Source: an uncultured Opitutia bacterium (GTDB lineage: Bacteria; Verrucomicrobiota; Verrucomicrobiia; Opitutales; UBA953). From it: a stretch of DNA of 64,000 bases. Every line of letters starts with the position of its first letter. Position 1 is the first letter of the stretch. Below, in pieces: positions 1-64,000 of this stretch. The notes beneath the pieces were generated by a model that worked only from the letters and a program-made list of their open reading frames with translations, did no database searches and was not told the DNA's origin. The position numbers were made by a program, and so were the translations under genes. The stretch is taken from contig CAIMFJ010000001.1 of NCBI GenBank assembly GCA_903840355.1, positions 1 to 64,000 of the forward strand, in the 5' to 3' direction.

Positions 1-115
1 GGACAAGTATTGGACAAGATAACGCCTGAATTGGCATAATCTGCCTAAACGTGCATAAGCACGTGCAACGAGAAACCCCCGTATTTGCGGGGGTTTCGTC
101 TATTTCTCCGTTTTG
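1..115. other. Left chromosomal flank of the mobile element
   Basis: No gene is supported here. The stretch lies outside the left copy of the tRNA repeat, so it should be the chromosome that originally followed the tRNA-Ser gene. It holds a 6-bp inverted repeat (ACGTGC at 49-54 and GCACGT at 59-64), the imperfect direct repeat GGACAAG at 1-7 and 12-18, and one strong GC-rich hairpin listed separately. A second element in tandem to the left cannot be excluded because the window starts here. Confidence 0.5.
73..96 (-). terminator. Hairpin, probable ancestral tRNA-Ser terminator
   Basis: A perfect 9-bp stem (AAACCCCCG and CGGGGGTTT) closes a 6-nt loop. It lies about 20 bp beyond the displaced tRNA 3' end, on the side to which the minus-strand tRNA would have been transcribed. 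The most likely reading is that it terminated the tRNA-Ser transcript before the element integrated. The stem is symmetric and could act on either strand; the T-run after it is short. Confidence 0.55.
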
Positions 116-151
116 AAGTGGCGGAGAGGATGGGATTCGAACCCACGATAC
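116..151. repeat. Left attachment site, tRNA-Ser 3' fragment
   Basis: This 36-bp sequence is identical to 25822-25857. Read on the minus strand it contains the T-arm, the 3' half of the acceptor stem, the discriminator G and an encoded CCA of tRNA-Ser. The homology stops immediately after it, so this is a fragment left by integration and not a working tRNA. Confidence 0.93.
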
Positions 152-195
152 GTTCAGGGTGTCAAAAATCGCTGTTTTTATTGGTTTTTCCTAGG

Positions 196-242
196 TTTAG
201 ACCCCCTCAGACGACCTTGATTTGCTAGAGTTTTTGCTAGAG
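196..242. promoter_or_regulatory. Arm-type integrase sites, left end
   Basis: TTTGCTAGAG occurs twice as a direct repeat with a 12-bp period (221-230 and 233-242). It is preceded by TTTAGACCCCCT (196-207) overlapping CCCCTCAGACG (203-213). All three motifs recur inside the right end in the same orientation. Short directly repeated sites at both ends of an integrated element are typical arm sites for a tyrosine integrase or sites for an excisionase. They lie just upstream of the integrase start, so binding could also regulate that gene. Confidence 0.7.
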
Positions 243-261
243 CGTAAGAGCACGAAATCCG

Positions 262-1425
262 ATGGGCTCACTCCTCAGACAACTAGACCGCTCGAAGAAC
301 TGGCTGGCACGATACAAAGGTCCGCTTGGAAAATGGCTCCAGCGCAGCACCGGCACACCCGACAAGAGATTGGCCGAACAGATCATGCAGCAGTATGAGC
401 GCGACGCTCGCACGGCCGAGATGGACGGTGGCTTGATTACGAAAAAGGTAATCGCCAACGCCATCGAGATGGAACGTCTCGCGACGGGACGTGAGCTGCG
501 CTTCCCTTCCCTGCGCTCCTTTCTCAAGGACTTCCTGGAGGCCAAGACGATCAACAAGAAGACGGCCACCATCGCCTCCTATCGCAAGACGGTTAACCTG
601 TTCCTGGAGCACATGGGTGAGGAAGCCGACAAGGCCGTCAACCGGGTGCGCTCTTCAGACGTCCAGGCATTCATCCAGGCGCGGATGGACCAAGGCGCCG
701 CGCCGGCGACGGTCCGCCAGGGCATCGTCGTCCTACGGATGATGTTCAAGCGGGCGGTCGATGAAGGAATCTGCGCCATCAACCCCGTCGCCACGGTCGA
801 GGTGCCGGAGGGGGAAAGCAGCGCCAAGCTCCCCTTCACGGACGCGGAGGTCGAGGCGATCCTGAAGGCCTGCCCGGACGACGAGTGGCGCACCCTGGTC
901 TACTTCGGCTACTACACAGGAGCCCGCATGAGCGACTGCGTTAGTTTCACCTGGGACTCCTTTGACCTGGGCGACACCCCCAAGCTCACCTACCGCCAAA
1001 AGAAGACCGGCAAGGGATCTAAAGGCTGGGTGACCATAGCGGTCCACCCTTCCCTCAAGAAACGGCTCCTGGAGTGGCGCAAGAACTCTAAAGGCCCCAA
1101 GGAGGGGCACGTCCTACCCGGGCTGGCCGGGAAGCCCCTAGGGGGCAACAAAGGCCCTAGCACCCTCTTCATGCACATCGTCAAGGCGGCCGGCATCGAC
1201 CCCTGTCATTCCGTGACCGGCCGGAGCAAGCAGCCGCGTAAGTGTTTCCACAGCTTCCGGACCACCCTCGTCAGCCGGCTCCAGAGCCTGGAGGTCCCCC
1301 TCGAGACCCGCATGGATATCGTCGGCCACGCCAGCGCCGACGTCCATAAGGGCTACAGCCAGGGCCAATGGAACTCCGTCAAGTCAGCCATCAACAAGCT
1401 GCCCGACCTCACCGAGCGGGCCTGA
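262..1425 (+). CDS. int: Tyrosine-type site-specific integrase
   Basis: A 387-residue phage-type integrase that should catalyse recombination between the tRNA repeats. The N-terminal third is a basic arm-binding region. A SAM-like core-binding domain covers about residues 83-175, and the catalytic domain follows. The active-site set is visible as Arg222 (TGARMSD), His330 and Arg333 (HSFR), His356 (GHAS) and the nucleophile Tyr365 (KGYS). The ATG follows directly after the arm-type repeats. Length and motifs look complete, so the enzyme is probably active. No separate excisionase lies beside it; the helix-turn-helix protein at 13115-13462 could serve that role. Confidence 0.95.
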   Translation: MGSLLRQLDRSKNWLARYKGPLGKWLQRSTGTPDKRLAEQIMQQYERDARTAEMDGGLITKKVIANAIEMERLATGRELRFPSLRSFLKDFLEAKTINKKTATIASYRKTVNLFLEHMGEEADKAVNRVRSSDVQAFIQARMDQGAAPATVRQGIVVLRMMFKRAVDEGICAINPVATVEVPEGESSAKLPFTDAEVEAILKACPDDEWRTLVYFGYYTGARMSDCVSFTWDSFDLGDTPKLTYRQKKTGKGSKGWVTIAVHPSLKKRLLEWRKNSKGPKEGHVLPGLAGKPLGGNKGPSTLFMHIVKAAGIDPCHSVTGRSKQPRKCFHSFRTTLVSRLQSLEVPLETRMDIVGHASADVHKGYSQGQWNSVKSAINKLPDLTERA

Positions 1426-1514
1426 AATCAACAGACTCTCAGAGTAGCTGACCGTCATCACCCCACGAGACCGCCCAACCTAATCTAAAACAGTTGGAGC
1501 AAATAGGCATCTCG

Positions 1515-2039
1515 CTATGCCAACTCACCTGACGTTTCCCCGCGCGCTATCTCAATGATTTCACCGAGAGCCTTACGATGAACAGACAGCTGCTCATCGT
1601 AATACTCATAAACGGAAACTTCCCCCGAGGTTGGATCTTTTATTTCACCCTTCCGTAAACGATCTAGTACAGCCATGACATTTGCCGGGAAATAAAAGGC
1701 GCCGATATCGGTAGCTTTTCTTATTTTCCTAAGTCCTTCGCGATACTTGGCCCGAAAAACTAGTTCATCGGGATGATTCGCCTCACGCTGGGACTCAGTG
1801 ATTTCCAGCCAAATTTGAAGCGGGTCGATTACATCATGAAATGCCTCAATAAGCTCTATGTATGCCTTCTCTTTCCTCTCAAGCAGACGAGACTCGTACA
1901 GATACTTGATGGCACGCCTTGCTGAGACATACGTAGCCAAAACTGCGGCTAGTACACCAAACGTACCACTGACAATAAGCGCAGGGATTGATTCCATTTT
2001 CTCTAGCATATTCATCATCAAAAACATTGGGTCGTTCAA
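1515..2039 (-). CDS. Membrane-anchored hypothetical protein
   Basis: A 174-residue protein of unknown function. One hydrophobic segment near residues 20-40 (ALIVSGTFGVLAAVLATYVS) is followed by a basic stretch and then a mainly helical, charged soluble domain, so it probably sits in the inner membrane with the bulk in the cytoplasm. It lies convergent to the integrase. Codon use is AT-richer than in the neighbouring hsd genes, which suggests a separate origin. The overlapping open frames on the other strand show no family features. Its place among defence genes makes a defence role possible, but nothing in the sequence shows one. Confidence 0.72.
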   Translation of the reverse strand: MNDPMFLMMNMLEKMESIPALIVSGTFGVLAAVLATYVSARRAIKYLYESRLLERKEKAYIELIEAFHDVIDPLQIWLEITESQREANHPDELVFRAKYREGLRKIRKATDIGAFYFPANVMAVLDRLRKGEIKDPTSGEVSVYEYYDEQLSVHRKALGEIIEIARGETSGELA

Positions 2040-2446
2040 GCGGATAGCATATGAACCTGAAGCGCTTTCCGCCTACTGTGTCAGCACTTGGGAAACGGAA
2101 GGCGAGCATCGTCGCATCGACCTAGCAGCATTTGAGACCTCCAGACGTCAATCAGAGGGCATGTAAACGTCTCAATAGAAGGAGCCGGCCGACCCTGCGC
2201 TCCAGACCCATCGCCAAGATCTAGGCAAGACAAGGGTGCTCATCCTGGAATACTTCCATTATAAAGCAGGGGCAGATCAACCGTCTGGAATTAGGTAGCC
2301 CTTAAAATGCTCCCGAATGCCACCACCTGGGCACCAAGAGAACGACTTAGGGCAAATTGTAACTGTTTTGTCCACCAAGGGATTGCCACCACCAGCAGCA
2401 AAGATATCCCTCTAGAGCTGCCCCTCAGGGCCTACCCCCTTCACAG
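2040..2446. other. Intergenic region upstream of hsdM
   Basis: A 407-bp gap between the divergent membrane protein gene and hsdM. It must hold the hsd operon promoter and that of the membrane protein gene, but no clear promoter, operator repeat or RNA structure was recognised. The short open frames on either strand have no family features. Confidence 0.5.
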
Positions 2447-4879
2447 ATGCCGATCAAGAAGTCCGACCTCTACTCTTCCCTCTGGACCGCCTGCGACTCC
2501 CTCCGGGGAGGCATGGACGCCAGCCAGTACAAGGACTACGTCCTGACCCTCCTGTTCATCAAGTACGTCAGCGACAAGTATGCCAACAGCAAGGACCTAC
2601 GCCCGGCGGTCATCATCCCTAAGGGTGCAAGCTTCGCCGACATGGTGGCGCTCAAGGGCAAGAACGACATCGGGGATAAGATAAACAAGCAGATCATCGG
2701 CCCCCTTACCGAGAAGAACGAGCGACTGGCCCGCAGCGACTTCCCGGACTTCAACGACCCCAACAAGTTGGGCGAAGGCAAGGCGATGGTCGATCGCCTG
2801 ACCGAACTGATAAGCATCTTCCAGAAGCCCGAACTAGACTTCTCCGGCAACCGCGCCGATCACGACGACATCCTGGGCGACGCCTACGAGTACCTGATGC
2901 GCCACTTCGCATCGGAAAGCGGCAAGAGCAAGGGTCAGTTCTACACCCCGTCGGAGGTCAGCCGCATCATCGCGCACGTGATCGGCATCTCTCCCAAGAA
3001 CGCCAAGGCGTCCACGACCGTATATGACCCTACGAGCGGCTCGGGCTCGCTGCTCCTCAAGGTAGCTACCCAATCTGGCGTGCGAATCACGATCGAAGGC
3101 CAGGAGATGGACGTGACCACCGCCGGCTTGGCCCGCATGAACATGATCCTTCACGACTTCCCGACGGCCACCATCGCCAGCGGGAACACCCTGTCTGACC
3201 CCAAGTTCAAGGACGGCAATAAGCTCCGGACCTACGACTACGTCGTAGCCAATCCGCCCTTCTCGGTGAAGACCTGGACGACCGGCCTCACCCCGGAGAA
3301 CGACCCTTATGAGCGGTTCGCCTGGGGAGTTCCTCCCACCAAGCAAGGCGACTATGCTTTCCTGCTCCACATCCTACGTTCGATGAAGAGTACCGGGAAG
3401 GCCGCCTGCATTCTCCCCCACGGCGTCCTGTTCCGTGGCGGCGCCGAAGGCGTCATCAGATCGCAGCTTGTCCGTTCCGGCTACCTCAAGGGTATCATCG
3501 GCCTTCCTGCCAATCTGTTCTACGGCACCGGCATCCCTGCCTGCATCCTTGTCCTGGACAAGGAGAACGCCACCGCCCGCAAGGGCATCTTCATGATGGA
3601 TGCCTCCAAGGGCTTCATGAAGGACGGCAACAAGAACCGCCTCCGGGAGCGAGATATCCACCGCATCGTGGACACCTTCACCAAGCAGTCGGATGAGGCC
3701 AAGTTCGCGCGCATGGTCCCCGTGGCCGAGATCGCCGACCCCAAGAATGACTTCAACCTCAACCTACCGCGCTACATCGATACCACGGAACCGGAAGACC
3801 TCCAGGACATCGACGGACACTTACGCGGAGGCATCCCTGAGCGCGACCTGACCGGAGAAGACAGCCTAATCGCTCCTTACTGGAAGGTCCTACCCACGGT
3901 CTACAAGGACTTGTTCGAGTCAGCGGGCCGCCCGGGCTATGTCCGACTCAAAGTACCGCAATCGGATGTCAAAGCGGCCATTCTTAGCCACCCGGAGTTC
4001 GTCGCCTTCCAGAAGAAAGCCGCCAAAGGCTTCACGGAATGGCGCCAAGCGACCACGCCACACCTCACCGGTTTCGGGAAGGGCGGGCACCCTAAGGCTG
4101 TGATCGCCGAAATAGCTGAGTCCCTCCTCCAGGCCTATGGCAAGACCCCGTTGATTGATGCCTATGACGTCTACCAGCACCTGATGGACTACTGGGCTGA
4201 GGTCATGCAGGATGACTGCTACCTTATCGCTGCTGAAGGATGGGTCGCCAAGACCTACCGGATACAGGAGACCGACAAAAAGGGTAAGACCAAGGACAAG
4301 GGCTGGGCTTGTGACTTGGTGCCCAAGGATCTCATCTTAGCTCGATACTTCGCTAAGGAACAGACCGCCCTCGAGACCAAGCGAGCCGAACTCGATGCCG
4401 CGACTTCCGCCCTCGCCGAACTGGAGGAGGAGCACGGAGGTGATGAAGGGGTCTTCGTTGCGCTGGAAAAAATCGCCAAGGCCGAAATCAACGCCCGCCT
4501 AAAGGAGATCAAAGGTGACAGAGATGCCAAGGATGAGACCGACATTCTCAAGCAGTGGCTAGACCTGGCCGATCGAGAGACCGAGCTCAAGCGCGAGGCA
4601 AAGGAACAAGACGCTGCGCTAGACGAGCTCGCATACGCCAAGCACCCCAAGCTCAGCTCGGCCGACATCAAGACACTGGTGCTAGAAGATAAATGGATGA
4701 AAAGCATCTCGAACGCCGTGCAGGGCGAGCTCGACCGCGTCTCGCAGACTATCACCGGGCGCATCCGTGAGCTCAACGAAAGATACGCCACATCCCTACC
4801 GAAACTCAGCGAAGAGGTGAATAGGCTTACGACCCTTGTTGATGCTAGCCTTAAGAAGATGGTGAGGGATTCAAAATGA
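2447..4879 (+). CDS. hsdM: Type I restriction-modification methyltransferase subunit
   Basis: An N6-adenine DNA methyltransferase of 810 residues that modifies the site chosen by HsdS. An HsdM N-terminal helical domain is followed by GQFYTP (about 163-168), the SAM-binding motif DPTSGSG (about 194-200) and the catalytic NPPF (269-272). It is much longer than the usual 500-550 residues: after the methyltransferase domain comes a long tail whose last 170 residues or so are strongly charged and heptad-like, probably a coiled coil. It is the first gene of a plus-strand operon and overlaps hsdS by four bases (ATGA). It resembles the longer HsdM class seen in many bacteria. Confidence 0.95.
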   Translation: MPIKKSDLYSSLWTACDSLRGGMDASQYKDYVLTLLFIKYVSDKYANSKDLRPAVIIPKGASFADMVALKGKNDIGDKINKQIIGPLTEKNERLARSDFPDFNDPNKLGEGKAMVDRLTELISIFQKPELDFSGNRADHDDILGDAYEYLMRHFASESGKSKGQFYTPSEVSRIIAHVIGISPKNAKASTTVYDPTSGSGSLLLKVATQSGVRITIEGQEMDVTTAGLARMNMILHDFPTATIASGNTLSDPKFKDGNKLRTYDYVVANPPFSVKTWTTGLTPENDPYERFAWGVPPTKQGDYAFLLHILRSMKSTGKAACILPHGVLFRGGAEGVIRSQLVRSGYLKGIIGLPANLFYGTGIPACILVLDKENATARKGIFMMDASKGFMKDGNKNRLRERDIHRIVDTFTKQSDEAKFARMVPVAEIADPKNDFNLNLPRYIDTTEPEDLQDIDGHLRGGIPERDLTGEDSLIAPYWKVLPTVYKDLFESAGRPGYVRLKVPQSDVKAAILSHPEFVAFQKKAAKGFTEWRQATTPHLTGFGKGGHPKAVIAEIAESLLQAYGKTPLIDAYDVYQHLMDYWAEVMQDDCYLIAAEGWVAKTYRIQETDKKGKTKDKGWACDLVPKDLILARYFAKEQTALETKRAELDAATSALAELEEEHGGDEGVFVALEKIAKAEINARLKEIKGDRDAKDETDILKQWLDLADRETELKREAKEQDAALDELAYAKHPKLSSADIKTLVLEDKWMKSISNAVQGELDRVSQTITGRIRELNERYATSLPKLSEEVNRLTTLVDASLKKMVRDSK

Positions 4880-6096
4880 CGCCCGCGTTCAAACAAACCG
4901 AAATTGGAGCAATCCCAGAAGACTGGGCTGTAACGACTTTAGGAACGCTGCTTGCGTTCACCAATGGGCTCAACGCAGACAAGGCTGCTTACGGAAAGGG
5001 CATGCCATTTATTAATGTGATGGAACCGATCACTCGCTCGCACATTTACGGCCCTGAGATTCCTGGCCGCATTCAAATCCCAAGCGAGGCAGCTCTGGCT
5101 TACTTGGTTAAGCCTAACGACATAGTCTTCAATCGTACATCCGAGACAGATTCAGAACTTGGACTCGCTGCTGTCTATCTTGGAGATGAGAGGGTGGTTT
5201 TTGGAGGCTTCGTTATTCGCGGCAGGCCAATTAGCGATGCGCTAGATCCGAAGTACTCTGGCTATGCACTTCGCGCAAAAACAATTCGTTCACAAATTAT
5301 TTCGATGGGGCAAGGCGCCATTCGGGCGAACATCGGACAACAGAACCTGCAGCGAGTATTAGTCGCAGTTCCTCCAAAATGCGAACAACGCGCCATCGCT
5401 CAGGCGCTCAGCGACATCGACGCCCTGATCACAGCCTTGGATTGCCTCATCGCCAAGAAGCGCGACATCAAGCAGGCGATGATGCAGCAGCTACTGACCG
5501 GCAAGACCCGTCTGCCTGGATTCAGCGGCAAGTGGGAGGTGAAGACATTCGGGCAAGCAGTAGTTCCCCGGCGTGAAAGAATCGACCCGAGGAGAAATGG
5601 TGTTCACGCCTTCTGTATCGAACTGGAGCACATCGAATCTGCAAGCGGGCAGATTCTAGGAAACACTAGCACGGGAAATCATTCATCTCTGAAGTCTGTG
5701 TTCTATAACGGTGACATTCTTTTCGGAAAACTTCGCGCTTACCTCCGCAAGTATTGGCGAGCAACCCGCCATGGAGTCTGTTCAACAGAAATCTGGGTTC
5801 TCGTTCCACGAGCTGAGACCATCACGTCTGAGTTTCTTTTCCAGATCATCCAGACCGACGAATTCATCGATGCCGCCAGTAATTCATACGGAACTCACAT
5901 GCCTCGCTCGGACTGGAATATAGTGAAAAACTACGAATTTAAGCTGCCCACAGTACCCGAACAGGTCGCCATCGCTGCCGTCCTCTCTGATATGGACGCG
6001 GAGCTGACGGCCCTTGAGGCCCGCCGCGACAAGACCCGCGCCATCAAGCAGGGCATGATGCAGGAGCTGCTCACCGGGAAGACCCGACTTATTTAA
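4876..6096 (+). CDS. hsdS: Type I restriction-modification specificity subunit
   Basis: A 406-residue HsdS that sets the two half-sites recognised by the complex. It has two target recognition domains (about 1-165 and 215-350), each followed by a conserved helical spacer. The spacers end in almost the same motif, [11 protein letters not shown] near residue 214 and [11 protein letters not shown] at the C terminus, so the internal repeat is intact. The DNA of both recognition domains is clearly AT-richer than that of the spacers, as expected for domains exchanged by recombination. The gene starts inside the hsdM stop codon. The recognition sequence cannot be read from the protein. Confidence 0.95.
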
Positions 6097-6107
6097 CCAA
6101 GACACCC

Positions 6108-9100
6108 ATGGCCGAGACACCCCGATCAGAGCGCAAAACGCAGAACCGCGTCATCGACCTCTTCACTGCCCCCAAGGGCCTTGGCTACCGCTACCTTGGC
6201 GAGTGGCACAAGCGCGACAACAACCGCTGCGTCGAAGTCGAACTACTTCACGCCAATCTAGCCACCCGGGGCTATGCACCCGCTCAGATCGCTGCCGCCA
6301 TCAAGAAGCTCGAGGACGCGGCCGACACGACCGGCATCAACCTGTATCAGGCGAACCTCCGGACCTACCAGCTCCTCCGCTACGGCGTCTCGGTCCAAAC
6401 GGCAGTGGGTAGGCCACATGACACCGTCAAGTTGATCGACTGGGATAACCCTGAGAAGAACGACTTCGCCTTGGCTGAGGAGGTCACCCTCAAGGGCGGC
6501 TACGAACGCCGGCCCGACATCGTCCTCTACGTCAACGGTATTGCCGTGGCCGTGATCGAGCTTAAGCGCGGTTCCGTCGAGATCGCCAACGGGGTTCGCC
6601 AGCTGATCACCAACCAGGAGCCCATCTTCAACATGGGCTTCTTCAGCACCGTCCAGCTCGTCCTGGCCGGAAACGACACCCAGGGCCTGCGCTACGGTAC
6701 GGCCGGCACCAAGGAAGAGTTCTTCGTTACCTGGAAGGGTGAAGGCGAAGTCGAGGCGTCTGACACCACCCCGGGGGCCCATCTGGATCGCCCGCTGTCC
6801 CAGATGTGCAACAAGACCAGGCTGTTGGACCTGATCCGGAACTTCATCATCTTCGACGCCGGCGTTAAGAAGGTCCCTCGCCCCCACCAATACTTCGGGG
6901 TCAAGTCAGCCCAAGAGCGCATCGCCAAGCGCGAAGGCGGCGTTATCTGGCACACCCAGGGTAGCGGCAAGAGCATCCTGATGGTTCTGATCGCCAAGTG
7001 GCTCATGGAGCACGACCCGGAGGCCCGCATACTCATCATCACCGACCGTGACGAGCTGGATAAGCAGATCGAGGGGGTGATGATGAACGCCGACGTCATC
7101 CCCAAGACTTCCAAGTCTCCCCGCATCAGCTCGCGGGCTGAGCTTATCGAGAAACTCGGGGCCACCTCCCCTCGCCTACTCTGCGCGCTGATCCACAAGT
7201 TCGACACCGCAGACCTCAAGGGCGAGCCGCCCAAGATCTCAGGCCGCTTCTACGTCTTCGTCGACGAGTGCCACCGCACCCAGGGCGGAGACATGAACCG
7301 GCAGATGAAGCGCTGGATGCAGGACGCCATCTTCATCGGCTTCACGGGCACCCCACTGCTCCGCAAGGACAAGCAGCTCACCCGGGACATCTTCGGCACC
7401 TACATCCACACCTACAAGTTCCACCAAGCCGTCGCTGACAAGGTCGTCCTCGACCTCAAGTACGAGGCCAGGAACGTGCCGCAGCAGCTCACCAACCGCG
7501 ACTCCATCGATAAGTGGTTCGAGCAGAAGACCAAGGGTCTGAACGACTACCAGAAGGCCGTCCTCCGCAATAAGTGGGCGACCATGGAATCCCTCCTTAG
7601 CGCCGGCGAACGCAAGCAGCGCATCATCGCTGACATCATCGAGGACTTCGGCCTGAAGCCCCGTCTCAATAGCGATCGCGGCACCGCGATCCTAGTCGCC
7701 GACGAGATCTACGACGCCTGTCATTACTTCAAGCTGTTCCAGAACACTGAGTTCGGCAGCCACGTGGGCATCGTGACCTCATACGAGCCTAACCCGACCG
7801 CAATCTCATGCGAGCCACCCGGCAGCACTGAGCGCTACAAGTTCGACGTCTACACGAACTTGGTCCTGAAGGATAAGGGGAAGACCACCAAGCAGTACGA
7901 GGATGATTTGAAGAAACGCTTCAAGGAAGAGCCGGCCAACATGAAGCTGCTCATCGTAGTCAGCAAGCTGCTGACCGGCTTCGACGCCCCGAGCTGCACC
8001 TACATCTACCTAGATCACCGGCTCCGGGATCATACCCTCTTCCAGGCCATCTGCCGAACCAATCGCTTGGACGGCGAAGACAAGGACTACGGCTACATCG
8101 TCGACTACAAGGAGATGCTGGGCAACGTCCAGGAGGCTCTCGCCGTCTACAACTCCGACGAGCTCGACACCGACCTGGGCGGTGGCGGCACCAATGACGT
8201 GAACATCAAGAACTGGCTGCAGGAAGGAAAGAAGCAGCTCGATGACTCACTCGAGGCCCTGCGCCACCTTTGCGAGCCCGTCGCCCACCCTCGCGAGATC
8301 GAACAGTACCTACGCTACTTCTGCGGAGACGCAGCCGATGCCGAGGCCCTGGGCCAGACCGGCCCGATGCGCGACTCGTTCTACAAGTCTGTCGCAGGCT
8401 TCGTACGAGCCTATGCAGCCATTTCGGCCGACATGACCGAGGCGGGCTATTCAGAGGCCCAGGCCACAGCCATCCAGAAGGAGGTCGAGCTCTACAGCGA
8501 AATCCGCTCAGCCATCAAGAAGCACTCGGGCGAGGAGCTGGACACCAAGCCCTACGAGGCCGACATGCGCCACCTGCTAAACACCTACGTCCAGGCCGAT
8601 TCGGTCAGGGATCTGGGCAACCTGGGTAACCTCACCCTCACTGAGCTCATCATCAAGACCGGCATGCACGATGCCATCGCCCAGAAGCTTAACGCCAAGG
8701 GTAAGCTGTCCAAGAACGCCGTCGCTGAGAGCATCATCAACAACATCCGCATCACCCTGAAGCGCGACCAGCTCACCGACCCCCAGTTCTACGAGCAGAT
8801 GTCCAAGCTTCTGGATGACCTGATCGCCAAGCGCCGCGATGACTCCGCTGACTACGAGGCCTTCCTGAAGGACGCCGAAGCCTTGGTGAAGAAGATCTCC
8901 ACCAAGCACTACAGCGCCGGCGTACCCCAGGCCCTCCAAGGCAGGCCCCTGGCGACCGTGGTCTACAACAACCTGCCTCGAATCCTGACGGCAGCGGCCC
9001 CTGACGCCACGGCTGACCAGAGCGCTGAATACGGCGAACGGCTAGTAAACCTAGCCCTATCCATCGATCAGGTGATGCGCGAAAGCGCGCCTGCCGGATG

Positions 9101-9218
9101 GAAGGGGGATTCGGCTCGCGAGGCCCAGGTACTGAACGCCCTCTTCCCGGTCATGAACTACGACCGTGCCGCGACTGAGGCGCTCTTTGAGCTACTCATG
9201 AATCAACCCGGCAACTGA
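6108..9218 (+). CDS. hsdR: Type I restriction endonuclease and translocase subunit
   Basis: A 1036-residue motor and nuclease subunit. The N-terminal PD-(D/E)xK nuclease is visible as RRPD with Asp137 and the ELK triad at about 151-153. It is followed by a superfamily 2 helicase motor with Walker A TQGSGKS (about 284-290), the DEAD-box variant DECH (about 386) and motif III GFTGTP. The C-terminal region would contact HsdM. All key residues are present, so the complete HsdRMS enzyme appears functional. It lies 11 bp after hsdS and its stop overlaps the next start by one base (TGATG). Confidence 0.96.
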
Positions 9219-9934
9219 TGTCTGAAACCATCAAGTTCGGGGACCTCGAGATCCCTGTCGCCCGGAAGTCGGTTAAGAACGTCCACCTATCCGTATACCC
9301 CCCTCACGGGAAGGTGACCCTGGTCGCGCCTAACGGGACACGGCTTGAGGTCGTACGCGCCTACGTGGCAACGAAGCTCGCCTGGATCAAGGCCCAGCAG
9401 CGCAGGATGAAGGAACAGGCCAGAGAGACGCCCCGGATCTTCGTGGAACGGGAAAGCCATCACATCTGGGGGCGCCGCAGGCTCCTCAGCGTGGTCGAGA
9501 AGGACGAGAAGCCATCGGTCCGGATGGATCACCGCCGGCTCATCCTCACGGTCAGACCCAAAACCCCCACCCCCAAGCGCAACGACATCATGCAGGAGTG
9601 GCATCGCTCCCTGCTGCATGAGGCCATCCCTCCCCTGATCGCCAAGTGGGAGCGGAAGCTACGCGTCAAGACATCGGCCTACTTCCTTCAGCGCATGAAG
9701 ACCCGCTGGGGTGGCTGCAACCCCAAGGCCAAGACGCTCCGGTTCAATACCGAGCTGATCAAGAAGCCCAAGGACCTGCTGGAGTACGTCGTCGTCCACG
9801 AGATGATCCACCTCCTGGAGCCAAGGCACAGCGAACGGTTCATGGCCCTCATGACCGAACACTACCCTTCCTGGCAGGAAGCCAGGGCCGAACTCAACGC
9901 CCTGCCCCTCGCCTCGGAGATCTGGCGCGAATGA
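9218..9934 (+). CDS. YgjP-like M48-type metallopeptidase (DUF45/WLM)
   Basis: A 238-residue zinc peptidase of the YgjP (DUF45) family. The zinc motif HEMIH starts near residue 194, followed by HSERF, which supplies the third ligand. A conserved MKTRWGGCNP block precedes it, typical of the family. Genes of this family are often found directly after hsdR in type I loci, but their substrate and role there are not known. It is translationally coupled to both neighbours (one-base overlap with hsdR, ATGA overlap with the next gene). It should therefore be made with the restriction enzyme, perhaps to control its turnover; that is inference. Confidence 0.9.
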   Translation: MSETIKFGDLEIPVARKSVKNVHLSVYPPHGKVTLVAPNGTRLEVVRAYVATKLAWIKAQQRRMKEQARETPRIFVERESHHIWGRRRLLSVVEKDEKPSVRMDHRRLILTVRPKTPTPKRNDIMQEWHRSLLHEAIPPLIAKWERKLRVKTSAYFLQRMKTRWGGCNPKAKTLRFNTELIKKPKDLLEYVVVHEMIHLLEPRHSERFMALMTEHYPSWQEARAELNALPLASEIWRE

Positions 9935-10701
9935 AAGGCAACGAAGCATTCGGCGCCGATCTCCGACCAAAATCAGGGGCACACTATATTTCCATACTCG
10001 AGACCGGCTGCCAGGAACTCGAAGCGCTCGTGAAGCTCATCGCGGTGCACCACAACGCTTCAATTAGCATAGTTGAACCAAAATCGAGGGCACTCGCAAG
10101 GGCCAGCGAGGAAGCAATCTCCCAGTTGGCATGCATTAAGGCCTGCTCGTTGCTCTTTGACGAGAGAAGGGACGTCGCCTCACTGCAGAACTTCCTCGCC
10201 AAGAATCCGATTGAGAGCAGCAGCGACGACCTGCTTAAGTCAATTAATGAGACGATATCCATCACGCCTGACCTAACCAAGGAGAATCACTTTATCGCAA
10301 TACCTCTAAGCATCGACGAAGTGGCAGAAGACAAGGGTCTCAAGGAGATGAACATCGAAGGCACAAAGGAAATTCTTAGCAGGCATAAAAGGATTTGCTC
10401 GGTATTCGAACGGCTCAAAAAACGCTCACAAAAGGTGAAGCTCAAAGAGGCTCGAGACCTATGGCTCGCACACGCATCTCTTGCGTCTAAGGAAATGCGG
10501 TTCGTAGAACACTCTAATCAAATGATATACCACTTTCTGAAGCAGTGCTCGATGGTTCTACGTGTCTCTGTCGAGACCTACAAGCCTGCCGTGTTCGAAA
10601 GAAACGGTCGACACACATGGCATGCAGTGAACACGCTAATTCCCACCTTCAGCTCCTGTCAAAAAGAGCCCAATTCTGAAGAATCAGCTACTGGAGGCTA
10701 A
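9931..10701 (+). CDS. Unknown protein with a possible HEPN motif
   Basis: A 256-residue mainly helical protein, last gene of the hsd operon. The start chosen is the ATG that overlaps the stop of the metallopeptidase gene; a longer frame upstream only repeats that gene in another phase. Arg175 and His181 (RDLWLAH) fit the Rx4-6H signature of HEPN RNases, and the surrounding helices resemble AbiU2-like HEPN proteins, but the match is weak. Codon use is AT-richer than in hsdR. If it is a HEPN nuclease it could act as a back-up suicide function when restriction fails. It ends 8 bp before a convergent gene, with no clear terminator. Confidence 0.78.
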   Translation: MKGNEAFGADLRPKSGAHYISILETGCQELEALVKLIAVHHNASISIVEPKSRALARASEEAISQLACIKACSLLFDERRDVASLQNFLAKNPIESSSDDLLKSINETISITPDLTKENHFIAIPLSIDEVAEDKGLKEMNIEGTKEILSRHKRICSVFERLKKRSQKVKLKEARDLWLAHASLASKEMRFVEHSNQMIYHFLKQCSMVLRVSVETYKPAVFERNGRHTWHAVNTLIPTFSSCQKEPNSEESATGG

Positions 10702-10709
10702 GCATAAGC

Positions 10710-11522
10710 TTAACCTTTTGCCTTCCAATTAAAGGGCCCCGACGCCGACCTAGCCAAGATCGCGCTAGCCGCGGCCGACCAGGAACTAAAGAGGTAGTCT
10801 TGCTTGAATACAAAGGCACCGCCATCAGGACTCAGCACCCCCTCCTTGACTAGATACTGCCGAAGGTTGCGAATACGTTCAGGGATGGCCGGGGTATCCT
10901 CTGTGACGGCAAAGCTACCGGCCTTGACCAGGAAGCCGTTGGGCATCTCCTGCCCCTGGGCTTTCACGCCCTTGGCAGACATCACGAGAAGGTTGCTGGC
11001 GGCCGTGGACTTGGCGGCCGAGCGGGTGAACATGCCGAGGCCGAGCGCCGGGAAGCAAAGAAGCATCTCGGTCAGGAAAGTTTCCGCGTCGGCCATATCG
11101 GACTCGGACATTGACGGTTGATCCGGCTTGTTACCGTTCTCAAGGACGCAGCGCTTCGCATGCCCAGCCAGCTCCACAAGCCTGGACTCGATGTATTGGA
11201 TATGCGCCTTGTTGAGGCTCTCATCCTTGCTCGTGAACGAGACGCACATTGTCCAGAAGTCCTTCTTCACGAAATGACTCTCCAGGCGACCAAGGACGGG
11301 GTCGCCCTCGCCGATGTAGACATGAGGCAAAGCGCTGTCCTCATCCTGCCCCACCAGAACATAGATGCCGGTCCGCTTCAGCTCCTTACGCTTCTTGGCT
11401 TCAGAGAGCAGAGCCCGCGGGAATACCAGCCCATGCCCGGTCCAGTTCGACTTCTCGATAGTACGGACGCCATCGGGGTCACCTTCAGGGAGAAAGATCT
11501 TAAGGCTATACGGGGATGCCAT
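10710..11522 (-). CDS. GIY-YIG nuclease-like protein with DUF4357 domain
   Basis: A 270-residue protein. A GIY-YIG nuclease-like domain is seen at about residues 50-150, with GIY at 52-54 and YIG at 69-71, and a DUF4357 domain lies at the C terminus. The start at MASPYSL was preferred over longer frames because the N-terminal motif (FLPEGDPDGVR, then SNWTG) is how this family usually begins. These proteins occur widely in defence regions, but their function is unproven and they may be DNA-binding more than cleaving. The gene converges on the hsd operon and is divergent from the replication module. Confidence 0.88.
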   Translation of the reverse strand: MASPYSLKIFLPEGDPDGVRTIEKSNWTGHGLVFPRALLSEAKKRKELKRTGIYVLVGQDEDSALPHVYIGEGDPVLGRLESHFVKKDFWTMCVSFTSKDESLNKAHIQYIESRLVELAGHAKRCVLENGNKPDQPSMSESDMADAETFLTEMLLCFPALGLGMFTRSAAKSTAASNLLVMSAKGVKAQGQEMPNGFLVKAGSFAVTEDTPAIPERIRNLRQYLVKEGVLSPDGGAFVFKQDYLFSSWSAAASAILARSASGPFNWKAKG

Positions 11523-11875
11523 CCGGCAAAGAAACCACCCTGCCGGAATCATGGCAAGCGTCGGGCCGGAGCACCTGAAGGGCAACCCTGCCTTAGGCAC
11601 GTCGTTGTCCGTACAGTCCATTTCTTTGCTATTGCCTGGTTTTCGGAGGCCGGAATCCGCCATAGGAATCCCTCCTCGGGAAAATAATATTCCGACCAGG
11701 CGCCCTCAGTCGCTGGTATATAAACCTCTATTAGGTAAGCCATTACGACCCAACCATCGTTCGCCGGAATTGTCTGTGGATAGGTTGTGGGCACCGATTG
11801 ATTAACTCCCACGCGGGGCCGTGACACTGTGACAGTGTGACGACCAACCCCCGCAAACCCGGCCATACACACCCT
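11523..11875. other. Divergent control region, possible replication origin
   Basis: This non-coding stretch separates the GIY-YIG gene from the replication module. It holds a single DnaA-box-like site on the minus strand (TGTGGATAG at 11775-11783, one mismatch to the complement of TTATCCACA), an AT-rich patch around 11690-11720, and the palindrome listed separately. A lone DnaA-like box is weak evidence, but the combination with a palindrome upstream of primase and ATPase genes makes an origin or a control region plausible. Confidence 0.4.
11820..11842. repeat. 23-bp palindrome, left copy
   Basis: The core is ACACTGT-G-ACAGTGT (11824-11838), a perfect 7-bp inverted repeat around one base, with CGTG before it and GACG after it. 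The same 23 bp occurs once more at 15948-15970 in the opposite orientation with a single mismatch. It sits about 35 bp upstream of the first gene of the replication module, so it could be an operator or a replication initiator binding site. Confidence 0.75.
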
Positions 11876-13024
11876 ATGAAGTCCAAGCGCAAGACCCCCT
11901 CCCCCTCCATTCATCTCCAGGCCAAGCTGAAGCCCAAAGCCCTGTCCGCGTCGAGACTCACGACCAACGCATCCGCCACGACGCCGGCGACGAGTGCGAA
12001 GACGGCGGCGGGGACGGTGGCGGAGACGGCGGCAACATCTGCCGCGTCGTCAACGACATCAACATCGATATCGGCATCGACGTCGACATCCTCGCAACCG
12101 ACAACATCTGATCAGAAACCGAAGCCCACCCGCGAAAACATTAGCGGCACCGGCTCGAGCCTCAGCCAGATGCTCTCGAACTTCCCCGAGATCGTCGGCC
12201 ACGATGAGTACGATTTCCGCGGACTGGCGGACCAGAATGAGATGGCGGTCGCCAATAACTATGAAATTTGCCGCGAAGCGATTCGGCAGTCCTTGCTGCG
12301 CATACCGGCCCTGTACTCCCAGGCGCTCGCTGACACCTTGGCCGAGGTGCTCCGCTCGGAGCCAGCTCTCATCGTATTGCCGGCCGAGCACGGCGACATG
12401 CACTACTTCAGTTCGATGTCTGAAGCCTTGTGCATCTGGCAGGCCTGCGCCCCCGGCACCCCCTTGCCACCGCCTTTTCCGAGCATCATCGACAAGGTCC
12501 GTGAATACCGCAGCAAAGAACACTATGAGCCCGCGGTTGGCGTCGAACTCATGCAAGGACCGGTCTACGTCAAATCCGAGGCCAGCCAGCGAATCTCCAA
12601 GACCTTCCTGGTCCACGTGCCCATCGTCGGAGACATGGCTAGGCTGAATGACGCGTCCAGACAGATCGAGAAAGCCATCCAGGCCTCCGGACTACTTAAC
12701 AACAACGGGGGCGGCCGAGAACCTACGCATGTCCTTGCAATGGGCTACTACCGGCTAAGTCAGGGCAACAAGCACACGAAGGCGCGGCTTTGGTACAAGG
12801 ACAAGCTCCGCAAGGACGACGAGGGGGTCACCCCCTTCGGGAGGAAAATCTATGAGGTGGCGATCGACGGCAAAGAAGAGTCTCCTTCGGAGCCGGCATG
12901 GTCGGATGGCGTCAGCCGCATCGAGGAATTGGTGATGCCGCTCGCGAATCGGCTCATGCAGCTTGTCGCCTACGGACTGATCAAACCTACGCCCAAGGAA
13001 GACGATATGGCTGATGGGGCTTAA
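11876..13024 (+). CDS. Unknown protein, first gene of the replication module
   Basis: A 382-residue protein that I do not recognise. The first 85 residues or so are basic and then very rich in Ser, Thr and Ala, so they are probably disordered; the DNA there is a near-repeat of ACR and TCR codons. From about residue 90 a folded domain follows, with no motif I can assign. An upstream GTG at 11837 lies inside the palindrome, so the ATG is preferred. Its place before a helix-turn-helix protein, primase and ATPase, and directly after the palindrome, suggests a replication initiator or regulator that binds the palindrome, but this is only inference. Confidence 0.78.
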   Translation: MKSKRKTPSPSIHLQAKLKPKALSASRLTTNASATTPATSAKTAAGTVAETAATSAASSTTSTSISASTSTSSQPTTSDQKPKPTRENISGTGSSLSQMLSNFPEIVGHDEYDFRGLADQNEMAVANNYEICREAIRQSLLRIPALYSQALADTLAEVLRSEPALIVLPAEHGDMHYFSSMSEALCIWQACAPGTPLPPPFPSIIDKVREYRSKEHYEPAVGVELMQGPVYVKSEASQRISKTFLVHVPIVGDMARLNDASRQIEKAIQASGLLNNNGGGREPTHVLAMGYYRLSQGNKHTKARLWYKDKLRKDDEGVTPFGRKIYEVAIDGKEESPSEPAWSDGVSRIEELVMPLANRLMQLVAYGLIKPTPKEDDMADGA

Positions 13025-13025
13025 T

Positions 13026-13056
13026 TTCGGATAACCCCATAGGGGGGTTATCCGAA
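13026..13056. other. Strong hairpin between the first and second module genes
   Basis: A perfect 13-bp stem (TTCGGATAACCCC and its complement) closes a 5-nt loop, starting two bases after the stop codon of the preceding gene. No T-run follows, so it is not a standard terminator. It may attenuate, protect the mRNA end, or bind a protein as a dyad. Confidence 0.7.
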
Positions 13057-13114
13057 GGCCGAAAAATGGATGCGGGAGGACTTTCGTGAACACTTGCGGA
13101 CGAGAATCCCTCCC

Positions 13115-13462
13115 ATGTCCAACACTGACAAAGCCGGCGCCGTCCCGGCCAACAAAGACGGCACCACCCAGTCCCAGAACATCCGCCCCGAGTGGCTGCG
13201 CCTCCCCAAGCCGGGGCAGCGCTGCCCGGCCTCGGGCCTGTGCCGCTCGTACCTCCACACCCTGGTGCGCGACGGCAAGGTCAAGACGTCGAGCATCCGC
13301 GAGCGCGGCCGCAAGACGGGCATCCGGCTGATCAGCTACGACAGCCTGATGGCCTTCATCGAGAAGGGCGCCCAGCCCGCCGTGGAGCCCAAACCCGAGC
13401 CGGCCGAGCAGCCCAAGCCGGCACCCGTCGAGCAGGCCCATCAGGAAGGGGGTGCCCAGTGA
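13115..13462 (+). CDS. Small helix-turn-helix DNA-binding protein
   Basis: A 115-residue protein. Its central part (LRLPKPGQRCPASGLCRSYL, then a basic stretch and GIRLISYDSL) matches the excisionase/MerR-like helix-turn-helix proteins found beside primase genes in verrucomicrobial mobile elements. The last 35 residues are Pro, Glu and Lys repeats and probably disordered. The ATG at MSNTD is chosen because the conserved part starts shortly after; an in-frame ATG lies 15 codons upstream. It may be the excisionase or the regulator of the module. Its stop overlaps the primase GTG start. Confidence 0.82.
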   Translation: MSNTDKAGAVPANKDGTTQSQNIRPEWLRLPKPGQRCPASGLCRSYLHTLVRDGKVKTSSIRERGRKTGIRLISYDSLMAFIEKGAQPAVEPKPEPAEQPKPAPVEQAHQEGGAQ

Positions 13463-14466
13463 TCGCCAACCCCCTGCTCCGCCGGGCGACCTTCTCGGAG
13501 CTCTTCGGGCTCCTGGGCTTGCCGCCCATCAAGGGCACCAGCTGCCCCTGCCCGTTCCACGAAGACAAGAACCCTTCGTGCTCGGTGTTCATCGGGGCCA
13601 ACGGCCACGAGATCGCCAAGTGCTTCAAGGGCTGCTTCTGCGGGGACGTCTACGACATGTACGCCCGCGCCTTCCGCTGTGATCGCAAGACGGCCCTCAT
13701 GGAGCTCAACCATAAGCTCGGCATCGCGATTGCGACTTTCCAGCTGGACCGCCCCCTCCATGAACGCTTCCAGCCGGCCCCTAAGTCGACTCAGCGCGAC
13801 GAGCGCCTTCGCCCCTCCCTTTCCCTGGGCCTGGGCGACAATCGGATGGTAGTAGACCTGTCGACCCTACGACGCATCCACGAGGGCGGCGTCCGGCTGG
13901 CCCTGGAGCGCGGCTTGCTGGGCTTCGGCGATTACATGGGCCGACCGGCCTGGGTCATGAAGGACAGGTCCGGAATGCTGATGCAGGCTAGGCGGCTGGA
14001 CGGCAGGACCTGGTTTCGGGACACCAAGGCCATCACCCTGAAGGGATCCGACGCCAATCACCTGCTCGGGGTGCAAGAGGCCGCCGAGGCCGACCTGCTC
14101 TTCGTCTGCGAGGGCGGGCCCGACATGCTGGCCGCCCATGCCCTGGTGCACGAGATGGCCCTACTGAAGGCCGCCGATCCGTTAAGAATCGCCGTGACCG
14201 GTCTGATGGGGGCGTCCATGCGTCCCCGCCGGGCGACCCTGGCCGGCCTGAAGGCCAAGCGGGTGGTCATCTGGTCCCATGCCGACGAGGCGGGCCGTGA
14301 CGGTGCCAAGGAGTGGAAGCGCTGCTTCTGGTCCAAGGACCGGACGGTCGATATCATCGCGGCCGACGAAATCCTCGCCGGCCTGAAGGACCTGAACGAC
14401 GTGGTGTCGGCGGAGGGCGGCCTGGCCGCGATCATCAAGAAGCTCATGGAGGTGCGCCATGGCTGA
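13459..14466 (+). CDS. DnaG-like primase, CHC2 zinc finger plus TOPRIM
   Basis: A 335-residue primase-like protein. The CHC2-type zinc finger uses Cys29/Cys31, His34, Cys55, Cys59 and Cys61 (PCPFHED then KCFKGCFCGD). A TOPRIM domain follows with the acidic motif VCEGGPDM near 217-224 and later HADEAG. The start is a GTG that overlaps the stop of the upstream gene (GTGA), with AAGGGGG just before it; the longer frame upstream would overlap that whole gene. It probably primes replication of the element. It is shorter than chromosomal DnaG and lacks its helicase-binding domain; the following ATPase probably supplies that function. Confidence 0.9.
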   Translation: MIANPLLRRATFSELFGLLGLPPIKGTSCPCPFHEDKNPSCSVFIGANGHEIAKCFKGCFCGDVYDMYARAFRCDRKTALMELNHKLGIAIATFQLDRPLHERFQPAPKSTQRDERLRPSLSLGLGDNRMVVDLSTLRRIHEGGVRLALERGLLGFGDYMGRPAWVMKDRSGMLMQARRLDGRTWFRDTKAITLKGSDANHLLGVQEAAEADLLFVCEGGPDMLAAHALVHEMALLKAADPLRIAVTGLMGASMRPRRATLAGLKAKRVVIWSHADEAGRDGAKEWKRCFWSKDRTVDIIAADEILAGLKDLNDVVSAEGGLAAIIKKLMEVRHG

Positions 14467-15889
14467 GGAGTTCGAACATCAACCCTTCCCCACGCACCTG
14501 TTGCCCCCGAAGGTCCGGGCGATGGCCGAGGCCGTGGAGGCCTACACGACCACCGGGCACGACATGCCCGGCGCCATCGCGGCTTCCGCCCTCAACTGCA
14601 CCATCGGCGGCGGGGTCTACGTGAAGGCCAAGGGCGACCCCCAGGTCACCCCGACGACCACCTTCACCGTCGTCGTGGGGGTGAGCGGCGGCGGCAAGAG
14701 CATGGTCGGCAAGCTGCTGCTGGAAGCGATCGAGGTCGAACAGCAGCGCCTGCAGGAAGAATTCCGGAAGAGCACCCTGCCGGTCATGAGGGCCCGGTTG
14801 ATGGAGATCGAAGACGAGCTCAAGCGTCTGGAACGGGAAGGCAGCCGGCCCCGCAAGGGCCAGGCCGACGATCCCGATGCCAGGCGCAACCGACGCACCG
14901 AGCTCCTCGGGCTCAAAGACCAGCTCGAGTTCGCCTTGGATTGCCCGCAGATGATCAGCGAGGACCTGACCGTCCAGGTCTTGGTCCGCATCCTCAACGC
15001 CAACAAGTCGCGGCTCATCCTGCTTTCGACCGACGCGCGGGAGACCATCAACAACATCATGGGCCGCTACAACAACGGCAAGCCGGACGACAGCCTGCTG
15101 CTCAAGGCCTTCTCGGGGGAGTCCTACAACTTCTCCCGCCGGGGCCAGGGCAAGCTGATCGAGACCCTCAACGTCCAGAAGATGGCCGTCTCGAGCCTGC
15201 TGATGCTGCAGCCGGATATCGCCGAGGAGATGGTCGAGAGCGAGGGCCTGCAGGGCAGCGGCTACCTGCAGCGCACGCTCTTCGCCTGGACCGACAACCA
15301 TCCTGGACGCGCCACCCTCAGCAAGCCCATCCCGGGCGAGGTCAAGGAGGCCTACGACCAGCTTATCACCACGCTCCTGCGGACCTACTACTGGTCCGAC
15401 CCCAGGGTGCACTTCACCCTGTCGACGGAGGCCGACGAGGCGATCAAGGCCTACAAGCTGGCCAAGCAGATCGCGGGCGGGGACGGCTCCCACCCCATGT
15501 GGACGTTCCAGACCCGCGACGCCGAGCTCGTGATCCGTATCTCGGCCGGGTTGCACGCCGGCCTCCACGAGGACAAGTCCCACGAGGTCGAGATCTCCCT
15601 GGAGACAGTCCAGGCCGCCATGCAGATCATGGACTGGTACAGCCGGTTCCGGATGATGATCGCCGACAAGATGGCGGACAAGAGCGGCGACAAGGTCATG
15701 ACCAAGCTCCGGGACCTCGCCACGCTGTTCCCGAACGGCTTCAGCTGCCGGGAAGCCCAGCGCAAGCGCATCGCCGGCATGCACAAGGGCAAGGACGCCG
15801 TGCAGGCCATCCTGGACCAGAAGGTGAAGGACGGCGTGCTGCAGCCGACCGAAGACGACCCGCCAAGGTACAAGTTCGCCCTCCGCTAG
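14459..15889 (+). CDS. DUF3987 P-loop ATPase, probable replicative helicase
   Basis: A 476-residue DUF3987 family protein. The Walker A motif GVSGGGKS lies at about 74-81. A charged helical insert covers about 95-145, and a C-terminal winged-helix-like region runs from about 420. The family occurs in mobile elements next to primase genes and is thought to act in replication, as a helicase or initiator, though this is little tested. It overlaps the primase gene by eight bases and ends the operon, with a terminator just downstream. Confidence 0.88.
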   Translation: MAEEFEHQPFPTHLLPPKVRAMAEAVEAYTTTGHDMPGAIAASALNCTIGGGVYVKAKGDPQVTPTTTFTVVVGVSGGGKSMVGKLLLEAIEVEQQRLQEEFRKSTLPVMRARLMEIEDELKRLEREGSRPRKGQADDPDARRNRRTELLGLKDQLEFALDCPQMISEDLTVQVLVRILNANKSRLILLSTDARETINNIMGRYNNGKPDDSLLLKAFSGESYNFSRRGQGKLIETLNVQKMAVSSLLMLQPDIAEEMVESEGLQGSGYLQRTLFAWTDNHPGRATLSKPIPGEVKEAYDQLITTLLRTYYWSDPRVHFTLSTEADEAIKAYKLAKQIAGGDGSHPMWTFQTRDAELVIRISAGLHAGLHEDKSHEVEISLETVQAAMQIMDWYSRFRMMIADKMADKSGDKVMTKLRDLATLFPNGFSCREAQRKRIAGMHKGKDAVQAILDQKVKDGVLQPTEDDPPRYKFALR

Positions 15890-15894
15890 GCACA

Positions 15895-15926
15895 GGCCCG
15901 GAAGACCTAGGTTTTCCGGGCCTTTT
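15895..15926 (+). terminator. Rho-independent terminator of the replication module
   Basis: A 9-bp stem (GGCCCGGAA and TTCCGGGCC), with a self-complementary ACCTAGGT in the loop, is followed by TTTT. It begins six bases after the stop of the DUF3987 gene. Confidence 0.88.
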
Positions 15927-15947
15927 CGCGTCCAACGTCGTCCGACC

Positions 15948-15970
15948 CGTCACACTGTCACAGCGTCACG
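15948..15970. repeat. 23-bp palindrome, right copy
   Basis: The reverse complement matches 11820-11842 at 22 of 23 positions; the single difference falls in one arm and makes this palindrome imperfect (ACACTGT-C-ACAGCGT). It lies just outside the module terminator and about 70 bp beyond the end of rloB. The two copies bracket the four-gene module in inverted orientation. Confidence 0.75.
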
Positions 15971-16038
15971 CCCGCCCGTGGCGAAAACGCACCAGGTGGA
16001 CGGAATCAGCGGACGACTACATACCACCCATGCCTGAC

Positions 16039-16674
16039 TCACTTCAGGACATCAGGATGGAAACGGTCAATCTCACCGACGATGAATTCCGCGAATCCGA
16101 TGCCCTGCAAACCATAGGGATTGGAACGTGGTTGCCGGGCGAGATTGGCCTTCAAGTTGCGAAGGCTACTCTCTGAGACGAAGCCGGGAGGAATCGACCC
16201 TTTCTGGTATCCCTTGATGATCTTCCGGGCCCACTCCAAGCACGCTTCGGAACGACACGGGGACTCGAAATGGCCTGCACTGCCGAAGCGCAGCCACGAC
16301 TGAAAATCCTCCTCGTCCAGGTGCAACGCGAGAAAATCCTCGAAGTTATGGAACGAGAAATAGAAATCAGGGAGACTTTGTCCCTTGTTGATGTAGAGCC
16401 TGGAACAGCCATCGACGTCCCGATGATAAAGATCGAAGTCCGCCCATATGCTGATCTTGGTGTTCCTATTCTCCTTCTTGGCCTTAAGGAAATGTTTCTC
16501 GAGCTGTACGTAATGCCCATTGCCGGCCACGTACTCATCCTTGGTGAAGAACTTAAGCGGCACGCTCCAAACATCAGGGGCTGCCGGAAGCTTATCGAGG
16601 AAGGCCTGCAGGCCTTGGATATAGGCCCGCTCCGAGTACCCCTCGCAGACGATGACATGTCGGACAGTTGGCAC
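16039..16674 (-). CDS. RloB-like TOPRIM protein
   Basis: A 211-residue RloB-like protein. The TOPRIM fold is visible as VCEGYSE near residues 9-15 (catalytic Glu) and ADFD near 78-81 (paired Asp). FHNFEDFLALH follows, the counterpart of the conserved NPCFE block of the family. It lies 5 bp after the ATPase gene on the same strand, so the two should be made together. RloA/RloB pairs were first described inside type I restriction loci, and an hsd operon lies in the same element. The likely role is phage-triggered nuclease action controlled by the ATPase. Confidence 0.85.
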   Translation of the reverse strand: MPTVRHVIVCEGYSERAYIQGLQAFLDKLPAAPDVWSVPLKFFTKDEYVAGNGHYVQLEKHFLKAKKENRNTKISIWADFDLYHRDVDGCSRLYINKGQSLPDFYFSFHNFEDFLALHLDEEDFQSWLRFGSAGHFESPCRSEACLEWARKIIKGYQKGSIPPGFVSESSLRNLKANLARQPRSNPYGLQGIGFAEFIVGEIDRFHPDVLK

Positions 16675-16679
16675 GGATT

Positions 16680-17969
16680 TCAGAGCGCCGGATGGGGAAT
16701 CCCGGAGTAGAGTCCGTCCAGGTATTGTTTGCGGAAGTTGGTGACGTTGCGGATGTCCTCGCCCTCGTCGCGGATGTCAACCAGCCGGCGGGTGATCGTG
16801 CCATTGGCCATGGTCTTGCGTACCAGCGAGACCTCTGAAAGCCGCAGGACGGAATCATCCAGGATGTCCGTGTTATGGGTGCTGAACACGAGCTGCGCCC
16901 CCTTCGGGTTCCGGCTCCGCTTCTTGAAGAGCATGACGATTTCACGCATCAGCAAGGGATGAAGGGAGCACTCCAGCTCATCGATGATCAGAAGGCCGCC
17001 AACATTGAGGGAATGGAGAACCAAACCCATCAACCCGACCAACCGCTGGGTTCCGGCAGATTCATGCTTCGCAAACTCGAATGAGATAACGTTGCCATCC
17101 ACATCCTTGTGCTTGCTGATGGTATGAAATGCATGACGGGTCCCAGCCTGCGCATTAATTTGCATGAAAGTCCCGGAACGAAACGGCTCATTCTGCCCCA
17201 CCTCCTTCTTCAGGATCTCTAGACCGTGGATATCGATGTCGAGCCTACGGACCACATCAACGATTTCCTGAAGTGCCGCATTGCCGTCGCCACCGAGGGA
17301 CGAAGCCAGGATGTTCACTGCGATGACCGGATGTATCCCGGGCTGGTTGCTATCGAAAGAATTAAGCCGGCTGATGTAGCCGAAGGCCACCTTCAGGTCC
17401 GCGCTCAATCCAGAATAGGCGACCCCGATCCGATTCAGGACGGGACGCGTCTGCCTCCCTTCCCCGTCGGAACACTCAACGCGGATGACTTCGGCAAGCT
17501 TCTCAAAGGAATAAGTATCAGAAAGGATAGCTGGCGAAAATTCCGGATTCATCTGATGGATGCGGAAAACATCCTCACCGTCCTTGCTCAATGCCTCTTC
17601 CTTGATCGTTGAAGAATCGAAAACCAAGCGGTAGATGAAACTGCTCTGACCATTCACGAAAGTGAGTTCGAAAGTCGTGTCCTGGAACTTACGGTTCAGC
17701 ATATTCGGGTCGAAGTGCTCGAGGAGATTAGCTTCTCCCCTGACCAGTGCTCCAAGCGTATTGAACGCCTTCAGGATGTTGGTCTTGCCTGAGGCGTTGG
17801 CACCGAAGAATGCCATGCACGGGACTAGGCGCTGCTTTCCGGGGCCATCCAGGAAAGGCATGACTTCCTGCTCCTTGTAACGGTTGGGAGCCTTACCCTC
17901 CCCAAAAGTGAAGTCTAAGCGCAGCTCCAAGATGGATCGGAAATTCCTGATTAAGAATGAAGACAACAT
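16680..17969 (-). CDS. RloA-like ABC-type AAA ATPase
   Basis: A 429-residue ATPase of the SMC/ABC-like AAA_21 group. Walker A is GANASGKT (56-63), Walker B is IIDELE near residue 337 with SLHPLL after it, and STHN forms the switch. It begins with the usual FLIRNFRSI strand. With the RloB-like partner it forms an ATPase-TOPRIM two-gene system, similar in layout to RloA/RloB and to PARIS (AriA/AriB). It is transcribed away from the HNH nuclease gene across a 225-bp gap. The trigger it senses cannot be told from sequence. Confidence 0.9.
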   Translation of the reverse strand: MLSSFLIRNFRSILELRLDFTFGEGKAPNRYKEQEVMPFLDGPGKQRLVPCMAFFGANASGKTNILKAFNTLGALVRGEANLLEHFDPNMLNRKFQDTTFELTFVNGQSSFIYRLVFDSSTIKEEALSKDGEDVFRIHQMNPEFSPAILSDTYSFEKLAEVIRVECSDGEGRQTRPVLNRIGVAYSGLSADLKVAFGYISRLNSFDSNQPGIHPVIAVNILASSLGGDGNAALQEIVDVVRRLDIDIHGLEILKKEVGQNEPFRSGTFMQINAQAGTRHAFHTISKHKDVDGNVISFEFAKHESAGTQRLVGLMGLVLHSLNVGGLLIIDELECSLHPLLMREIVMLFKKRSRNPKGAQLVFSTHNTDILDDSVLRLSEVSLVRKTMANGTITRRLVDIRDEGEDIRNVTNFRKQYLDGLYSGIPHPAL

Positions 17970-18194
17970 GGAATAAGCCCTTGATTGTGAGTTTTTGGCA
18001 GCACCAAGCCGGCCGTCAACATCATATGAGCAAAAAAACTGTTTATATCAAAAGGCCCTCGATTCCTTCCTCAATTCTCGGAATTGAAGGCGTCGGCACC
18101 AATCAGGAGTCGACTGATAAAGTATATCACTTCGTTAAGCTTCTCGGGCGTAGCTCGCCTGGACAGCCGGCCGACGATCTGAAAGCTGCCCTGG

Positions 18195-19187
18195 GTGCGA
18201 TACTGGTGGGTAAACCAAGGCCAGACTTACCGCGAGGAGCGGGAGGGTGGTTACCTATGGTCGCCGAAACGCAAGCGCGGCCGGGATGGCGAAGCCACCG
18301 TCCGGAACCCTTTCTATGAGTACATGCGGGATGTCGCCCCCGGGGACATGGTCTTCTCCTACCGGGACGGCCATGTGGTCTCCTGCGGCCTGATCACCTC
18401 CTACGGCTACGATAGCCCGAAGCCTTCGGAATTCGGCAAGAACGGGAAGAACTGGTCGCAGTTCGGCTGGAGGGTCAACGTCACCTACTTCGACGCCAGC
18501 CCATTCCGGCCCAAGGACCGGCTGCAGCGCATCGCCCCCTTCCTCGAGGAGGAACACGCCCCCCTGAAGGCGGACGGCGGAGGCAAGGAGCTCTACTTGA
18601 CGAAAATCTCACCCGAGTTCGCAGGGGTCATCATCGACGCCCTAGGCGCCCCGGCCCGGACCTGCCGCGACGCGGCCCGCCACCTCAGCATGCACGACAC
18701 CACCGAGGACTTCGCGGACACGCTCGCCGAGCAGGCCGGCGAGTACCTGGTCGACGCGGTGAAGCAGGACATCCAGATCCCCGAGACCACCCGGCTCGCG
18801 ATCGTGAAGGCCCGCATCGGCCAGGGCCTCTTCCGGGAAGAGGTCGCCAAGGTGGAACGCCATTGCCGCCTGACAGGCGTCGAGGACCGCGACCATCTCG
18901 TCGCCAGCCACATCAAGCCCTGGAAGGACTCTGATAACCGGGAGCGCCTCAGCGGCCACAACGGCCTGATGCTCACCCCCACCCCAGACCATCTGTTCGA
19001 CAAGGGCTTCATCTCCTTCGCGGACGACGGCCGCCTCCTCTACGCCACCCGCGTCAACCGGGCCGCCCTGGCCAAGATGAAGATCCCGGAAGAAGGCTTC
19101 AGCGCCGGACGGTTCTCGCCCGACCAAGTCGACTTCCTGAAATACCACCGGGATTACGTGTTCAAGAAGGCCATCAAGGCGGCCTGA
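18195..19187 (+). CDS. EVE-like domain fused to HNH endonuclease
   Basis: A 330-residue two-domain protein. The first 170 residues (starting RYWWVNQGQTY, with LWSPK and GDMVFSY) look like an EVE/PUA-type reader of modified bases. The C-terminal part has an HNH_2 nuclease core (SHIKPW, then HNGLMLTP and DHLFDKGFISF). Proteins of this design are modification-dependent type IV restriction enzymes that cut DNA carrying modified cytosine, which suits defence against phages with modified DNA. The start is GTG, matching where the family begins; a different-frame ATG frame upstream overlaps it and is not supported. Confidence 0.9.
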   Translation: MRYWWVNQGQTYREEREGGYLWSPKRKRGRDGEATVRNPFYEYMRDVAPGDMVFSYRDGHVVSCGLITSYGYDSPKPSEFGKNGKNWSQFGWRVNVTYFDASPFRPKDRLQRIAPFLEEEHAPLKADGGGKELYLTKISPEFAGVIIDALGAPARTCRDAARHLSMHDTTEDFADTLAEQAGEYLVDAVKQDIQIPETTRLAIVKARIGQGLFREEVAKVERHCRLTGVEDRDHLVASHIKPWKDSDNRERLSGHNGLMLTPTPDHLFDKGFISFADDGRLLYATRVNRAALAKMKIPEEGFSAGRFSPDQVDFLKYHRDYVFKKAIKAA

Positions 19188-19212
19188 GCCCTCTCCTGCC
19201 TAGTTTACGTTT

Positions 19213-19308
19213 CTCATTATTTGCTCAATGTGGTTGAGTAAATGAGCCATAATTCAAACTTTACATTGTTTGAGTTTCCGTCAGATTACTCAATGTGGTT
19301 AAGCAAAT
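19213..19308. promoter_or_regulatory. Two operator-like repeats of the abiE operon
   Basis: The first site (19213-19246) is a near-perfect inverted repeat, ATTTGCTCAA-TGTGG-TTGAGTAAAT. The second (19286-19308) is a weaker version with the same centre. Both share CTCAATGTGGTT, 65 bp apart. The second covers the GTG start codon of abiEi. AbiEi antitoxins are known to repress their own operon by binding two inverted repeats, and this layout fits. Confidence 0.8.
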
Positions 19309-20158
19309 AGAGGAAAAGTTAAACAACCTAGAGCTCCTGCTCGAGGGAGGTCTGCTCGTGGACTCACAGCTACTCAGGGACAAAGGATACTCCACCAGCC
19401 TGGTCAGTCACTACGTCTCCACGGGGCGCATCGAGCAGGTCACTCGGGGCGTCTACCGGCGTAAGCTTGGTCAGGCCGAGTGGCAGCAGGAGATCGGCAA
19501 GCTCACCTGGCAGCAGGCCGTGGTCTCGCTTCAGACCGTGCTGTTGCGCGACCCGCTCTACGTCGGAGGACTCAGCGCCCTCGAACTGCAAGGCTTCGCC
19601 CACTTCGTGCAGCAAGGCCCTTCCACCGTCCACCTCTACGGTCCGAAGCCCCCGCCCTCCTGGATCCACAAGCTCCCGCTCGAGGCTAAGTTCAAGTACC
19701 ACAACGACCGCACCCTGTTCGGCAACGAACCGATCCACCACGGCCTGACCAACCAGTCATGGAAAGACGACCGGAACAAGGGGTTCATCAAGGTCGACGA
19801 GGATCACCACTTCAGGAGCCCGGCGGGTCCGCGCGGATGGCCCCTCACACTCTCCACGCCTGAACGCGCCGTTCTCGAGCTCCTCGACGAGATCCCCGAG
19901 GACGAGAGTTTCCATCACGTGGACAAGATCTTCGAGGGGCTATCCACGCTCGTCCCCCGGCGCGTCGACAAACTCCTCAAGGACTGCACGAGCATCAAGG
20001 TGAAGCGCCTGTTCCTCTTCTTCGCCTCAAAGCACCAGCACGCCTGGGCCAAGCAGCTCAAGACCCAGGACTACGAACTGGGCGCCGGAAACCGGGTGAT
20101 CGCCAAGGGCGGACGGCTGGACAAGCAGTTCAAGATCACCGTACCCTCCGACCTCTGA
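19295..20158 (+). CDS. abiEi: AbiEi-type antitoxin and transcriptional repressor
   Basis: A 287-residue antitoxin of the type IV AbiE system. A winged-helix N-terminal domain (about 5-60, with LLVDSQLLRDKGYS, then YVSTGRIEQVTRGVY) should bind the operator repeats, and the C-terminal domain neutralises the toxin. The GTG start is chosen because the family-conserved first helix is needed. A GTG at 19358 has a better ribosome site (GGGAGG) but would remove that helix. The stop overlaps the toxin start by one base, so the two are coupled. Confidence 0.9.
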   Translation: MVKQIEEKLNNLELLLEGGLLVDSQLLRDKGYSTSLVSHYVSTGRIEQVTRGVYRRKLGQAEWQQEIGKLTWQQAVVSLQTVLLRDPLYVGGLSALELQGFAHFVQQGPSTVHLYGPKPPPSWIHKLPLEAKFKYHNDRTLFGNEPIHHGLTNQSWKDDRNKGFIKVDEDHHFRSPAGPRGWPLTLSTPERAVLELLDEIPEDESFHHVDKIFEGLSTLVPRRVDKLLKDCTSIKVKRLFLFFASKHQHAWAKQLKTQDYELGAGNRVIAKGGRLDKQFKITVPSDL

Positions 20159-21072
20159 TGGCCATGAACGAGCAATACAGACGTCAGGTAGCCTTGCTGG
20201 TCAGGACGCTGCCCGTCGTGGCCCAGGAACGGTGTTTCGCCCTCAAGGGCGGCACGGCTATCAACCTCTTCGTCCGGGACATGCCTCGACTGTCGGTCGA
20301 CATCGACCTGACCTACATCCCCCTGAGCACCTGGGCCGAGAGCACCGCGGACATAAACCGGGCCATGGCGAAGATAGCCGGCGAGATCTCGCGCAGGATT
20401 CCCGGCGCAGTCTGCACCCTGCCGCCCGACAAGGACGGACTGTTGACCAAGATCTTGGTCCGCGCCGACGGCGTTCAGATCATGGTCGAGGTGACCCCGG
20501 TGCTCCGTGGCTGCGTCTACGAACCGGAACTCCGCTCGACGTCCGCCAAGGTCCAGAGGGACTTCGGCTTCGCCGAGACCCAGGTGGTGTCCTGGGCTGA
20601 CCTCTACGCCGGCAAGGTCATGGCCGCGCTGGACCGTCAGCACCCCAGAGACCTCTTCGACGTGAAGGACCTACTGTCGAAGGAAGGAGTGACCGCACAG
20701 CTTCGCGCAGCGTTCGTCGTCTACCTGCTCAGCCACCACAGGGCCATGCACGAGGTCCTCAATCCGACCCGCAAGGACATCTCAGGTGAATTCGTCCAGA
20801 GCTTCGCAGGCATGACCACTGAGCCGGTGCAACTAGATGAGTTGCTCGAAGCACGGGAAAAGCTGGTGGACGAGATCGTGGGCCGGATGCCGACCAGCCA
20901 TCGCGAGTTCCTGCTCTCCTTCGAGAAGGGCGAACCGGACTGGGGCAAGCTGGAGATCGCCCATGCCAAGGACCTGCCAGCCGTCAGGCACCGCATGCTT
21001 AACCTCGCGAAGGTGACGGAGGCCAAGCGCACCGAGCTTGTGAGCAAGCTGGAGCGCATCCTAAAGGCCTAA
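20158..21072 (+). CDS. abiEii: AbiEii-type nucleotidyltransferase toxin
   Basis: A 304-residue toxin of the DUF1814/nucleotidyltransferase family. The signature is LKGGTAINLF (29-38) followed by SVDIDLTY (46-53), which carries the catalytic acidic residues; DLYAGK and DLFDVKDLL near 145-170 complete the core. AbiEii-type toxins block growth, by modifying tRNA ends in related enzymes, when infection upsets the antitoxin, giving abortive infection. All expected motifs are present. It is the last gene of the operon, followed by a hairpin. Confidence 0.93.
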   Translation: MAMNEQYRRQVALLVRTLPVVAQERCFALKGGTAINLFVRDMPRLSVDIDLTYIPLSTWAESTADINRAMAKIAGEISRRIPGAVCTLPPDKDGLLTKILVRADGVQIMVEVTPVLRGCVYEPELRSTSAKVQRDFGFAETQVVSWADLYAGKVMAALDRQHPRDLFDVKDLLSKEGVTAQLRAAFVVYLLSHHRAMHEVLNPTRKDISGEFVQSFAGMTTEPVQLDELLEAREKLVDEIVGRMPTSHREFLLSFEKGEPDWGKLEIAHAKDLPAVRHRMLNLAKVTEAKRTELVSKLERILKA

Positions 21073-21080
21073 GATCATGT

Positions 21081-21104
21081 GGAGATTAGCAGGCCCTAAT
21101 CTCC
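21081..21104 (+). terminator. Hairpin after the abiE operon
   Basis: A perfect 9-bp stem (GGAGATTAG and CTAATCTCC) closes a 6-nt loop nine bases after the abiEii stop. There is no T-run, so termination may be weak. The following 150 bp up to the convergent KAP gene hold only small AT-rich dyads (for example TGCAAATTAATTGCA at 21171-21185). Confidence 0.55.
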
Positions 21105-21252
21105 GCAAATCCTACGTAAATAACCGTCTGACTAATAAGTTGGGGTTAATTGGTGCCCCCTTCAACTTAATGCAAATTAATTGCAATAAGGAGACAGGGC
21201 AGACTCCCCCTATCCGATTGCAACGATGCACGCAGAGAGCGCTCCCGTGATG

Positions 21253-22638
21253 CTATCTCTCAATCGCAAGGAGTGATTCAATCTTCCGGTATATTTCGGT
21301 GTATTTCACCCAACCCCGGAAACCAGAGTTATCGAACAGCGCCCTCATCTCAACAGGCGAACCTGTGAAGTAGTTCTTGAGGCGCCCCTTAAGTGCCTCG
21401 TTGGCATCCGAAGAAGATAAATTGAATCCGTGTGCAAGGAGCGAGAACCGATGCGGCACCAAATCACCGTGACGATAACGCTCCAATCGAGACAACCGTG
21501 CAATGATCTCATCAAGCCCCTCAAAGGAGTGCGCGGATAAGCCAAATTTCCTGTAATCTGAAGGAGACACAACCTTCAGGAACGACATGAGGAAAAGTCT
21601 CACGTCGTTGATGTAATCAATGCGCTCAGGAGGCACACCCGGCCTAAAACGAGCATGTGCCATAACACGCATTACTTCCTGAAACCCACGAAGAGGCACC
21701 TCGTAGACAGAGAGAAAATCCTCAACCATCTCAATCAGCGCCCTTGCATCACTGGATCCAACCGGAATGCGGAGATACTTACGAAAATAGTTTTCAACAA
21801 ATGCAGTGCGCTCATGTGTGCGCAATTGCAGCAAAGAGGGCAAAGATACGCTTCGATGCACGAATTTCCGAAAGTACTCATTGAAGTTTAATCCTGCCCC
21901 AAAAACGGACTTCGCAGCCGACTCAAGCTGCCCCACGTCCACCGCCAGGACAAACACGACTCCCTTGATATCGAACAGGTGCTTGATTACCTCAAGGTAA
22001 GCTATTGCGAAATCAGGACGACAACGATCGAGTTCGTCTACGAAGATGTAAGTGCGGACACCCTCGCCCCCACAGGCTAAACGCAAGCAATCCTTCACCT
22101 CAGCCATACACTTCTTCCGCTCGACCAGCTCCGTGAGGACTGAATTGCTAGGTGCCGATTCGGACGCGGCTCCAGCAGCCGCAGAAAGGTCGAAGCCGCC
22201 AATCGCAAGGGCTACATACTTGTTCACAACGCCCCTAAACCCTCCGGCCAGGAAGCGGGCAGCCTTCTCAAAACTTTTGGCAATCCTGTCGGCCGCATCA
22301 TCATTCTTCCCCCTTAGGGATTCGACCACCGAAAGGGTTATTACCGCCAAAGGATCGGAATGATAATCGGACTCCCAAGCATTAATGCATACAACCAAAG
22401 GAGGCCTTGAACCTACCCCATCACCAGGACCAGCGCCGCGATTCGCAAGCTCACGCTTCCACATCTCAATAAAGGTTGTTTTCCCAGCGCCAAACGGAGC
22501 CCCGAGGCCAATAACCAAACTTCCATCTACAATGCTCTGCTCAGCCGCGACATAACCCTCCAGGTCCGAGAGAAAGGCCTTCCGGTTAAGCAAATCTGGC
22601 TGGACTGAAACAGAGGCAGTTTGGGCTTTGTTATCCAT
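21253..22638 (-). CDS. KAP family P-loop NTPase
   Basis: A 461-residue KAP-type NTPase. Walker A is GAPFGAGKT (46-54), followed by the insert typical of the family. Walker B is FVDELDRCRPD near residue 200, and AVDVGQLESAAKSVFG follows as the sensor region. The insert has moderately hydrophobic stretches around 115-160, and many family members are membrane-linked, so that is possible here. KAP ATPases occur in several phage defence systems, usually with an effector partner. No obvious effector is fused here; the two small upstream genes on the same strand are candidates. Codon use is AT-richer than in the hsd genes. Confidence 0.9.
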   Translation of the reverse strand: MDNKAQTASVSVQPDLLNRKAFLSDLEGYVAAEQSIVDGSLVIGLGAPFGAGKTTFIEMWKRELANRGAGPGDGVGSRPPLVVCINAWESDYHSDPLAVITLSVVESLRGKNDDAADRIAKSFEKAARFLAGGFRGVVNKYVALAIGGFDLSAAAGAASESAPSNSVLTELVERKKCMAEVKDCLRLACGGEGVRTYIFVDELDRCRPDFAIAYLEVIKHLFDIKGVVFVLAVDVGQLESAAKSVFGAGLNFNEYFRKFVHRSVSLPSLLQLRTHERTAFVENYFRKYLRIPVGSSDARALIEMVEDFLSVYEVPLRGFQEVMRVMAHARFRPGVPPERIDYINDVRLFLMSFLKVVSPSDYRKFGLSAHSFEGLDEIIARLSRLERYRHGDLVPHRFSLLAHGFNLSSSDANEALKGRLKNYFTGSPVEMRALFDNSGFRGWVKYTEIYRKIESLLAIER

Positions 22639-22716
22639 CGTTCATGGATACTGCCCACATCCTTGATTGGCGTCAACGCAGGCAAAGCCCTGACGTCGGA
22701 TTAAATCGCTTACTAC

Positions 22717-23163
22717 TTAGACTAACAAAGCAAGGGCATCATCAATCCCGGAAGTTTCTAGGCCTTCCGGACCAACCGGAAATCCATCCTCCGACTCCAT
22801 CGCAGTAACGATAGCCCTGACAGTTGCCAGAGCCTCGGACATGGCCATGCGGGCCTGTGAGACAGAGAGCACACAGGAAAAGGCCCCACCCTTCGGCAGG
22901 GAGCCAACCAAAGTCACCTGATCCTCTGAGATCCGCGACCGGACACCCTCGAAGATTCCCGCGCATCCAGCGTCACCGCATCCGCAGGTGAAGATGAAGT
23001 GCTCCCCTTCCCTCGTCAGGGCCTCCGTCAGCCGGCGGATGTCCACGACGTACCCTTCGCCGAGGCGGATGCCATCGACGCGGAGATTCCCGATCAGGTG
23101 GGCCGGCGACTTGTCGGTCGCGGCCACCTGCCGGAAGAAGAGAGTTAGGGAGTTGGTTTTCAT
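22717..23163 (-). CDS. Unknown small protein with a Cys cluster
   Basis: A 148-residue protein I do not recognise. The one clear motif is CGCGDAGCAG at about residues 60-69, a compact set of three cysteines that could bind a metal; the rest looks like a mixed alpha/beta fold with no membrane segment. It lies 7 bp after another small gene on the same strand and 78 bp before the KAP gene. Its codon use is GC-rich like the hsd genes and unlike the KAP gene, so the neighbours may have joined at different times. Confidence 0.72.
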   Translation of the reverse strand: MKTNSLTLFFRQVAATDKSPAHLIGNLRVDGIRLGEGYVVDIRRLTEALTREGEHFIFTCGCGDAGCAGIFEGVRSRISEDQVTLVGSLPKGGAFSCVLSVSQARMAMSEALATVRAIVTAMESEDGFPVGPEGLETSGIDDALALLV

Positions 23164-23170
23164 TTTCGTG

Positions 23171-23434
23171 TCAGGCCTTGAGAGCCTTCGGGATGAAGAG
23201 TTGGGCGTCGTCGATGAGCATAGGCCCGATGATGACTGCGGAGACCGCTGGATCGATGGGCGGCAAATCCTTCAGGTGCTCGGCGTGCATAAGGTGGACC
23301 CTGCCCGACTTCAGCCGGACAGCTACGATCCCAGCATTCGCAGGAACTTCAGCAGGAGAAACCTCCGGCCCCCAGTCATCGATAAAGCCCAGCTGAGCGA
23401 GCCAGCCAGGTGATGGATTAATGTCATATGTCAT
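23171..23434 (-). CDS. Unknown small protein
   Basis: An 87-residue acidic protein without a recognised domain. It starts MTYDINPSPGW and has a central beta-type segment (VAVRLKSGRVHLMHAEHL). The gene is probably real because it keeps the GC-rich third positions of its neighbours and is spaced 7 bp before the Cys-cluster gene, as in an operon. Its start lies near several overlapping CATATGTCATG repeats, so the exact start is not certain. Function unknown. The 190 bp upstream, up to the OLD-like gene, contain nothing I can identify. Confidence 0.62.
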   Translation of the reverse strand: MTYDINPSPGWLAQLGFIDDWGPEVSPAEVPANAGIVAVRLKSGRVHLMHAEHLKDLPPIDPAVSAVIIGPMLIDDAQLFIPKALKA

Positions 23435-23624
23435 GTGTTGTGTGTTGGAAACGCGTGCGCACGGCTCCTTTCGGAACCTTCAGCTTTCAGCTCTGGTGAG
23501 TATAGTCACCCAGGGCGGAGTCCTTATTTGCGCGGAGGGTGCCCCCCCTCATTTCAGAAAAGGTTGCACCGCTCAGACGCCGAATCAAGCACCCGAATGA
23601 CTTGGCATAATTACTGCGCCTTCC

Positions 23625-25160
23625 TCATGCCGAGAGCGGCGCGTCCTGAGCGAGCGCCCTCTCGATATCAAGCAAGTAATCAATCACCTCCTTAGCTGAT
23701 TCAGCAAACTCCGTCTTTGCCAAATCCGGATTACCCTTAGCCCAATCCAGCACCTCCAAGATCAACTTACGCTTTGAGCCATTAATCTCTGGGAATTCCT
23801 TCATAAGAACTTCAGCGGCAGATGTCTGGAACCTTTCCGGCAAGTATTTCTCAAACTGAGCCTGCTGTAAGCAGGAAACATTATCGCGATACTTCTCATA
23901 GCGAGGCGCACCCCAAAAGGCACTCCTGACACGCTGACCTGCCTCATCGCCATCTAAAAGAACCCAGCAACGATGAGCGTACATCTCGGATAAATGCGTA
24001 AAAACAAACAAGTTTTTGAAGTTATCCAGGAGTACAGTGCAACGATCGACTCCCATCGCAGAGACAGTTCGCAACTTGCCAGCCAGACCAGGAACAAAAA
24101 AAGGAATTAAAATGCCATTTATAATCGATTCTGCGGATGACTCTTCGAGTATTAAAAAGGCGTGATACAGACCGAAATCAGAAAAGTCATAGCCGAGTTC
24201 CTGAAGAAGATTGTGCCGCCCTTGGCTATCATCCCCGACCTCAATTATCTCGCTCGTAGGCACATCGAAAGGCTTTGCTTGATGAACTTTAAATATCTTC
24301 GAACCTACCTCGGCGCCCAACCGAAGAGTAACTATGTTGGAATGCGTTGAGATGAAAAACTGGTTATCTTTACTGCACTCCGCAATAACCTCCAAGAGGG
24401 CTTTCAAAGCAGCTGGATGAATGTCGTTCTCCAGCTCCTCAATGAGGAAAATTTTGCCGCGCGCACCAATCAATCCGACAAGTAAACCGAGTATCTGGGC
24501 GGTTCCCTCGCCCATTTCAGACAATGGGATCTTTGCGGAATCCAAAGCAGTCAGCCCAGCAGTAACCCCACGCGTGGATGAGAACGTCTCAATATTATGA
24601 CCCAGTATCTTCAAGCAAGCATCCGAGAAGGCCTGCTTTAGCCTCTTCGAGTTAGCCACCTCATTTATCTTAGCATATAGGTTCTCATTCGTGACCCGGA
24701 TTGAGGCAACCTTCTCTTGATTCACCTCATCCGAGTACATGTGCGGCTTGCGCGATGCCAAGTAAGGATAAAACAGATAGCCAGGCTCAGTTGAGGCAAA
24801 GCGCGCCTGATTCACGATCTGCCAACCATTGCCGCTTACAACGCCAACATACGTTTTATCCTGCTTATGAAACTCATTCTTAATTGCAGGGCGAAAGCTC
24901 GCAGGGGGAGCGTTGATCTTAAATGGGGAAGCACATTCATCTAACTCATCGAATTCTAACAAGATCTCGCCATGCGCTACTCCAATTCGCCGAACATCTA
25001 TGCCAGACGCAAGGCCTTGATTAAAGCCAATACACCTAAGAATAGTGGATTTTCCACTACTATTTTGTCCCACAAACAAATTTATCCCCCTTGAGATGAC
25101 CAGCGTATTAACTCCGGAAAAGCATCGAATATTCTCTAGGGTGATTCTGGTAATTTTCAT
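23625..25160 (-). CDS. OLD-like ATPase with TOPRIM nuclease domain
   Basis: A 511-residue ATPase-nuclease of the OLD/GajA type. The start is set at MKITRITLENIRCF, where this family begins; a longer frame adds 43 residues without similarity. Walker A is GQNSSGKST (31-39), Walker B is FLIEELEND near 235-243, and FISTHSN is the switch. A TOPRIM-like domain follows, with ILEESSAES and VLLDGDEAG as its acidic motifs. OLD proteins are single-chain phage defence nucleases; GajA needs a UvrD-like GajB partner, which is not present here, so this is more likely a stand-alone OLD. Codon use is AT-rich compared with most of the element. Confidence 0.88.
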   Translation of the reverse strand: MKITRITLENIRCFSGVNTLVISRGINLFVGQNSSGKSTILRCIGFNQGLASGIDVRRIGVAHGEILLEFDELDECASPFKINAPPASFRPAIKNEFHKQDKTYVGVVSGNGWQIVNQARFASTEPGYLFYPYLASRKPHMYSDEVNQEKVASIRVTNENLYAKINEVANSKRLKQAFSDACLKILGHNIETFSSTRGVTAGLTALDSAKIPLSEMGEGTAQILGLLVGLIGARGKIFLIEELENDIHPAALKALLEVIAECSKDNQFFISTHSNIVTLRLGAEVGSKIFKVHQAKPFDVPTSEIIEVGDDSQGRHNLLQELGYDFSDFGLYHAFLILEESSAESIINGILIPFFVPGLAGKLRTVSAMGVDRCTVLLDNFKNLFVFTHLSEMYAHRCWVLLDGDEAGQRVRSAFWGAPRYEKYRDNVSCLQQAQFEKYLPERFQTSAAEVLMKEFPEINGSKRKLILEVLDWAKGNPDLAKTEFAESAKEVIDYLLDIERALAQDAPLSA

Positions 25161-25324
25161 GTTCTGACGATCGACGTTAGTCTTTCTTTTTGCGAATTGA
25201 TACGCAGGATTCCAAAAAGTGACACTGCTCCTAGAGAGTTTTAGTGTCAAGAACAGCCCCGAGGCCGTGAAGCGGCTTCGTCGGAGCATGAGCTAATCTC
25301 ACTAAGAATTTCAACTTGCACATC

Positions 25325-25543
25325 TCAGCGTGACCTGCCCACTGAGCACATCTGGATGAAGAACGCGGGACCATAGCCCAACTTGTCGAGCTCGCGCAGA
25401 GTCCACACCAGGGTGATCGTAAGGACTATGACGACGAGGAGCAGGACGAGGAAGAAGAAGCTGAGCGCGATGAGCAACCGGCACCATGCTTCGAGCTTAG
25501 CCGGCGTGAAGGCGGCCAGGTCCTTGAGCAACCGATGACTCAT
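25325..25543 (-). CDS. Small single-pass membrane protein
   Basis: A 72-residue protein with one long hydrophobic segment (about 23-47, with LIALSFFFLVLLLVVIVLTI) flanked by an N-terminal basic helix. It lies at the right edge of the element, on the same strand as the OLD-like gene but upstream of it. Function unknown. Small membrane proteins are sometimes effectors in defence systems, but no partner is evident and the gene may be a minor accessory. Confidence 0.6.
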   Translation of the reverse strand: MSHRLLKDLAAFTPAKLEAWCRLLIALSFFFLVLLLVVIVLTITLVWTLRELDKLGYGPAFFIQMCSVGRSR

Positions 25544-25709
25544 GCGGCTACCGAGGAACTGGTAAGGCTCTGCCCCTTACGCTGGGAGGGGAAAAATGAT
25601 AGGTGCCGCATTCTACCTTTGGCCAAGTGTCAACCTGCCCCCTCCCTAGACCCCGACAGACACCCCAAAAAGCGAGTCGCCCGGCGGGTCGTTTTTAGGG
25701 TAAAAATCA

Positions 25710-25784
25710 CCCCTCAGACGGCTACAGATTCGGACAGCCTTTTGCTAGAGTATTTGCTAGAGTACTGCCCTTTTTAGACCCCCT
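25710..25784. promoter_or_regulatory. Arm-type integrase sites, right end
   Basis: CCCCTCAGACG (25710-25720), two copies of TTTGCTAGAG with a 12-bp period (25741-25750 and 25753-25762), and TTTAGACCCCCT (25773-25784) repeat the motifs of the left end in the same orientation. The TTTAGACCCCCT copy is on the outer side here too, while the CCCCTCAGACG copy is separate. Confidence 0.7.
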
Positions 25785-25820
25785 AAAAAACATTAAACCC
25801 CTTATAATAATGGGTTAATG
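25785..25820 (-). terminator. Terminator of tRNA-Ser supplied by the element
   Basis: Read on the minus strand, CATTAACCC, an AT-rich loop and GGGTTTAATG form a 9-10-bp stem with one bulge, followed by six T residues. It starts five bases after the encoded CCA of tRNA-Ser. It lies inside the element, so the element brought its own terminator for the tRNA it rebuilt. Confidence 0.78.
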
Positions 25821-25821
25821 A

Positions 25822-25857
25822 AAGTGGCGGAGAGGATGGGATTCGAACCCACGATAC
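25822..25857. repeat. Right attachment site within tRNA-Ser
   Basis: Identical over 36 bp to the left repeat. This copy forms the 3' end of the intact tRNA-Ser gene, so integration rebuilt the tRNA. Confidence 0.93.
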
Positions 25858-25915
25858 CCTTTTGGGGTATACCCATTTAGCAAACGGGCGCTTTCGGCCA
25901 CTCAGCCACCTCTCC
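25825..25915 (-). tRNA. tRNA-Ser(GCU)
   Basis: A complete tRNA of 88 nt plus an encoded CCA. The acceptor stem GGAGAGG pairs with CCTCTCC, the discriminator is G, and the anticodon GCT lies at 25879-25881. The long variable arm (GGTATACCC-AAAA-GGGTATC) is the class II feature of serine tRNAs. It is the integration target of the element. Confidence 0.97.
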
Positions 25916-26040
25916 TTGTTTTACCACAAGGGTTTTTTGATAGGAGGTGGCTAGGCGAAGGTCAAGCGTGGGCTTTGCAACGTGCTTTCTGCAGGTTTTA
26001 AAGGGGGTTGGGCGTAACGTGGCACCCCGCCCCCATAAAA

Positions 26041-26067
26041 CAAAAGCGGCTCCACCAAGGGAGCCGC
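26041..26067 (-). terminator. Terminator of the di-haem oxidoreductase gene
   Basis: An 8-bp stem (GCGGCTCC and GGAGCCGC) with a 6-nt loop, followed on the minus strand by TTTTG, 25 bp after the stop of the gene. Confidence 0.85.
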
Positions 26068-26091
26068 GTCGAATTGACTGAGTCTTAAAGT

Positions 26092-27342
26092 CTAGAGCGA
26101 CATTAAGAAATCAGCGAGTTGCTTCTTTTGCGCAGCCGAGAACTTGGCGTAACGATCGCGCGAGACTTTGCCTTCGCCGTCATGCGCCATGATGGCAGCA
26201 TCAACCGTCGCCGCCCGTCCGTCATGCAAGTAGGGAGCACTGTATTGCAACCCCCACAGTGGTGCAGTCCGCATTTCCAATTCAGTGGCATCGCCTTGCG
26301 ACACGCCATCAGCCAACGACCCCATGTTGTGCAAGAGGAGGTCAGAGTATAACGAAACGGGGCGATGATTGAACGCGGCTTCGGAGCTGGGACCGGTCAT
26401 CATGCTGGGGACGTGACAAATCACACAGCCCGCCTTACCAAACAAATCCCTGCCCGCCGCCGCCGATACACTGAGTGGCTTCGTGGGCGCGGGTGCGAGG
26501 TACTTCATGAAATTAGCGACTTTTTCGAAGTCCGCTAAACCAGTCGCAGGAGCGTCCTCAGGATCGGCCACGAAATCATACTTGGCCAAGAGCGTGGCAT
26601 CGCCGTTCGGAGCATTCTCGGTGGGGAAGTAACGATTGGTAATGCCTAATTCATTACGGTAAGCATCCGCCGCAAAAGCTAGGAGTACGGCATGTTGATT
26701 CTTCCAACCAAAACGCCCGACCTTCACTTGCCCGCTGACGACATCGGTCACCATCGCAGGACGACCGGTCACGCCATCGACCGGATGCTTGTGGACGTTT
26801 TGCAAAATCGCCGCTTCGGGAATGGCATCAATCAAACCCAAACCAAACAAGGGCGTAGGGTTGCGATGGATGATGGTGTTCGCTTGCGCAGGAATGGTTT
26901 CCGCCGCCGCAGGTAAGATGGCGTGGTCTTGGAGCAACGAGCCACCGAGCGATTCGAGCGGATCAAACACGCCGTTCGTAGTCCGACCAAACCGCGTGAC
27001 GTTGCGAGCACTCGCACCACCCGTCGCACCCGACGCGTGACAAGCGACACAGGAGGTTTCGTTGAAGATGGGACCTAAACCACTTTCGACATCTTCCTCA
27101 TTTTCGAAATCATCTTTGCCATCGATGAAGAGGTTAAGTTGATCGGTGCTCAAACCTGGCAGCGGATCGCCCAACACAGGTTTGGCGGGATTCACTTTAG
27201 GCATCGGGGAACGAACGACTGGACCAACACGCAAGGCGGGGCGTTTAGGCGCGGCCTCAGCGGCAGTGGAACCATCATCAGCTACCACTAAAATCGTGGC
27301 GGCCAACAACGCCCGGAAGGCGATAACTGGATATTTTTTCAT
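26092..27342 (-). CDS. Di-haem oxidoreductase (DUF1111-type) with two CxxCH sites
   Basis: A 416-residue exported c-type cytochrome of the di-haem oxidoreductase family. A signal peptide covers about the first 30 residues (FRALLAATILVV). The haem-binding motifs are CVACH (98-102) and CVICH near residue 307, and the region GLGPIFNETSC is typical of the family. It probably works in the periplasm as a peroxidase-like or thiol oxidase-like enzyme; the electron partner is unknown. It is the first chromosomal gene beyond the tRNA and has its own terminator. A 233-bp gap with AT-rich stretches separates it from the next, divergent gene. Confidence 0.9.
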   Translation of the reverse strand: MKKYPVIAFRALLAATILVVADDGSTAAEAAPKRPALRVGPVVRSPMPKVNPAKPVLGDPLPGLSTDQLNLFIDGKDDFENEEDVESGLGPIFNETSCVACHASGATGGASARNVTRFGRTTNGVFDPLESLGGSLLQDHAILPAAAETIPAQANTIIHRNPTPLFGLGLIDAIPEAAILQNVHKHPVDGVTGRPAMVTDVVSGQVKVGRFGWKNQHAVLLAFAADAYRNELGITNRYFPTENAPNGDATLLAKYDFVADPEDAPATGLADFEKVANFMKYLAPAPTKPLSVSAAAGRDLFGKAGCVICHVPSMMTGPSSEAAFNHRPVSLYSDLLLHNMGSLADGVSQGDATELEMRTAPLWGLQYSAPYLHDGRAATVDAAIMAHDGEGKVSRDRYAKFSAAQKKQLADFLMSL

Positions 27343-27575
27343 GGTGATTAGGGGTTAGTTTTTACGGTGCGAAACGGGCCACCGTGCTTCTAATCTAAGC
27401 GCTCCCACGCCAAAGGGAATCTTTGTAGGGTAACTTTATCCTAAAGAAAAAATGAAGCGAAGATGAAGTTCAGATTAAGACGTGGACGACAACGGCATCG
27501 CCCGAAAGCGGTCATTTAAAAATTAAATTAAGATTGGATTAAGAAACGGGCGGACCTTAAAAACTTAATACGTCT

Positions 27576-29240
27576 ATGCACCCCACCCTGCGTTTCATCT
27601 GCGCCTCCTTACTCGTCGCTAGCAGCACGATTACCACTCGCGCCAACGAAGTGAATTTAGATTCCGCGGGCCCAACGCGCTTCGGGGCGAAGTTCGTCGA
27701 CGAAGCGGGTCAACGGGTCGCGCAGTTCAACGGCGACCACGGGATCTTGGCGTTTTACACTTTCGCAGCCGACGGCGAGACGCCGGTGTCGGTTTTAGTC
27801 AAAGGCAATAACAACGCCCACTTGAGCCTCAAGGGTCGCTTAGGAGGCAGCGAACTGAAGGCCAGTTTCGTCGCCACGGGCCAACCGCAGTGGGTCAACC
27901 TCGGCACGGCCAAGGTCTTGGCCAATCAGCCGATGCAGCTCACGCTCGATGCTCCCGACCACGCCGGTGGCGTCACGGTGCAAGGTTTTCAATTTGAACG
28001 CGACGCCACGGCCACGCCCGTGCTCCACCTAAAAACCGCTTATGCCGCGAACCCGCAAGTGAACATCGGAGATCGCGGAGGCGTCGGGGCTGCGACCTTT
28101 AAAGGCGCGGGACTGCTCCTCGTACCCGTGGTCGTAGAAAAAGCCGGCGCAGTCACTTTCGCCGCCCGCTACAACTTAGCCCCCGAAGCCAAGGTCGATT
28201 TGCTAATCTCGGCGACGTCCGACTACGAAGCCGCCAAGCCCACGAGCACGCCCGTTACGCTGAGCCTCACGGGCACCGGCAAACTGGGTTACAGCAAAGA
28301 GTTCAGCCTTAACTTCCCCACCGCAGGCACCTACCTCGTCGCCATCACCGAAGCCAAGCCTACGGAAACCCCGTTAACGCTGAATGGCCTGTTCTTGCGT
28401 CAGGCGACCAACGCCAACCTTTGGGCCTTACCGAATGGCAACGCCCAATCCGTGCACTTCGGCTACCCACTGCCCAAAGGCGAAACGGCGCTCTGGGCCT
28501 ACGCCGAAGCCACCGCGCAGCCTGGCCCGATCACGACCTACAATTGCGTCTTAGGTTTTGGCCAAGGCTACTTTGGCTTCCAACGAAAGAACTCGGGCCC
28601 CAACGCCGCGGATCGTTGCTTCATCTACTCGTTATGGGATAATGGATACGTAAAGAATAATGTGAAATCGGAAGGCAATGCCGATGAATTAAAGAACGCC
28701 GTGACGCGGCTGATTGCCAAGGGTGACGGGGTGAGTGCTTCGGCCTTCGACCACGAGGGTTCGGGCGGCCACAGTCACTGGGATTACGCCTGGAAAGATA
28801 ATCGAACTTATGCCTTCTTGCTCGGCGTAAAACCCGATGGCGATGGGGCAATCTTTTCGACCTGGGTACGTCTGGCCGAAACGAATCAGTGGAAGTTCCT
28901 GACCTCGTTCCGCCGCCCCAAGACCGTGGCCAAACTCGACGGTCTTTACTCATTCGTCGAAGACTGGTCGGGCTCGGCCGGCTACGTCAAACGCACCTGT
29001 CTCTACAGCAACCTCTGGATTTATAACACGCAAAACAAATGGGTTCAATTGCGCGAAGCTCGCAGCAGTGCGACCAGCGAATTAGGGCGCAAAGACTTTG
29101 ACCATTACGTCCAAGGCAACGGCGTGGTCCTCAGCACGGGCGGCTACGGTGCCCCCAAAGGCAATCGAGGGGTGATTTTAAAAATCCCCGAAAGCACCAC
29201 GCCACCAACGGTCAACCTCGCGACGTTGCCAACGAACTAA
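27576..29240 (+). CDS. Secreted DUF3472 protein
   Basis: A 554-residue exported protein. A signal peptide ends near TTRANE (about residue 24). The N-terminal half has two beta-sandwich-like stretches of unknown type, and the C-terminal half (from about 285) matches DUF3472, seen in FGQGYFGFQRKN, SLWDNGYVKNN and FDHEGSGGHSHWDYAW. DUF3472 proteins occur in bacteria that degrade polysaccharides, and a carbohydrate-linked role outside the cytoplasm is likely but unproven. Its stop overlaps the convergent hydrolase stop by four bases. Confidence 0.88.
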   Translation: MHPTLRFICASLLVASSTITTRANEVNLDSAGPTRFGAKFVDEAGQRVAQFNGDHGILAFYTFAADGETPVSVLVKGNNNAHLSLKGRLGGSELKASFVATGQPQWVNLGTAKVLANQPMQLTLDAPDHAGGVTVQGFQFERDATATPVLHLKTAYAANPQVNIGDRGGVGAATFKGAGLLLVPVVVEKAGAVTFAARYNLAPEAKVDLLISATSDYEAAKPTSTPVTLSLTGTGKLGYSKEFSLNFPTAGTYLVAITEAKPTETPLTLNGLFLRQATNANLWALPNGNAQSVHFGYPLPKGETALWAYAEATAQPGPITTYNCVLGFGQGYFGFQRKNSGPNAADRCFIYSLWDNGYVKNNVKSEGNADELKNAVTRLIAKGDGVSASAFDHEGSGGHSHWDYAWKDNRTYAFLLGVKPDGDGAIFSTWVRLAETNQWKFLTSFRRPKTVAKLDGLYSFVEDWSGSAGYVKRTCLYSNLWIYNTQNKWVQLREARSSATSELGRKDFDHYVQGNGVVLSTGGYGAPKGNRGVILKIPESTTPPTVNLATLPTN

Positions 29241-30028
29241 GGCAGTTTAATCCGCAGTCCGTCGTAACAGAGGCCGACTTTCGGGTAGGTCTCGGCTAGT
29301 TTCTTCGTGTAAACGTCGTAATCGATTTGATACGTCATGTGCGTGATCAACGTCTGCTTGGCATCGAGTTTTAACGAGGCCTGACACGCTTCATCGAACG
29401 ACATGTGCGTCGGGTGGCGGGCGGGACGCAGCCCGTCTAAAATCGCTAAATCCGCACGATGGCCCAAGGCGTAGGCTTCGGGAGTGAGTTCGCGGCAATC
29501 GGTGTAGTAGGCAAACTTCGAACCGGAATGGGGGTCGGTGAAGACTAAGCCCAATGTGTCTTCGGTCCCATGCGGCAAAGGCACGTGCTCAATCGTACCC
29601 CCGCCGGGCAAGGTCAACTTCTTTGGCATCAGCGAGACATCCAAGGCCACGTAACCAAACGAACGCTTTACTTGTAGGGCGTAAGGGAAGATGGCCTGAA
29701 TACGATCCGTCCCCCACGTGGTGGTGTAGACAGGAATCGGGGCACCGTCTTGATTAGTGCAAAACTGACGCAAGTCATCCATGCCCAAAATGTGGTCGGC
29801 ATGGCCGTGGGTGAGGATGAACGAATCCACGCGTGGGATTTGATTGTGAAGGCACTGCAAGCGAAACTCCGGGGCGGCGTCGACTTGCACATGGTGACCA
29901 CAAATCATCACGTGCACACTCGTCCGCGTGCGCCAGTTACGAGGGTTTTTTAAATCTAAGCCGGCATTATCATGCGCCACCAGGGGCACGCCCTGCGAAG
30001 TCCCACAACCCATGACAATGATTTCCAT
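29237..30028 (-). CDS. MBL-fold metallohydrolase, PhnP-like
   Basis: A 263-residue hydrolase of the metallo-beta-lactamase fold. The metal-binding signature HGHADH is at 74-79, and GCGTSQGVP near the N terminus and LPHGTEDTLG are typical of the PhnP/phosphodiesterase branch. The start MEIIVMGCG is chosen because the family begins there; the longer frame adds 22 unlike residues. It probably hydrolyses a cyclic phosphate or other phosphodiester in the cytoplasm. No phn genes are nearby, so the substrate is open. Confidence 0.88.
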   Translation of the reverse strand: MEIIVMGCGTSQGVPLVAHDNAGLDLKNPRNWRTRTSVHVMICGHHVQVDAAPEFRLQCLHNQIPRVDSFILTHGHADHILGMDDLRQFCTNQDGAPIPVYTTTWGTDRIQAIFPYALQVKRSFGYVALDVSLMPKKLTLPGGGTIEHVPLPHGTEDTLGLVFTDPHSGSKFAYYTDCRELTPEAYALGHRADLAILDGLRPARHPTHMSFDEACQASLKLDAKQTLITHMTYQIDYDVYTKKLAETYPKVGLCYDGLRIKLP

Positions 30029-30141
30029 GTCCCCAACCTGCGGGAGGTTAGCAAAAAGACAAGTAAACGGACAAGCTGGCCAAAATCCCCCCACGATACC
30101 CTCTTGCCACCCACCCTCCTCTGCGTTTTGTTACCCCTCCC

Positions 30142-31503
30142 GTGTTTGCTAACCTTACCGAAAAACTCTCCAAGGCCCTGCGCGACCTCCGCGGCTTATC
30201 GAAGCTGACCGAGGAAAACGTCGCCCCTGCGCTGGCGGAAGTCCGTGCGGCATTAATGGCGGCCGACGTCGACTACCAGGTCGCCAAAGACTTTACGGAA
30301 CGCGTTAAGACCGCCTGCCTCGGCAAGGACGTCGTCGAGAGCGTGTCGCCCGGCCAAATGGCCGTCAAAGTGGTCGCCGACGAGTTAACCAAACTTTTGG
30401 GCGAAGGCGAACGCGCCCTCGACCTCCGCCGTCCACTCCGCGTGCTGCTTGTTGGTCTGCAAGGTTCAGGCAAAACCACCAGCGCCGCTAAATTGGCCAA
30501 GCACTTAGTCAAAAAAGCTGGCATCCGGAAACCCTCGCTCATCGCAGCCGACTTGCGTCGCCCCGCGGCCATCGATCAATTAGAAACTTTAGCCAAACAA
30601 GAAGGCTTTGATTTCCGGGCAGAACGTGGAGCTCAAGACGTGGCCGAGATGGTAGGCCGACTCACCCGCGATGCCGAAGCCGCTGCAGCGGACTTAGTCA
30701 TCGTCGACACCGCAGGTCGGCTCCAAATCGACCACGAGTTGATGGACGAGGTGAAGCAGATTCGCGCCAAGTTCAACCCTCACGAAGTCTTCCTCGTCGC
30801 GGACGCTGCCTTGGGACAACAAGCCGTCGATGTGGCTTCCAAGTTCCACGCCGCCACTCCCCTTACTGGCATCATCTTAACCAAACTCGATGGCGATGCT
30901 CGCGGGGGCGCGGCGTTGTCGATGAAGACAGTGACGGGCGTGCCGATTCGCTTCTTAGGAACCGGCGAAAAATCGGGAGATTTTGACACTTTCTACCCCG
31001 AGCGCATGGCCCAGCGGATCTTGGGCATGGGCGACGTCGTTTCGCTGGTGGAAAAAGCGCAGGAAGTGGTCGACCAAAAAGAAGCCGAGCGTTTGGCGGA
31101 GAAGATGCGCAAGGCCGACTTCGACTTAGAAGATTTCTTGGCCCAAATGTCGCAGATGAAGAAGATGGGGCCGTTGGGCAACATCGTCAAAATGATGCCC
31201 GGTATGGGCAATGTGGAGATTGGCACTCGCGAAGAAAAGATGATGGGCAAGACCGAGGCCATCATCCTCTCCATGACCAAGAAGGAACGCCGCAATCCCG
31301 ACATCCTCAATGGCTCGCGCCGTCTGCGCATCGCCAAAGGATCGGGCACGCAAGTCAGCGACGTGAACGCCTTGATTAAACAATTTTCCCAGATGCGTGA
31401 AATGATGCGCATGATGAAAAGCGGTAAAGGCAAAGAACTCATGCGTCGCATGGGACAAATGGGCGGCGGTCGCGGCGGCTTCCCGCCCGGAGGTTTTCGC
31501 TAA
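30142..31503 (+). CDS. ffh: Signal recognition particle protein Ffh
   Basis: A 453-residue SRP54-type GTPase that carries nascent membrane proteins to FtsY. It has the N domain (1-85), the G domain with GLQGSGKTT (about 103-111), DTAGRL and [10 protein letters not shown], and a methionine-rich M domain from about 300 that binds SRP RNA and signal sequences. It starts with GTG (FANLTEKLS follows). It lies five bases before a HAD gene on the same strand. No SRP RNA gene was recognised in the window. Confidence 0.97.
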
Positions 31504-31508
31504 GCGCC

Positions 31509-32117
31509 ATGCAAACCCTGTTGCCCAAAGAGTCTGACTGGCTGCAACGACCCGGTTGGATTTTTGACTGCGATGGCACCCTGGCGGCGTCGATGTGGAT
31601 TCACCACCGCAGCTGGACTCATATTATTAGTAAGCAAATCGGCCGGCCGTTCGATTTCCCTTGGCCCCTGTTTTGTTCGATGGGTGGAATGTCCGCCCAA
31701 GACACCTGCATCAAATTGAAGCAGTTGTATGGGTTTGAGTTGAACGTCGAACAACTCCTCGCCGACGGGCATGACTTTTTAGAAATTCATTTAGAGAAAG
31801 ACGTCACCGCCCGCACCGATGTGGTAAACCTCTTACATTACGTCCGTAAAATGGGGCACAAAACCGCGGTCGCCTCGGCCGGTCGTCGAGCTCACGTGGA
31901 TAAAACCCTGAATAAAATTCAGCTCCGCCACCTCTTCGACACCATCGTCACGGTCGAAGACGCCGCCCGCTCCAAACCGCATCCGGATTTGTTTTTAGTC
32001 GCCGCCCAACGCTTGAACCTCGACCCCAAAGATTGCGTGGTCATCGAGGACAGCCCGCGCGGCAAGGAAGCGGCCGATGCTGCGGGCATGGCGTGTATTC
32101 TGGTCGAGCCCGCTTAG
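31509..32117 (+). CDS. HAD-superfamily phosphatase, beta-phosphoglucomutase-like
   Basis: A 202-residue HAD hydrolase. Motif I is FDCDGTLA near residues 19-26, followed by a helical cap; motif II is ASAG, and motif IV is VIEDSPRG near the C terminus. It resembles phosphoglucomutase-like and sugar-phosphatase members, but the substrate cannot be told. The gene follows ffh closely and may be co-transcribed. It overlaps the convergent membrane protein gene by four bases. Confidence 0.88.
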   Translation: MQTLLPKESDWLQRPGWIFDCDGTLAASMWIHHRSWTHIISKQIGRPFDFPWPLFCSMGGMSAQDTCIKLKQLYGFELNVEQLLADGHDFLEIHLEKDVTARTDVVNLLHYVRKMGHKTAVASAGRRAHVDKTLNKIQLRHLFDTIVTVEDAARSKPHPDLFLVAAQRLNLDPKDCVVIEDSPRGKEAADAAGMACILVEPA

Positions 32118-32584
32118 GCCCGGCGCCGCGTGTAGAGAAAGTAGTAGTAGATACTCGCGAAGCCCGAGAGTACGCTGAGCATCGTCGCCAGCTCAAAGCC
32201 CCACTCCAACACATCGTCCAAGGAGCCAAAGAAGAACGTCAACGTCAGGTAAATCTGCTGCAGTTGCAGAATCGGATCATCCAGCGGAGGCGGTGCGGGG
32301 TGATCGCGCGTAACCGGGTCGCGACAAACCCATTTGAGGTAGATTAAGAGGATAACCCCGCAAAATAACAGTGGCGTGGCCAGAATCGCCATCGCCGAGT
32401 GCCAGGTCCGCAAGTGTTCGACCGAGAACACTTCGGGTAAATGCAGCCCCGTGGATTCCAGCAAGCCTACACGTCGCGCCGTGACGGCGGAAAAGTTGGC
32501 CCAAAAACCTAAGAGCTTTTCCGTGATAAACAGCGCCAAGCCTAACCCGATGCAAAAAACTGCCAGGCGGTAGACTCGGCGCAT
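32114..32584 (-). CDS. Integral membrane protein, unknown
   Basis: A 156-residue protein with three likely membrane segments (about 5-28, 62-84 and 128-150) and no recognised domain. A proline-rich loop (HPAPPPLDDP) lies between the second and third. It is followed on its 5' side by an aminotransferase gene on the same strand only 7 bp away, so the two may share a transcript. Function unknown. Confidence 0.75.
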   Translation of the reverse strand: MRRVYRLAVFCIGLGLALFITEKLLGFWANFSAVTARRVGLLESTGLHLPEVFSVEHLRTWHSAMAILATPLLFCGVILLIYLKWVCRDPVTRDHPAPPPLDDPILQLQQIYLTLTFFFGSLDDVLEWGFELATMLSVLSGFASIYYYFLYTRRRA

Positions 32585-32591
32585 GCCGCAA

Positions 32592-33779
32592 TTATCGCTT
32601 CAACTTTGCGCAGAAGCGAGCCAAGCGTTCGAGTCCCTTGGCAATAATTTCGTCGGAAGTTGCATAACTCAGACGAATATAGCCCTCGGAACCGAAGGCC
32701 GAGCCGGGGACCACCGCCACCAGCTCTTCCTCGAGTAAACGAGCGGAGAACTCTTGGGACGACAGGCCGAAGGCACGGATATTGGGGAAAAGGTAGAAGG
32801 CGCCCTGCGAACGGTAGCAGGTCAGGCCAGGGATGGCGTTGAGGCCCTTCCAGAGGTTCAGACGACGGCGGTCAAAGGCCACGGCCATCTCGGCCAAGGC
32901 AGCCTTGGCTTGGTCGGGGTGCTGGTGGACTGCGAGGGCGCCGAATTGGGCAAACGTCGTGGCGTTAGAAGAAATCTGGCTCTGTAAATCAGCCACCGCA
33001 GCGGCGACGGGCGTGCTGGCGATGAGCGTGCCTAAGCGCCAACCGGTCATCGAGTAGCTCTTGGCGTAACCCGAGACCGTGATCGTCAAGGCAGCGGCCT
33101 CAGGCGAGAACGTCGCTGGGCTGCAGGTCGTTTGACCATCATAGACCAAGTTTTCGTAAATCTCGTCGGACAGGATCCACACGTTGGCCTGCACGCAGAG
33201 GGCGACCAGTTCGGTCAATTCCGCACGCGTGTAAACCGCACCCGTGGGGTTCGAAGGGCTGTTCAGCACCACCATGCGGGTGCGAGGCGTTAGGGCCGCC
33301 TTCAATTGAGCAGGCGTGATTTTGAAGCCCGTCGTGTCTTCGGCTTGGATGAATTTAGGAACCCCACCGGCGAGTTTCACCATCTCGGGGTAGCTCACCC
33401 AAAAAGGAGCAGGGATGATCACTTCATCGCCATGGCTGATGGTAGCGAGAATGGCCAAGTAGCAGGACATCTTACCACCAGGGCTAACGACCACATTGCC
33501 TTCGGCCATGCCCACGAAACCACGACGCACGTAATCTTCGGCAATCGCCTTGCGCAAGGCAGGGATGCCAGGCGTGGGGGCATACTTCGTTTGACCCGCT
33601 TGCAAGGCCTTAGCACAAGCGTCTTTGACGAACTGAGGGGTGTCGAAATCAGGTTCACCCGCGCCAAAGCCACAGACATCTTTACCGGCGGCCTTGAGAG
33701 CCTTCGCCTTGGCATCAACGGCCAACGTTGGCGAAGGAGAAACTTGACGAGCCCAAGAAGAGAGAGATGGCGTGGACAT
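32592..33779 (-). CDS. aspC: Pyridoxal-phosphate aspartate-type aminotransferase
   Basis: A 395-residue class I aminotransferase of the AspAT Ib group. The Schiff-base lysine lies in [15 protein letters not shown], the PLP-binding NSPSNPTGA comes before it, and GEPDFDTP near the N terminus is typical. It would transfer amino groups between aspartate or related acids and 2-oxoglutarate in the cytoplasm. The start [13 protein letters not shown] is preferred to the one 14 codons upstream because it fits the family N terminus. No clear ribosome site is seen, in line with the other host genes. Confidence 0.93.
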
Positions 33780-33880
33780 AGAAGTGGACGGGAAACAAGG
33801 GGATGAGTCAGCCAGTGACAAGATTAAGATAAGGGGAAAATGACAGCAAAGCCCAAGGCTTCACCCCTCCTAGCCTGTTT

Positions 33881-34324
33881 TTAGACGTCGATGGCGTCGT
33901 CCTTGATGGATTCGCCCTTTTTGGCCGCTTGGGCCCGACGGAAGGGCTTCAACTGGTCGATCCCCAACGCCGAAGCCAAGAACCAAGAGCAAATCGAAAT
34001 CGTCAAAGTCGATAAAGCCCAATTATTGAGGTGCAGGTCTTTGACCAAGCTCGCCGTGAGACCCAGGATGGCGCCGTTGGCCAGGAAGAGCACCAAGTAA
34101 GCCCCCAGACCCAAGGTCAGGATGAGGATGGGCAACGAGACGATTAAAAAGACCGCCACCAAGAACGGACGCAGCACGGAATTTAAAATCCCGAGCAAGA
34201 TTGCCACGACCGCTAAGGTGCTGACATCTTCGTATCTCAAAAAGCCAAAGCGACCCGCCAGGAAAACCCCGAGGGCGAGGCAAGCCCACTCAAGGAGCAT
34301 GTGCCAAAGACGACGTAAAACCAT
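33881..34324 (-). CDS. Phage-holin-4 family membrane protein
   Basis: A 147-residue membrane protein with four hydrophobic segments and the family block LGILNSVLRPFLV, then LTLGLGAYLVLFLANGAIL. Despite the family name these proteins are common chromosomal genes with no link to phage lysis. It stands alone after the phoU gene on the same strand. The role is unknown. Confidence 0.88.
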   Translation of the reverse strand: MVLRRLWHMLLEWACLALGVFLAGRFGFLRYEDVSTLAVVAILLGILNSVLRPFLVAVFLIVSLPILILTLGLGAYLVLFLANGAILGLTASLVKDLHLNNWALSTLTISICSWFLASALGIDQLKPFRRAQAAKKGESIKDDAIDV

Positions 34325-34386
34325 GGCACATCATACCACACCGACCTACAGGAACAAGAACCAACCCAGTCGCTTTGAGGAACCTT

Positions 34387-35043
34387 TTATTGACGGGAGT
34401 GACGCACATCTTCGCCCGAAGTCAGGAAAATAACCTGTTCGGCGATGTTTTTCGAGTGGTCTCCGATGCGCTCCAAAGCCTTGGAAATAAAGATTAATTC
34501 CACGTGCGAAGCCGAGACCTTGGCCGTGTCACCCGAATGCCCAAAGAGGCTTTCGTAGTTCTTGCGGTTCAGGGAATCGATTTCCACATCGCGCTTTAAC
34601 ACCAAGCGGGCTTTCTCCAAGTCACCTTCAATAAAGCTATCCAAGGCGAGGCGTAAAACTTCGACCGCAATCTTCCCCTCTTCGGGAACATGCAATAAGT
34701 TCTTCAACGGACCACGCTCGGAAATCACGAGGGAACGCTTCGCAATCACCGAAGCCTCATCCGCCACGCGCTCGAGGTCATGGCCAATATCCCGGGCCGC
34801 CAAGAGCAGACGCACATCGCTGCCCATCGGACCAAACAGCGTCAAGTAGCGCATGATTTCGCGGTCGACACGCTTTTCTAAATCATCGACCCGATCGTCC
34901 ATCCCGCGCACTTGCAGCGCCAAGGAGTCATCACCCGTCTCGACGGCTTTGAGCACCATACGGGTCATATCGAGGGAGCGTTCCCCCATTAAAATTAGGT
35001 CATCGCGCAGCTGGCGAAGCTCGTCGTGGAAGAAGCGTTGCAT
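34387..35043 (-). CDS. phoU: Phosphate transport regulator PhoU
   Basis: A 218-residue PhoU made of two three-helix repeats, each with the metal-binding acidic motif (RDIGHDLERVADEA near 90-103 and LERIGDHSKNIAE near 193-205). It links the Pst transporter to the PhoR/PhoB sensor system and lowers phosphate uptake when phosphate is plentiful. The start MQRFFHDELRQL fits the family; a start six codons upstream is less likely. It is the last gene of the pst operon, 14 bp after pstB. PhoR and PhoB are not in the window. Confidence 0.96.
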   Translation of the reverse strand: MQRFFHDELRQLRDDLILMGERSLDMTRMVLKAVETGDDSLALQVRGMDDRVDDLEKRVDREIMRYLTLFGPMGSDVRLLLAARDIGHDLERVADEASVIAKRSLVISERGPLKNLLHVPEEGKIAVEVLRLALDSFIEGDLEKARLVLKRDVEIDSLNRKNYESLFGHSGDTAKVSASHVELIFISKALERIGDHSKNIAEQVIFLTSGEDVRHSRQ

Positions 35044-35057
35044 GGTATTAAAGTAGA

Positions 35058-35894
35058 TCAACCAAAGCGACCCGAGATGTAGGCCTCCGTTTGAGGTTGC
35101 GAAGGGTTCATGAAAATTTTCTCCGTCGTATCATACTCCACTTGCTTGCCCAAGTAGAAGAACGCCGTGCGGTCCGAAACCCGGGCCGCTTGTTGCATCG
35201 AGTGCGTCACAATCACGATGGTGAACTGCTCTTTCAGCTCGTGGATTAACTCTTCAATCTTACCCGTGGCAATCGGATCGAGGGCGGAGCAAGGCTCATC
35301 CATCAACAGGATTTCAGGGCGATTCGCGATGGCGCGGGCAATGCAGAGACGTTGCATTTGGCCACCCGACAGACCCAAGGCGCTGTCATGCAGACGGTCT
35401 TTCACTTCATCCCACAAAGCAGCCTTGCGGAGCGACGTTTCGCAAACCTCTTCGAGCAAGGCACGGTCACGCACGCCGACCACGCGGAGGGCGTAGACCA
35501 CATTTTCAAAAATCGACTTCGGGAACGGGTTCGACTTTTGGAACACCATCCCCACGCGACGGCGAAGCGAAATCACTTCGAGGCCCGGGTCATAAATCGA
35601 ACGACTATCGATTTGAATATCTCCCTCGTGACGGATATTATCCACCAAGTCGTTCATCCGGTTTAAATTGCGCAGCAAGGTCGACTTACCGCAACCCGAA
35701 GGCCCGATAAACGCCACCACTTGGCGCTCTGGAATATCGAGGCTAATGGACTCGAGGGCTTTTTTGCTCCCATACCAGAAGCCGAAATTCTTGATGCTAA
35801 TGTAATCCTTGCGACCACCCCGCTCGGTACTAGGTCGAACTTTTAAGCGGGTCATGGAGGGTGAAGAAGTCATAGAAGGTGAAAGTAAAGTCAT
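35058..35894 (-). CDS. pstB: Phosphate ABC transporter ATPase PstB
   Basis: A 278-residue ABC ATPase that powers phosphate import. Walker A is GPSGCGKST (64-72), the signature is [10 protein letters not shown] near 173, and Walker B with catalytic Glu is LLMDEP near 195. The first 30 residues are a non-conserved tail, with alternative ATGs at codons 8 and 14 that may be the true start. It begins two bases after the pstA stop. Confidence 0.97.
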
Positions 35895-35896
35895 GG

Positions 35897-37528
35897 TTAG
35901 AACGAAGCACTTTTATAGCGGGCACGGAGACGATTGCGGATGTAGATGGCCCCGATGTTTAAACACACCACCAGAATGATGAGTAGTAACGTCGTGGCAA
36001 ATACCATTGGACGCGCGGCATCGGAGTCGGGCGACTGGAAACCCAAGTCATACTCGTGGAAACCGAGGTGCATGAACTTGCGATCTAAGTGTAAGAACGG
36101 AGCCGTGGCATCGATGGGCAACGTCGGAGCCAACTTCACCACCCCGACCAACATCAACGGCGCCACTTCACCTGCACCGCGGGCCATCGCTAAAATCACC
36201 CCGGTCAAAATCCCTGGAGCCGCTGCGGGTAAAATCACATAGCGAATCGTTTGCCACTTCGAAGCCCCCGTCGCCAGCGAAGCCTCTCGCATCCCGCGCG
36301 GCACCGAGCCCAGCGCTTCTTCCGTGGCCACAATCACGACGGGCAACGTCATCAACGCTAACGTCAACGAACACCACACCAACCCACCCGTACCAAAGAC
36401 TGGGGAGTGATTATTATACTTCAGTTGATCCGCGAAGAAAAGTTGGTCGATGGTACCACCGAGAACGTAAACAAAGAACCCGAGCCCAAAGACCCCGAAG
36501 ACAATCGAAGGCACGCCGGCGAGGTTGTTCACGCAGATGCGGACGAAGCGCAGCAAGAAGCCCTGTTGGGCATACTCGCGAAGGTACACCGCCGCGATAA
36601 CGCCAAAGGGCGTCACCAACAAGCTCATGAAGACCGTCATTGCCAACGTACCGAAAATCGCGGGCATTACCCCACCCTCGGTGTTCGCTTCCCGAGGTTC
36701 AGCGGTAATAAATTCTCCGATGCGGCTGAAGAAAATCCCGAGGCGCTCCCCGAAGGAAAGCTGATTAGGGGACCAAGCGCGGACGATTTGAAAGAGCGGG
36801 ATCACGTGGGCATTTTTAGCCGCATCGAGAACTTCTAATTTAGCCAAGCCTGCTTGTTTCTGCAGGTTTTCGGCTTGGTCGTGCAAGCCCGCGTAAGCCT
36901 GATTTAATTGCTCTAAACGTGCCTTGATGGGTTCGACCGGTAAGTGCTGATCTTCCGCCCGACGCAGGTCGATGCGGCTCTTTTCCATCTGGCTGTTCAG
37001 ATCGCCGATTTCATTCTTCGTTAAGCTCGCAATCTTTTCGCGAATCCCGGCGGCCCGAGAGACCTCATTTTGTAATTCAGTCGCAAAGGCAGCCTCCGTG
37101 GCCTGGTAAACTTTACCGGCTGAATTCGTTAAGCGCACCGGACGCACAAATGCCGGACCATTCTCCATCCGCTCCAAGCCCATCACTTCGGCAGGGAACG
37201 ATTCCTTTACCACCCGACTCTCATCAAACCATTGGTAAGCTTGACCATTCACTTCGCGCATCCCCACTTGATATTGCCGCTCGTAGACGGGAGCCGACGC
37301 GGGGCTACCTGGACGGATGCGACGTTGTACCATCGGACCGATGATGGCACGGCCCTCTTTTAATTCCGTCACCGCCACTGTTTCAGGCCAGAAAACGCGC
37401 AGCCCTTCGCTCACCACCAAAGACAACAACCCCGCCACCATCACTAAGCCCACAATCAAGCCGAGGCTCGTCAGCCAAACCCAAGGTTCGCCGCGAGCGG
37501 TCGTAGAAGTGGTAGGGGTGGAACTCAT
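35897..37528 (-). CDS. pstA: Phosphate ABC transporter permease PstA, enlarged
   Basis: A 543-residue permease, nearly twice the usual 290. After the first membrane segment (about 17-37) there is a long domain of about 230 residues with a heptad-rich coiled-coil part (about 150-235), likely periplasmic. The classical permease core with six segments follows from about 285, including the EAA-loop region [20 protein letters not shown]. The enlarged form pairs with an enlarged PstC and is known in some other Gram-negative bacteria. It starts two bases after the pstC stop. Confidence 0.95.
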
Positions 37529-37530
37529 CG

Positions 37531-39831
37531 TTAGATAACTTTATAACGGTCGCGCACCCGTTGACGTAAAATTTCCGCCAACGTGTTGATCACGAAAGTC
37601 AGGATGAATAAACAACAAGCACCCAAGAAGAGCGTGCGGTAGTGCGTTTGACCTGCAGGCGCTTCGGGTAATTCCACGGCGATGTTAGCCGACAGCGTAC
37701 GCATCCCACTGAAAGGATTCGCTTCCATGATCGCCGTATTCCCCGTGGCCATCACCACGATCATCGTTTCGCCGATGGCTCGGCCGAAACCAATCATCAC
37801 CGCGGAAATAATTCCCGACAAAGCCGTGGGCAGGACCACTTTCCAGACCGTTTGCCAGCGGCTCGCACCGAGGGCTAAAGAACCCGACACCAAGGATTGC
37901 GGCACGTTGGACAAAGCATCTTCCGCGATGGTGAAGATCAGCGGAATCACCGCGAAGCCCATCGCAAAACCCACCACTAAACAATTACGGGCATCGTAAC
38001 CCAACGTCGAAACTTGGCGCCACCACTCACGGAAGTCGACGATTGCGGTGCCCGTCTGCCCTTCTTTCACCGTGAACAACAACGATTCCACCCAAGGGCC
38101 TAATTGCCAAGCCAACGTCACAAAGATAGCTAGGATGGGCAGGAACCAGACAAATTCTAAACCCGGCTTAACTTGACGGCGCCAAGGCTGAGGCAACCCG
38201 GCCCAAATCGCTCCTACCAATAAACCCAGAGGCGCTAAAATCAGAATCACGCAGAAAATCGAAATCAGGTGCGTGTCGACTAACGGAGCCAACCACAGAC
38301 CCGCCAAGAAACCCAGCACCACCGAGGGCAAGGAGGCCATGATTTCCATCACTGGCTTCACGATATTCCGATACTCGGGACGCAGGAATTGCGAAACGTA
38401 GATTGCCGAGAGCAAGGCAATCGGCAGGGCGAAAATCAGGGCATAGAACGTCCCCTTAACCGTACCATAAAACAAAGGTACCAAGGAGTACTTCGCTTCA
38501 AACTCATCGGACCCCGAGCTCGACTGCCAGGTGTAGGCTGGTTCCGTTGCCCCCTCATACCAAATCTTGCCGAAGAACGTCGACCACGAAGCCTCGGGGT
38601 AACGATCTTCTAATTTCCAACGCACCAATTTACCCTCGCTCGTTAAGGCCGTGAAGCGCTCGTAGTTACGGGAGAAAATCACTTGCTGCACGCCCTTAGG
38701 AGCCGGCCCTTCCCAGCGCAAACTCCCCGTCGTCATATTACGAATCTGCAAGCGATCGCCCGCGACCACCAAGTAGCACTTATTCCCTTCGGCGGGGAAA
38801 ATCCCTTGCGGCACGCCGGGCAAAGTTTCGCCTTCATGGATCAAACCCCAGCGACGCAAGCTACGACCATCCGGTTGTTTTTGCGGGTAGAGCGACCAAA
38901 CCTCTTGAGCTCCTTGGCGATTCGCAAACACCGCCGAGACGTTACCAAAGATTAAACCTGCGGAGCTGATTTCGGGCTGAGCCGTATTCGCAAACGGTTT
39001 AAACGTCTGCGTCAGTGCGAACGCTTCCGTATTCTCATTATAATTATAAACTAAGACCTCGTGAGAACGACGCCGGACCAAGACCGTATCGGCCGTCGAA
39101 GGCACGAGCACCTCAGCGATATCCGTCACACCTTCCGCCACCACGGAAGGCGTGCCCGGAATCACCGTCACGCGCCCACCCAAACCCTTGCGCTCTAGTA
39201 AGCGCGTCGCCGTGAGCACGGGGTGACCGTTTAACTCTTGTTGCAGCACCACCAAGCTCCCGTTGGCACTTTGCGCCACCCATGCATCGCGCACTGGGGA
39301 AGTTAATTTCCCGACCGTCAGCGGCTTTTCGAGTTTAACTTGAGGCGACAAATGACGATCCCCTTGGGAGGTGAATTCCACCCGATAAGTGATTTTGGCA
39401 AATTGGACTGAACCATCGTCCAAGCCTAATAAAACCAGCCCTTGGCGCGAATAAGCACGCACCGCTGACACGTGACGGCCCGCCAGTTCTGGCGTCCAGG
39501 TTTCCGTCACCGCTCCATCCGAACTCTGCAAGAACTTGATCGTACCATCCGCTAAACCAATAAAAGGCAAAGCTCCGTATTCATCTTCACCGAAAGCCAC
39601 CACCGCGGCGGGCAGACGCAACTCCGGTTGCGACGTGACTTTGGCCCCGGTGAATAGTGGCACCACTTGCCACACTAAGAAAACCAACATCCCCAGCACC
39701 GCGAGCACCACGCTGATGCCCCCGAAGGAGATTAACCGACCCATCCAGGTATCGACCCGCAACGTCCATGGACTCACCTGAAAACGCGACTCGTCCAGAG
39801 GCTGGAGAGGCTTTTTGTCAGATGAGTCCAT
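37531..39831 (-). CDS. pstC: Phosphate ABC transporter permease PstC, enlarged
   Basis: A 766-residue permease, over twice the usual size. One membrane segment (about 35-55) is followed by a domain of about 380 residues with repeated beta motifs (GLADGTIKFL, LGLDDGSVQF) that look like a beta-propeller and should lie in the periplasm. The permease core follows from about 455, with the EAA loop near DALSNVPQSLVSGSLALGAS. The propeller may contact PstS or sense phosphate, which is inference. A shorter enlarged PstA follows, so both permeases carry extra domains. Confidence 0.95.
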   Translation of the reverse strand: MDSSDKKPLQPLDESRFQVSPWTLRVDTWMGRLISFGGISVVLAVLGMLVFLVWQVVPLFTGAKVTSQPELRLPAAVVAFGEDEYGALPFIGLADGTIKFLQSSDGAVTETWTPELAGRHVSAVRAYSRQGLVLLGLDDGSVQFAKITYRVEFTSQGDRHLSPQVKLEKPLTVGKLTSPVRDAWVAQSANGSLVVLQQELNGHPVLTATRLLERKGLGGRVTVIPGTPSVVAEGVTDIAEVLVPSTADTVLVRRRSHEVLVYNYNENTEAFALTQTFKPFANTAQPEISSAGLIFGNVSAVFANRQGAQEVWSLYPQKQPDGRSLRRWGLIHEGETLPGVPQGIFPAEGNKCYLVVAGDRLQIRNMTTGSLRWEGPAPKGVQQVIFSRNYERFTALTSEGKLVRWKLEDRYPEASWSTFFGKIWYEGATEPAYTWQSSSGSDEFEAKYSLVPLFYGTVKGTFYALIFALPIALLSAIYVSQFLRPEYRNIVKPVMEIMASLPSVVLGFLAGLWLAPLVDTHLISIFCVILILAPLGLLVGAIWAGLPQPWRRQVKPGLEFVWFLPILAIFVTLAWQLGPWVESLLFTVKEGQTGTAIVDFREWWRQVSTLGYDARNCLVVGFAMGFAVIPLIFTIAEDALSNVPQSLVSGSLALGASRWQTVWKVVLPTALSGIISAVMIGFGRAIGETMIVVMATGNTAIMEANPFSGMRTLSANIAVELPEAPAGQTHYRTLFLGACCLFILTFVINTLAEILRQRVRDRYKVI

Positions 39832-39869
39832 GGTGTTACGATTCGGTAACGTAGATTTTTAAAAGAGAA

Positions 39870-39955
39870 GGCGGGTGACCCCGCCTGGGAGGACTCGAGT
39901 CCACTCCATCACACTTAAATAACCGACCCATGTGGGCGTGGTGGCGATGGAGTGG
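39870..39955 (-). promoter_or_regulatory. Two hairpins between pstS and pstC
   Basis: The first stem in transcription order is CCACTCCATC pairing with GATGGAGTGG (39946-39955 with 39901-39910), closing a 35-nt loop. The second is GGCGGG-TGAC-CCCGCC (39870-39885) followed on the minus strand by a T-rich stretch. They lie between the stop of pstS and the start of pstC and may terminate or stabilise part of the transcript, so that more PstS than transporter is made. Confidence 0.65.
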
Positions 39956-39968
39956 CTTCGAGACCAAA

Positions 39969-40955
39969 TTATTCAGCCGAGTAGTACTTCAACGAGCTAC
40001 GACCTTCCGCAGCCACGTTCGCAGGCAGAGGGAAGAAGCCGTCTTTGAGCGTGATCTCTTGGCCCTGCTTGGAGAGGACGAAGGTCATGAACTCTTGGGT
40101 CAGCTTATCCATTTCTTTGCGAGGCGACTTGTTGACGTAAACGTAGAGGTAACGAGCCAAGGGATACGTGCCGTTGAGGCAGTTTTCGTAGTTAGGCTCC
40201 ACGAAGGGGGCGCCGTCTTTCTCAGACAGAGGCAAGGCAATCACGCCCGAGGTCTTGTAGCCGATACCCGAGTAACCGATACCGCCGAGTTCAGAGGAAA
40301 CCCCTTGAACCACAGCCGACGAACCGGGCTGCTCTTTGACCGTAGGCTTGTAGTCGCCATTCTTGAGCGCCTTTTCCTTGAAGAAACCGTAGGTACCCGA
40401 AGCCGAGTTACGACCAAAGGTCGAAATCGTCTTAGAGCCAAAGGAGCCGGTCAAACCGACATCACCCCAGGTCGTGGCGTCTTGACCACCACGCTTGCGC
40501 GTCGAGGAGAAGATGCGGTCCACTTGGTCCAAGGAGAGACCCTTGATAGGATTGTCCTTGTTCACGAAGACAGCCAAGGAGTCGATGGCGACGGCAATCT
40601 TGGTGGGCTTGTAACCGAAAGCGTTGGCGAAACCGTCCACTTCGCTGGACTTCATCTCGCGGCTCATAGGCCCGAGTTGAGCCGTGCCGGCGATGAGGGC
40701 GGGCGGAGCCGTACCCGAACCTTTAGCTTCCATCTGGATCTTCACGTTAGGGTACTTGCCCTTGAACGCTTCAGCCCAGAAGGCCATGAGGTTCTCGAGG
40801 GTATCCGAACCCACCGAGTTGAGGTTACCGGAGACGCCGGAGGCGACGCTGTAGTCAGGCAACTTGGCATCAACCACCACAGCATTGGATTGCTGGGCGA
40901 AAGAAGCCGAAGCCGTTAAGACTAACAGGGCTAGGGAGGTGATAGTTTTGGACAT
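39969..40955 (-). CDS. pstS: Phosphate-binding protein PstS
   Basis: A 328-residue exported binding protein that delivers phosphate to PstCAB. The signal peptide is about 20 residues ([20 protein letters not shown]) with AxA cleavage before QQ. The phosphate-binding loops are visible as [17 protein letters not shown] and later [10 protein letters not shown]. The start is chosen for this clean signal peptide; a longer frame reaches into the promoter region. First gene of the operon, with a candidate PHO box upstream. Confidence 0.96.
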
Positions 40956-40992
40956 AGGAGAATTTGGAACGACCTCATCATCCCATGACATT

Positions 40993-41010
40993 GTGACAAC
41001 TGCGTGTCAG
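40993..41010 (-). promoter_or_regulatory. Candidate PHO box upstream of pstS
   Basis: On the minus strand CTGACAC-GCAG-TTGTCAC forms two 7-bp repeats with an 11-bp period, the spacing of PHO boxes; each half matches the E. coli consensus CTGTCAT at five of seven positions. It lies 38 bp before the pstS start. PhoB control of the operon is therefore likely, but the consensus in this phylum is not established. Confidence 0.5.
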
Positions 41011-41065
41011 AATGGTGTTTCTTGAGTAATACCCTTACCCCAAAAACCCCTTAAAAAACCCTGTT

Positions 41066-41947
41066 TTATTTAAAATATTCGCGCAAATAGGCATTCGAGC
41101 GGACATCGGCCTGTTCCAAGGGCAACCCACTGGGCAAACCAGGCCGCAAGTGCCCCGTTTGCTTTAACCAAGCATCGCGCAAGACGGTCATGCTTTGCTG
41201 CAAAAGTTTAAATTTAGGCCCGTCGGCAAAAGGCGTGTCCAACTTCCACTTCATCATCGGGGCCAACTGCGACCACACCGCTTGGGCGATGAACGTGTGC
41301 CCTTCGGGGCCAGGGTGAATACCATCTTTGGCGTAAATAAATTTGGGAGCTTCCTTTTTCGCACCCGCAATCGCCGAGCGCAAGTGAGGGCGAATATCAA
41401 TTACCTGCCAACTCGCCGCGCGTTGATCGACCAACCATTGAGCATAAGTATCCAACACGCCGTCATAATTAATAAAATCTTTAGGCCGATCCGGAGCGTA
41501 AAGCGGCGGCGTGATGATGATGACTTTCGCACCGGCTTGAATGCACGCTTGGCGAAGTTTGATGATGCCATTGCGGAACGCTTGCGTCCGCGCACTGTCG
41601 AGCGGCAAGTAAAGCCCATCATTGATCCCGTAGCAGGCCAGCACCAAGGTCGGCTTATACTGCGACAACACTCGGCCGAGGCGTTCATGCAAATCGGGAC
41701 GTGAAAAACTGCCGCCCGCATGACCTGGTTCTGACAAACCTGAAGCGGTCTCACTTGGCAGGGCGAGGTTCGCAATGGGAATCCGGCTCAGACCGCGTTG
41801 GGCGCGAATCGCCGACTCCACACTCACCACCCAGTTACCGCCGTAAGTAATGCTATCACCCAAAATCAAAATACGGGGCTCATCTTGGTCGGCGTGCGCA
41901 ACGAAAGAGAGGCAACAGCCAAGGGCGACGAGAATCCAGCGAAGCAT
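41066..41947 (-). CDS. Secreted SGNH/GDSL-family hydrolase
   Basis: A 293-residue exported esterase-like hydrolase. A signal peptide covers about the first 19 residues (LRWILVALGCCLSFVAHA). Block I is LILGDSITYGG with the nucleophile Ser, block III is CYGINDG, and block V is DGIHPGPEGH with the Asp and His of the triad. It probably removes acyl groups from a carbohydrate or lipid outside the cytoplasm. It is divergent from the uvrA gene and follows the pst operon on the same strand, with its own promoter. Confidence 0.9.
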   Translation of the reverse strand: MLRWILVALGCCLSFVAHADQDEPRILILGDSITYGGNWVVSVESAIRAQRGLSRIPIANLALPSETASGLSEPGHAGGSFSRPDLHERLGRVLSQYKPTLVLACYGINDGLYLPLDSARTQAFRNGIIKLRQACIQAGAKVIIITPPLYAPDRPKDFINYDGVLDTYAQWLVDQRAASWQVIDIRPHLRSAIAGAKKEAPKFIYAKDGIHPGPEGHTFIAQAVWSQLAPMMKWKLDTPFADGPKFKLLQQSMTVLRDAWLKQTGHLRPGLPSGLPLEQADVRSNAYLREYFK

Positions 41948-42071
41948 CCCTCCAACGTGACAAAAACCGCGGGTGGCGAAAAGCGCTTTTGCGAAAAGTT
42001 ATTAACGGGAGGCGTGGGGGGAGTCAGTTCACGCTTTTCCTCAACAATAAAGCGGGTTAGCCTGCCCTACT

Positions 42072-44894
42072 CTGAATACCTCCATCCACATCAAAGGTGC
42101 CCGGACCCACAACCTGAAGAACGTGGAGTTAATGCTCCCACGCCACCAACTCACCGTCATCACGGGGGTCAGCGGCTCGGGCAAGTCCTCCCTGGCCTTT
42201 GATACCCTCCACGCCGAAGGGAGTCGCCAATACCTCGAATCCCTCTCGGCCAAGGCGCGCGGCTTGCTCGATGCCGCCCCGCGTCCCGACGTCGATTTCA
42301 TCCACGGACTGTCCCCGGTCATCGCCATCGCCCAACGCACTGGGGGCAACACCAACCCCCGATCCACGGTGGCCACGCTGACGGAGATTGCCGACCTCGC
42401 CCGGCCCCTCTGGGCCGTCGCCGGCGAGCGTTTTTGTTTGAAGGATGGCTACCGCGTGCGCCAACGCTCCCTCGATGATAATTTAGCAGCCCTCGCCCAA
42501 ATCCCCACCGGTGCCAAGTTAATCATCCTCGCTCCCATCGCGACCGATCGTCCGTCGGTGCTCTTAGAAATGATTGCGGACTTAAGTCGTCGCGGGTTCA
42601 CGCGCGTGCGGTTGAACGAAAAAGTTTACACCCTCGATGAAGCCACTGTTAAGCTCACCGGCAAAGAACCGCAAAACCTAGAAGTCGTTGTCGACCGTTT
42701 AATCAGCGGACCCGAGCAACGCAGTCGCCTCGCCGATTCACTCGAACTCGCCTTTCGCGAGGGCCGTCAGCAGGCCAAAGTATTAGCCGACCACGATGGC
42801 CGCGAAAAAGTCTGGTCGCTCTCGCTGCACCTCGCCTGCGAACACTGCGGCACCACGTATGAACCCATTCACCCGCGCATCCTTTCGCACAATCATCCCG
42901 AAGGTGCCTGCCCGGGGTGCGATGGTTTAGGTCGACAGCTCCGTTTCCAAGAAAGCCTCTCCATTCCCAACGAAAAACTCACACTCTTGGAAGGTGCTGT
43001 GAAGCCTTGGAAATGTGCCACGCGCAAAGTTTTGATTCGGCGCAACGCCCTGTTGCGAGCCCTCGCCGAGCAAGTCCCCTTTGACCAAAACACCCCGTGG
43101 GAAAAATTACCCGCAAGCGTGCGGCAATGCCTCCTCTACGGCGATCCTGTCAAAAAATTCCAACTCCCCCCTACCAAAGGACGCAAACTCGTCGAGACCA
43201 CTTGGCACGGCATGTTTGCTGAACTCACGCACGCTTTTCGCACCACCACGGGCGAATCTTTACGCCAACGACTGCTACAATTTCAGGCCGGGGCGGTTTG
43301 TGAAAGTTGTCACGGACAACGCCTCTCGCCTTTAGCCTTATCGGTCAAAATTCGCGGCCTGCACCTCGCCGATTTCTTAAAACTCACAATTCCCGAGGCC
43401 CTGAAGTTTATTCAAGAAATAGCGCATGAACCCGCGGTAAAACCTTTAGAAGAAGCGCGGCGAAACTTAGAGCAACGCCTCTCCTTTTTACACGAAGCTG
43501 GCCTCAACTACCTCACCCTAGAACGCGAGTGCAACACCCTCTCCGGTGGCGAAGCGCAGCGCGTCCGCCTCGCCACGCAACTCGGACTCGGACTGGTCGG
43601 GGTGACCTATGTCTTAGACGAACCGAGCATTGGGTTGCACCCCAGCGATCACCAGCGACTCATTAAATCGCTCCACGCCCTGCGGGATTTAGGTAACACC
43701 GTCATCGTCGTCGAGCACGACCGCGACATGATGCTCGCCGCGGATCACCTCGTCGAAATGGGCCCGCAAGCGGGCTTGGCTGGTGGCCAAGTGATTTTCG
43801 AAGGCACCCCGCAACAATGTGCGCAAGCGACCACCTCGCGCACCGGAGCTTACTTATCTGGTCGGGCCACTTTAAGCGGCTTGCTGCAGCGCAAACTACC
43901 CCAACGCGACCACCTCGTCATCAAAAACGCGCAGGAAAACAACCTCAAGAATGTCACCGCCAAAATCCCCCTAGGAAACTTAACGGTTTTATGTGGGGTG
44001 TCGGGTTCAGGGAAAAGTACCTTGGCGATTGATATTTTGTCGGCCGTGGCGGCACGGAAAATCAATGGGGCGAAACTCATTCCCGGAAAGCATGGCGGCA
44101 TTGATGGCTTGGAAAAAATCGTCGCTTTCACCGCGGTTGACCAAGAGCCCATTGGTCGCACCCCTCGTTCCAACCCCGCCACCTTCACCGGGATCATGGA
44201 TATGATGCGCACGCTCTGGTCTGCGCTGCCCTTGGCGAAAGTGCGGGGCTACGGACCGGGCCGCTTCAGCTTTAACGTACGCGGGGGACGTTGTGAAACC
44301 TGTGCGGGAGAAGGCTCGATTGCTCTCGATATGCAGTTCTTAGGCGAAACCTACGTCGCCTGCCCCAGTTGTGCCGGTAAACGTTTTAATCGCGAAACCT
44401 TGGAAGTTCGGTTCAAAGGCCTGAACATCGCTGAAGCCTTAGAACTCTCCGTGCAAGAAGCCGCGGAAGTGTTTAAGTCACAACCCAAGTTAGCGGACAA
44501 ACTCCAAACCCTCGTCGAAGTTGGCTTAGGCTATTTAAAACTAGGTCAACCCGCCAACACCCTATCTGGCGGCGAAGCGCAGCGCTTAAAGCTCGCGGCG
44601 GAGTTATCGCACCGCAGCCACGACGGGCGACTTTACGTGCTCGATGAACCCACCACGGGCTTGCATTGGGACGACATCGCGAAGCTCCTAAAACTCTTGG
44701 GCAAACTCCGGGATGCGGGGGCGACGCTGATTGTCATCGAACACCACCCTGATTTAATTTTAGCAGCGGATTGGGTGATGGAACTGGGGCCGACCGGCGG
44801 TAGCCAAGGTGGGAAATTAATCTTTGAAGGCTTACCGCATGATTTACTCAAATGCCCAGACTCGCCGACGGGCCGAGCGCTCAGCCACCCGTAG
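42072..44894 (+). CDS. uvrA: Excinuclease ABC subunit UvrA, CTG start inferred
   Basis: A damage-recognition ATPase of the nucleotide excision repair system. It has two ABC modules, GVSGSGKSS and GVSGSGKST as Walker A motifs, NTLSGGEAQR twice as signatures, and zinc fingers CEHC...CPGC and CETC...CPSC. The conserved UvrA start (IHIKGARTHNLKNV) is encoded upstream of the first ATG or GTG codon. The only candidate start in that frame is a CTG at 42072, giving 940 residues, the length of E. coli UvrA. Starting at the GTG at 42123 would lose the conserved first strand. The sequence is divergent from typical UvrA, so it may be a paralogue. Confidence 0.9.
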   Translation: MNTSIHIKGARTHNLKNVELMLPRHQLTVITGVSGSGKSSLAFDTLHAEGSRQYLESLSAKARGLLDAAPRPDVDFIHGLSPVIAIAQRTGGNTNPRSTVATLTEIADLARPLWAVAGERFCLKDGYRVRQRSLDDNLAALAQIPTGAKLIILAPIATDRPSVLLEMIADLSRRGFTRVRLNEKVYTLDEATVKLTGKEPQNLEVVVDRLISGPEQRSRLADSLELAFREGRQQAKVLADHDGREKVWSLSLHLACEHCGTTYEPIHPRILSHNHPEGACPGCDGLGRQLRFQESLSIPNEKLTLLEGAVKPWKCATRKVLIRRNALLRALAEQVPFDQNTPWEKLPASVRQCLLYGDPVKKFQLPPTKGRKLVETTWHGMFAELTHAFRTTTGESLRQRLLQFQAGAVCESCHGQRLSPLALSVKIRGLHLADFLKLTIPEALKFIQEIAHEPAVKPLEEARRNLEQRLSFLHEAGLNYLTLERECNTLSGGEAQRVRLATQLGLGLVGVTYVLDEPSIGLHPSDHQRLIKSLHALRDLGNTVIVVEHDRDMMLAADHLVEMGPQAGLAGGQVIFEGTPQQCAQATTSRTGAYLSGRATLSGLLQRKLPQRDHLVIKNAQENNLKNVTAKIPLGNLTVLCGVSGSGKSTLAIDILSAVAARKINGAKLIPGKHGGIDGLEKIVAFTAVDQEPIGRTPRSNPATFTGIMDMMRTLWSALPLAKVRGYGPGRFSFNVRGGRCETCAGEGSIALDMQFLGETYVACPSCAGKRFNRETLEVRFKGLNIAEALELSVQEAAEVFKSQPKLADKLQTLVEVGLGYLKLGQPANTLSGGEAQRLKLAAELSHRSHDGRLYVLDEPTTGLHWDDIAKLLKLLGKLRDAGATLIVIEHHPDLILAADWVMELGPTGGSQGGKLIFEGLPHDLLKCPDSPTGRALSHP

Positions 44895-45753
44895 GCGAAG
44901 GGTTAAGCAATTGATTAGCAGGCGAAGCTTGTTGATTTAAAACATTCATCATTCGTGCCACCGCTTCTTCAACACTCGGAGCATTAGGATCATCCAAGCC
45001 AGGAGCCCCAGCACGATTACCCGTCAAATTATCCACCGCCACTTGCATCGACGGCGTTAAACCCAAGCCCGCAATATGCTGTTCAAATTCAGCATTGGTT
45101 AAAGCAACGAGTTGGGGCTTGGTACTGGGAACTTGCACCAAAACCTCTTGGCTTTTCAGCGCATAAGTTTCCTTCGCATCCTTATTCGCAAGGTAAATTC
45201 CGGAACCCGCCAAGTTGAGAACCTCAGTCGTATTACCCGAGCGCTTCATCGCACAAGCCCCATCGGAACCCAAGTAATACTTCGCACCGTTCGCACCCGT
45301 CAGGGAAACTGAAGAAGCGGGGTTGAGGTGTGCAGCGGTGATAACCACTTCCCCGCTGTCGACTTGGAGCGAGGTCAGCGAGTACCCATTCGCTTCGGTC
45401 AAAGTTGGCGCCTTGGGATCGCGACCGACTTGTTGAAACACCTTGACCCCCAAGGAGGAGTTAGGACCGACCTGCACCTTGGCCCCATTAGGAAGGGCTA
45501 AAACCAACTTCGTCTTCCCCTTCGTCGTAATCTTATCGCCAGGAGCAATGGCGGAACCAGGGGTTAGTTGACGCAGCCCACCGTTAGCATCCACCGCTTC
45601 CGCAGCCCCCGTCAAACTCTCCACCTTGATAAACTCCGGTTGCGGCGCCGCCCACGCCGACGCCACCGAGCCCAGCAGCCCTACGGACAAACAATGAAGT
45701 GCTTTGGTATAACGACCCAAACCAAGAACCATCGAGGTGAACAAGTTTCGCAT
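44881..45753 (-). CDS. Secreted FecR-like domain protein
   Basis: A 290-residue exported protein. The signal peptide ends near ASAWAAPQ (about residue 36). A FecR-like beta domain follows (about 45-160), seen in TPGSAIAPGDKITTKGKTKLVL and LPNGAKVQVGPNSSLGV. The last 90 residues are a helical tail with low-complexity ends. FecR domains outside iron sensing often act as periplasmic structural modules, and no sigma factor or TonB receptor gene is adjacent, so iron regulation is unlikely. The gene overlaps the uvrA stop by 14 bp in convergent orientation. Confidence 0.85.
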   Translation of the reverse strand: MRNLFTSMVLGLGRYTKALHCLSVGLLGSVASAWAAPQPEFIKVESLTGAAEAVDANGGLRQLTPGSAIAPGDKITTKGKTKLVLALPNGAKVQVGPNSSLGVKVFQQVGRDPKAPTLTEANGYSLTSLQVDSGEVVITAAHLNPASSVSLTGANGAKYYLGSDGACAMKRSGNTTEVLNLAGSGIYLANKDAKETYALKSQEVLVQVPSTKPQLVALTNAEFEQHIAGLGLTPSMQVAVDNLTGNRAGAPGLDDPNAPSVEEAVARMMNVLNQQASPANQLLNPSPTGG

Positions 45754-45836
45754 GCTTCGATAAAACAAAGCACCCGGAAAACCGTCCACTCATTCACTGT
45801 AAGCAGTATTACCTACAATTTTATAGGTAGATAAAC

Positions 45837-46310
45837 TTAGATAACTTTCGCCAACGCACTCGCCACCGCGGCTAAATCATCAATCTCTGCTTGGGTGAAA
45901 TCGTAGGGCTGCATCTTGCCAACGCCGAGCACGCCGAGCACTTTACCATCCGCACCCAGAATTGGAACCGCGAGGGCACCTTGCACATTCGTCTTGCGGG
46001 CATCGGGCTTGGCAACGCCGCCGAGGTCTTCTTGCAGATTGCAAAGTTGCACCGCTTCTTTGCGTTGCGCGGCACAGCCGGCAATGCCTTTACCGAAAGG
46101 AATGCTGTCGATCTTAGGTAAGAGCATCGGCAGCGCTTGCGGCGGAATCCCTTGGTGGGCGATGAGCTTGAGTAAACCCGACTGCGGGTCGGTACGGTGA
46201 ATCGTACCCGTCACGCAATCAAACCCTTGAGCCGCCGCAGCCAGCAACGCTGACCAATCGACTTGGGGAGCGTTCAATAACTGAGGCAGAGCAGGACAAC
46301 GATGACTCAT
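45837..46310 (-). CDS. GAF-domain protein
   Basis: A 157-residue protein made almost entirely of one GAF domain (about 25-155), with GKGIAGCAAQRKEAV, VAVPILGADGKVLGVLGVG and the closing helix. Free-standing GAF proteins bind small ligands or act as methionine sulphoxide reductases; the Cys of the latter group is partly in place (Cys78, Cys90) but not convincing. Located between the FecR-like gene and the CCA enzyme on the same strand. Confidence 0.85.
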   Translation of the reverse strand: MSHRCPALPQLLNAPQVDWSALLAAAAQGFDCVTGTIHRTDPQSGLLKLIAHQGIPPQALPMLLPKIDSIPFGKGIAGCAAQRKEAVQLCNLQEDLGGVAKPDARKTNVQGALAVPILGADGKVLGVLGVGKMQPYDFTQAEIDDLAAVASALAKVI

Positions 46311-46316
46311 AGGAAG

Positions 46317-47717
46317 TTAGACCTTAAAATGCGTCATCCGTTCCTGCAACCAAGATAACCCCGTGGCCTCGTCCGTAAACACACCATCCAACTGAGCCTC
46401 AAACGCTTCATCGAGGATGGTCGAAAACCACCCGGCGGGCTTGTAGCCTAAAGCAATCAAGTGGCGTCCTAAGACGAGACGCTTGGGAGCCGACGCGGCG
46501 AGTTGTAGCGCATCCGCACGCTCCTTTAACCAGACCCCTTGAGGTGAAGGCTCGGGCCCGTAATACGTACCGCGCCCGTGACGATCGGCTTCATCCACGC
46601 GAATCAAGCGGTCGATGCGCACCACTTTATTAGCTAAGCGACGCACCGCGGCATCGCTGGCCTTGATGCGAAACAATTCGTAAGGCTGAGCATGCCAGCG
46701 GACCAAAGGTAGCACTGCTTCAATCAGTTTCGTCTCTTTGGTGATTTGACTCAAGAATTCTGGAGCCAACCGGAAACTCTCTTCTTCATGCCCGTAAGCA
46801 TGCAAGCGCCCGTCCTTCGGTTCAATTTTAGTCGTCGTGGCTTTACCGATATCATGCAACAACACCGCCAGACCCACGATTAAATCTTCGTCCTTCTGAC
46901 CAATACGACCGCGGGCGAAAGCATCGAGGCACAAAGCCGTGTGCGTGTAAGCACAACCCTCGGGGTGCCATTCTGGGTCTTGCGGCACATCAATCATTGC
47001 ATGCAACGTCGGGTAAAACCGCGTCCACTCACAGTCCCGTAAAAACTTTAAACCCAACGAAGGCTTCGTGCCGCGCAGGAGTAATTTCGACCACTCTTCA
47101 AACAGCCGTTCGGCGGGAAGGTCGGCTTGCGACAGCGAACGACACAGCGCGATAGTCTCTGGCGCCACCGTAAAACCAAAGCGGGCCACAAACTGCATGG
47201 CACGCAAAACCCGCAACGGGTCTTCCGAAAACTTAGCCGAAACGTGACGCAGCACGCCGGCCTTTAAGTCCTCCTGGCCGTGCCAAGGATCCACGATTTC
47301 GCCCGTAAAAGGATCCCACATCATCGCATTGATGGTGAAATCCCGACGCTCGGCGGCTTCGCGCGGCGTCATACTCGGGTCGGCTTGCACTTCAAAATCG
47401 GTGTGACGGGCCCCCGTGCGATTTTCTCGGCGAGGCACCGAGACATCGATAGGCAGGTCTTTAACCTTCGTCACCCCGAAGGCCGCCCCGACCGTGATGA
47501 TGCCAAATTCGGGGCGCAAGGCCGCGGCGATTTCGCGCGTCCCCAGCCCATAGACTTCAATGTCAAAATCTACCACCGGGGTTTGCATCAGGGCATCGCG
47601 CACGCAACCCCCGACGAAATAGGGCCGTCCACCCGCCGCCCGCAAAAGCTCGACCACGCGACGCAACGGGGCGTGCGAGCCTTCTAAGGAAATCAGTTCG
47701 GGCGCGATGACAGGCAC
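46317..47717 (-). CDS. cca: CCA tRNA nucleotidyltransferase, HD-domain type
   Basis: A 466-residue class II nucleotidyltransferase. The catalytic loop is GGCVRDALM with the DIE Asp/Glu pair (VDFDIEVYG), followed by the neck RRDFTINAM and the specificity helix (RVLRAMQFVARFGF). An HD phosphohydrolase domain follows (about 255-340, with LLHDIGK). It adds or repairs CCA at tRNA 3' ends. The tRNA-Val gene in this window lacks an encoded CCA, which fits. Other members act as poly(A) polymerases, which the sequence does not rule out. Confidence 0.93.
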   Translation of the reverse strand: MPVIAPELISLEGSHAPLRRVVELLRAAGGRPYFVGGCVRDALMQTPVVDFDIEVYGLGTREIAAALRPEFGIITVGAAFGVTKVKDLPIDVSVPRRENRTGARHTDFEVQADPSMTPREAAERRDFTINAMMWDPFTGEIVDPWHGQEDLKAGVLRHVSAKFSEDPLRVLRAMQFVARFGFTVAPETIALCRSLSQADLPAERLFEEWSKLLLRGTKPSLGLKFLRDCEWTRFYPTLHAMIDVPQDPEWHPEGCAYTHTALCLDAFARGRIGQKDEDLIVGLAVLLHDIGKATTTKIEPKDGRLHAYGHEEESFRLAPEFLSQITKETKLIEAVLPLVRWHAQPYELFRIKASDAAVRRLANKVVRIDRLIRVDEADRHGRGTYYGPEPSPQGVWLKERADALQLAASAPKRLVLGRHLIALGYKPAGWFSTILDEAFEAQLDGVFTDEATGLSWLQERMTHFKV

Positions 47718-47769
47718 GAGACGGTGTTAATTTAAGACGCTCGGTGAAGCGAGCGGTTTTCGTGACCGA

Positions 47770-48105
47770 CTAAAGGTTCGTCGTAAAGCCAGCCTTCACC
47801 AGCCAAGCCTTCGCCGTTTCGCGGCGGTCGCCTTGCAAAACAATTTCACGGTCTTCGAGCATGCCGCCCGTGCCCAAAGCCCGTTTCATTTCTTTGAGCA
47901 ACGCCTCGCGCCACCGCATCTCCTGGGACTCGAGCCACTGCCCTTTTAAGATGGTAACCTCTTTCCCACCCCGCCCCGCACGCTCATATTGTAAAATAAT
48001 TTTGCCCAACTTCGGTTTAGCGGGCGGAGGGGTCGGACGCGGGGGTGGACCGGGCGGAAGGCTCTGCCCGTCTAGTTTATCGAAGGGGTTAGAATCAGGA
48101 CTCAT
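47770..48105 (-). CDS. SUI1/eIF1-family translation factor (YciH-like)
   Basis: A 111-residue protein with a proline-rich N-terminal tail (about 18-32) and a SUI1 domain (about 34-111), recognised from AGRGGKEVTILKG, the spacing to LKEMKRALGTGGML, and the C-terminal IVLQGDRRETAKAWLV. Bacterial members bind the ribosomal A or P site and may help start fidelity. It overlaps no gene but lies three bases from the small upstream gene, as in an operon. Confidence 0.9.
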   Translation of the reverse strand: MSPDSNPFDKLDGQSLPPGPPPRPTPPPAKPKLGKIILQYERAGRGGKEVTILKGQWLESQEMRWREALLKEMKRALGTGGMLEDREIVLQGDRRETAKAWLVKAGFTTNL

Positions 48106-48108
48106 AGG

Positions 48109-48345
48109 TTAAGCCCCGCGACCGCAGGTACCGGCGCTCGGTTGCTGACCTTGCAGAAAAAGCAGGGCTTTTTCATAAGAACGACGGCGAAGGTAGTGAT
48201 CCAGGTCCCCTGGCAGGCCTGAATCGGGCGACTTCACCTCGGCATCAAGGGCACTCAAAGCCCCTAAAAGGGCCTCTTTCGAGACCCCGGGCTGGGTTAA
48301 AACGAGCAAAGCGCCCTGGATACGTTCGCGACGAGTAGCGTCCAT
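48109..48345 (-). CDS. Small helical protein, unknown
   Basis: A 78-residue protein without a recognised domain, made of about three helices, with a Cys and Gly near the end (TCGRGA). It sits three bases before the SUI1 gene and was kept because of that close spacing and host-like codon use. Function unknown. The 100 bp upstream up to the tRNA-Val gene hold no other gene. Confidence 0.65.
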   Translation of the reverse strand: MDATRRERIQGALLVLTQPGVSKEALLGALSALDAEVKSPDSGLPGDLDHYLRRRSYEKALLFLQGQQPSAGTCGRGA

Positions 48346-48446
48346 TTCGGGAAGTTACGGACAAAATTCGGGAGGGGCAAGCCTAGGGGGATGGTTTTCA
48401 TAGTGGACAAAAGGCGGGGGCATTCCCTATTACCAACCTTCCTTTT

Positions 48447-48520
48447 GGACAGATAGCTCAGTTGGTTAGAGCACCTCGTTTACACCGAGGAAGTCGTGGG
48501 TTCGAGTCCCTCTCTGTCCA
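48447..48520 (+). tRNA. tRNA-Val(UAC)
   Basis: A 74-nt tRNA with acceptor stem GGACAGA and TCTGTCC, discriminator A, D-loop GTTGGTTAGA, anticodon TAC in the loop TTTACAC, and T-arm GTTCGAG. No CCA is encoded. The ilvN gene starts 25 bases downstream with no terminator between. Confidence 0.97.
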
Positions 48521-48544
48521 CCCCCCTTGTCCACGCCTCAAGCC

Positions 48545-49048
48545 ATGAAAAAGAAACACACCCTCTCCGCCCTCGTTGAAAACAAATTCGGCGTCTTGGC
48601 TCGGGTCGCCGGAATGCTCTCCGGTCGCGGTTTCAATATCGAAACCTTGAACGTCGGCCCCACCCATGACCCAGCCTACTCGCGAATCACGGCCACGGTC
48701 TTGGCGGACGATGCGGCGCTCGATCGTTGCGTCAAAGCCCTCGATAAGCTGATCAACGTCATCACTGTGCATGACTTCTCGCGTGAAGAAGTCGACCACG
48801 TCGCCCGCGAACTCATCTTGTGCAAAGTGAAAAGCGATAAGAAGACGCGCACCGAAATCATCGAAGTCGCTTCGCTCTTCCGCGCCAAAGTCGTCGACGT
48901 GGCCCACGACTCCCTCGTGATTGAGTTCACGGGTAACGAAAACAAGATTCACGCTTTCTTAGATTTGATTGAGCCTTACGGCATCCTTGAAACCGCCCGT
49001 ACGGGGACGGTGGCCCTTTCGCGCGGCCGCAAGAAAGCCAGTGCCTAA
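48545..49048 (+). CDS. ilvN: Acetolactate synthase small (regulatory) subunit
   Basis: A 167-residue regulatory subunit of acetohydroxyacid synthase, the first shared step of valine, leucine and isoleucine synthesis. It has the N-terminal ACT domain (about 5-80) with LVENKFGVLARVAGMLSGRG and NIETLNVG, the valine-binding part, and the C-terminal domain with the conserved GNENKI. The start MKKKHT was chosen over a GTG frame that reaches into the tRNA. The catalytic subunit gene ilvB is not in the window. It is followed by ilvC 23 bp on. Confidence 0.95.
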   Translation: MKKKHTLSALVENKFGVLARVAGMLSGRGFNIETLNVGPTHDPAYSRITATVLADDAALDRCVKALDKLINVITVHDFSREEVDHVARELILCKVKSDKKTRTEIIEVASLFRAKVVDVAHDSLVIEFTGNENKIHAFLDLIEPYGILETARTGTVALSRGRKKASA

Positions 49049-49071
49049 TTTCCTTTTTCTCCACATATACC

Positions 49072-50109
49072 ATGCCAGCTAAAGTCTACACCGACAAGGA
49101 CGCCGACCTCGGTTTCCTAAAGAACAAGACCCTCGCCGTTCTCGGCTTCGGTTCTCAGGGACACTCCCACGCGATGAATCTCCGCGACAGCGGTTTAAAC
49201 GTCATCGTGGGTTTGTACAAGGGCTCCAAGTCCGCCGCCGCCGCGAAGAAAAAGGGTTTCAAAGTCTACGAAACGGCGGAAGCCGTCCGTCGTGCGGACG
49301 TGATGCTCGTGGGTATCCCCGACATGAAGCAAGCTGCGGTCTGGGAAAAAGACATTGCCCCTAACCTCGGTAACGGTGGCAAAACCGTCCTCTTCATCCA
49401 CGGTCTCTCGATTCACTACAAGCTCATCAAGCCTGCCAAGAACGTCGACATCGCCATGTGCGCTCCCAAGGGCCCTGGCCACGTGGTTCGCGCTCAATAC
49501 GTCGAAGGTAAAGGCGTGCCTGCTTTAATCGCTGTCCAACAAGACATCTCGGGTCAGGCCACGAAGACGGCCTTGGCTTGGGCTAAGGGCATCGGCTCGA
49601 CCCGTGCGGGCGTCATCAAGACGACCTTCAAGGAAGAAACCGAAACCGACCTCTTCGGCGAACAAGCCGTGCTCTGCGGTGGTGCTTCCGAATTAGTCAA
49701 AGTGGGCTACGAAACCCTCGTCAAAGCGGGTTACCAACCCGAGATGGCTTACTTCGAGTGCTTGCACGAGTTGAAGCTCATCGTCGACCTCATGGTCGAA
49801 GCGGGCATCTCCGGCATGCGCTTCTCGATCTCCGAAACCGCTAAATACGGTGACATCACCCGCGGTCCTCGCGTGATCAACAAAGCCTCGCGCAAGGCGA
49901 TGGAAGAAATTCTTAAAGAAATCCAAAGTGGCAAGTTCACCGCTCAGTGGGTCAAGGAATACAAGACCGGCCTCAAGAACTATAACAAGTTATTGAAGCA
50001 GGGCGAAAACCACCCCATCGAGAAGACGGGTCAGCGCCTCCGAGCACTCATGCCTTGGGTGCAGAAGCGCAACATCAAGGGCGCGCAAGCCGAGTACACG
50101 ACCAAGTAA
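49072..50109 (+). CDS. ilvC: Ketol-acid reductoisomerase, class I
   Basis: A 345-residue short-form enzyme that rearranges and reduces acetolactate to dihydroxyisovalerate, using NADPH and magnesium. The Rossmann motif is GFGSQGHSHAMNL near 26-38. The metal and substrate ligands lie in the knotted domain, with FKEETETDLFGEQ near 188-200 and GITRGP-like DITRGPRV near 263. The length and layout are those of the class I enzyme. Forms the second step after IlvB/IlvN, so the pair is the core of the branched-chain pathway. Confidence 0.97.
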   Translation: MPAKVYTDKDADLGFLKNKTLAVLGFGSQGHSHAMNLRDSGLNVIVGLYKGSKSAAAAKKKGFKVYETAEAVRRADVMLVGIPDMKQAAVWEKDIAPNLGNGGKTVLFIHGLSIHYKLIKPAKNVDIAMCAPKGPGHVVRAQYVEGKGVPALIAVQQDISGQATKTALAWAKGIGSTRAGVIKTTFKEETETDLFGEQAVLCGGASELVKVGYETLVKAGYQPEMAYFECLHELKLIVDLMVEAGISGMRFSISETAKYGDITRGPRVINKASRKAMEEILKEIQSGKFTAQWVKEYKTGLKNYNKLLKQGENHPIEKTGQRLRALMPWVQKRNIKGAQAEYTTK

Positions 50110-50132
50110 TCGGTCGTCCCGACTACTCCCCC

Positions 50133-50160
50133 AGAGGGCCAGCAGATGCTGGCCCTCTTT
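50133..50160 (+). terminator. Terminator of the ilvN-ilvC operon
   Basis: A 12-bp stem (AGAGGGCCAGCA and TGCTGGCCCTCT), with at most two bases between the fully paired arms, ends in TTTGTTTG. It begins 24 bases after the ilvC stop. Confidence 0.9.
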
Positions 50161-50244
50161 GTTTGTTGAACTTTCAACAATCCCCGGCGTGGGCTCATGC
50201 GGAGTATTGCCATCTCTAAGGGAGCGGCTTGGCTTAGGACACCC

Positions 50245-50550
50245 ATGAGTGAGTCCAACCCCAACTCCCCCCAGAGTGAGGCTTTCTTAGCCCGCTTGAT
50301 GCGTGACCAATTACGACTGTCGATTGCCTGTGCGTTGTGCTTTGCCATCGCGCTCGTGGCCCTGCCCTTGCTGAATTATTTGGCGCCGGAGTTCATGGCC
50401 CAACGCGTCGCGGGCTTCACATTAACCTGGCTCATCCTCGGCGTGTTATTCTTCCCCTTCGTGTGGGTGATCTCGTTCGTCTTCATCAAGCGCTCCATTG
50501 CGCTCGAAGAAGCCGAAGCCGCCGCCGCTCCCCAAACCAACCAACGCTAA
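50245..50550 (+). CDS. DUF485 inner-membrane protein (YjcH-like)
   Basis: A 101-residue membrane protein with two membrane segments (about 27-49 and 57-82) and a charged C-terminal tail. DUF485 proteins are encoded directly before ActP-type symporters and are thought to assist them, as here, where the symporter begins six bases later. The start MSESNPN is chosen as the first ATG after which family length fits; a longer frame adds 16 residues with no support. Confidence 0.88.
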   Translation: MSESNPNSPQSEAFLARLMRDQLRLSIACALCFAIALVALPLLNYLAPEFMAQRVAGFTLTWLILGVLFFPFVWVISFVFIKRSIALEEAEAAAAPQTNQR

Positions 50551-50556
50551 GTCACC

Positions 50557-52395
50557 ATGATCAGCACCTTCGTTGCGTTGAGTTTAGGTCAAGTCGACCC
50601 GTGGATTGCCATCTGCTCCCTCGCCACGGTGTTCGTCACCGTGTTCATGGGTTTCTGGTCGGCGACCAAATCTAAGAGTGCGGGCGACTTCTTTGTCGCC
50701 GGTCGCTCCGTGTCCGTGGGCTGGAACGCTTCAGCCATTTCGGGCGAATACCTTTCGGCGGCCTCCTTCATGGGCGTCGCGGGCATGGTGATGGCCACAG
50801 GTTACGACGCCTTGTGGTACCCGGTGTGCTACGCCTGCGGTTATTTATTTTTATTATTATTCATCGCCGGTCCCTTGCGTCGCTTCGGGGCGTACACGAT
50901 TCCCGACTTCGCAGAAGGTCGTTACGACTCGCCGCTCTTCCGCAAAATCGCGGTCTGCTTCGTGCTCTTCATCGGCTTCTTCTACACCATGCCCCAGATG
51001 AAGGGAGCGGGTACGACGTTAGCGTACATCTTCCCGGGCCTACCTTATTGGGCGGGCGTCGTGGTCGTGGGCGCCGTCATCACCCTCAATGTTTCCTTGG
51101 GTGGAATGAAAGGCATCACCCTCGTGCAAGCGTTTCAATATTGGCTCAAGATGTTCGCCATCGCGGTGCCGATTTTCATCTTAGCCTCGATTGTCGGTTT
51201 CTACCATACGCACCTCGGTGCTAACAAAACCGCCTTTGAAGCCACGGCGAATCCCGCACACGTCGAACGCCTCGCACTCCCTGCCAAAGCACCGAAGGAT
51301 GAGCAATGGATTGCACCCTTTGGTAAGCTCACCACGAAGGCCGTCGATGCTTCCTTAGCCGCTGCCAAGACACCCGAGGCCAAAGCAGAACTCGAAGCCG
51401 AGCGTCGCCCCTACTCCTTACTCTACACCTACTCGCTCATCATCGCCTTGGTCTGTGGCACGGCGGGTTTGCCGCACATTCTCGTACGCTTCTACACCAA
51501 CCCGGATGGCGTGGCCGCGAAACGCACCACGATGTGGGTGATGATTCTTATCGGGATCTTTTACGTCTTCCCGCCGATTTACGGCGTGATCGGACGTTCC
51601 TTAACCCCGCACTTATACGATGCCGTCGGAGCCAAGGGCACCGATAAAGTCGTGCTCGAACTCCCCACCTTACTCGCGGGCAAAGACCACGCCCTCTTGG
51701 GCTCCATCCTCTCGGGCATCACGTGTGCTGGCGCTTTTGCGGCCTTCATGTCGACTTTCTCGGGACTGCTAGTTTCGATGACCGGGGCCTTGGCTCACGA
51801 CGTCTACGGTCGCATCTTAAAACCCGATTCCACGCCTGAACAACGCCTCCGTGCCTTCAAGTGGGCCGCGGTGCTCATCGGGGCCGTCTCCATTTTACTC
51901 GGCATGCAAGTCGAGGCTTTGGAAATCAACTTCATGGTCGGCCAAGCGTTTGCCATCGCCGCGGCGAGTTACTTCCCGCTCTTATTCATGAGTGTCTGGT
52001 GGCGCGGCATGACTATGCCCGGAGCCGCAGCGGGGATGTTGGGTGGTGGACTGGCGGCGTTAGTTGCCATCACGCTCACTTCGATTTCGGACGTCGCGGC
52101 CGCTGGAGCTAAAAAGATTACCGATGCTTCGCAACTCGCAGCGTATTGGGCGGACCACAGCCTCGCCAAAGTCTTAGCCGATACCTGGGTAGCACATCCC
52201 TTAGCGCGCATCCTTTGCGAGCAACCTGCCATCTGGGCCGTCCCCCTTTCGATCACCCTGATGCTCGTCGTCTCCAAGAGCACGGCGGCCAAAATCCCGG
52301 GCGACATTCGGATGAAGATGCTGGTACTCCACGCCCCGGAAGCCTTGGGCTTGAAGCAAGAATACATCAAAGAACACGAAGGTTTAGGCCACTAA
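50557..52395 (+). CDS. actP: Sodium/solute symporter, acetate permease ActP-like
   Basis: A 612-residue symporter of the SSS family with about 13 membrane segments. ActP features include GRSVSVGWNASAISGEYLSAASFMG and a central insert in one long cytoplasmic or periplasmic loop (about 225-290, with repeated Ala and Lys), where ActP proteins vary. Sodium-coupled uptake of acetate or another short monocarboxylate is the likely role. It follows its DUF485 partner. The substrate is inferred from family, not proved. Confidence 0.92.
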   Translation: MISTFVALSLGQVDPWIAICSLATVFVTVFMGFWSATKSKSAGDFFVAGRSVSVGWNASAISGEYLSAASFMGVAGMVMATGYDALWYPVCYACGYLFLLLFIAGPLRRFGAYTIPDFAEGRYDSPLFRKIAVCFVLFIGFFYTMPQMKGAGTTLAYIFPGLPYWAGVVVVGAVITLNVSLGGMKGITLVQAFQYWLKMFAIAVPIFILASIVGFYHTHLGANKTAFEATANPAHVERLALPAKAPKDEQWIAPFGKLTTKAVDASLAAAKTPEAKAELEAERRPYSLLYTYSLIIALVCGTAGLPHILVRFYTNPDGVAAKRTTMWVMILIGIFYVFPPIYGVIGRSLTPHLYDAVGAKGTDKVVLELPTLLAGKDHALLGSILSGITCAGAFAAFMSTFSGLLVSMTGALAHDVYGRILKPDSTPEQRLRAFKWAAVLIGAVSILLGMQVEALEINFMVGQAFAIAAASYFPLLFMSVWWRGMTMPGAAAGMLGGGLAALVAITLTSISDVAAAGAKKITDASQLAAYWADHSLAKVLADTWVAHPLARILCEQPAIWAVPLSITLMLVVSKSTAAKIPGDIRMKMLVLHAPEALGLKQEYIKEHEGLGH

Positions 52396-52464
52396 GCAGC
52401 GTAAAGTGGCGGTCGGTGAAAGTTGCTTCTTGGAAGAATCCTTGGAGTGGGCTTTCCTAGAGGC

Positions 52465-52812
52465 GTGTCCTCTGACCCTTCCCTCGAAGAAAATCCTGGC
52501 TACCGTCTGATCCAAGGCCTCGCGACGTTCATCGCCGCAGGGGCTTTAGCGGCGGCGTTCTTCATGACCCGTAAAGCGGGTCCGGTTTATTTAGGATTAG
52601 TTAAAGACTCTTTTGAACGCGATGTTACCACCGGCGTCTGGGTGGGCATTCCCACGGCGCTCTGCGGGGCGATCGTCGCCTACCTCGCGTTAGCCGACCG
52701 GGAATGGGATGCAGTGCGGATTTGGGCCACGGTCTTACTCGTCGGTAATTTACTGATTCCCGGTTACTGGATTTTACTAGCGATGATGAAGACTGGTATT
52801 GTAAGTTTCTAA
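52465..52812 (+). CDS. Small membrane protein, unknown
   Basis: A 115-residue protein with three likely membrane segments and no recognised domain. The start is uncertain: the GTG at SSDPSLEEN gives this length, and a longer ATG frame begins 14 codons upstream. It lies three bases before hemC and could be part of that operon. Function unknown. Confidence 0.7.
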   Translation: MSSDPSLEENPGYRLIQGLATFIAAGALAAAFFMTRKAGPVYLGLVKDSFERDVTTGVWVGIPTALCGAIVAYLALADREWDAVRIWATVLLVGNLLIPGYWILLAMMKTGIVSF

Positions 52813-52815
52813 AAC

Positions 52816-53676
52816 ATGCCTGGACCCATCGTCATCGTCACGCGCGGCAGCCCGCTCGCTTTACAGCAAGCCCGCGACGCCGCCCAACGCCTCGAGAAAG
52901 CCTACCAACGTCCTACCGAGGTGCGCATCCTCACCACCACGGGCGATCGCCAAGCACATTGGTCGCTGGAAAAACAAGGCGGCAAAGGCCTCTTCACCGC
53001 CGAACTGGAAGCGAGTTTACTGCGAGGCGAAGCGGATGTGGCCATTCATAGCTCGAAAGACTTGCCTACGGAAATGCCGGCGGGCTTGGCCATTGCAGTT
53101 TGCTTACCACGCGAAGATGCCCGCGATGTTTTAGTGCGTCGCGCCAGCATCCCCACGCCGCAAAAAATTGCGACGGGTAGCCCGCGCCGTCGGGCCCAAG
53201 GGTTAAAAACATTTCCCGCGGCCGAATGGGTTGAACTGCGCGGCAACGTGGATACCCGACTCAAGAAACTCGCCCAAGGCGATGCTGATGCCTCGTACTT
53301 AGCCGCTTCGGGTTTAAACCGTTTAGCCATTCGGGCTTGGGAAGGTTTAGTCTTTGAACCCATGCCCCTTGAAACGATGGTGCCAGCAGCTGGACAAGGT
53401 GCCGTCGCCATTCAATGTCGCAGCGCCGACACCCAGCTTTACGTGCAAGCAGGCTGCGCGGCCACCACCTTTGCCGTGATGGTAGAGCGCCTCTTTTTGG
53501 CCAAGTTAGGTGAAGGCTGTCACACCGCCTTTGCATGCCATTATATGAACGGCCAAATTTACCTCTTCCGCGCCGACTTCGGTTTACGCATCCTGCCCTT
53601 CCCCGCAGCTGATTTATCTGCCGCCTCCGCACTCGCGGACCAAATTCTCGCCCAAATTTTACCCAACCGGTCATGA
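52816..53676 (+). CDS. hemC: Porphobilinogen deaminase
   Basis: A 286-residue enzyme that joins four porphobilinogen units into hydroxymethylbilane in haem and related synthesis. The conserved stretches are VTRGSPLALQQA, KGLFTAELE, DVAIHSSKDLPTE, TGSPRRRAQ and RGNVDTRLKKL. The cofactor-binding Cys is in LGEGCHTAF near 236. It is slightly shorter than most family members but all key residues are present. Its stop overlaps the hemD start by four bases. Confidence 0.96.
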   Translation: MPGPIVIVTRGSPLALQQARDAAQRLEKAYQRPTEVRILTTTGDRQAHWSLEKQGGKGLFTAELEASLLRGEADVAIHSSKDLPTEMPAGLAIAVCLPREDARDVLVRRASIPTPQKIATGSPRRRAQGLKTFPAAEWVELRGNVDTRLKKLAQGDADASYLAASGLNRLAIRAWEGLVFEPMPLETMVPAAGQGAVAIQCRSADTQLYVQAGCAATTFAVMVERLFLAKLGEGCHTAFACHYMNGQIYLFRADFGLRILPFPAADLSAASALADQILAQILPNRS

Positions 53677-54458
53677 CTAAATTGCCGTTAAAAGATCGCC
53701 TCGTGGTGCTCACGCGACCCGAAGGACGCGGGGCGGATTGGAAAGAACAATTAACCGAAGCGGGAGCAGCCGTCGCGGAGTTACCGCTCACCACGATTCA
53801 GTTCGAACCCCAACTCGATGTCCTGGCCGAAGTGCTCGATAGCATGGGCGAATACGATTGGATTGTCTTCACCAGCCCCAACGGCGTGCGCGGTTTCTTT
53901 GATCGTTTCTTTGAACGCTTTGCCGACATCCGTTCCGTCGGCGGCGTGCGCTTTGCCTGCGTCGGGCCTGCCACGGATAAAACCCTGCGGACTTACCATT
54001 TAGATTCCGACTTAACGCCGGCCCACGCCGATGCGGTGAGCTTGGGACGGGAGTTGATTGATAAGTTTAATATCGAAAACCAAAAAGTCTTACTCGTCAC
54101 CGGCAACCTCAACTCGCCCGAACTCCCGCGTTTATTAGCGGATGGCGGGCTAGCGATTGTCGACACCTTACGCGTTTACGCCACGGAAGAAACCCCTTTG
54201 GCCGATTCGCCGGAAGCAGCCGAGTTTCGCCGGCGCGGGGCCGACGCGATTGTGTTCGCCAGCCCTTCGGCAGTGGAATCCTTCTTACACCAAGCGGCTG
54301 CGTTGCGTCCGGAAGCCGGAGCACGCCAACCCAAAGCCGTGGCCGTGGGGCCCACGACGGCGGATGCTTTACGTCGCGCGGGCATTCCGCTCGCCAGTGT
54401 GGCTACGGCGCCCACCGCGAAAGCCATTCGGGATGCCGTGATCACGGCCTTATCATGA
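53673..54458 (+). CDS. hemD: Uroporphyrinogen-III synthase
   Basis: A 261-residue HemD-type protein that closes and rearranges the linear tetrapyrrole. The family is variable; supporting features are VVLTRPEGRGADWKEQL at the start, FTSPNGVRGFFDRF near 70, FACVGPATDKTL and AIVFASPSAVESFL. It is translationally coupled to hemC and trpF (ATGA overlaps at both ends), which supports the call. No other Hem enzyme is in the window. Confidence 0.92.
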   Translation: MTKLPLKDRLVVLTRPEGRGADWKEQLTEAGAAVAELPLTTIQFEPQLDVLAEVLDSMGEYDWIVFTSPNGVRGFFDRFFERFADIRSVGGVRFACVGPATDKTLRTYHLDSDLTPAHADAVSLGRELIDKFNIENQKVLLVTGNLNSPELPRLLADGGLAIVDTLRVYATEETPLADSPEAAEFRRRGADAIVFASPSAVESFLHQAAALRPEAGARQPKAVAVGPTTADALRRAGIPLASVATAPTAKAIRDAVITALS

Positions 54459-55105
54459 TTGGCGGACACCGATTAAAAGTTTGTGGCCTGACGCGTGCGG
54501 CAGACATCGCCATCGCGCAAAGTTTCGGCATCGATTTTTTCGGCATTAATTGTTGGGAAGGATCCCCGCGTTTTGTGGCACCGCATGCGCGAGAAGCTTT
54601 ACTTCGCGAAACGCCCGCAGGGGCTCGCGTGGCAGTCACCGTGCAACCTTCCGTCGCGCAAGCTCTGGCGCTCAAGGCCGAAGGCTTTGATATTATCCAA
54701 GTACATTTTGATCCCCGCGCTGCGAGCACGGACGTCGCGGCACTTTCGCAAGCCCTGACGCCCGCGGGCCTTTGGCTCGCACCGAAAGTGCCACCCGGCA
54801 CGGCGTTTCCCGAAAACTTAATTCCTCTCGCGCAAGGTTTACTCCAAGACGCTTACCGAGCGGACGCCTTTGGCGGAACGGGTCAGCAAGCCGACTGGGC
54901 TCACTTTCAAACCACTGTTAAAACCTACCCTGGGCACTTATGGATCCTCGCTGGAGGTCTAGGACCAGCGAATATTCGGGCCGCCAGCCAACTTGGAGCA
55001 GGCTGCTTGGACCTTAATAGCGGCATTGAACTAAGCCCTGGGTTGAAATCTGCCGAAAAATTGGCTCTAATTAAGCAAGAGTTGCTTAAAAACACACAAT
55101 CGTAG
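54455..55105 (+). CDS. trpF: Phosphoribosylanthranilate isomerase
   Basis: A 216-residue TIM-barrel enzyme of tryptophan synthesis. The catalytic Cys lies in LKVCGLTRAADI near residue 9, and the second acidic catalytic site is the Asp in ADAFGGTGQQADW near 136. The ending ILAGGLGPANIRAAS is typical. It stands away from other trp genes and is coupled to hemD, so an unrelated pathway is joined to haem synthesis in one transcript. A sigma-54 promoter for the next gene lies just after it. Confidence 0.94.
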   Translation: MIGGHRLKVCGLTRAADIAIAQSFGIDFFGINCWEGSPRFVAPHAREALLRETPAGARVAVTVQPSVAQALALKAEGFDIIQVHFDPRAASTDVAALSQALTPAGLWLAPKVPPGTAFPENLIPLAQGLLQDAYRADAFGGTGQQADWAHFQTTVKTYPGHLWILAGGLGPANIRAASQLGAGCLDLNSGIELSPGLKSAEKLALIKQELLKNTQS

Positions 55106-55128
55106 ACGACTAACCTCGTCACCGAACC

Positions 55129-55145
55129 TTGGCACAAGGGTTGCA
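55129..55145 (+). promoter_or_regulatory. Sigma-54 promoter of the P-II gene
   Basis: TTGGCAC-AAGGG-TTGCA matches the sigma-54 consensus TTGGCAC-N5-TTGCA, with the invariant GG and GC ten bases apart. It lies 53 bp before the P-II start, a normal distance. Nitrogen-regulated expression by an NtrC-type activator follows as a likely reading; no activator site was identified. Confidence 0.85.
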
Positions 55146-55158
55146 TAGGTAGTCTTGA

Positions 55159-55536
<378 letters not shown>

Positions 55537-55557
55537 CCGAACCTCCAAGGCTGATTC

Positions 55558-55587
55558 AAAAGCGACCTTCACGGGTCGCTTTTTTAT
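55558..55587 (+). terminator. Terminator of the P-II gene
   Basis: A 10-bp stem (AAAAGCGACC and GGTCGCTTTT) with a 6-nt loop, followed by TTT. It starts 22 bases after the stop and could also serve the convergent cupin gene. Confidence 0.92.
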
Positions 55588-55595
55588 TGGTTTAA

Positions 55596-56123
55596 TTATT
55601 TACCCTTCGCGGCGGCCGCGGCCTCAGCCTTCTGCTTCAACATCCCGGGCGAATTCCATTTAATAACATGGTAGGTCGCAGGCGTCTCACCGGCATTGCG
55701 AATCGCATGCTCGACATTGGAAGCCTGAAAAATAACCGAGCCAGGCCCAAGCTTAGTCCACGTGCCGGCGACTAAAGCTTCCACCGTCCCCTCTTTCACA
55801 ATGATCAACTCCTCATCGAGGTGTTGGTGCGCGGGGTGAGCCCATTGGCCTTGGTTCAACGTTGTCACGTGGCACTCCAACTCATCGAGCGTGGCCGTGG
55901 GGGCTTGGCAGACTTTGCGCGAAGCACCGACCTTGGTGGTCTTAACGACTAACTTCTCCCAATCAAAAGCCGTCGAACCCAAGATCGGCTTGGTAGCCGA
56001 AGGGGCACTTGGGGGATTAGGCTCCGCTAAACCGAGCAGGCCTCCCGCCACGATTAAAGTTAGGGCCATGACCGCAAAATCACGTCGGGTGGGGTAAAAC
56101 ATAGCCTGATTCATATTCTCCAT
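55596..56123 (-). CDS. Cupin-domain protein with a Tat signal
   Basis: A 175-residue exported protein. A twin-arginine signal (TRRDFAVMALTL, about residues 12-23) indicates transport after folding, often with a metal. A single cupin domain follows (about 80-160), with WAHPAHQHLDEELIIVKEG and the later NVEHAIRN, so a metal centre with His and Glu ligands is likely. The start MENMNQA is preferred for the clean Tat signal; MNQAMFY three codons on is also possible. The function is unknown. Confidence 0.87.
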   Translation of the reverse strand: MENMNQAMFYPTRRDFAVMALTLIVAGGLLGLAEPNPPSAPSATKPILGSTAFDWEKLVVKTTKVGASRKVCQAPTATLDELECHVTTLNQGQWAHPAHQHLDEELIIVKEGTVEALVAGTWTKLGPGSVIFQASNVEHAIRNAGETPATYHVIKWNSPGMLKQKAEAAAAAKGK

Positions 56124-56206
56124 CCCGACCCTGTAAAGCACACAGGGCCTTGGAAAAGCCCAAGGACCGCTTGCAGTCACGGGCGGGGCGTGCCAAACCT
56201 AATGCC

Positions 56207-57859
56207 ATGCAAAGAATTGGCTGGGGACGTCTTTTATTACTCGCGAGCTTACTCAGCGGACTCGGGGGATGCGGACGGCACCAAACCACGGCCGAGCAAA
56301 AAGCCGCAGCGGGCATTTTGGTGATTAATAACGCCGCGGAGCCCTCGGGCCTAGACCCTCAAAATGTCACCGGCCTGCTGGAATCTCGTTTAGTCGGGGC
56401 CCTGTTCGAAGGGTTAGTAAATTACAACCCGCATGATTTAAGTGCGATTCCTGGAGTGGCCGAAAGTTGGACCATGTCCGCGGATGGACGTCAGTGGACG
56501 TTTCATTTACGCACGACCGCCCGGTGGTCGAATGGCGATCCCGTCACGGCGCAAGATTTCCTCTTTAGTTACGAAAGAATTCTGCGACCCAAGTTCGGAG
56601 CAGAGTATGCGTCGATGCTGCACTGCGTGCACGGAGCGAAAGCATTTAACGAAGGTAAGCTAGCGGATTTCAGCCAAGTCGGTTTCCGTGCTCCCGATGC
56701 GCACACCTTAGTCGTCCAACTCGACGAACCCGTGCCTTATTTCTTGGGCTTAATTGCCCACCAAAGCTGGCTGCCGGTGCACCCGCCGACGATTTTGAAA
56801 TTTGGGACTATCGATGCGATGAACACCCCGTGGACTCGACCCGGTTCGCTCGTCGGCAACGGAGCCTTTGTTTTAGAATCTTGGGAAGTCGCCCGGCACA
56901 TCATCGTTAAAAAGAACCCGCTCTATTGGGATCGAGCACACGTCAGCCTGAACGGCGTGGAGTTTCGTGCCATCACCGATTTATTCTCCGAAGAACGGGC
57001 CTTTCGCGGCGGTGAACTACACATCACCGGCACCGTCCCGCCGTATAAAATCAAAGAGATGATTGAGCGGAAAAGCCCCGAACTCCGACTCGACCCTTAC
57101 CTCTCGTGCTCCTTCATTCGGGTGAATTGCAAAGTCCAAGGCAACCCCGAGGTCTGCAAAGCCCTAAGTGATGCACGGGTGCGCCGGGCGTTAGGCATGG
57201 TGATTGATCGACGCCAGATTGTAGAAAAAGTCCTCCGGGCGGGCGAATCCCCCGCACTCCACTTCACCCCGCCAGGCACGGGCGGCTTTGAAGCCCGGGC
57301 TCGGTGGTCGGAAGACGTCAAAGCGGCCCAAGCTTTGCTCGCTGAAGCGGGCTACCCCAACGGCAAGAATTTCCCCGTACTCGAATACCTCTACAACACC
57401 TCGGAAGGTTCGCAAATGGCGGCCCAAGCCTATCAAGAAATGTGGCGCCAACGACTCGGCATCCACGTCGAACTCAAAAACCAGGAATGGAAAGTCTACC
57501 TCAGCTCGTTGCACAAAGGAGACTACCAATTAGCCCGGTCGGCGTGGAGCGGCGATTACAACGACCCCAATACTTTCTTGGAGATGTTTATTACGGGCAA
57601 TGAGCTCAACGAGTGCAACTGGAGCGATGCCGAGTATGATCGCCTCATTGGGCAAGCCGCCCGCGAGATTAACCCCGTTAAACGCTTCGAATACTTCCAA
57701 CAAGCCGAGGCCCGTTTAGTCGCCGAAGCCCCCGTCCTGCCCATCGCTTTTAATAAAAATAAGTTTCTGATTCGTCCCGAAGTCAAAGGCTGGTACCCCA
57801 CCCTCTTAGACATGCACCCACTCAATGCGGTGCATTTTGAACCGACGAAAGGGGATTGA
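56207..57859 (+). CDS. Oligopeptide ABC transporter substrate-binding lipoprotein
   Basis: A 550-residue extracytoplasmic binding protein of the OppA (SBP_bac_5) family. It has a lipoprotein signal with the lipobox LGGC near residue 19-22, the family start EPSGLDPQNVTG and the central motif ARWSNGDPVTAQDF. The start MQRIGWGRLL is chosen as the start of the signal. No permease or ATPase gene is adjacent, so it is an orphan binding protein or works with a distant transporter. The cupin gene is divergent. Confidence 0.92.
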   Translation: MQRIGWGRLLLLASLLSGLGGCGRHQTTAEQKAAAGILVINNAAEPSGLDPQNVTGLLESRLVGALFEGLVNYNPHDLSAIPGVAESWTMSADGRQWTFHLRTTARWSNGDPVTAQDFLFSYERILRPKFGAEYASMLHCVHGAKAFNEGKLADFSQVGFRAPDAHTLVVQLDEPVPYFLGLIAHQSWLPVHPPTILKFGTIDAMNTPWTRPGSLVGNGAFVLESWEVARHIIVKKNPLYWDRAHVSLNGVEFRAITDLFSEERAFRGGELHITGTVPPYKIKEMIERKSPELRLDPYLSCSFIRVNCKVQGNPEVCKALSDARVRRALGMVIDRRQIVEKVLRAGESPALHFTPPGTGGFEARARWSEDVKAAQALLAEAGYPNGKNFPVLEYLYNTSEGSQMAAQAYQEMWRQRLGIHVELKNQEWKVYLSSLHKGDYQLARSAWSGDYNDPNTFLEMFITGNELNECNWSDAEYDRLIGQAAREINPVKRFEYFQQAEARLVAEAPVLPIAFNKNKFLIRPEVKGWYPTLLDMHPLNAVHFEPTKGD

Positions 57860-57891
57860 AGCCAAAGGGGATTATGGTATTTCTCCCTACC

Positions 57892-58434
57892 ATGACCTCT
57901 CTGCGTCTCGCCTTCATCCTCTGCCTTGGCACCCTCGCCGCCACGCAACTTTCCGCTCAGGGTTTTGAAGAATCCAGCCGCGTCGGTGGCAAAGCGGGCA
58001 GCAGCGACGACAAGTCGACTGCGAAATTAAAAGGCATCACCTTCTTCTTCATTGATGTCTCGACGAGCGAAAGTCGCCCTGAGGACGGCGAATTGCGCAG
58101 CGACATTCGCGATGCCATCGAATTAGAAATGCGCCGGGCGAACATCGTGCCCAAGGAGTTCACGGGTAATAACCCTGAAAACTCGACCCCGTTACTCTCG
58201 ATTGAAGTTCGCTTCGATCGGGGCCTCGGTCGCTACAGCGCTGAAGTCGTGATTTCGGTGCGCGACAATGCGACGGTCATTCGCAACAAGGAACCCGTCT
58301 TGGCTCAGACCTACACACAGACCAAAAAAGCCGTGGGTTCTTCAGATAATACTTTAGCACGCGAAGTTAAATCGCGCGCCCGCGAATTAGTGGTCGAGTT
58401 GATTGAAGGCATGAAGAAGAACAAGGGCCTCTAA
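57892..58434 (+). CDS. Exported protein of unknown function
   Basis: A 180-residue protein with a signal peptide (about 1-22, with LRLAFILCLGTLAATQLSAQ) and a mixed alpha/beta domain that I do not recognise. Its beta segments (TFFFIDVST, LLSIEVRFDRG, YSAEVVISVRDN) resemble small periplasmic proteins. It lies 32 bp after the binding-protein gene on the same strand. Function unknown. Confidence 0.8.
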   Translation: MTSLRLAFILCLGTLAATQLSAQGFEESSRVGGKAGSSDDKSTAKLKGITFFFIDVSTSESRPEDGELRSDIRDAIELEMRRANIVPKEFTGNNPENSTPLLSIEVRFDRGLGRYSAEVVISVRDNATVIRNKEPVLAQTYTQTKKAVGSSDNTLAREVKSRARELVVELIEGMKKNKGL

Positions 58435-58444
58435 GTTTGGCCGG

Positions 58445-58954
58445 ATGCGCAAGTTGATTGGTAAAATGCGGGGTGATCGAGCCCCGCGAAGTCCCCGAGC
58501 TGATTTGCGCACGATTGGTTTAGCCTTCACAGGCAGTGCCTTGGCCATTGCCATCTTATCGAGCCTCACCCAAACGCTAGGCACCGCCCTCATTGTGGGC
58601 ACCTTTGGGGCCAGCACACTTTTAGTCTTTGGCTATCCCGATGCCGCCTTCAGCCAACCACGTAACCTCGTCTTCGGTCATCTTTTAGGTGCGATCATTG
58701 GCTTACTTTTTTTGAATTTCCTAGGAGATTCTTCGTGGAGTTTGGCCTTCGCCACCGCCACGGTGATTGCGGCGATGATGTTTACCCACACCGTCCACCC
58801 TCCCGCCAGTTCAAACACGTTTGCGATTTTCTTAATCAAACCTACTTGGGTTTTTCTGCTAACACCCATCCTGCTCGGCAGTATGATTATTTTAATCATC
58901 GCCTTACTCTACAATAACCTCGTCCGCGAAGCCCGCTGGCCCAAACACTGGTAA
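58445..58954 (+). CDS. HPP-family membrane protein
   Basis: A 169-residue protein with four membrane segments and the HPP signature THTVHPPASSN near 115-125. HPP proteins include a plant nitrite transporter, but bacterial members are mostly uncharacterised. It follows the exported-protein gene by 10 bp and precedes a RidA gene by 8 bp, so the three may be one operon. Function by homology only. Confidence 0.88.
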   Translation: MRKLIGKMRGDRAPRSPRADLRTIGLAFTGSALAIAILSSLTQTLGTALIVGTFGASTLLVFGYPDAAFSQPRNLVFGHLLGAIIGLLFLNFLGDSSWSLAFATATVIAAMMFTHTVHPPASSNTFAIFLIKPTWVFLLTPILLGSMIILIIALLYNNLVREARWPKHW

Positions 58955-58962
58955 ACCTTTCT

Positions 58963-59427
58963 ATGTCTACTCCCTTAGCACGCCTGCAAGCCCTTGGCTT
59001 AACTTTACCCACGCCGCCCGCCGCGGCTGGGGCCTACGTGCCCGCCGTGCAAACGGGCCGCCTACTCTACCTCGCGGGCACGTTGCCGATGAAAGACGGC
59101 AAGGCCACCGCCCTCGGTAAAGTCGGTCAAGACGTGGATTTAAAGCAGGCCTATGAGGCCGCCCAACAATGCACGCTCAATGCGCTCGCGAATGCGCAAG
59201 TGGCCTTAGGCTCCCTAGAGCGCGTCACCCGCGTGGTCATGGTGCAAGGCTTCGTCAACGGCGTGGATGGCTTCAGCGATAGTCCCAAGGTTTTAAATGG
59301 GGCTTCGGAATTACTCTTAGCAGTTTTCGGCGAAGCGGGTAAACACGCACGTGCGGCGGTTTCGGTAAACGGCCTCCCCTTAGGCGTAGCCGTGGAAGTC
59401 CAAATTACTTTGGAAGTAAAAGATTAA
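58963..59427 (+). CDS. RidA-family enamine/imine deaminase
   Basis: A 154-residue RidA-like protein, longer than the 128-residue type, of the YjgF/RidA superfamily. Features are YVPAVQTGRLLYLAGTLPM near 26-45 and the closing RAAVSVNGLPLGVAVEVQ. RidA removes reactive enamines formed by PLP enzymes; longer members such as this may differ in substrate. It converges on the TonB gene, overlapping its stop by four bases. Confidence 0.9.
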   Translation: MSTPLARLQALGLTLPTPPAAAGAYVPAVQTGRLLYLAGTLPMKDGKATALGKVGQDVDLKQAYEAAQQCTLNALANAQVALGSLERVTRVVMVQGFVNGVDGFSDSPKVLNGASELLLAVFGEAGKHARAAVSVNGLPLGVAVEVQITLEVKD

Positions 59428-60227
59428 CCTTCGGAAACCCCGACCTTCGTAAAATCGATTTTAAAACCACGGCCACCGGGGGGTGGACCGCAGTTACCGA
59501 TTTGACTACAAGCGCGCACGACTAATTCGGCCATGTGCGAATCGGCCGGACGCGTGATCCAGCCAGAAAAAGAAACATGCCCGCGGGCATCCACACTCAA
59601 CGTCACCCCGCAATTGCCAATAGCACTAATCGCCGACCCTTCGGCGGCGATGAGACTTGTCCAGGCCGAGCGAAAACGCGCTTCCACTTCACCGGCGTAA
59701 AGTTGTTGTTCGGACGCCGAGCCCCCATCGCCGCCATTATCGCCCGTACCGTAACTCCGACCTTTAATCGTCGCCCCGGTGATACCACCCACCAAACCCG
59801 AGCCATTACCACGAGTGCCTTTGCTACTTAAAAACTGACTCAACGTCGTCTTCCCACTCGAACTGGTGCCGCCGTTCTTGGTGACCACCTTGCTGTTATT
59901 TTTACTATCGGAAGTGTTGGCCGTTTGGGCGGCCGCTTCGGCTTGCTGTCGTTCGTGTTCCAATTTTTCGAGGTCTAATTTTTTAATATGAACCCGGGCG
60001 ATCCCCATCTTCTCGCCATGTTCATCGCCACGGGCCACACCTTCGGCCTTACCCACTTCGCCTGGGCGACGTCCGGGAATGCCGTTTAAATCTACTAACA
60101 GAGGGTCCGCCGGCTGAATCACTTTACCCGAACCATGGGCTGCAAACCAAGAGAAGCCGACGATAGCGGCGATGATTCCGAGGTGAATCGCAATCGAACC
60201 AACCACGCCTTTAGTAGGTCCAGACAT
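59424..60227 (-). CDS. TonB/TolA-like energy transducer
   Basis: A 267-residue protein with one N-terminal membrane anchor (about 8-28), a charged helical and Gly/Ser-rich linker that would span the periplasm, and a C-terminal domain (about 175-267) of the TonB/TolA type. It is coupled to ExbD and ExbB homologues, whose proton-motive force it would pass to an outer-membrane partner. TonB and TolA are not told apart by the sequence alone. Two Cys residues near the C terminus may form a disulphide. Confidence 0.87.
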   Translation of the reverse strand: MSGPTKGVVGSIAIHLGIIAAIVGFSWFAAHGSGKVIQPADPLLVDLNGIPGRRPGEVGKAEGVARGDEHGEKMGIARVHIKKLDLEKLEHERQQAEAAAQTANTSDSKNNSKVVTKNGGTSSSGKTTLSQFLSSKGTRGNGSGLVGGITGATIKGRSYGTGDNGGDGGSASEQQLYAGEVEARFRSAWTSLIAAEGSAISAIGNCGVTLSVDARGHVSFSGWITRPADSHMAELVVRACSQIGNCGPPPGGRGFKIDFTKVGVSEG

Positions 60228-60228
60228 C

Positions 60229-60654
60229 TCAGCGAATTTCCGTATCCAGTCCCACCTTGGTGAGACCTTTAGCTTTCGCGGTCGACATCACATCGATCAC
60301 TTTTTGGTAAGGCTGACTCCCATCGGCCCGAATACGCACGACCGGTTGCTCGCCTTCGGGCATAGCGGCGATGGCCACAAATTCGCTCTCTAGTTGAGGC
60401 AACGTCACCGGACGATTGCCAATGCTCAGCGACCCATCGCGGCTGATGCTCACAAAACGATACTGAACTTTGGTGTCGGCAGCCTTGCCAGCACCTTTCT
60501 CGGCCTTGGGTAAATTGACGGCCGTGGTTTGCTCAAGCACCGGCGTCGCAATCATGAAAATGATCAATAAACAAAAGCACAAATCCAACATCGGCGTGAC
60601 GTTGAGTTCGTTCATCACGTGCAACCGGTGGGGCTTGGAAAAAGAACGCGCCAT
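60229..60654 (-). CDS. ExbD/TolR-family proton channel subunit
   Basis: A 141-residue protein with one membrane segment (about 20-41) holding the essential Asp (NVTPMLDLCFCLLIIFMIATP) and a periplasmic domain with the conserved DGSQPYQKVIDVM. Works with the ExbB/TolQ protein encoded upstream. It lies one base before the TonB gene in the operon. Confidence 0.94.
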   Translation of the reverse strand: MARSFSKPHRLHVMNELNVTPMLDLCFCLLIIFMIATPVLEQTTAVNLPKAEKGAGKAADTKVQYRFVSISRDGSLSIGNRPVTLPQLESEFVAIAAMPEGEQPVVRIRADGSQPYQKVIDVMSTAKAKGLTKVGLDTEIR

Positions 60655-60657
60655 AAC

Positions 60658-61518
60658 TTATTGAGCGTCTTCCCAGCCAGGCGTGGTCGAAGGAAACACC
60701 ACGGGCGGATCCACGACTGGACCCGTGGGCGTGACGGGCGAGGTCGGTGCGGTATGAGTTTGAGCGGCCGCGGCGGCGCGCACTAAACGCTCACGCTCTT
60801 GCGCCTGTTCGAAGTTGCGGCGAGCTTCACCTTCTAATTCCAACTCCACGCGATCGGCCAAGGAGCTCGCATAATTCTCCAGTTCGGTCGTCATGATTTT
60901 CACCTGCGTGAGCAAATAGTTATAACCGAAGGTGGCGGGAATCGCCACCAAGAGACCCAACGTCGTCGTCACCAAAGCACCGCACACGCCGGGAGCTAAC
61001 TGGGCGATACTCGCTTTCTCCGTCAAAGCTCCGAAGGTCACCATCACGCCCCAAACCGTCCCCAGCAGACCCAAGAAAGGACCGCCCGAAACGAGCGAAC
61101 TCAGGATGACCATTTTTTCTTCATACTTCACCATCGTGCGCGAAACCCCACGACCAATAGCGTTTTCGACGTGCCCCATGCATAACGTCACATCCGCTGG
61201 TTTCACTAAGCGACCCTTGTGACGTTGCACGGCCGAGACCGCTTCGGCGACGAGGTATTCGTAAGGCCCGAGGTTGGTGCTACGAGGAAAGTTAAGCGCA
61301 ATCACGGCGGCCTCATCGCGCAGGCGACGTTCAAAAGCGTGATTACGGCGACGCAGCTCTTTCACGTCGGACCACTTTTGAATCATCGCACCCCAACCGA
61401 TAAAAGAACAAATCAGCAAGACGCCGGCCACGCCGAGACCGGCGCTGTCCATTTGCTTTAAATACCAAAAGACTCCCTTTTCATCGGCCAGAACGAGTAG
61501 AAACACGTGAGGAATCAT
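60658..61518 (-). CDS. ExbB/TolQ/MotA-family proton channel
   Basis: A 286-residue protein with three membrane segments (about 27-47, 150-175 and 185-210) and the family core GPFLGLLGTVWGVMVTFGAL. The C-terminal 35 residues are Pro/Thr-rich and unusual. The start MIPHVFLLVL is chosen because AGAGGAG-like AGAGGAG lies just upstream (a clear ribosome site, rare here) and the longer frame has no support. First gene of the ExbB-ExbD-TonB operon. Confidence 0.93.
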   Translation of the reverse strand: MIPHVFLLVLADEKGVFWYLKQMDSAGLGVAGVLLICSFIGWGAMIQKWSDVKELRRRNHAFERRLRDEAAVIALNFPRSTNLGPYEYLVAEAVSAVQRHKGRLVKPADVTLCMGHVENAIGRGVSRTMVKYEEKMVILSSLVSGGPFLGLLGTVWGVMVTFGALTEKASIAQLAPGVCGALVTTTLGLLVAIPATFGYNYLLTQVKIMTTELENYASSLADRVELELEGEARRNFEQAQERERLVRAAAAAQTHTAPTSPVTPTGPVVDPPVVFPSTTPGWEDAQ

Positions 61519-61609
61519 CTCCTCTAAAACAATCTTTCTTGAACAAGGCTTCAACCTGAAAACGACGCCTAACACTTGAAGTCTCTCCACGGACGAGTTA
61601 GGTTTCGTC

Positions 61610-62098
61610 ATGGCCATCCCTCGTCCACCTGCATGCCAAGGGTGCACTCAACCTTGCACGACCTACCTCACCATGGTCGCTGGCGGGGAAGCCACCTCCT
61701 TTGGATGCTGCGGGCAGTGCGAGGTCGTCCAGAAATTGTCACAACACCCCTTGATGCCATCCCAAGCCCTGGGCGTAAACCTGACGGTTCCCACTCCCAA
61801 AAAACGGCTCCAGTGCCCTGCCTGTGGATTCCGGTGGGCCGACTTTGAAAAGATCCTACGCCTCGGTTGCCCCACCTGCTACGAAACCCATTTCAAAAGT
61901 ATCCAACTGACCATTAGCCGGATTCAGCCGGGCATCGAACATGTGGGCCGACGCCCCACCGCACCCGATGACCGGTGGGTGCAGTTGCCCAAACTCCGTT
62001 CGTTGCTCCAAGAAGCCATTCAGCAGGAGGATTTTGAGTCGGCGGCATTGTTGCGCGATCAGATAAGCGAACTCGAAAAGTTGGGCCCGCAAAAATAG
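61610..62098 (+). CDS. McsA-like zinc protein with UVR motif
   Basis: A 162-residue protein with an N-terminal Cys-rich part (CQGCTQPC and CCGQC), a CxxC pair twice (CPACG and CPTC near 69-88) and a UVR motif at the C terminus (LRSLLQEAIQQEDFESAALLRD, split here at the twentieth residue). McsA-type proteins activate the arginine kinase McsB and Clp control in Gram-positives; whether a partner exists here is not visible. Divergent from the ExbB gene. Confidence 0.87.
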   Translation: MAIPRPPACQGCTQPCTTYLTMVAGGEATSFGCCGQCEVVQKLSQHPLMPSQALGVNLTVPTPKKRLQCPACGFRWADFEKILRLGCPTCYETHFKSIQLTISRIQPGIEHVGRRPTAPDDRWVQLPKLRSLLQEAIQQEDFESAALLRDQISELEKLGPQK

Positions 62099-62152
62099 CC
62101 CTTTGCTTCGGCATTGCCGACGGCAGGCAAGCCCCCACGCTGTCGGCCAGTC

Positions 62153-62923
62153 ATGAAACCCACCGCTTTACTGACGAATGATGACGGCATCCAAACGGCG
62201 TTCCTGCACGCCTTAGTGGAAGCCTGCGAAGCGGAGGGGTTTCGCGTCGTCGTCGCCGCCCCAACGGGAGAGCGCAGTTGGATTGGGCGGGCTTTTAGCC
62301 GGCACCGTGAAGTCACCGTTTCACCCTACCCTAAATTCGGCCCCCATGCTTGGGCCATTGATGGCACCCCTTCGGACTGCGTAAACATTGCCCTGGGACA
62401 TCTGCTGACCCATAAGCCTGATGTCGTGATTTCGGGGTTAAACATTGGCTTTAACGCCACCATGCCCCTCTGCCTCAGCTCCGGCACCCTCGCAGGAGCC
62501 ACCGAAGGGAGTGCCTGGGGCCTTCGAGCCGTGGCGTGTTCGCTCGACCTCGAACAAAGCCTTTTTGAGCAAGTCCGCGACAACCCCACGCACTGTCCCG
62601 ACGATTTAAAAGCCCCTTTAAAATCGGCCTGTAAACGCACCGCCCACTTTGCACATCAACTCCTAAAACAGGAATCCGGCCCCTTACAGGTGCACAGCTT
62701 GAACTTCCCGACCGCGGTGGCGGATGACACCCCCATGGAGCGAGGCACGGCGGCACTAGTGCATCACAAAAGCCTCTTCCATCGGGCGGGCGACAGCTAC
62801 CATTTCGCTTGGAACGACGGTGAAAACCTCTCCAAGAACGAACTCCAAACCGACTTAGCGATTTTGGAGCGTGGGCTTATCAGCCACACCGTCTTTGACT
62901 GGTCGAAGTCAGCCGTCGTCTAA
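62153..62923 (+). CDS. surE: 5'/3'-nucleotidase SurE
   Basis: A 256-residue nucleoside-monophosphate phosphatase. The metal site begins LLTNDDGI near residues 5-12 and continues with DGTPSDCVN near 74 and SGLNIGFN near 95; APTGERSWIG fits the SAP.QS loop. The ATG chosen matches the family start. It is convergent to the His-rich membrane protein gene, which ends seven bases away. Confidence 0.93.
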   Translation: MKPTALLTNDDGIQTAFLHALVEACEAEGFRVVVAAPTGERSWIGRAFSRHREVTVSPYPKFGPHAWAIDGTPSDCVNIALGHLLTHKPDVVISGLNIGFNATMPLCLSSGTLAGATEGSAWGLRAVACSLDLEQSLFEQVRDNPTHCPDDLKAPLKSACKRTAHFAHQLLKQESGPLQVHSLNFPTAVADDTPMERGTAALVHHKSLFHRAGDSYHFAWNDGENLSKNELQTDLAILERGLISHTVFDWSKSAVV

Positions 62924-62929
62924 GCCAAC

Positions 62930-63586
62930 TCAGTGCGAGTGGCTATGGCCGTGACCGTGATTATGGTCATGATCGTGGCCATGGTCGTGATCGTGGTCAT
63001 GGCCTTTACCTTCACCCGCCAACAGGGCTGGCAAGATTAAGACTAAACCAGCGAAGAAGGCAACGGACCAGCTATTGCGCAAACCGTTCTGCGCGAGGAA
63101 AGGATAAAAACCAATGTAACCGGCGATGAGCCAAGCCCCGAGGTAATTGATTAACGAGAACACCCCTTGAACGGCACCGTCATTCATCCGGCGTTGGACT
63201 GCGATCGAAAGGAAACCGCCACAGAAGATAGAGGAAAGAATCAGGAGGAAAATGGCGAAAGGAGCCCAACCTTCCACGGCGTGGTGGTGGATTTCTTCTT
63301 TTTCCTTAGCCACTTCTTCGGTGGCGACCTTCTTAGCTTCTTCACGGGCCGCGGCTTCGTTGAACGCCTTACCTTTGGCGGCGGCCTTAGCCTTAGCAAA
63401 AGCCTTGTCCTCGGCTTGACGGGTCACTTCTTCCAAGCGCTTCTCAGCCCCCGACTCAGGCAGGGTGTGGCTCATGTAATGGAAGGCACCTTTAGAAAGG
63501 CAGAAGAATAAACCACCTAAAAGCAGCACGTGCACCAAGAGGCCAGCACGGCTAAGGGGTTTGGTGAGATCCAGGGAGAAATTCAT
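62930..63586 (-). CDS. Membrane protein with a His-rich tail
   Basis: A 218-residue membrane protein with about four membrane segments (about 12-35, 110-132, 145-165 and 170-190). The periplasmic or cytoplasmic loop between the first two is long, helical and charged (AEDKAFAKAKAAAKGKAF). The C terminus is a His/Asp repeat (HDHDHDHGHDHDHNHGHGH) that should bind metal ions such as zinc or nickel. A transport or metal-storage role is possible, but no known family is recognised. The repeat is also seen in the DNA as a GTGATCATG-like repeat, open to slippage. Confidence 0.82.
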   Translation of the reverse strand: MNFSLDLTKPLSRAGLLVHVLLLGGLFFCLSKGAFHYMSHTLPESGAEKRLEEVTRQAEDKAFAKAKAAAKGKAFNEAAAREEAKKVATEEVAKEKEEIHHHAVEGWAPFAIFLLILSSIFCGGFLSIAVQRRMNDGAVQGVFSLINYLGAWLIAGYIGFYPFLAQNGLRNSWSVAFFAGLVLILPALLAGEGKGHDHDHDHGHDHDHNHGHGHSHSH

Positions 63587-63676
63587 AAGCGTGATGCCGC
63601 AACCTAGGAAACCCGCCCTTTCATTCAATTCCAAACTTGGAATCGGGCTCACTAACCGCCCTATTTAGAGTCTCCT

Positions 63677-64000
63677 ATGGCTCCGCACCTGCCTAAAACC
63701 GTCCTTTTTGACCTAGATGGCACCTTGGTAGATAACTTTGAGGCTATCCACCGTTGTTACGACGATGTGATGCACATGATGGGCTTGCCGGGGGTCACCC
63801 TCGAACAAATCCGCCGGGCGGTCGGGGGTTCGGTCAACGTCACGGTAGTGAAATTAGCCGGTGAGGCCAATGCCCCCACAGCCACCCGCCTCTTCCGCGA
63901 GCACTTTCCCGACGTCATGTTCCACGGTCTAAAAATGTACCCTGGCTGCGTGGCTTTACTCGAAGCCTTAAAAGCCCGGCAGATCCAAACGGCGGTCTAC
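63677..64000 (+). CDS. HAD-superfamily phosphatase, incomplete
   Basis: The first 108 codons of a HAD phosphatase, cut by the end of the window. Motif I is FDLDGTLV near residues 11-18. A helical cap with VGGSV and YPGCVALLEAL follows, as in phosphoglycolate phosphatases. The start ATG is followed by APHLPKTVL. Substrate unknown. Confidence 0.85.
   Translation, partial: MAPHLPKTVLFDLDGTLVDNFEAIHRCYDDVMHMMGLPGVTLEQIRRAVGGSVNVTVVKLAGEANAPTATRLFREHFPDVMFHGLKMYPGCVALLEALKARQIQTAVY

Follow-up and report, generated by a model that had tools for sequence, protein, structure and literature searches.

The window analyzed here, by which we mean the whole 64,000-nucleotide stretch of DNA, carries an integrative island of 25.8 kb that extends from approximately position 116 to 25857 and is located at a tRNA-Ser(GCT) gene of a host placed in Verrucomicrobiota/Opitutae. 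The island has a pair of att repeats and a tyrosine integrase and it looks excisable. Within it lies a module of four genes in the order p1 (no known family), helix-turn-helix (HTH) protein, Toprim primase and DUF3987 protein. The features are as follows:

116..151, + strand: left att repeat, 36 bp, one of a repeat pair
262..1425, + strand: tyrosine integrase of the island
11820..11842, + strand: iteron triplet 1 (site 1), three GTGAC units with an 8-bp period, sequence CGTGACACTGTGACAGTGTGACG
11837..13024, + strand: p1, first gene of the module, 395 aa from a likely GTG start, without known family and fast-evolving
13115..13462, + strand: small helix-turn-helix protein, HTH_17/AlpA-like, with profile matches under the curated cut-off
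13459..14466, + strand: DnaG-type primase with zinc ribbon and Toprim
14459..15889, + strand: DUF3987 (YfjI-type) putative helicase, residues 400-476 a predicted winged helix
15894..15923, + strand: inverted repeat forming a terminator-like hairpin, followed by a T-rich tail
15948..15970, - strand: iteron triplet 2 (site 2), inverted relative to triplet 1, past the hairpin and between convergent genes
25822..25857, + strand: right att repeat, overlapping the 3' end of tRNA-Ser(GCT)
25825-25915, - strand: tRNA-Ser(GCT)

A copy of the whole island with 100.000% identity is present in a second species of the genus (G041:C2, loci L024 and L025), in which its flanks differ, and for this reason we conclude that it moved recently in a very recent horizontal transfer. 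Defense cargo is dense at positions 2447-9218, 10710-11663 and 16039-25289 of the window. Apart from type I restriction-modification, the cargo of the island includes a YgjP-like peptidase and genes with PADLOC matches to PDC-S14 (DUF4357), an AbiL-like pair, an HNH nuclease, an AbiE pair, PDC-S20 (KAP NTPase) and an AriA/OLD-like ATPase. There is no capsid or terminase gene among the annotated genes. An Rfam search returned tRNA only, and a sigma-70 scan returned no promoter.

The DUF3987 protein is identified by a strong profile match (PF13148, 166 bits against a gathering score of 27, E 1.6e-48). This is a domain without an assigned function that occurs in satellites, islands and phages, and its helicase role has so far only been predicted (PMC5862659). 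Modeling of the full-length protein by AF2 from a single sequence was unusable (pLDDT 39). A model of residues 400-476, obtained with two sequences, has a predicted helix-helix-helix-strand-strand order at a mean pLDDT of 81. A Foldseek search groups this model with winged helices, Z-alpha, IscR, MecI and SelB being examples; the TM-scores are ~0.6 and no E-value is < 0.001. The C-terminus of DUF3987 is thus a predicted winged helix. A PDB sequence match to BurrH was rejected, as it is the sum of many weak repeat matches.

The preliminary description of this locus had reported two 23-bp copies of a palindrome, inverted relative to each other, before the first and after the last gene of the module. 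These copies are indeed found at 11820-11842 and 15948-15970, with site 2 matching the reverse complement of site 1 at 22 of 23 bases, and when flanking DNA is included the match lengthens to 34-nt arms that are 88% identical. Internally, site 1 is composed of direct repeats with an 8-bp period, GTGACACT-GTGACAGT-GTGAC. The two triplets are 4.1 kb apart, around the operon, with triplet 2 beginning 24 bp after the terminator-like hairpin. No strongly AT-rich stretch occurs between or beside them, the lowest GC content of any 40-bp segment being 38% at ~100 bp before site 1. Sites 1 and 2 are the only places in the window, and also the only places in the 2.27-Mb home genome, where the iteron pattern occurs. 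Each site is short, so a chance resemblance between them needs to be considered. However, only 0.08 matches are expected in the window at <=3 mismatches, and the recurrence of triplets at the same two places in five of five elements, as described below, already refutes coincidence, to which we assign next to no weight.

Modules related to that of the window were found with DUF3987 identities of 100% (G041, the same as L003), 78% (L004), 54% (G004), 35% (G012) and 34% (G020). As the G041 sequence is identical to that of the window, this gives five distinct sequences, namely that of the window plus L004, G004, G012 and G020. Two inverted triplets of TGAC, 3.8-4.2 kb apart, bracket the module in all five. 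The exact TGAC triplet with an 8-bp period is present exactly twice in L004 and in the stretches around the G004, G012 and G020 modules, once before p1 and once, inverted, after DUF3987. Site 2 is downstream of both DUF3987 and a terminator-like hairpin in each of the five sequences, the hairpin being conserved in the related modules. The proposed linkage between pair and module, which would fail if homologous modules lacked the pair or if the pair were found unlinked, is therefore upheld in 5/5 related modules. Genome-wide, there are no exact triplets beyond the pair in G000 and G020, while other genomes contain 1-3 unlinked exact triplets each that are mostly of a TGACCAGT-like type. When viral contigs (56 stretches) and 388 genomes belonging to the phylum were scanned for the exact pattern, many of the matches were simple tandem repeats, and the only place at a module was that of the window itself. 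Scans of the viral contigs for DUF3987 gave zero relatives.

Comparison of the ten sites from these five elements also alters the view of what is conserved. The TGAC core is invariant in 30/30 units, and units one and two are followed by an A in 18 of 20 cases, whereas dyad symmetry ranges from 63 to 87%. What is conserved is a set of three direct TGAC iterons with an 8-bp period, and we rejected a palindromic operator as the conserved feature because the dyad varies while the triplet of TGAC does not.

Triplet 1 overlaps p1 in that an in-frame GTG at 11837 falls inside the third iteron. The first protein had been described as having 382 residues; its alternative start, ATG 11873, gives 383 aa, and GTG 11837 gives 395 aa. 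We consider GTG 11837 to be the likely start since M-T-(T/N) is kept at that point in five of five relatives. In every one of the five distinct sequences, p1 probably starts within the third iteron of site 1 (GTG or ATG, then AC). The remainder of p1 evolves rapidly, with only 37-39% identity (window 11837-13024 against L021 and L004) as compared to 61-90% for the HTH gene, the primase gene and the flanking DNA. The first codons of p1, which lie over the iterons, are conserved, so that a hypervariable gene occupies a conserved setting. Homology of p1 to the same-position genes of L140, L141 and L144 was rejected as not significant; that of L141 does have a YEY-R-E-like stretch in common with p1.

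This overlap can also be read as gene control. The sites could be operators of the AlpA-like HTH protein or of p1, with the upstream copy repressing, the downstream copy aiding through DNA looping and neither having a role in replication. The location of triplet 1 over the probable start codon in 5/5 elements fits with this idea, as does conservation of the HTH protein, which matches HTH_17 below the cut-off in all five relatives and is the best conserved part of G012 and G020 relative to the window (~55-60%). Arguing against this idea is that p1 is just 37-39% identical among elements that have the same iteron. Additionally, in the distant loci L138, L139 and L140 both sets of iterons are found where the DUF3987 gene ends and not near an operon start. 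We consider a purely regulatory role to be unlikely.

Cassette exchange had also been offered as a function of the sites. In this case the triplets would be recombination or exchange boundaries of the module, or binding sites for an integrase or excisionase. The cargo past site 2 does differ between the window and G004, with their alignment breaking at ~16011. However, this break occurs ~40 bp beyond site 2 and not inside it, and on the left the two sequences remain homologous across site 1 and as far as position 11925 within p1. Furthermore, the att repeats are located elsewhere (116-151 and 25822-25857) and have nothing in common with the triplets. A boundary function thus appears very improbable.

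The protein that binds the triplets can be tentatively addressed from patterns of divergence. Between the window and G004, which have iterons in common, the DUF3987 C-terminus is 79% identical and the rest of the protein 50%. In G012 and G020, in which the iterons differ, the C-terminus has diverged like the remainder (33%). Because of this difference, the C-terminus of DUF3987 is our leading candidate for the triplet binder. This is not proof, since good conservation is also seen in the HTH protein, which could be the binder instead.

To look beyond the close family as well, we used a pair test in which two iteron triplets have to be inverted relative to each other and one of the two has to lie close to the stop codon of DUF3987, with 40 shuffles per locus. 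This test replaced an earlier strict same-period scan after DUF3987 stops that had missed unevenly spaced arrays. A pair with <=3 mismatches is present in 11/24 DUF3987 loci, and shuffles reached a value as low in one of the 24 only. The 11 loci comprise the five of the close family and six outside of it (L137, L138, L139, L140, L141 and L160), while about half of the distant loci gave no significant pair. Arrays in distant loci are built from GTGACA at 9-bp spacing, GCCAAAA, TTTCGCC or CCCAAAA. Their positions follow more than one layout. For example, in L160 the arrays enclose the operon and overlap p1 at its first codons. The same is seen by eye in L144, for which the pair test is not significant (P ~0.2), and the bracketing distances in L160 and L144 are ~3.5 and 3.9 kb. 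In L138, L139 and L140 both arrays are at the 3' end of DUF3987, ~250-290 bp apart, and in L138 and L139 they flank an AT-rich stretch. We found no description of iterons for DUF3987 or YfjI in the open literature that was searched.

The preliminary description knew of no described system with such a layout; a bracketed layout is already known from satellite phage P4. In the P4 record (X51522) 8-bp type 1 repeats stand on both sides of the operon whose last gene is alpha, upstream in ori (9310-9413) and past the alpha terminator in crr (4314-4585). The window likewise has short iterons upstream of a replication operon and past the terminator-like hairpin that follows the last gene, with ~4.7 kb separating the two in P4. 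Both systems also involve a zinc-ribbon/Toprim primase, a helicase and winged-helix DNA binding, the last being only predicted in the window. The alpha protein uses a winged helix to bind its repeats and is active both as a Toprim primase and as a helicase (PMC4234260). There are also differences. The iterons of P4 are numerous, their orientation is mixed and its crr contains two 120-bp repeats. The ~21-bp triplets are short in comparison to the P4 arrays, and the P4 iteron is TGTTCACC as opposed to GTGACA in the window. Alpha is a single polypeptide with a D5-type helicase, whereas the Toprim primase and DUF3987 of the window are encoded by separate genes, so that the P4 arrangement of Toprim, D5 helicase and winged helix on one chain is absent. 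When the profiles of DUF3987 and P4 alpha were compared directly, they had only the P-loop in common.

Other replicons share some of these traits. PICI/SaPI elements are integrative satellites whose origins have two short-iteron sets beside the initiator gene (PMC6092414). Their sets are close together, 3' of the initiator with an AT-rich region between, in contrast to the 4.1-kb separation in the window, which does not show this arrangement; L138 and L139, whose two sets lie 3' of the initiator on either side of an AT-rich region, do show it. The portion of the PICMI description that we draw on (PMC10803314) concerns elements of Vibrionaceae, reports no iterons and gives an order of int, unknown gene, AlpA-type HTH and DUF3987 that resembles L138, L144 and L160. 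The window also combines an integrase, an AlpA-like HTH protein (HTH_17 under the curated cut-off) and DUF3987. It differs from PICMI in its tRNA-Ser site (fis in PICMI), its 25.8-kb size with cargo (~6-7 kb in PICMI), its separate Toprim primase and its Verrucomicrobiota host, with no helper phage known. Because integration site, size and host differ in this way, we do not file the island as a PICMI. Finally, the minimal replicon of pRN1 needs sequence both upstream and downstream of a primase-helicase operon and has a winged helix on its replication protein (PMC4234260). Its downstream element is a 100-nt stem-loop and not iterons, and pRN1 is an archaeal plasmid with an archaeo-eukaryotic primase and SF3 helicase.

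We favor the interpretation that the triplets, each made up of 8-bp TGACA-type units, are two inverted halves of an iteron origin of the island, bound by the initiator of the operon, which is probably DUF3987, with autorepression arising from the start-codon overlap. We consider this likely since the pair is conserved and linked to the module, has analogs in distant loci and resembles the P4 layout, and since the island looks excisable. The earlier suggestion that a copy past the terminator points to a replication site gains support from the conserved pair, from analogous distant pairs and from the ori/crr layout of P4. In outline, the island would excise and the origin would be used afterwards. 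The initiator, most likely DUF3987 through its C-terminal winged helix, would bind both triplets and melt DNA, and the neighboring Toprim primase may then prime replication by analogy with P4 alpha at ori/crr. Looping or handcuffing of the two triplets may also occur, and loop-based control is a possible second role of the sites. Because triplet 1 holds the p1 start codon, initiator bound there should repress its own operon.

A broader version of this proposal is more tentative, and we judge it to be a possibility that is somewhat less probable than its opposite. DUF3987 (YfjI) proteins may be helicases that recognize origins, using the C-terminal winged helix to read a private 8-9-bp iteron, on replicons that carry two inverted triplets. 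One layout that recurs would have the first triplet fused to the operon start codons, and binding of the initiator together with pairing of the halves would then act as one switch that selects between expression of the operon and replication. What is apparently new is the proposed use of iteron origins by DUF3987 replicons, with separate primase and helicase genes and with a triplet fused to a start codon. DUF3987 thereby gains a concrete candidate origin sequence in one lineage. This sequence also provides a rule for searching others, namely inverted triplets of 8-9-bp iterons at the operon ends or after the helicase gene, and suggests that a P4-like bracketed ori/crr layout also exists in replicons with a helicase non-homologous to alpha.

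Several additional observations concern the elements that carry these modules. The Streptomyces plasmid locus L147 (NZ_CP107792.1), which has no significant iteron pair in the pair test, has the order primase/polymerase, YfjI (DUF3987), HTH and integrase plus an FtsK gene, and resembles an actinomycete integrative element. Minimal PICMI-like islands occur in Verrucomicrobiota at L138 (5068-10163), L144 (reverse strand) and L160 (3297-7984). In these islands int is directly followed by an unknown gene, HTH, a primase or other gene and DUF3987, with int and the unknown gene overlapping by 4 nt in both L138 and L144. Lastly, the G012 (L022) and G020 (L023) modules are located ~0.5-1 kb from a tRNA-Ser(GGA) gene, while the island of the window uses another serine tRNA.
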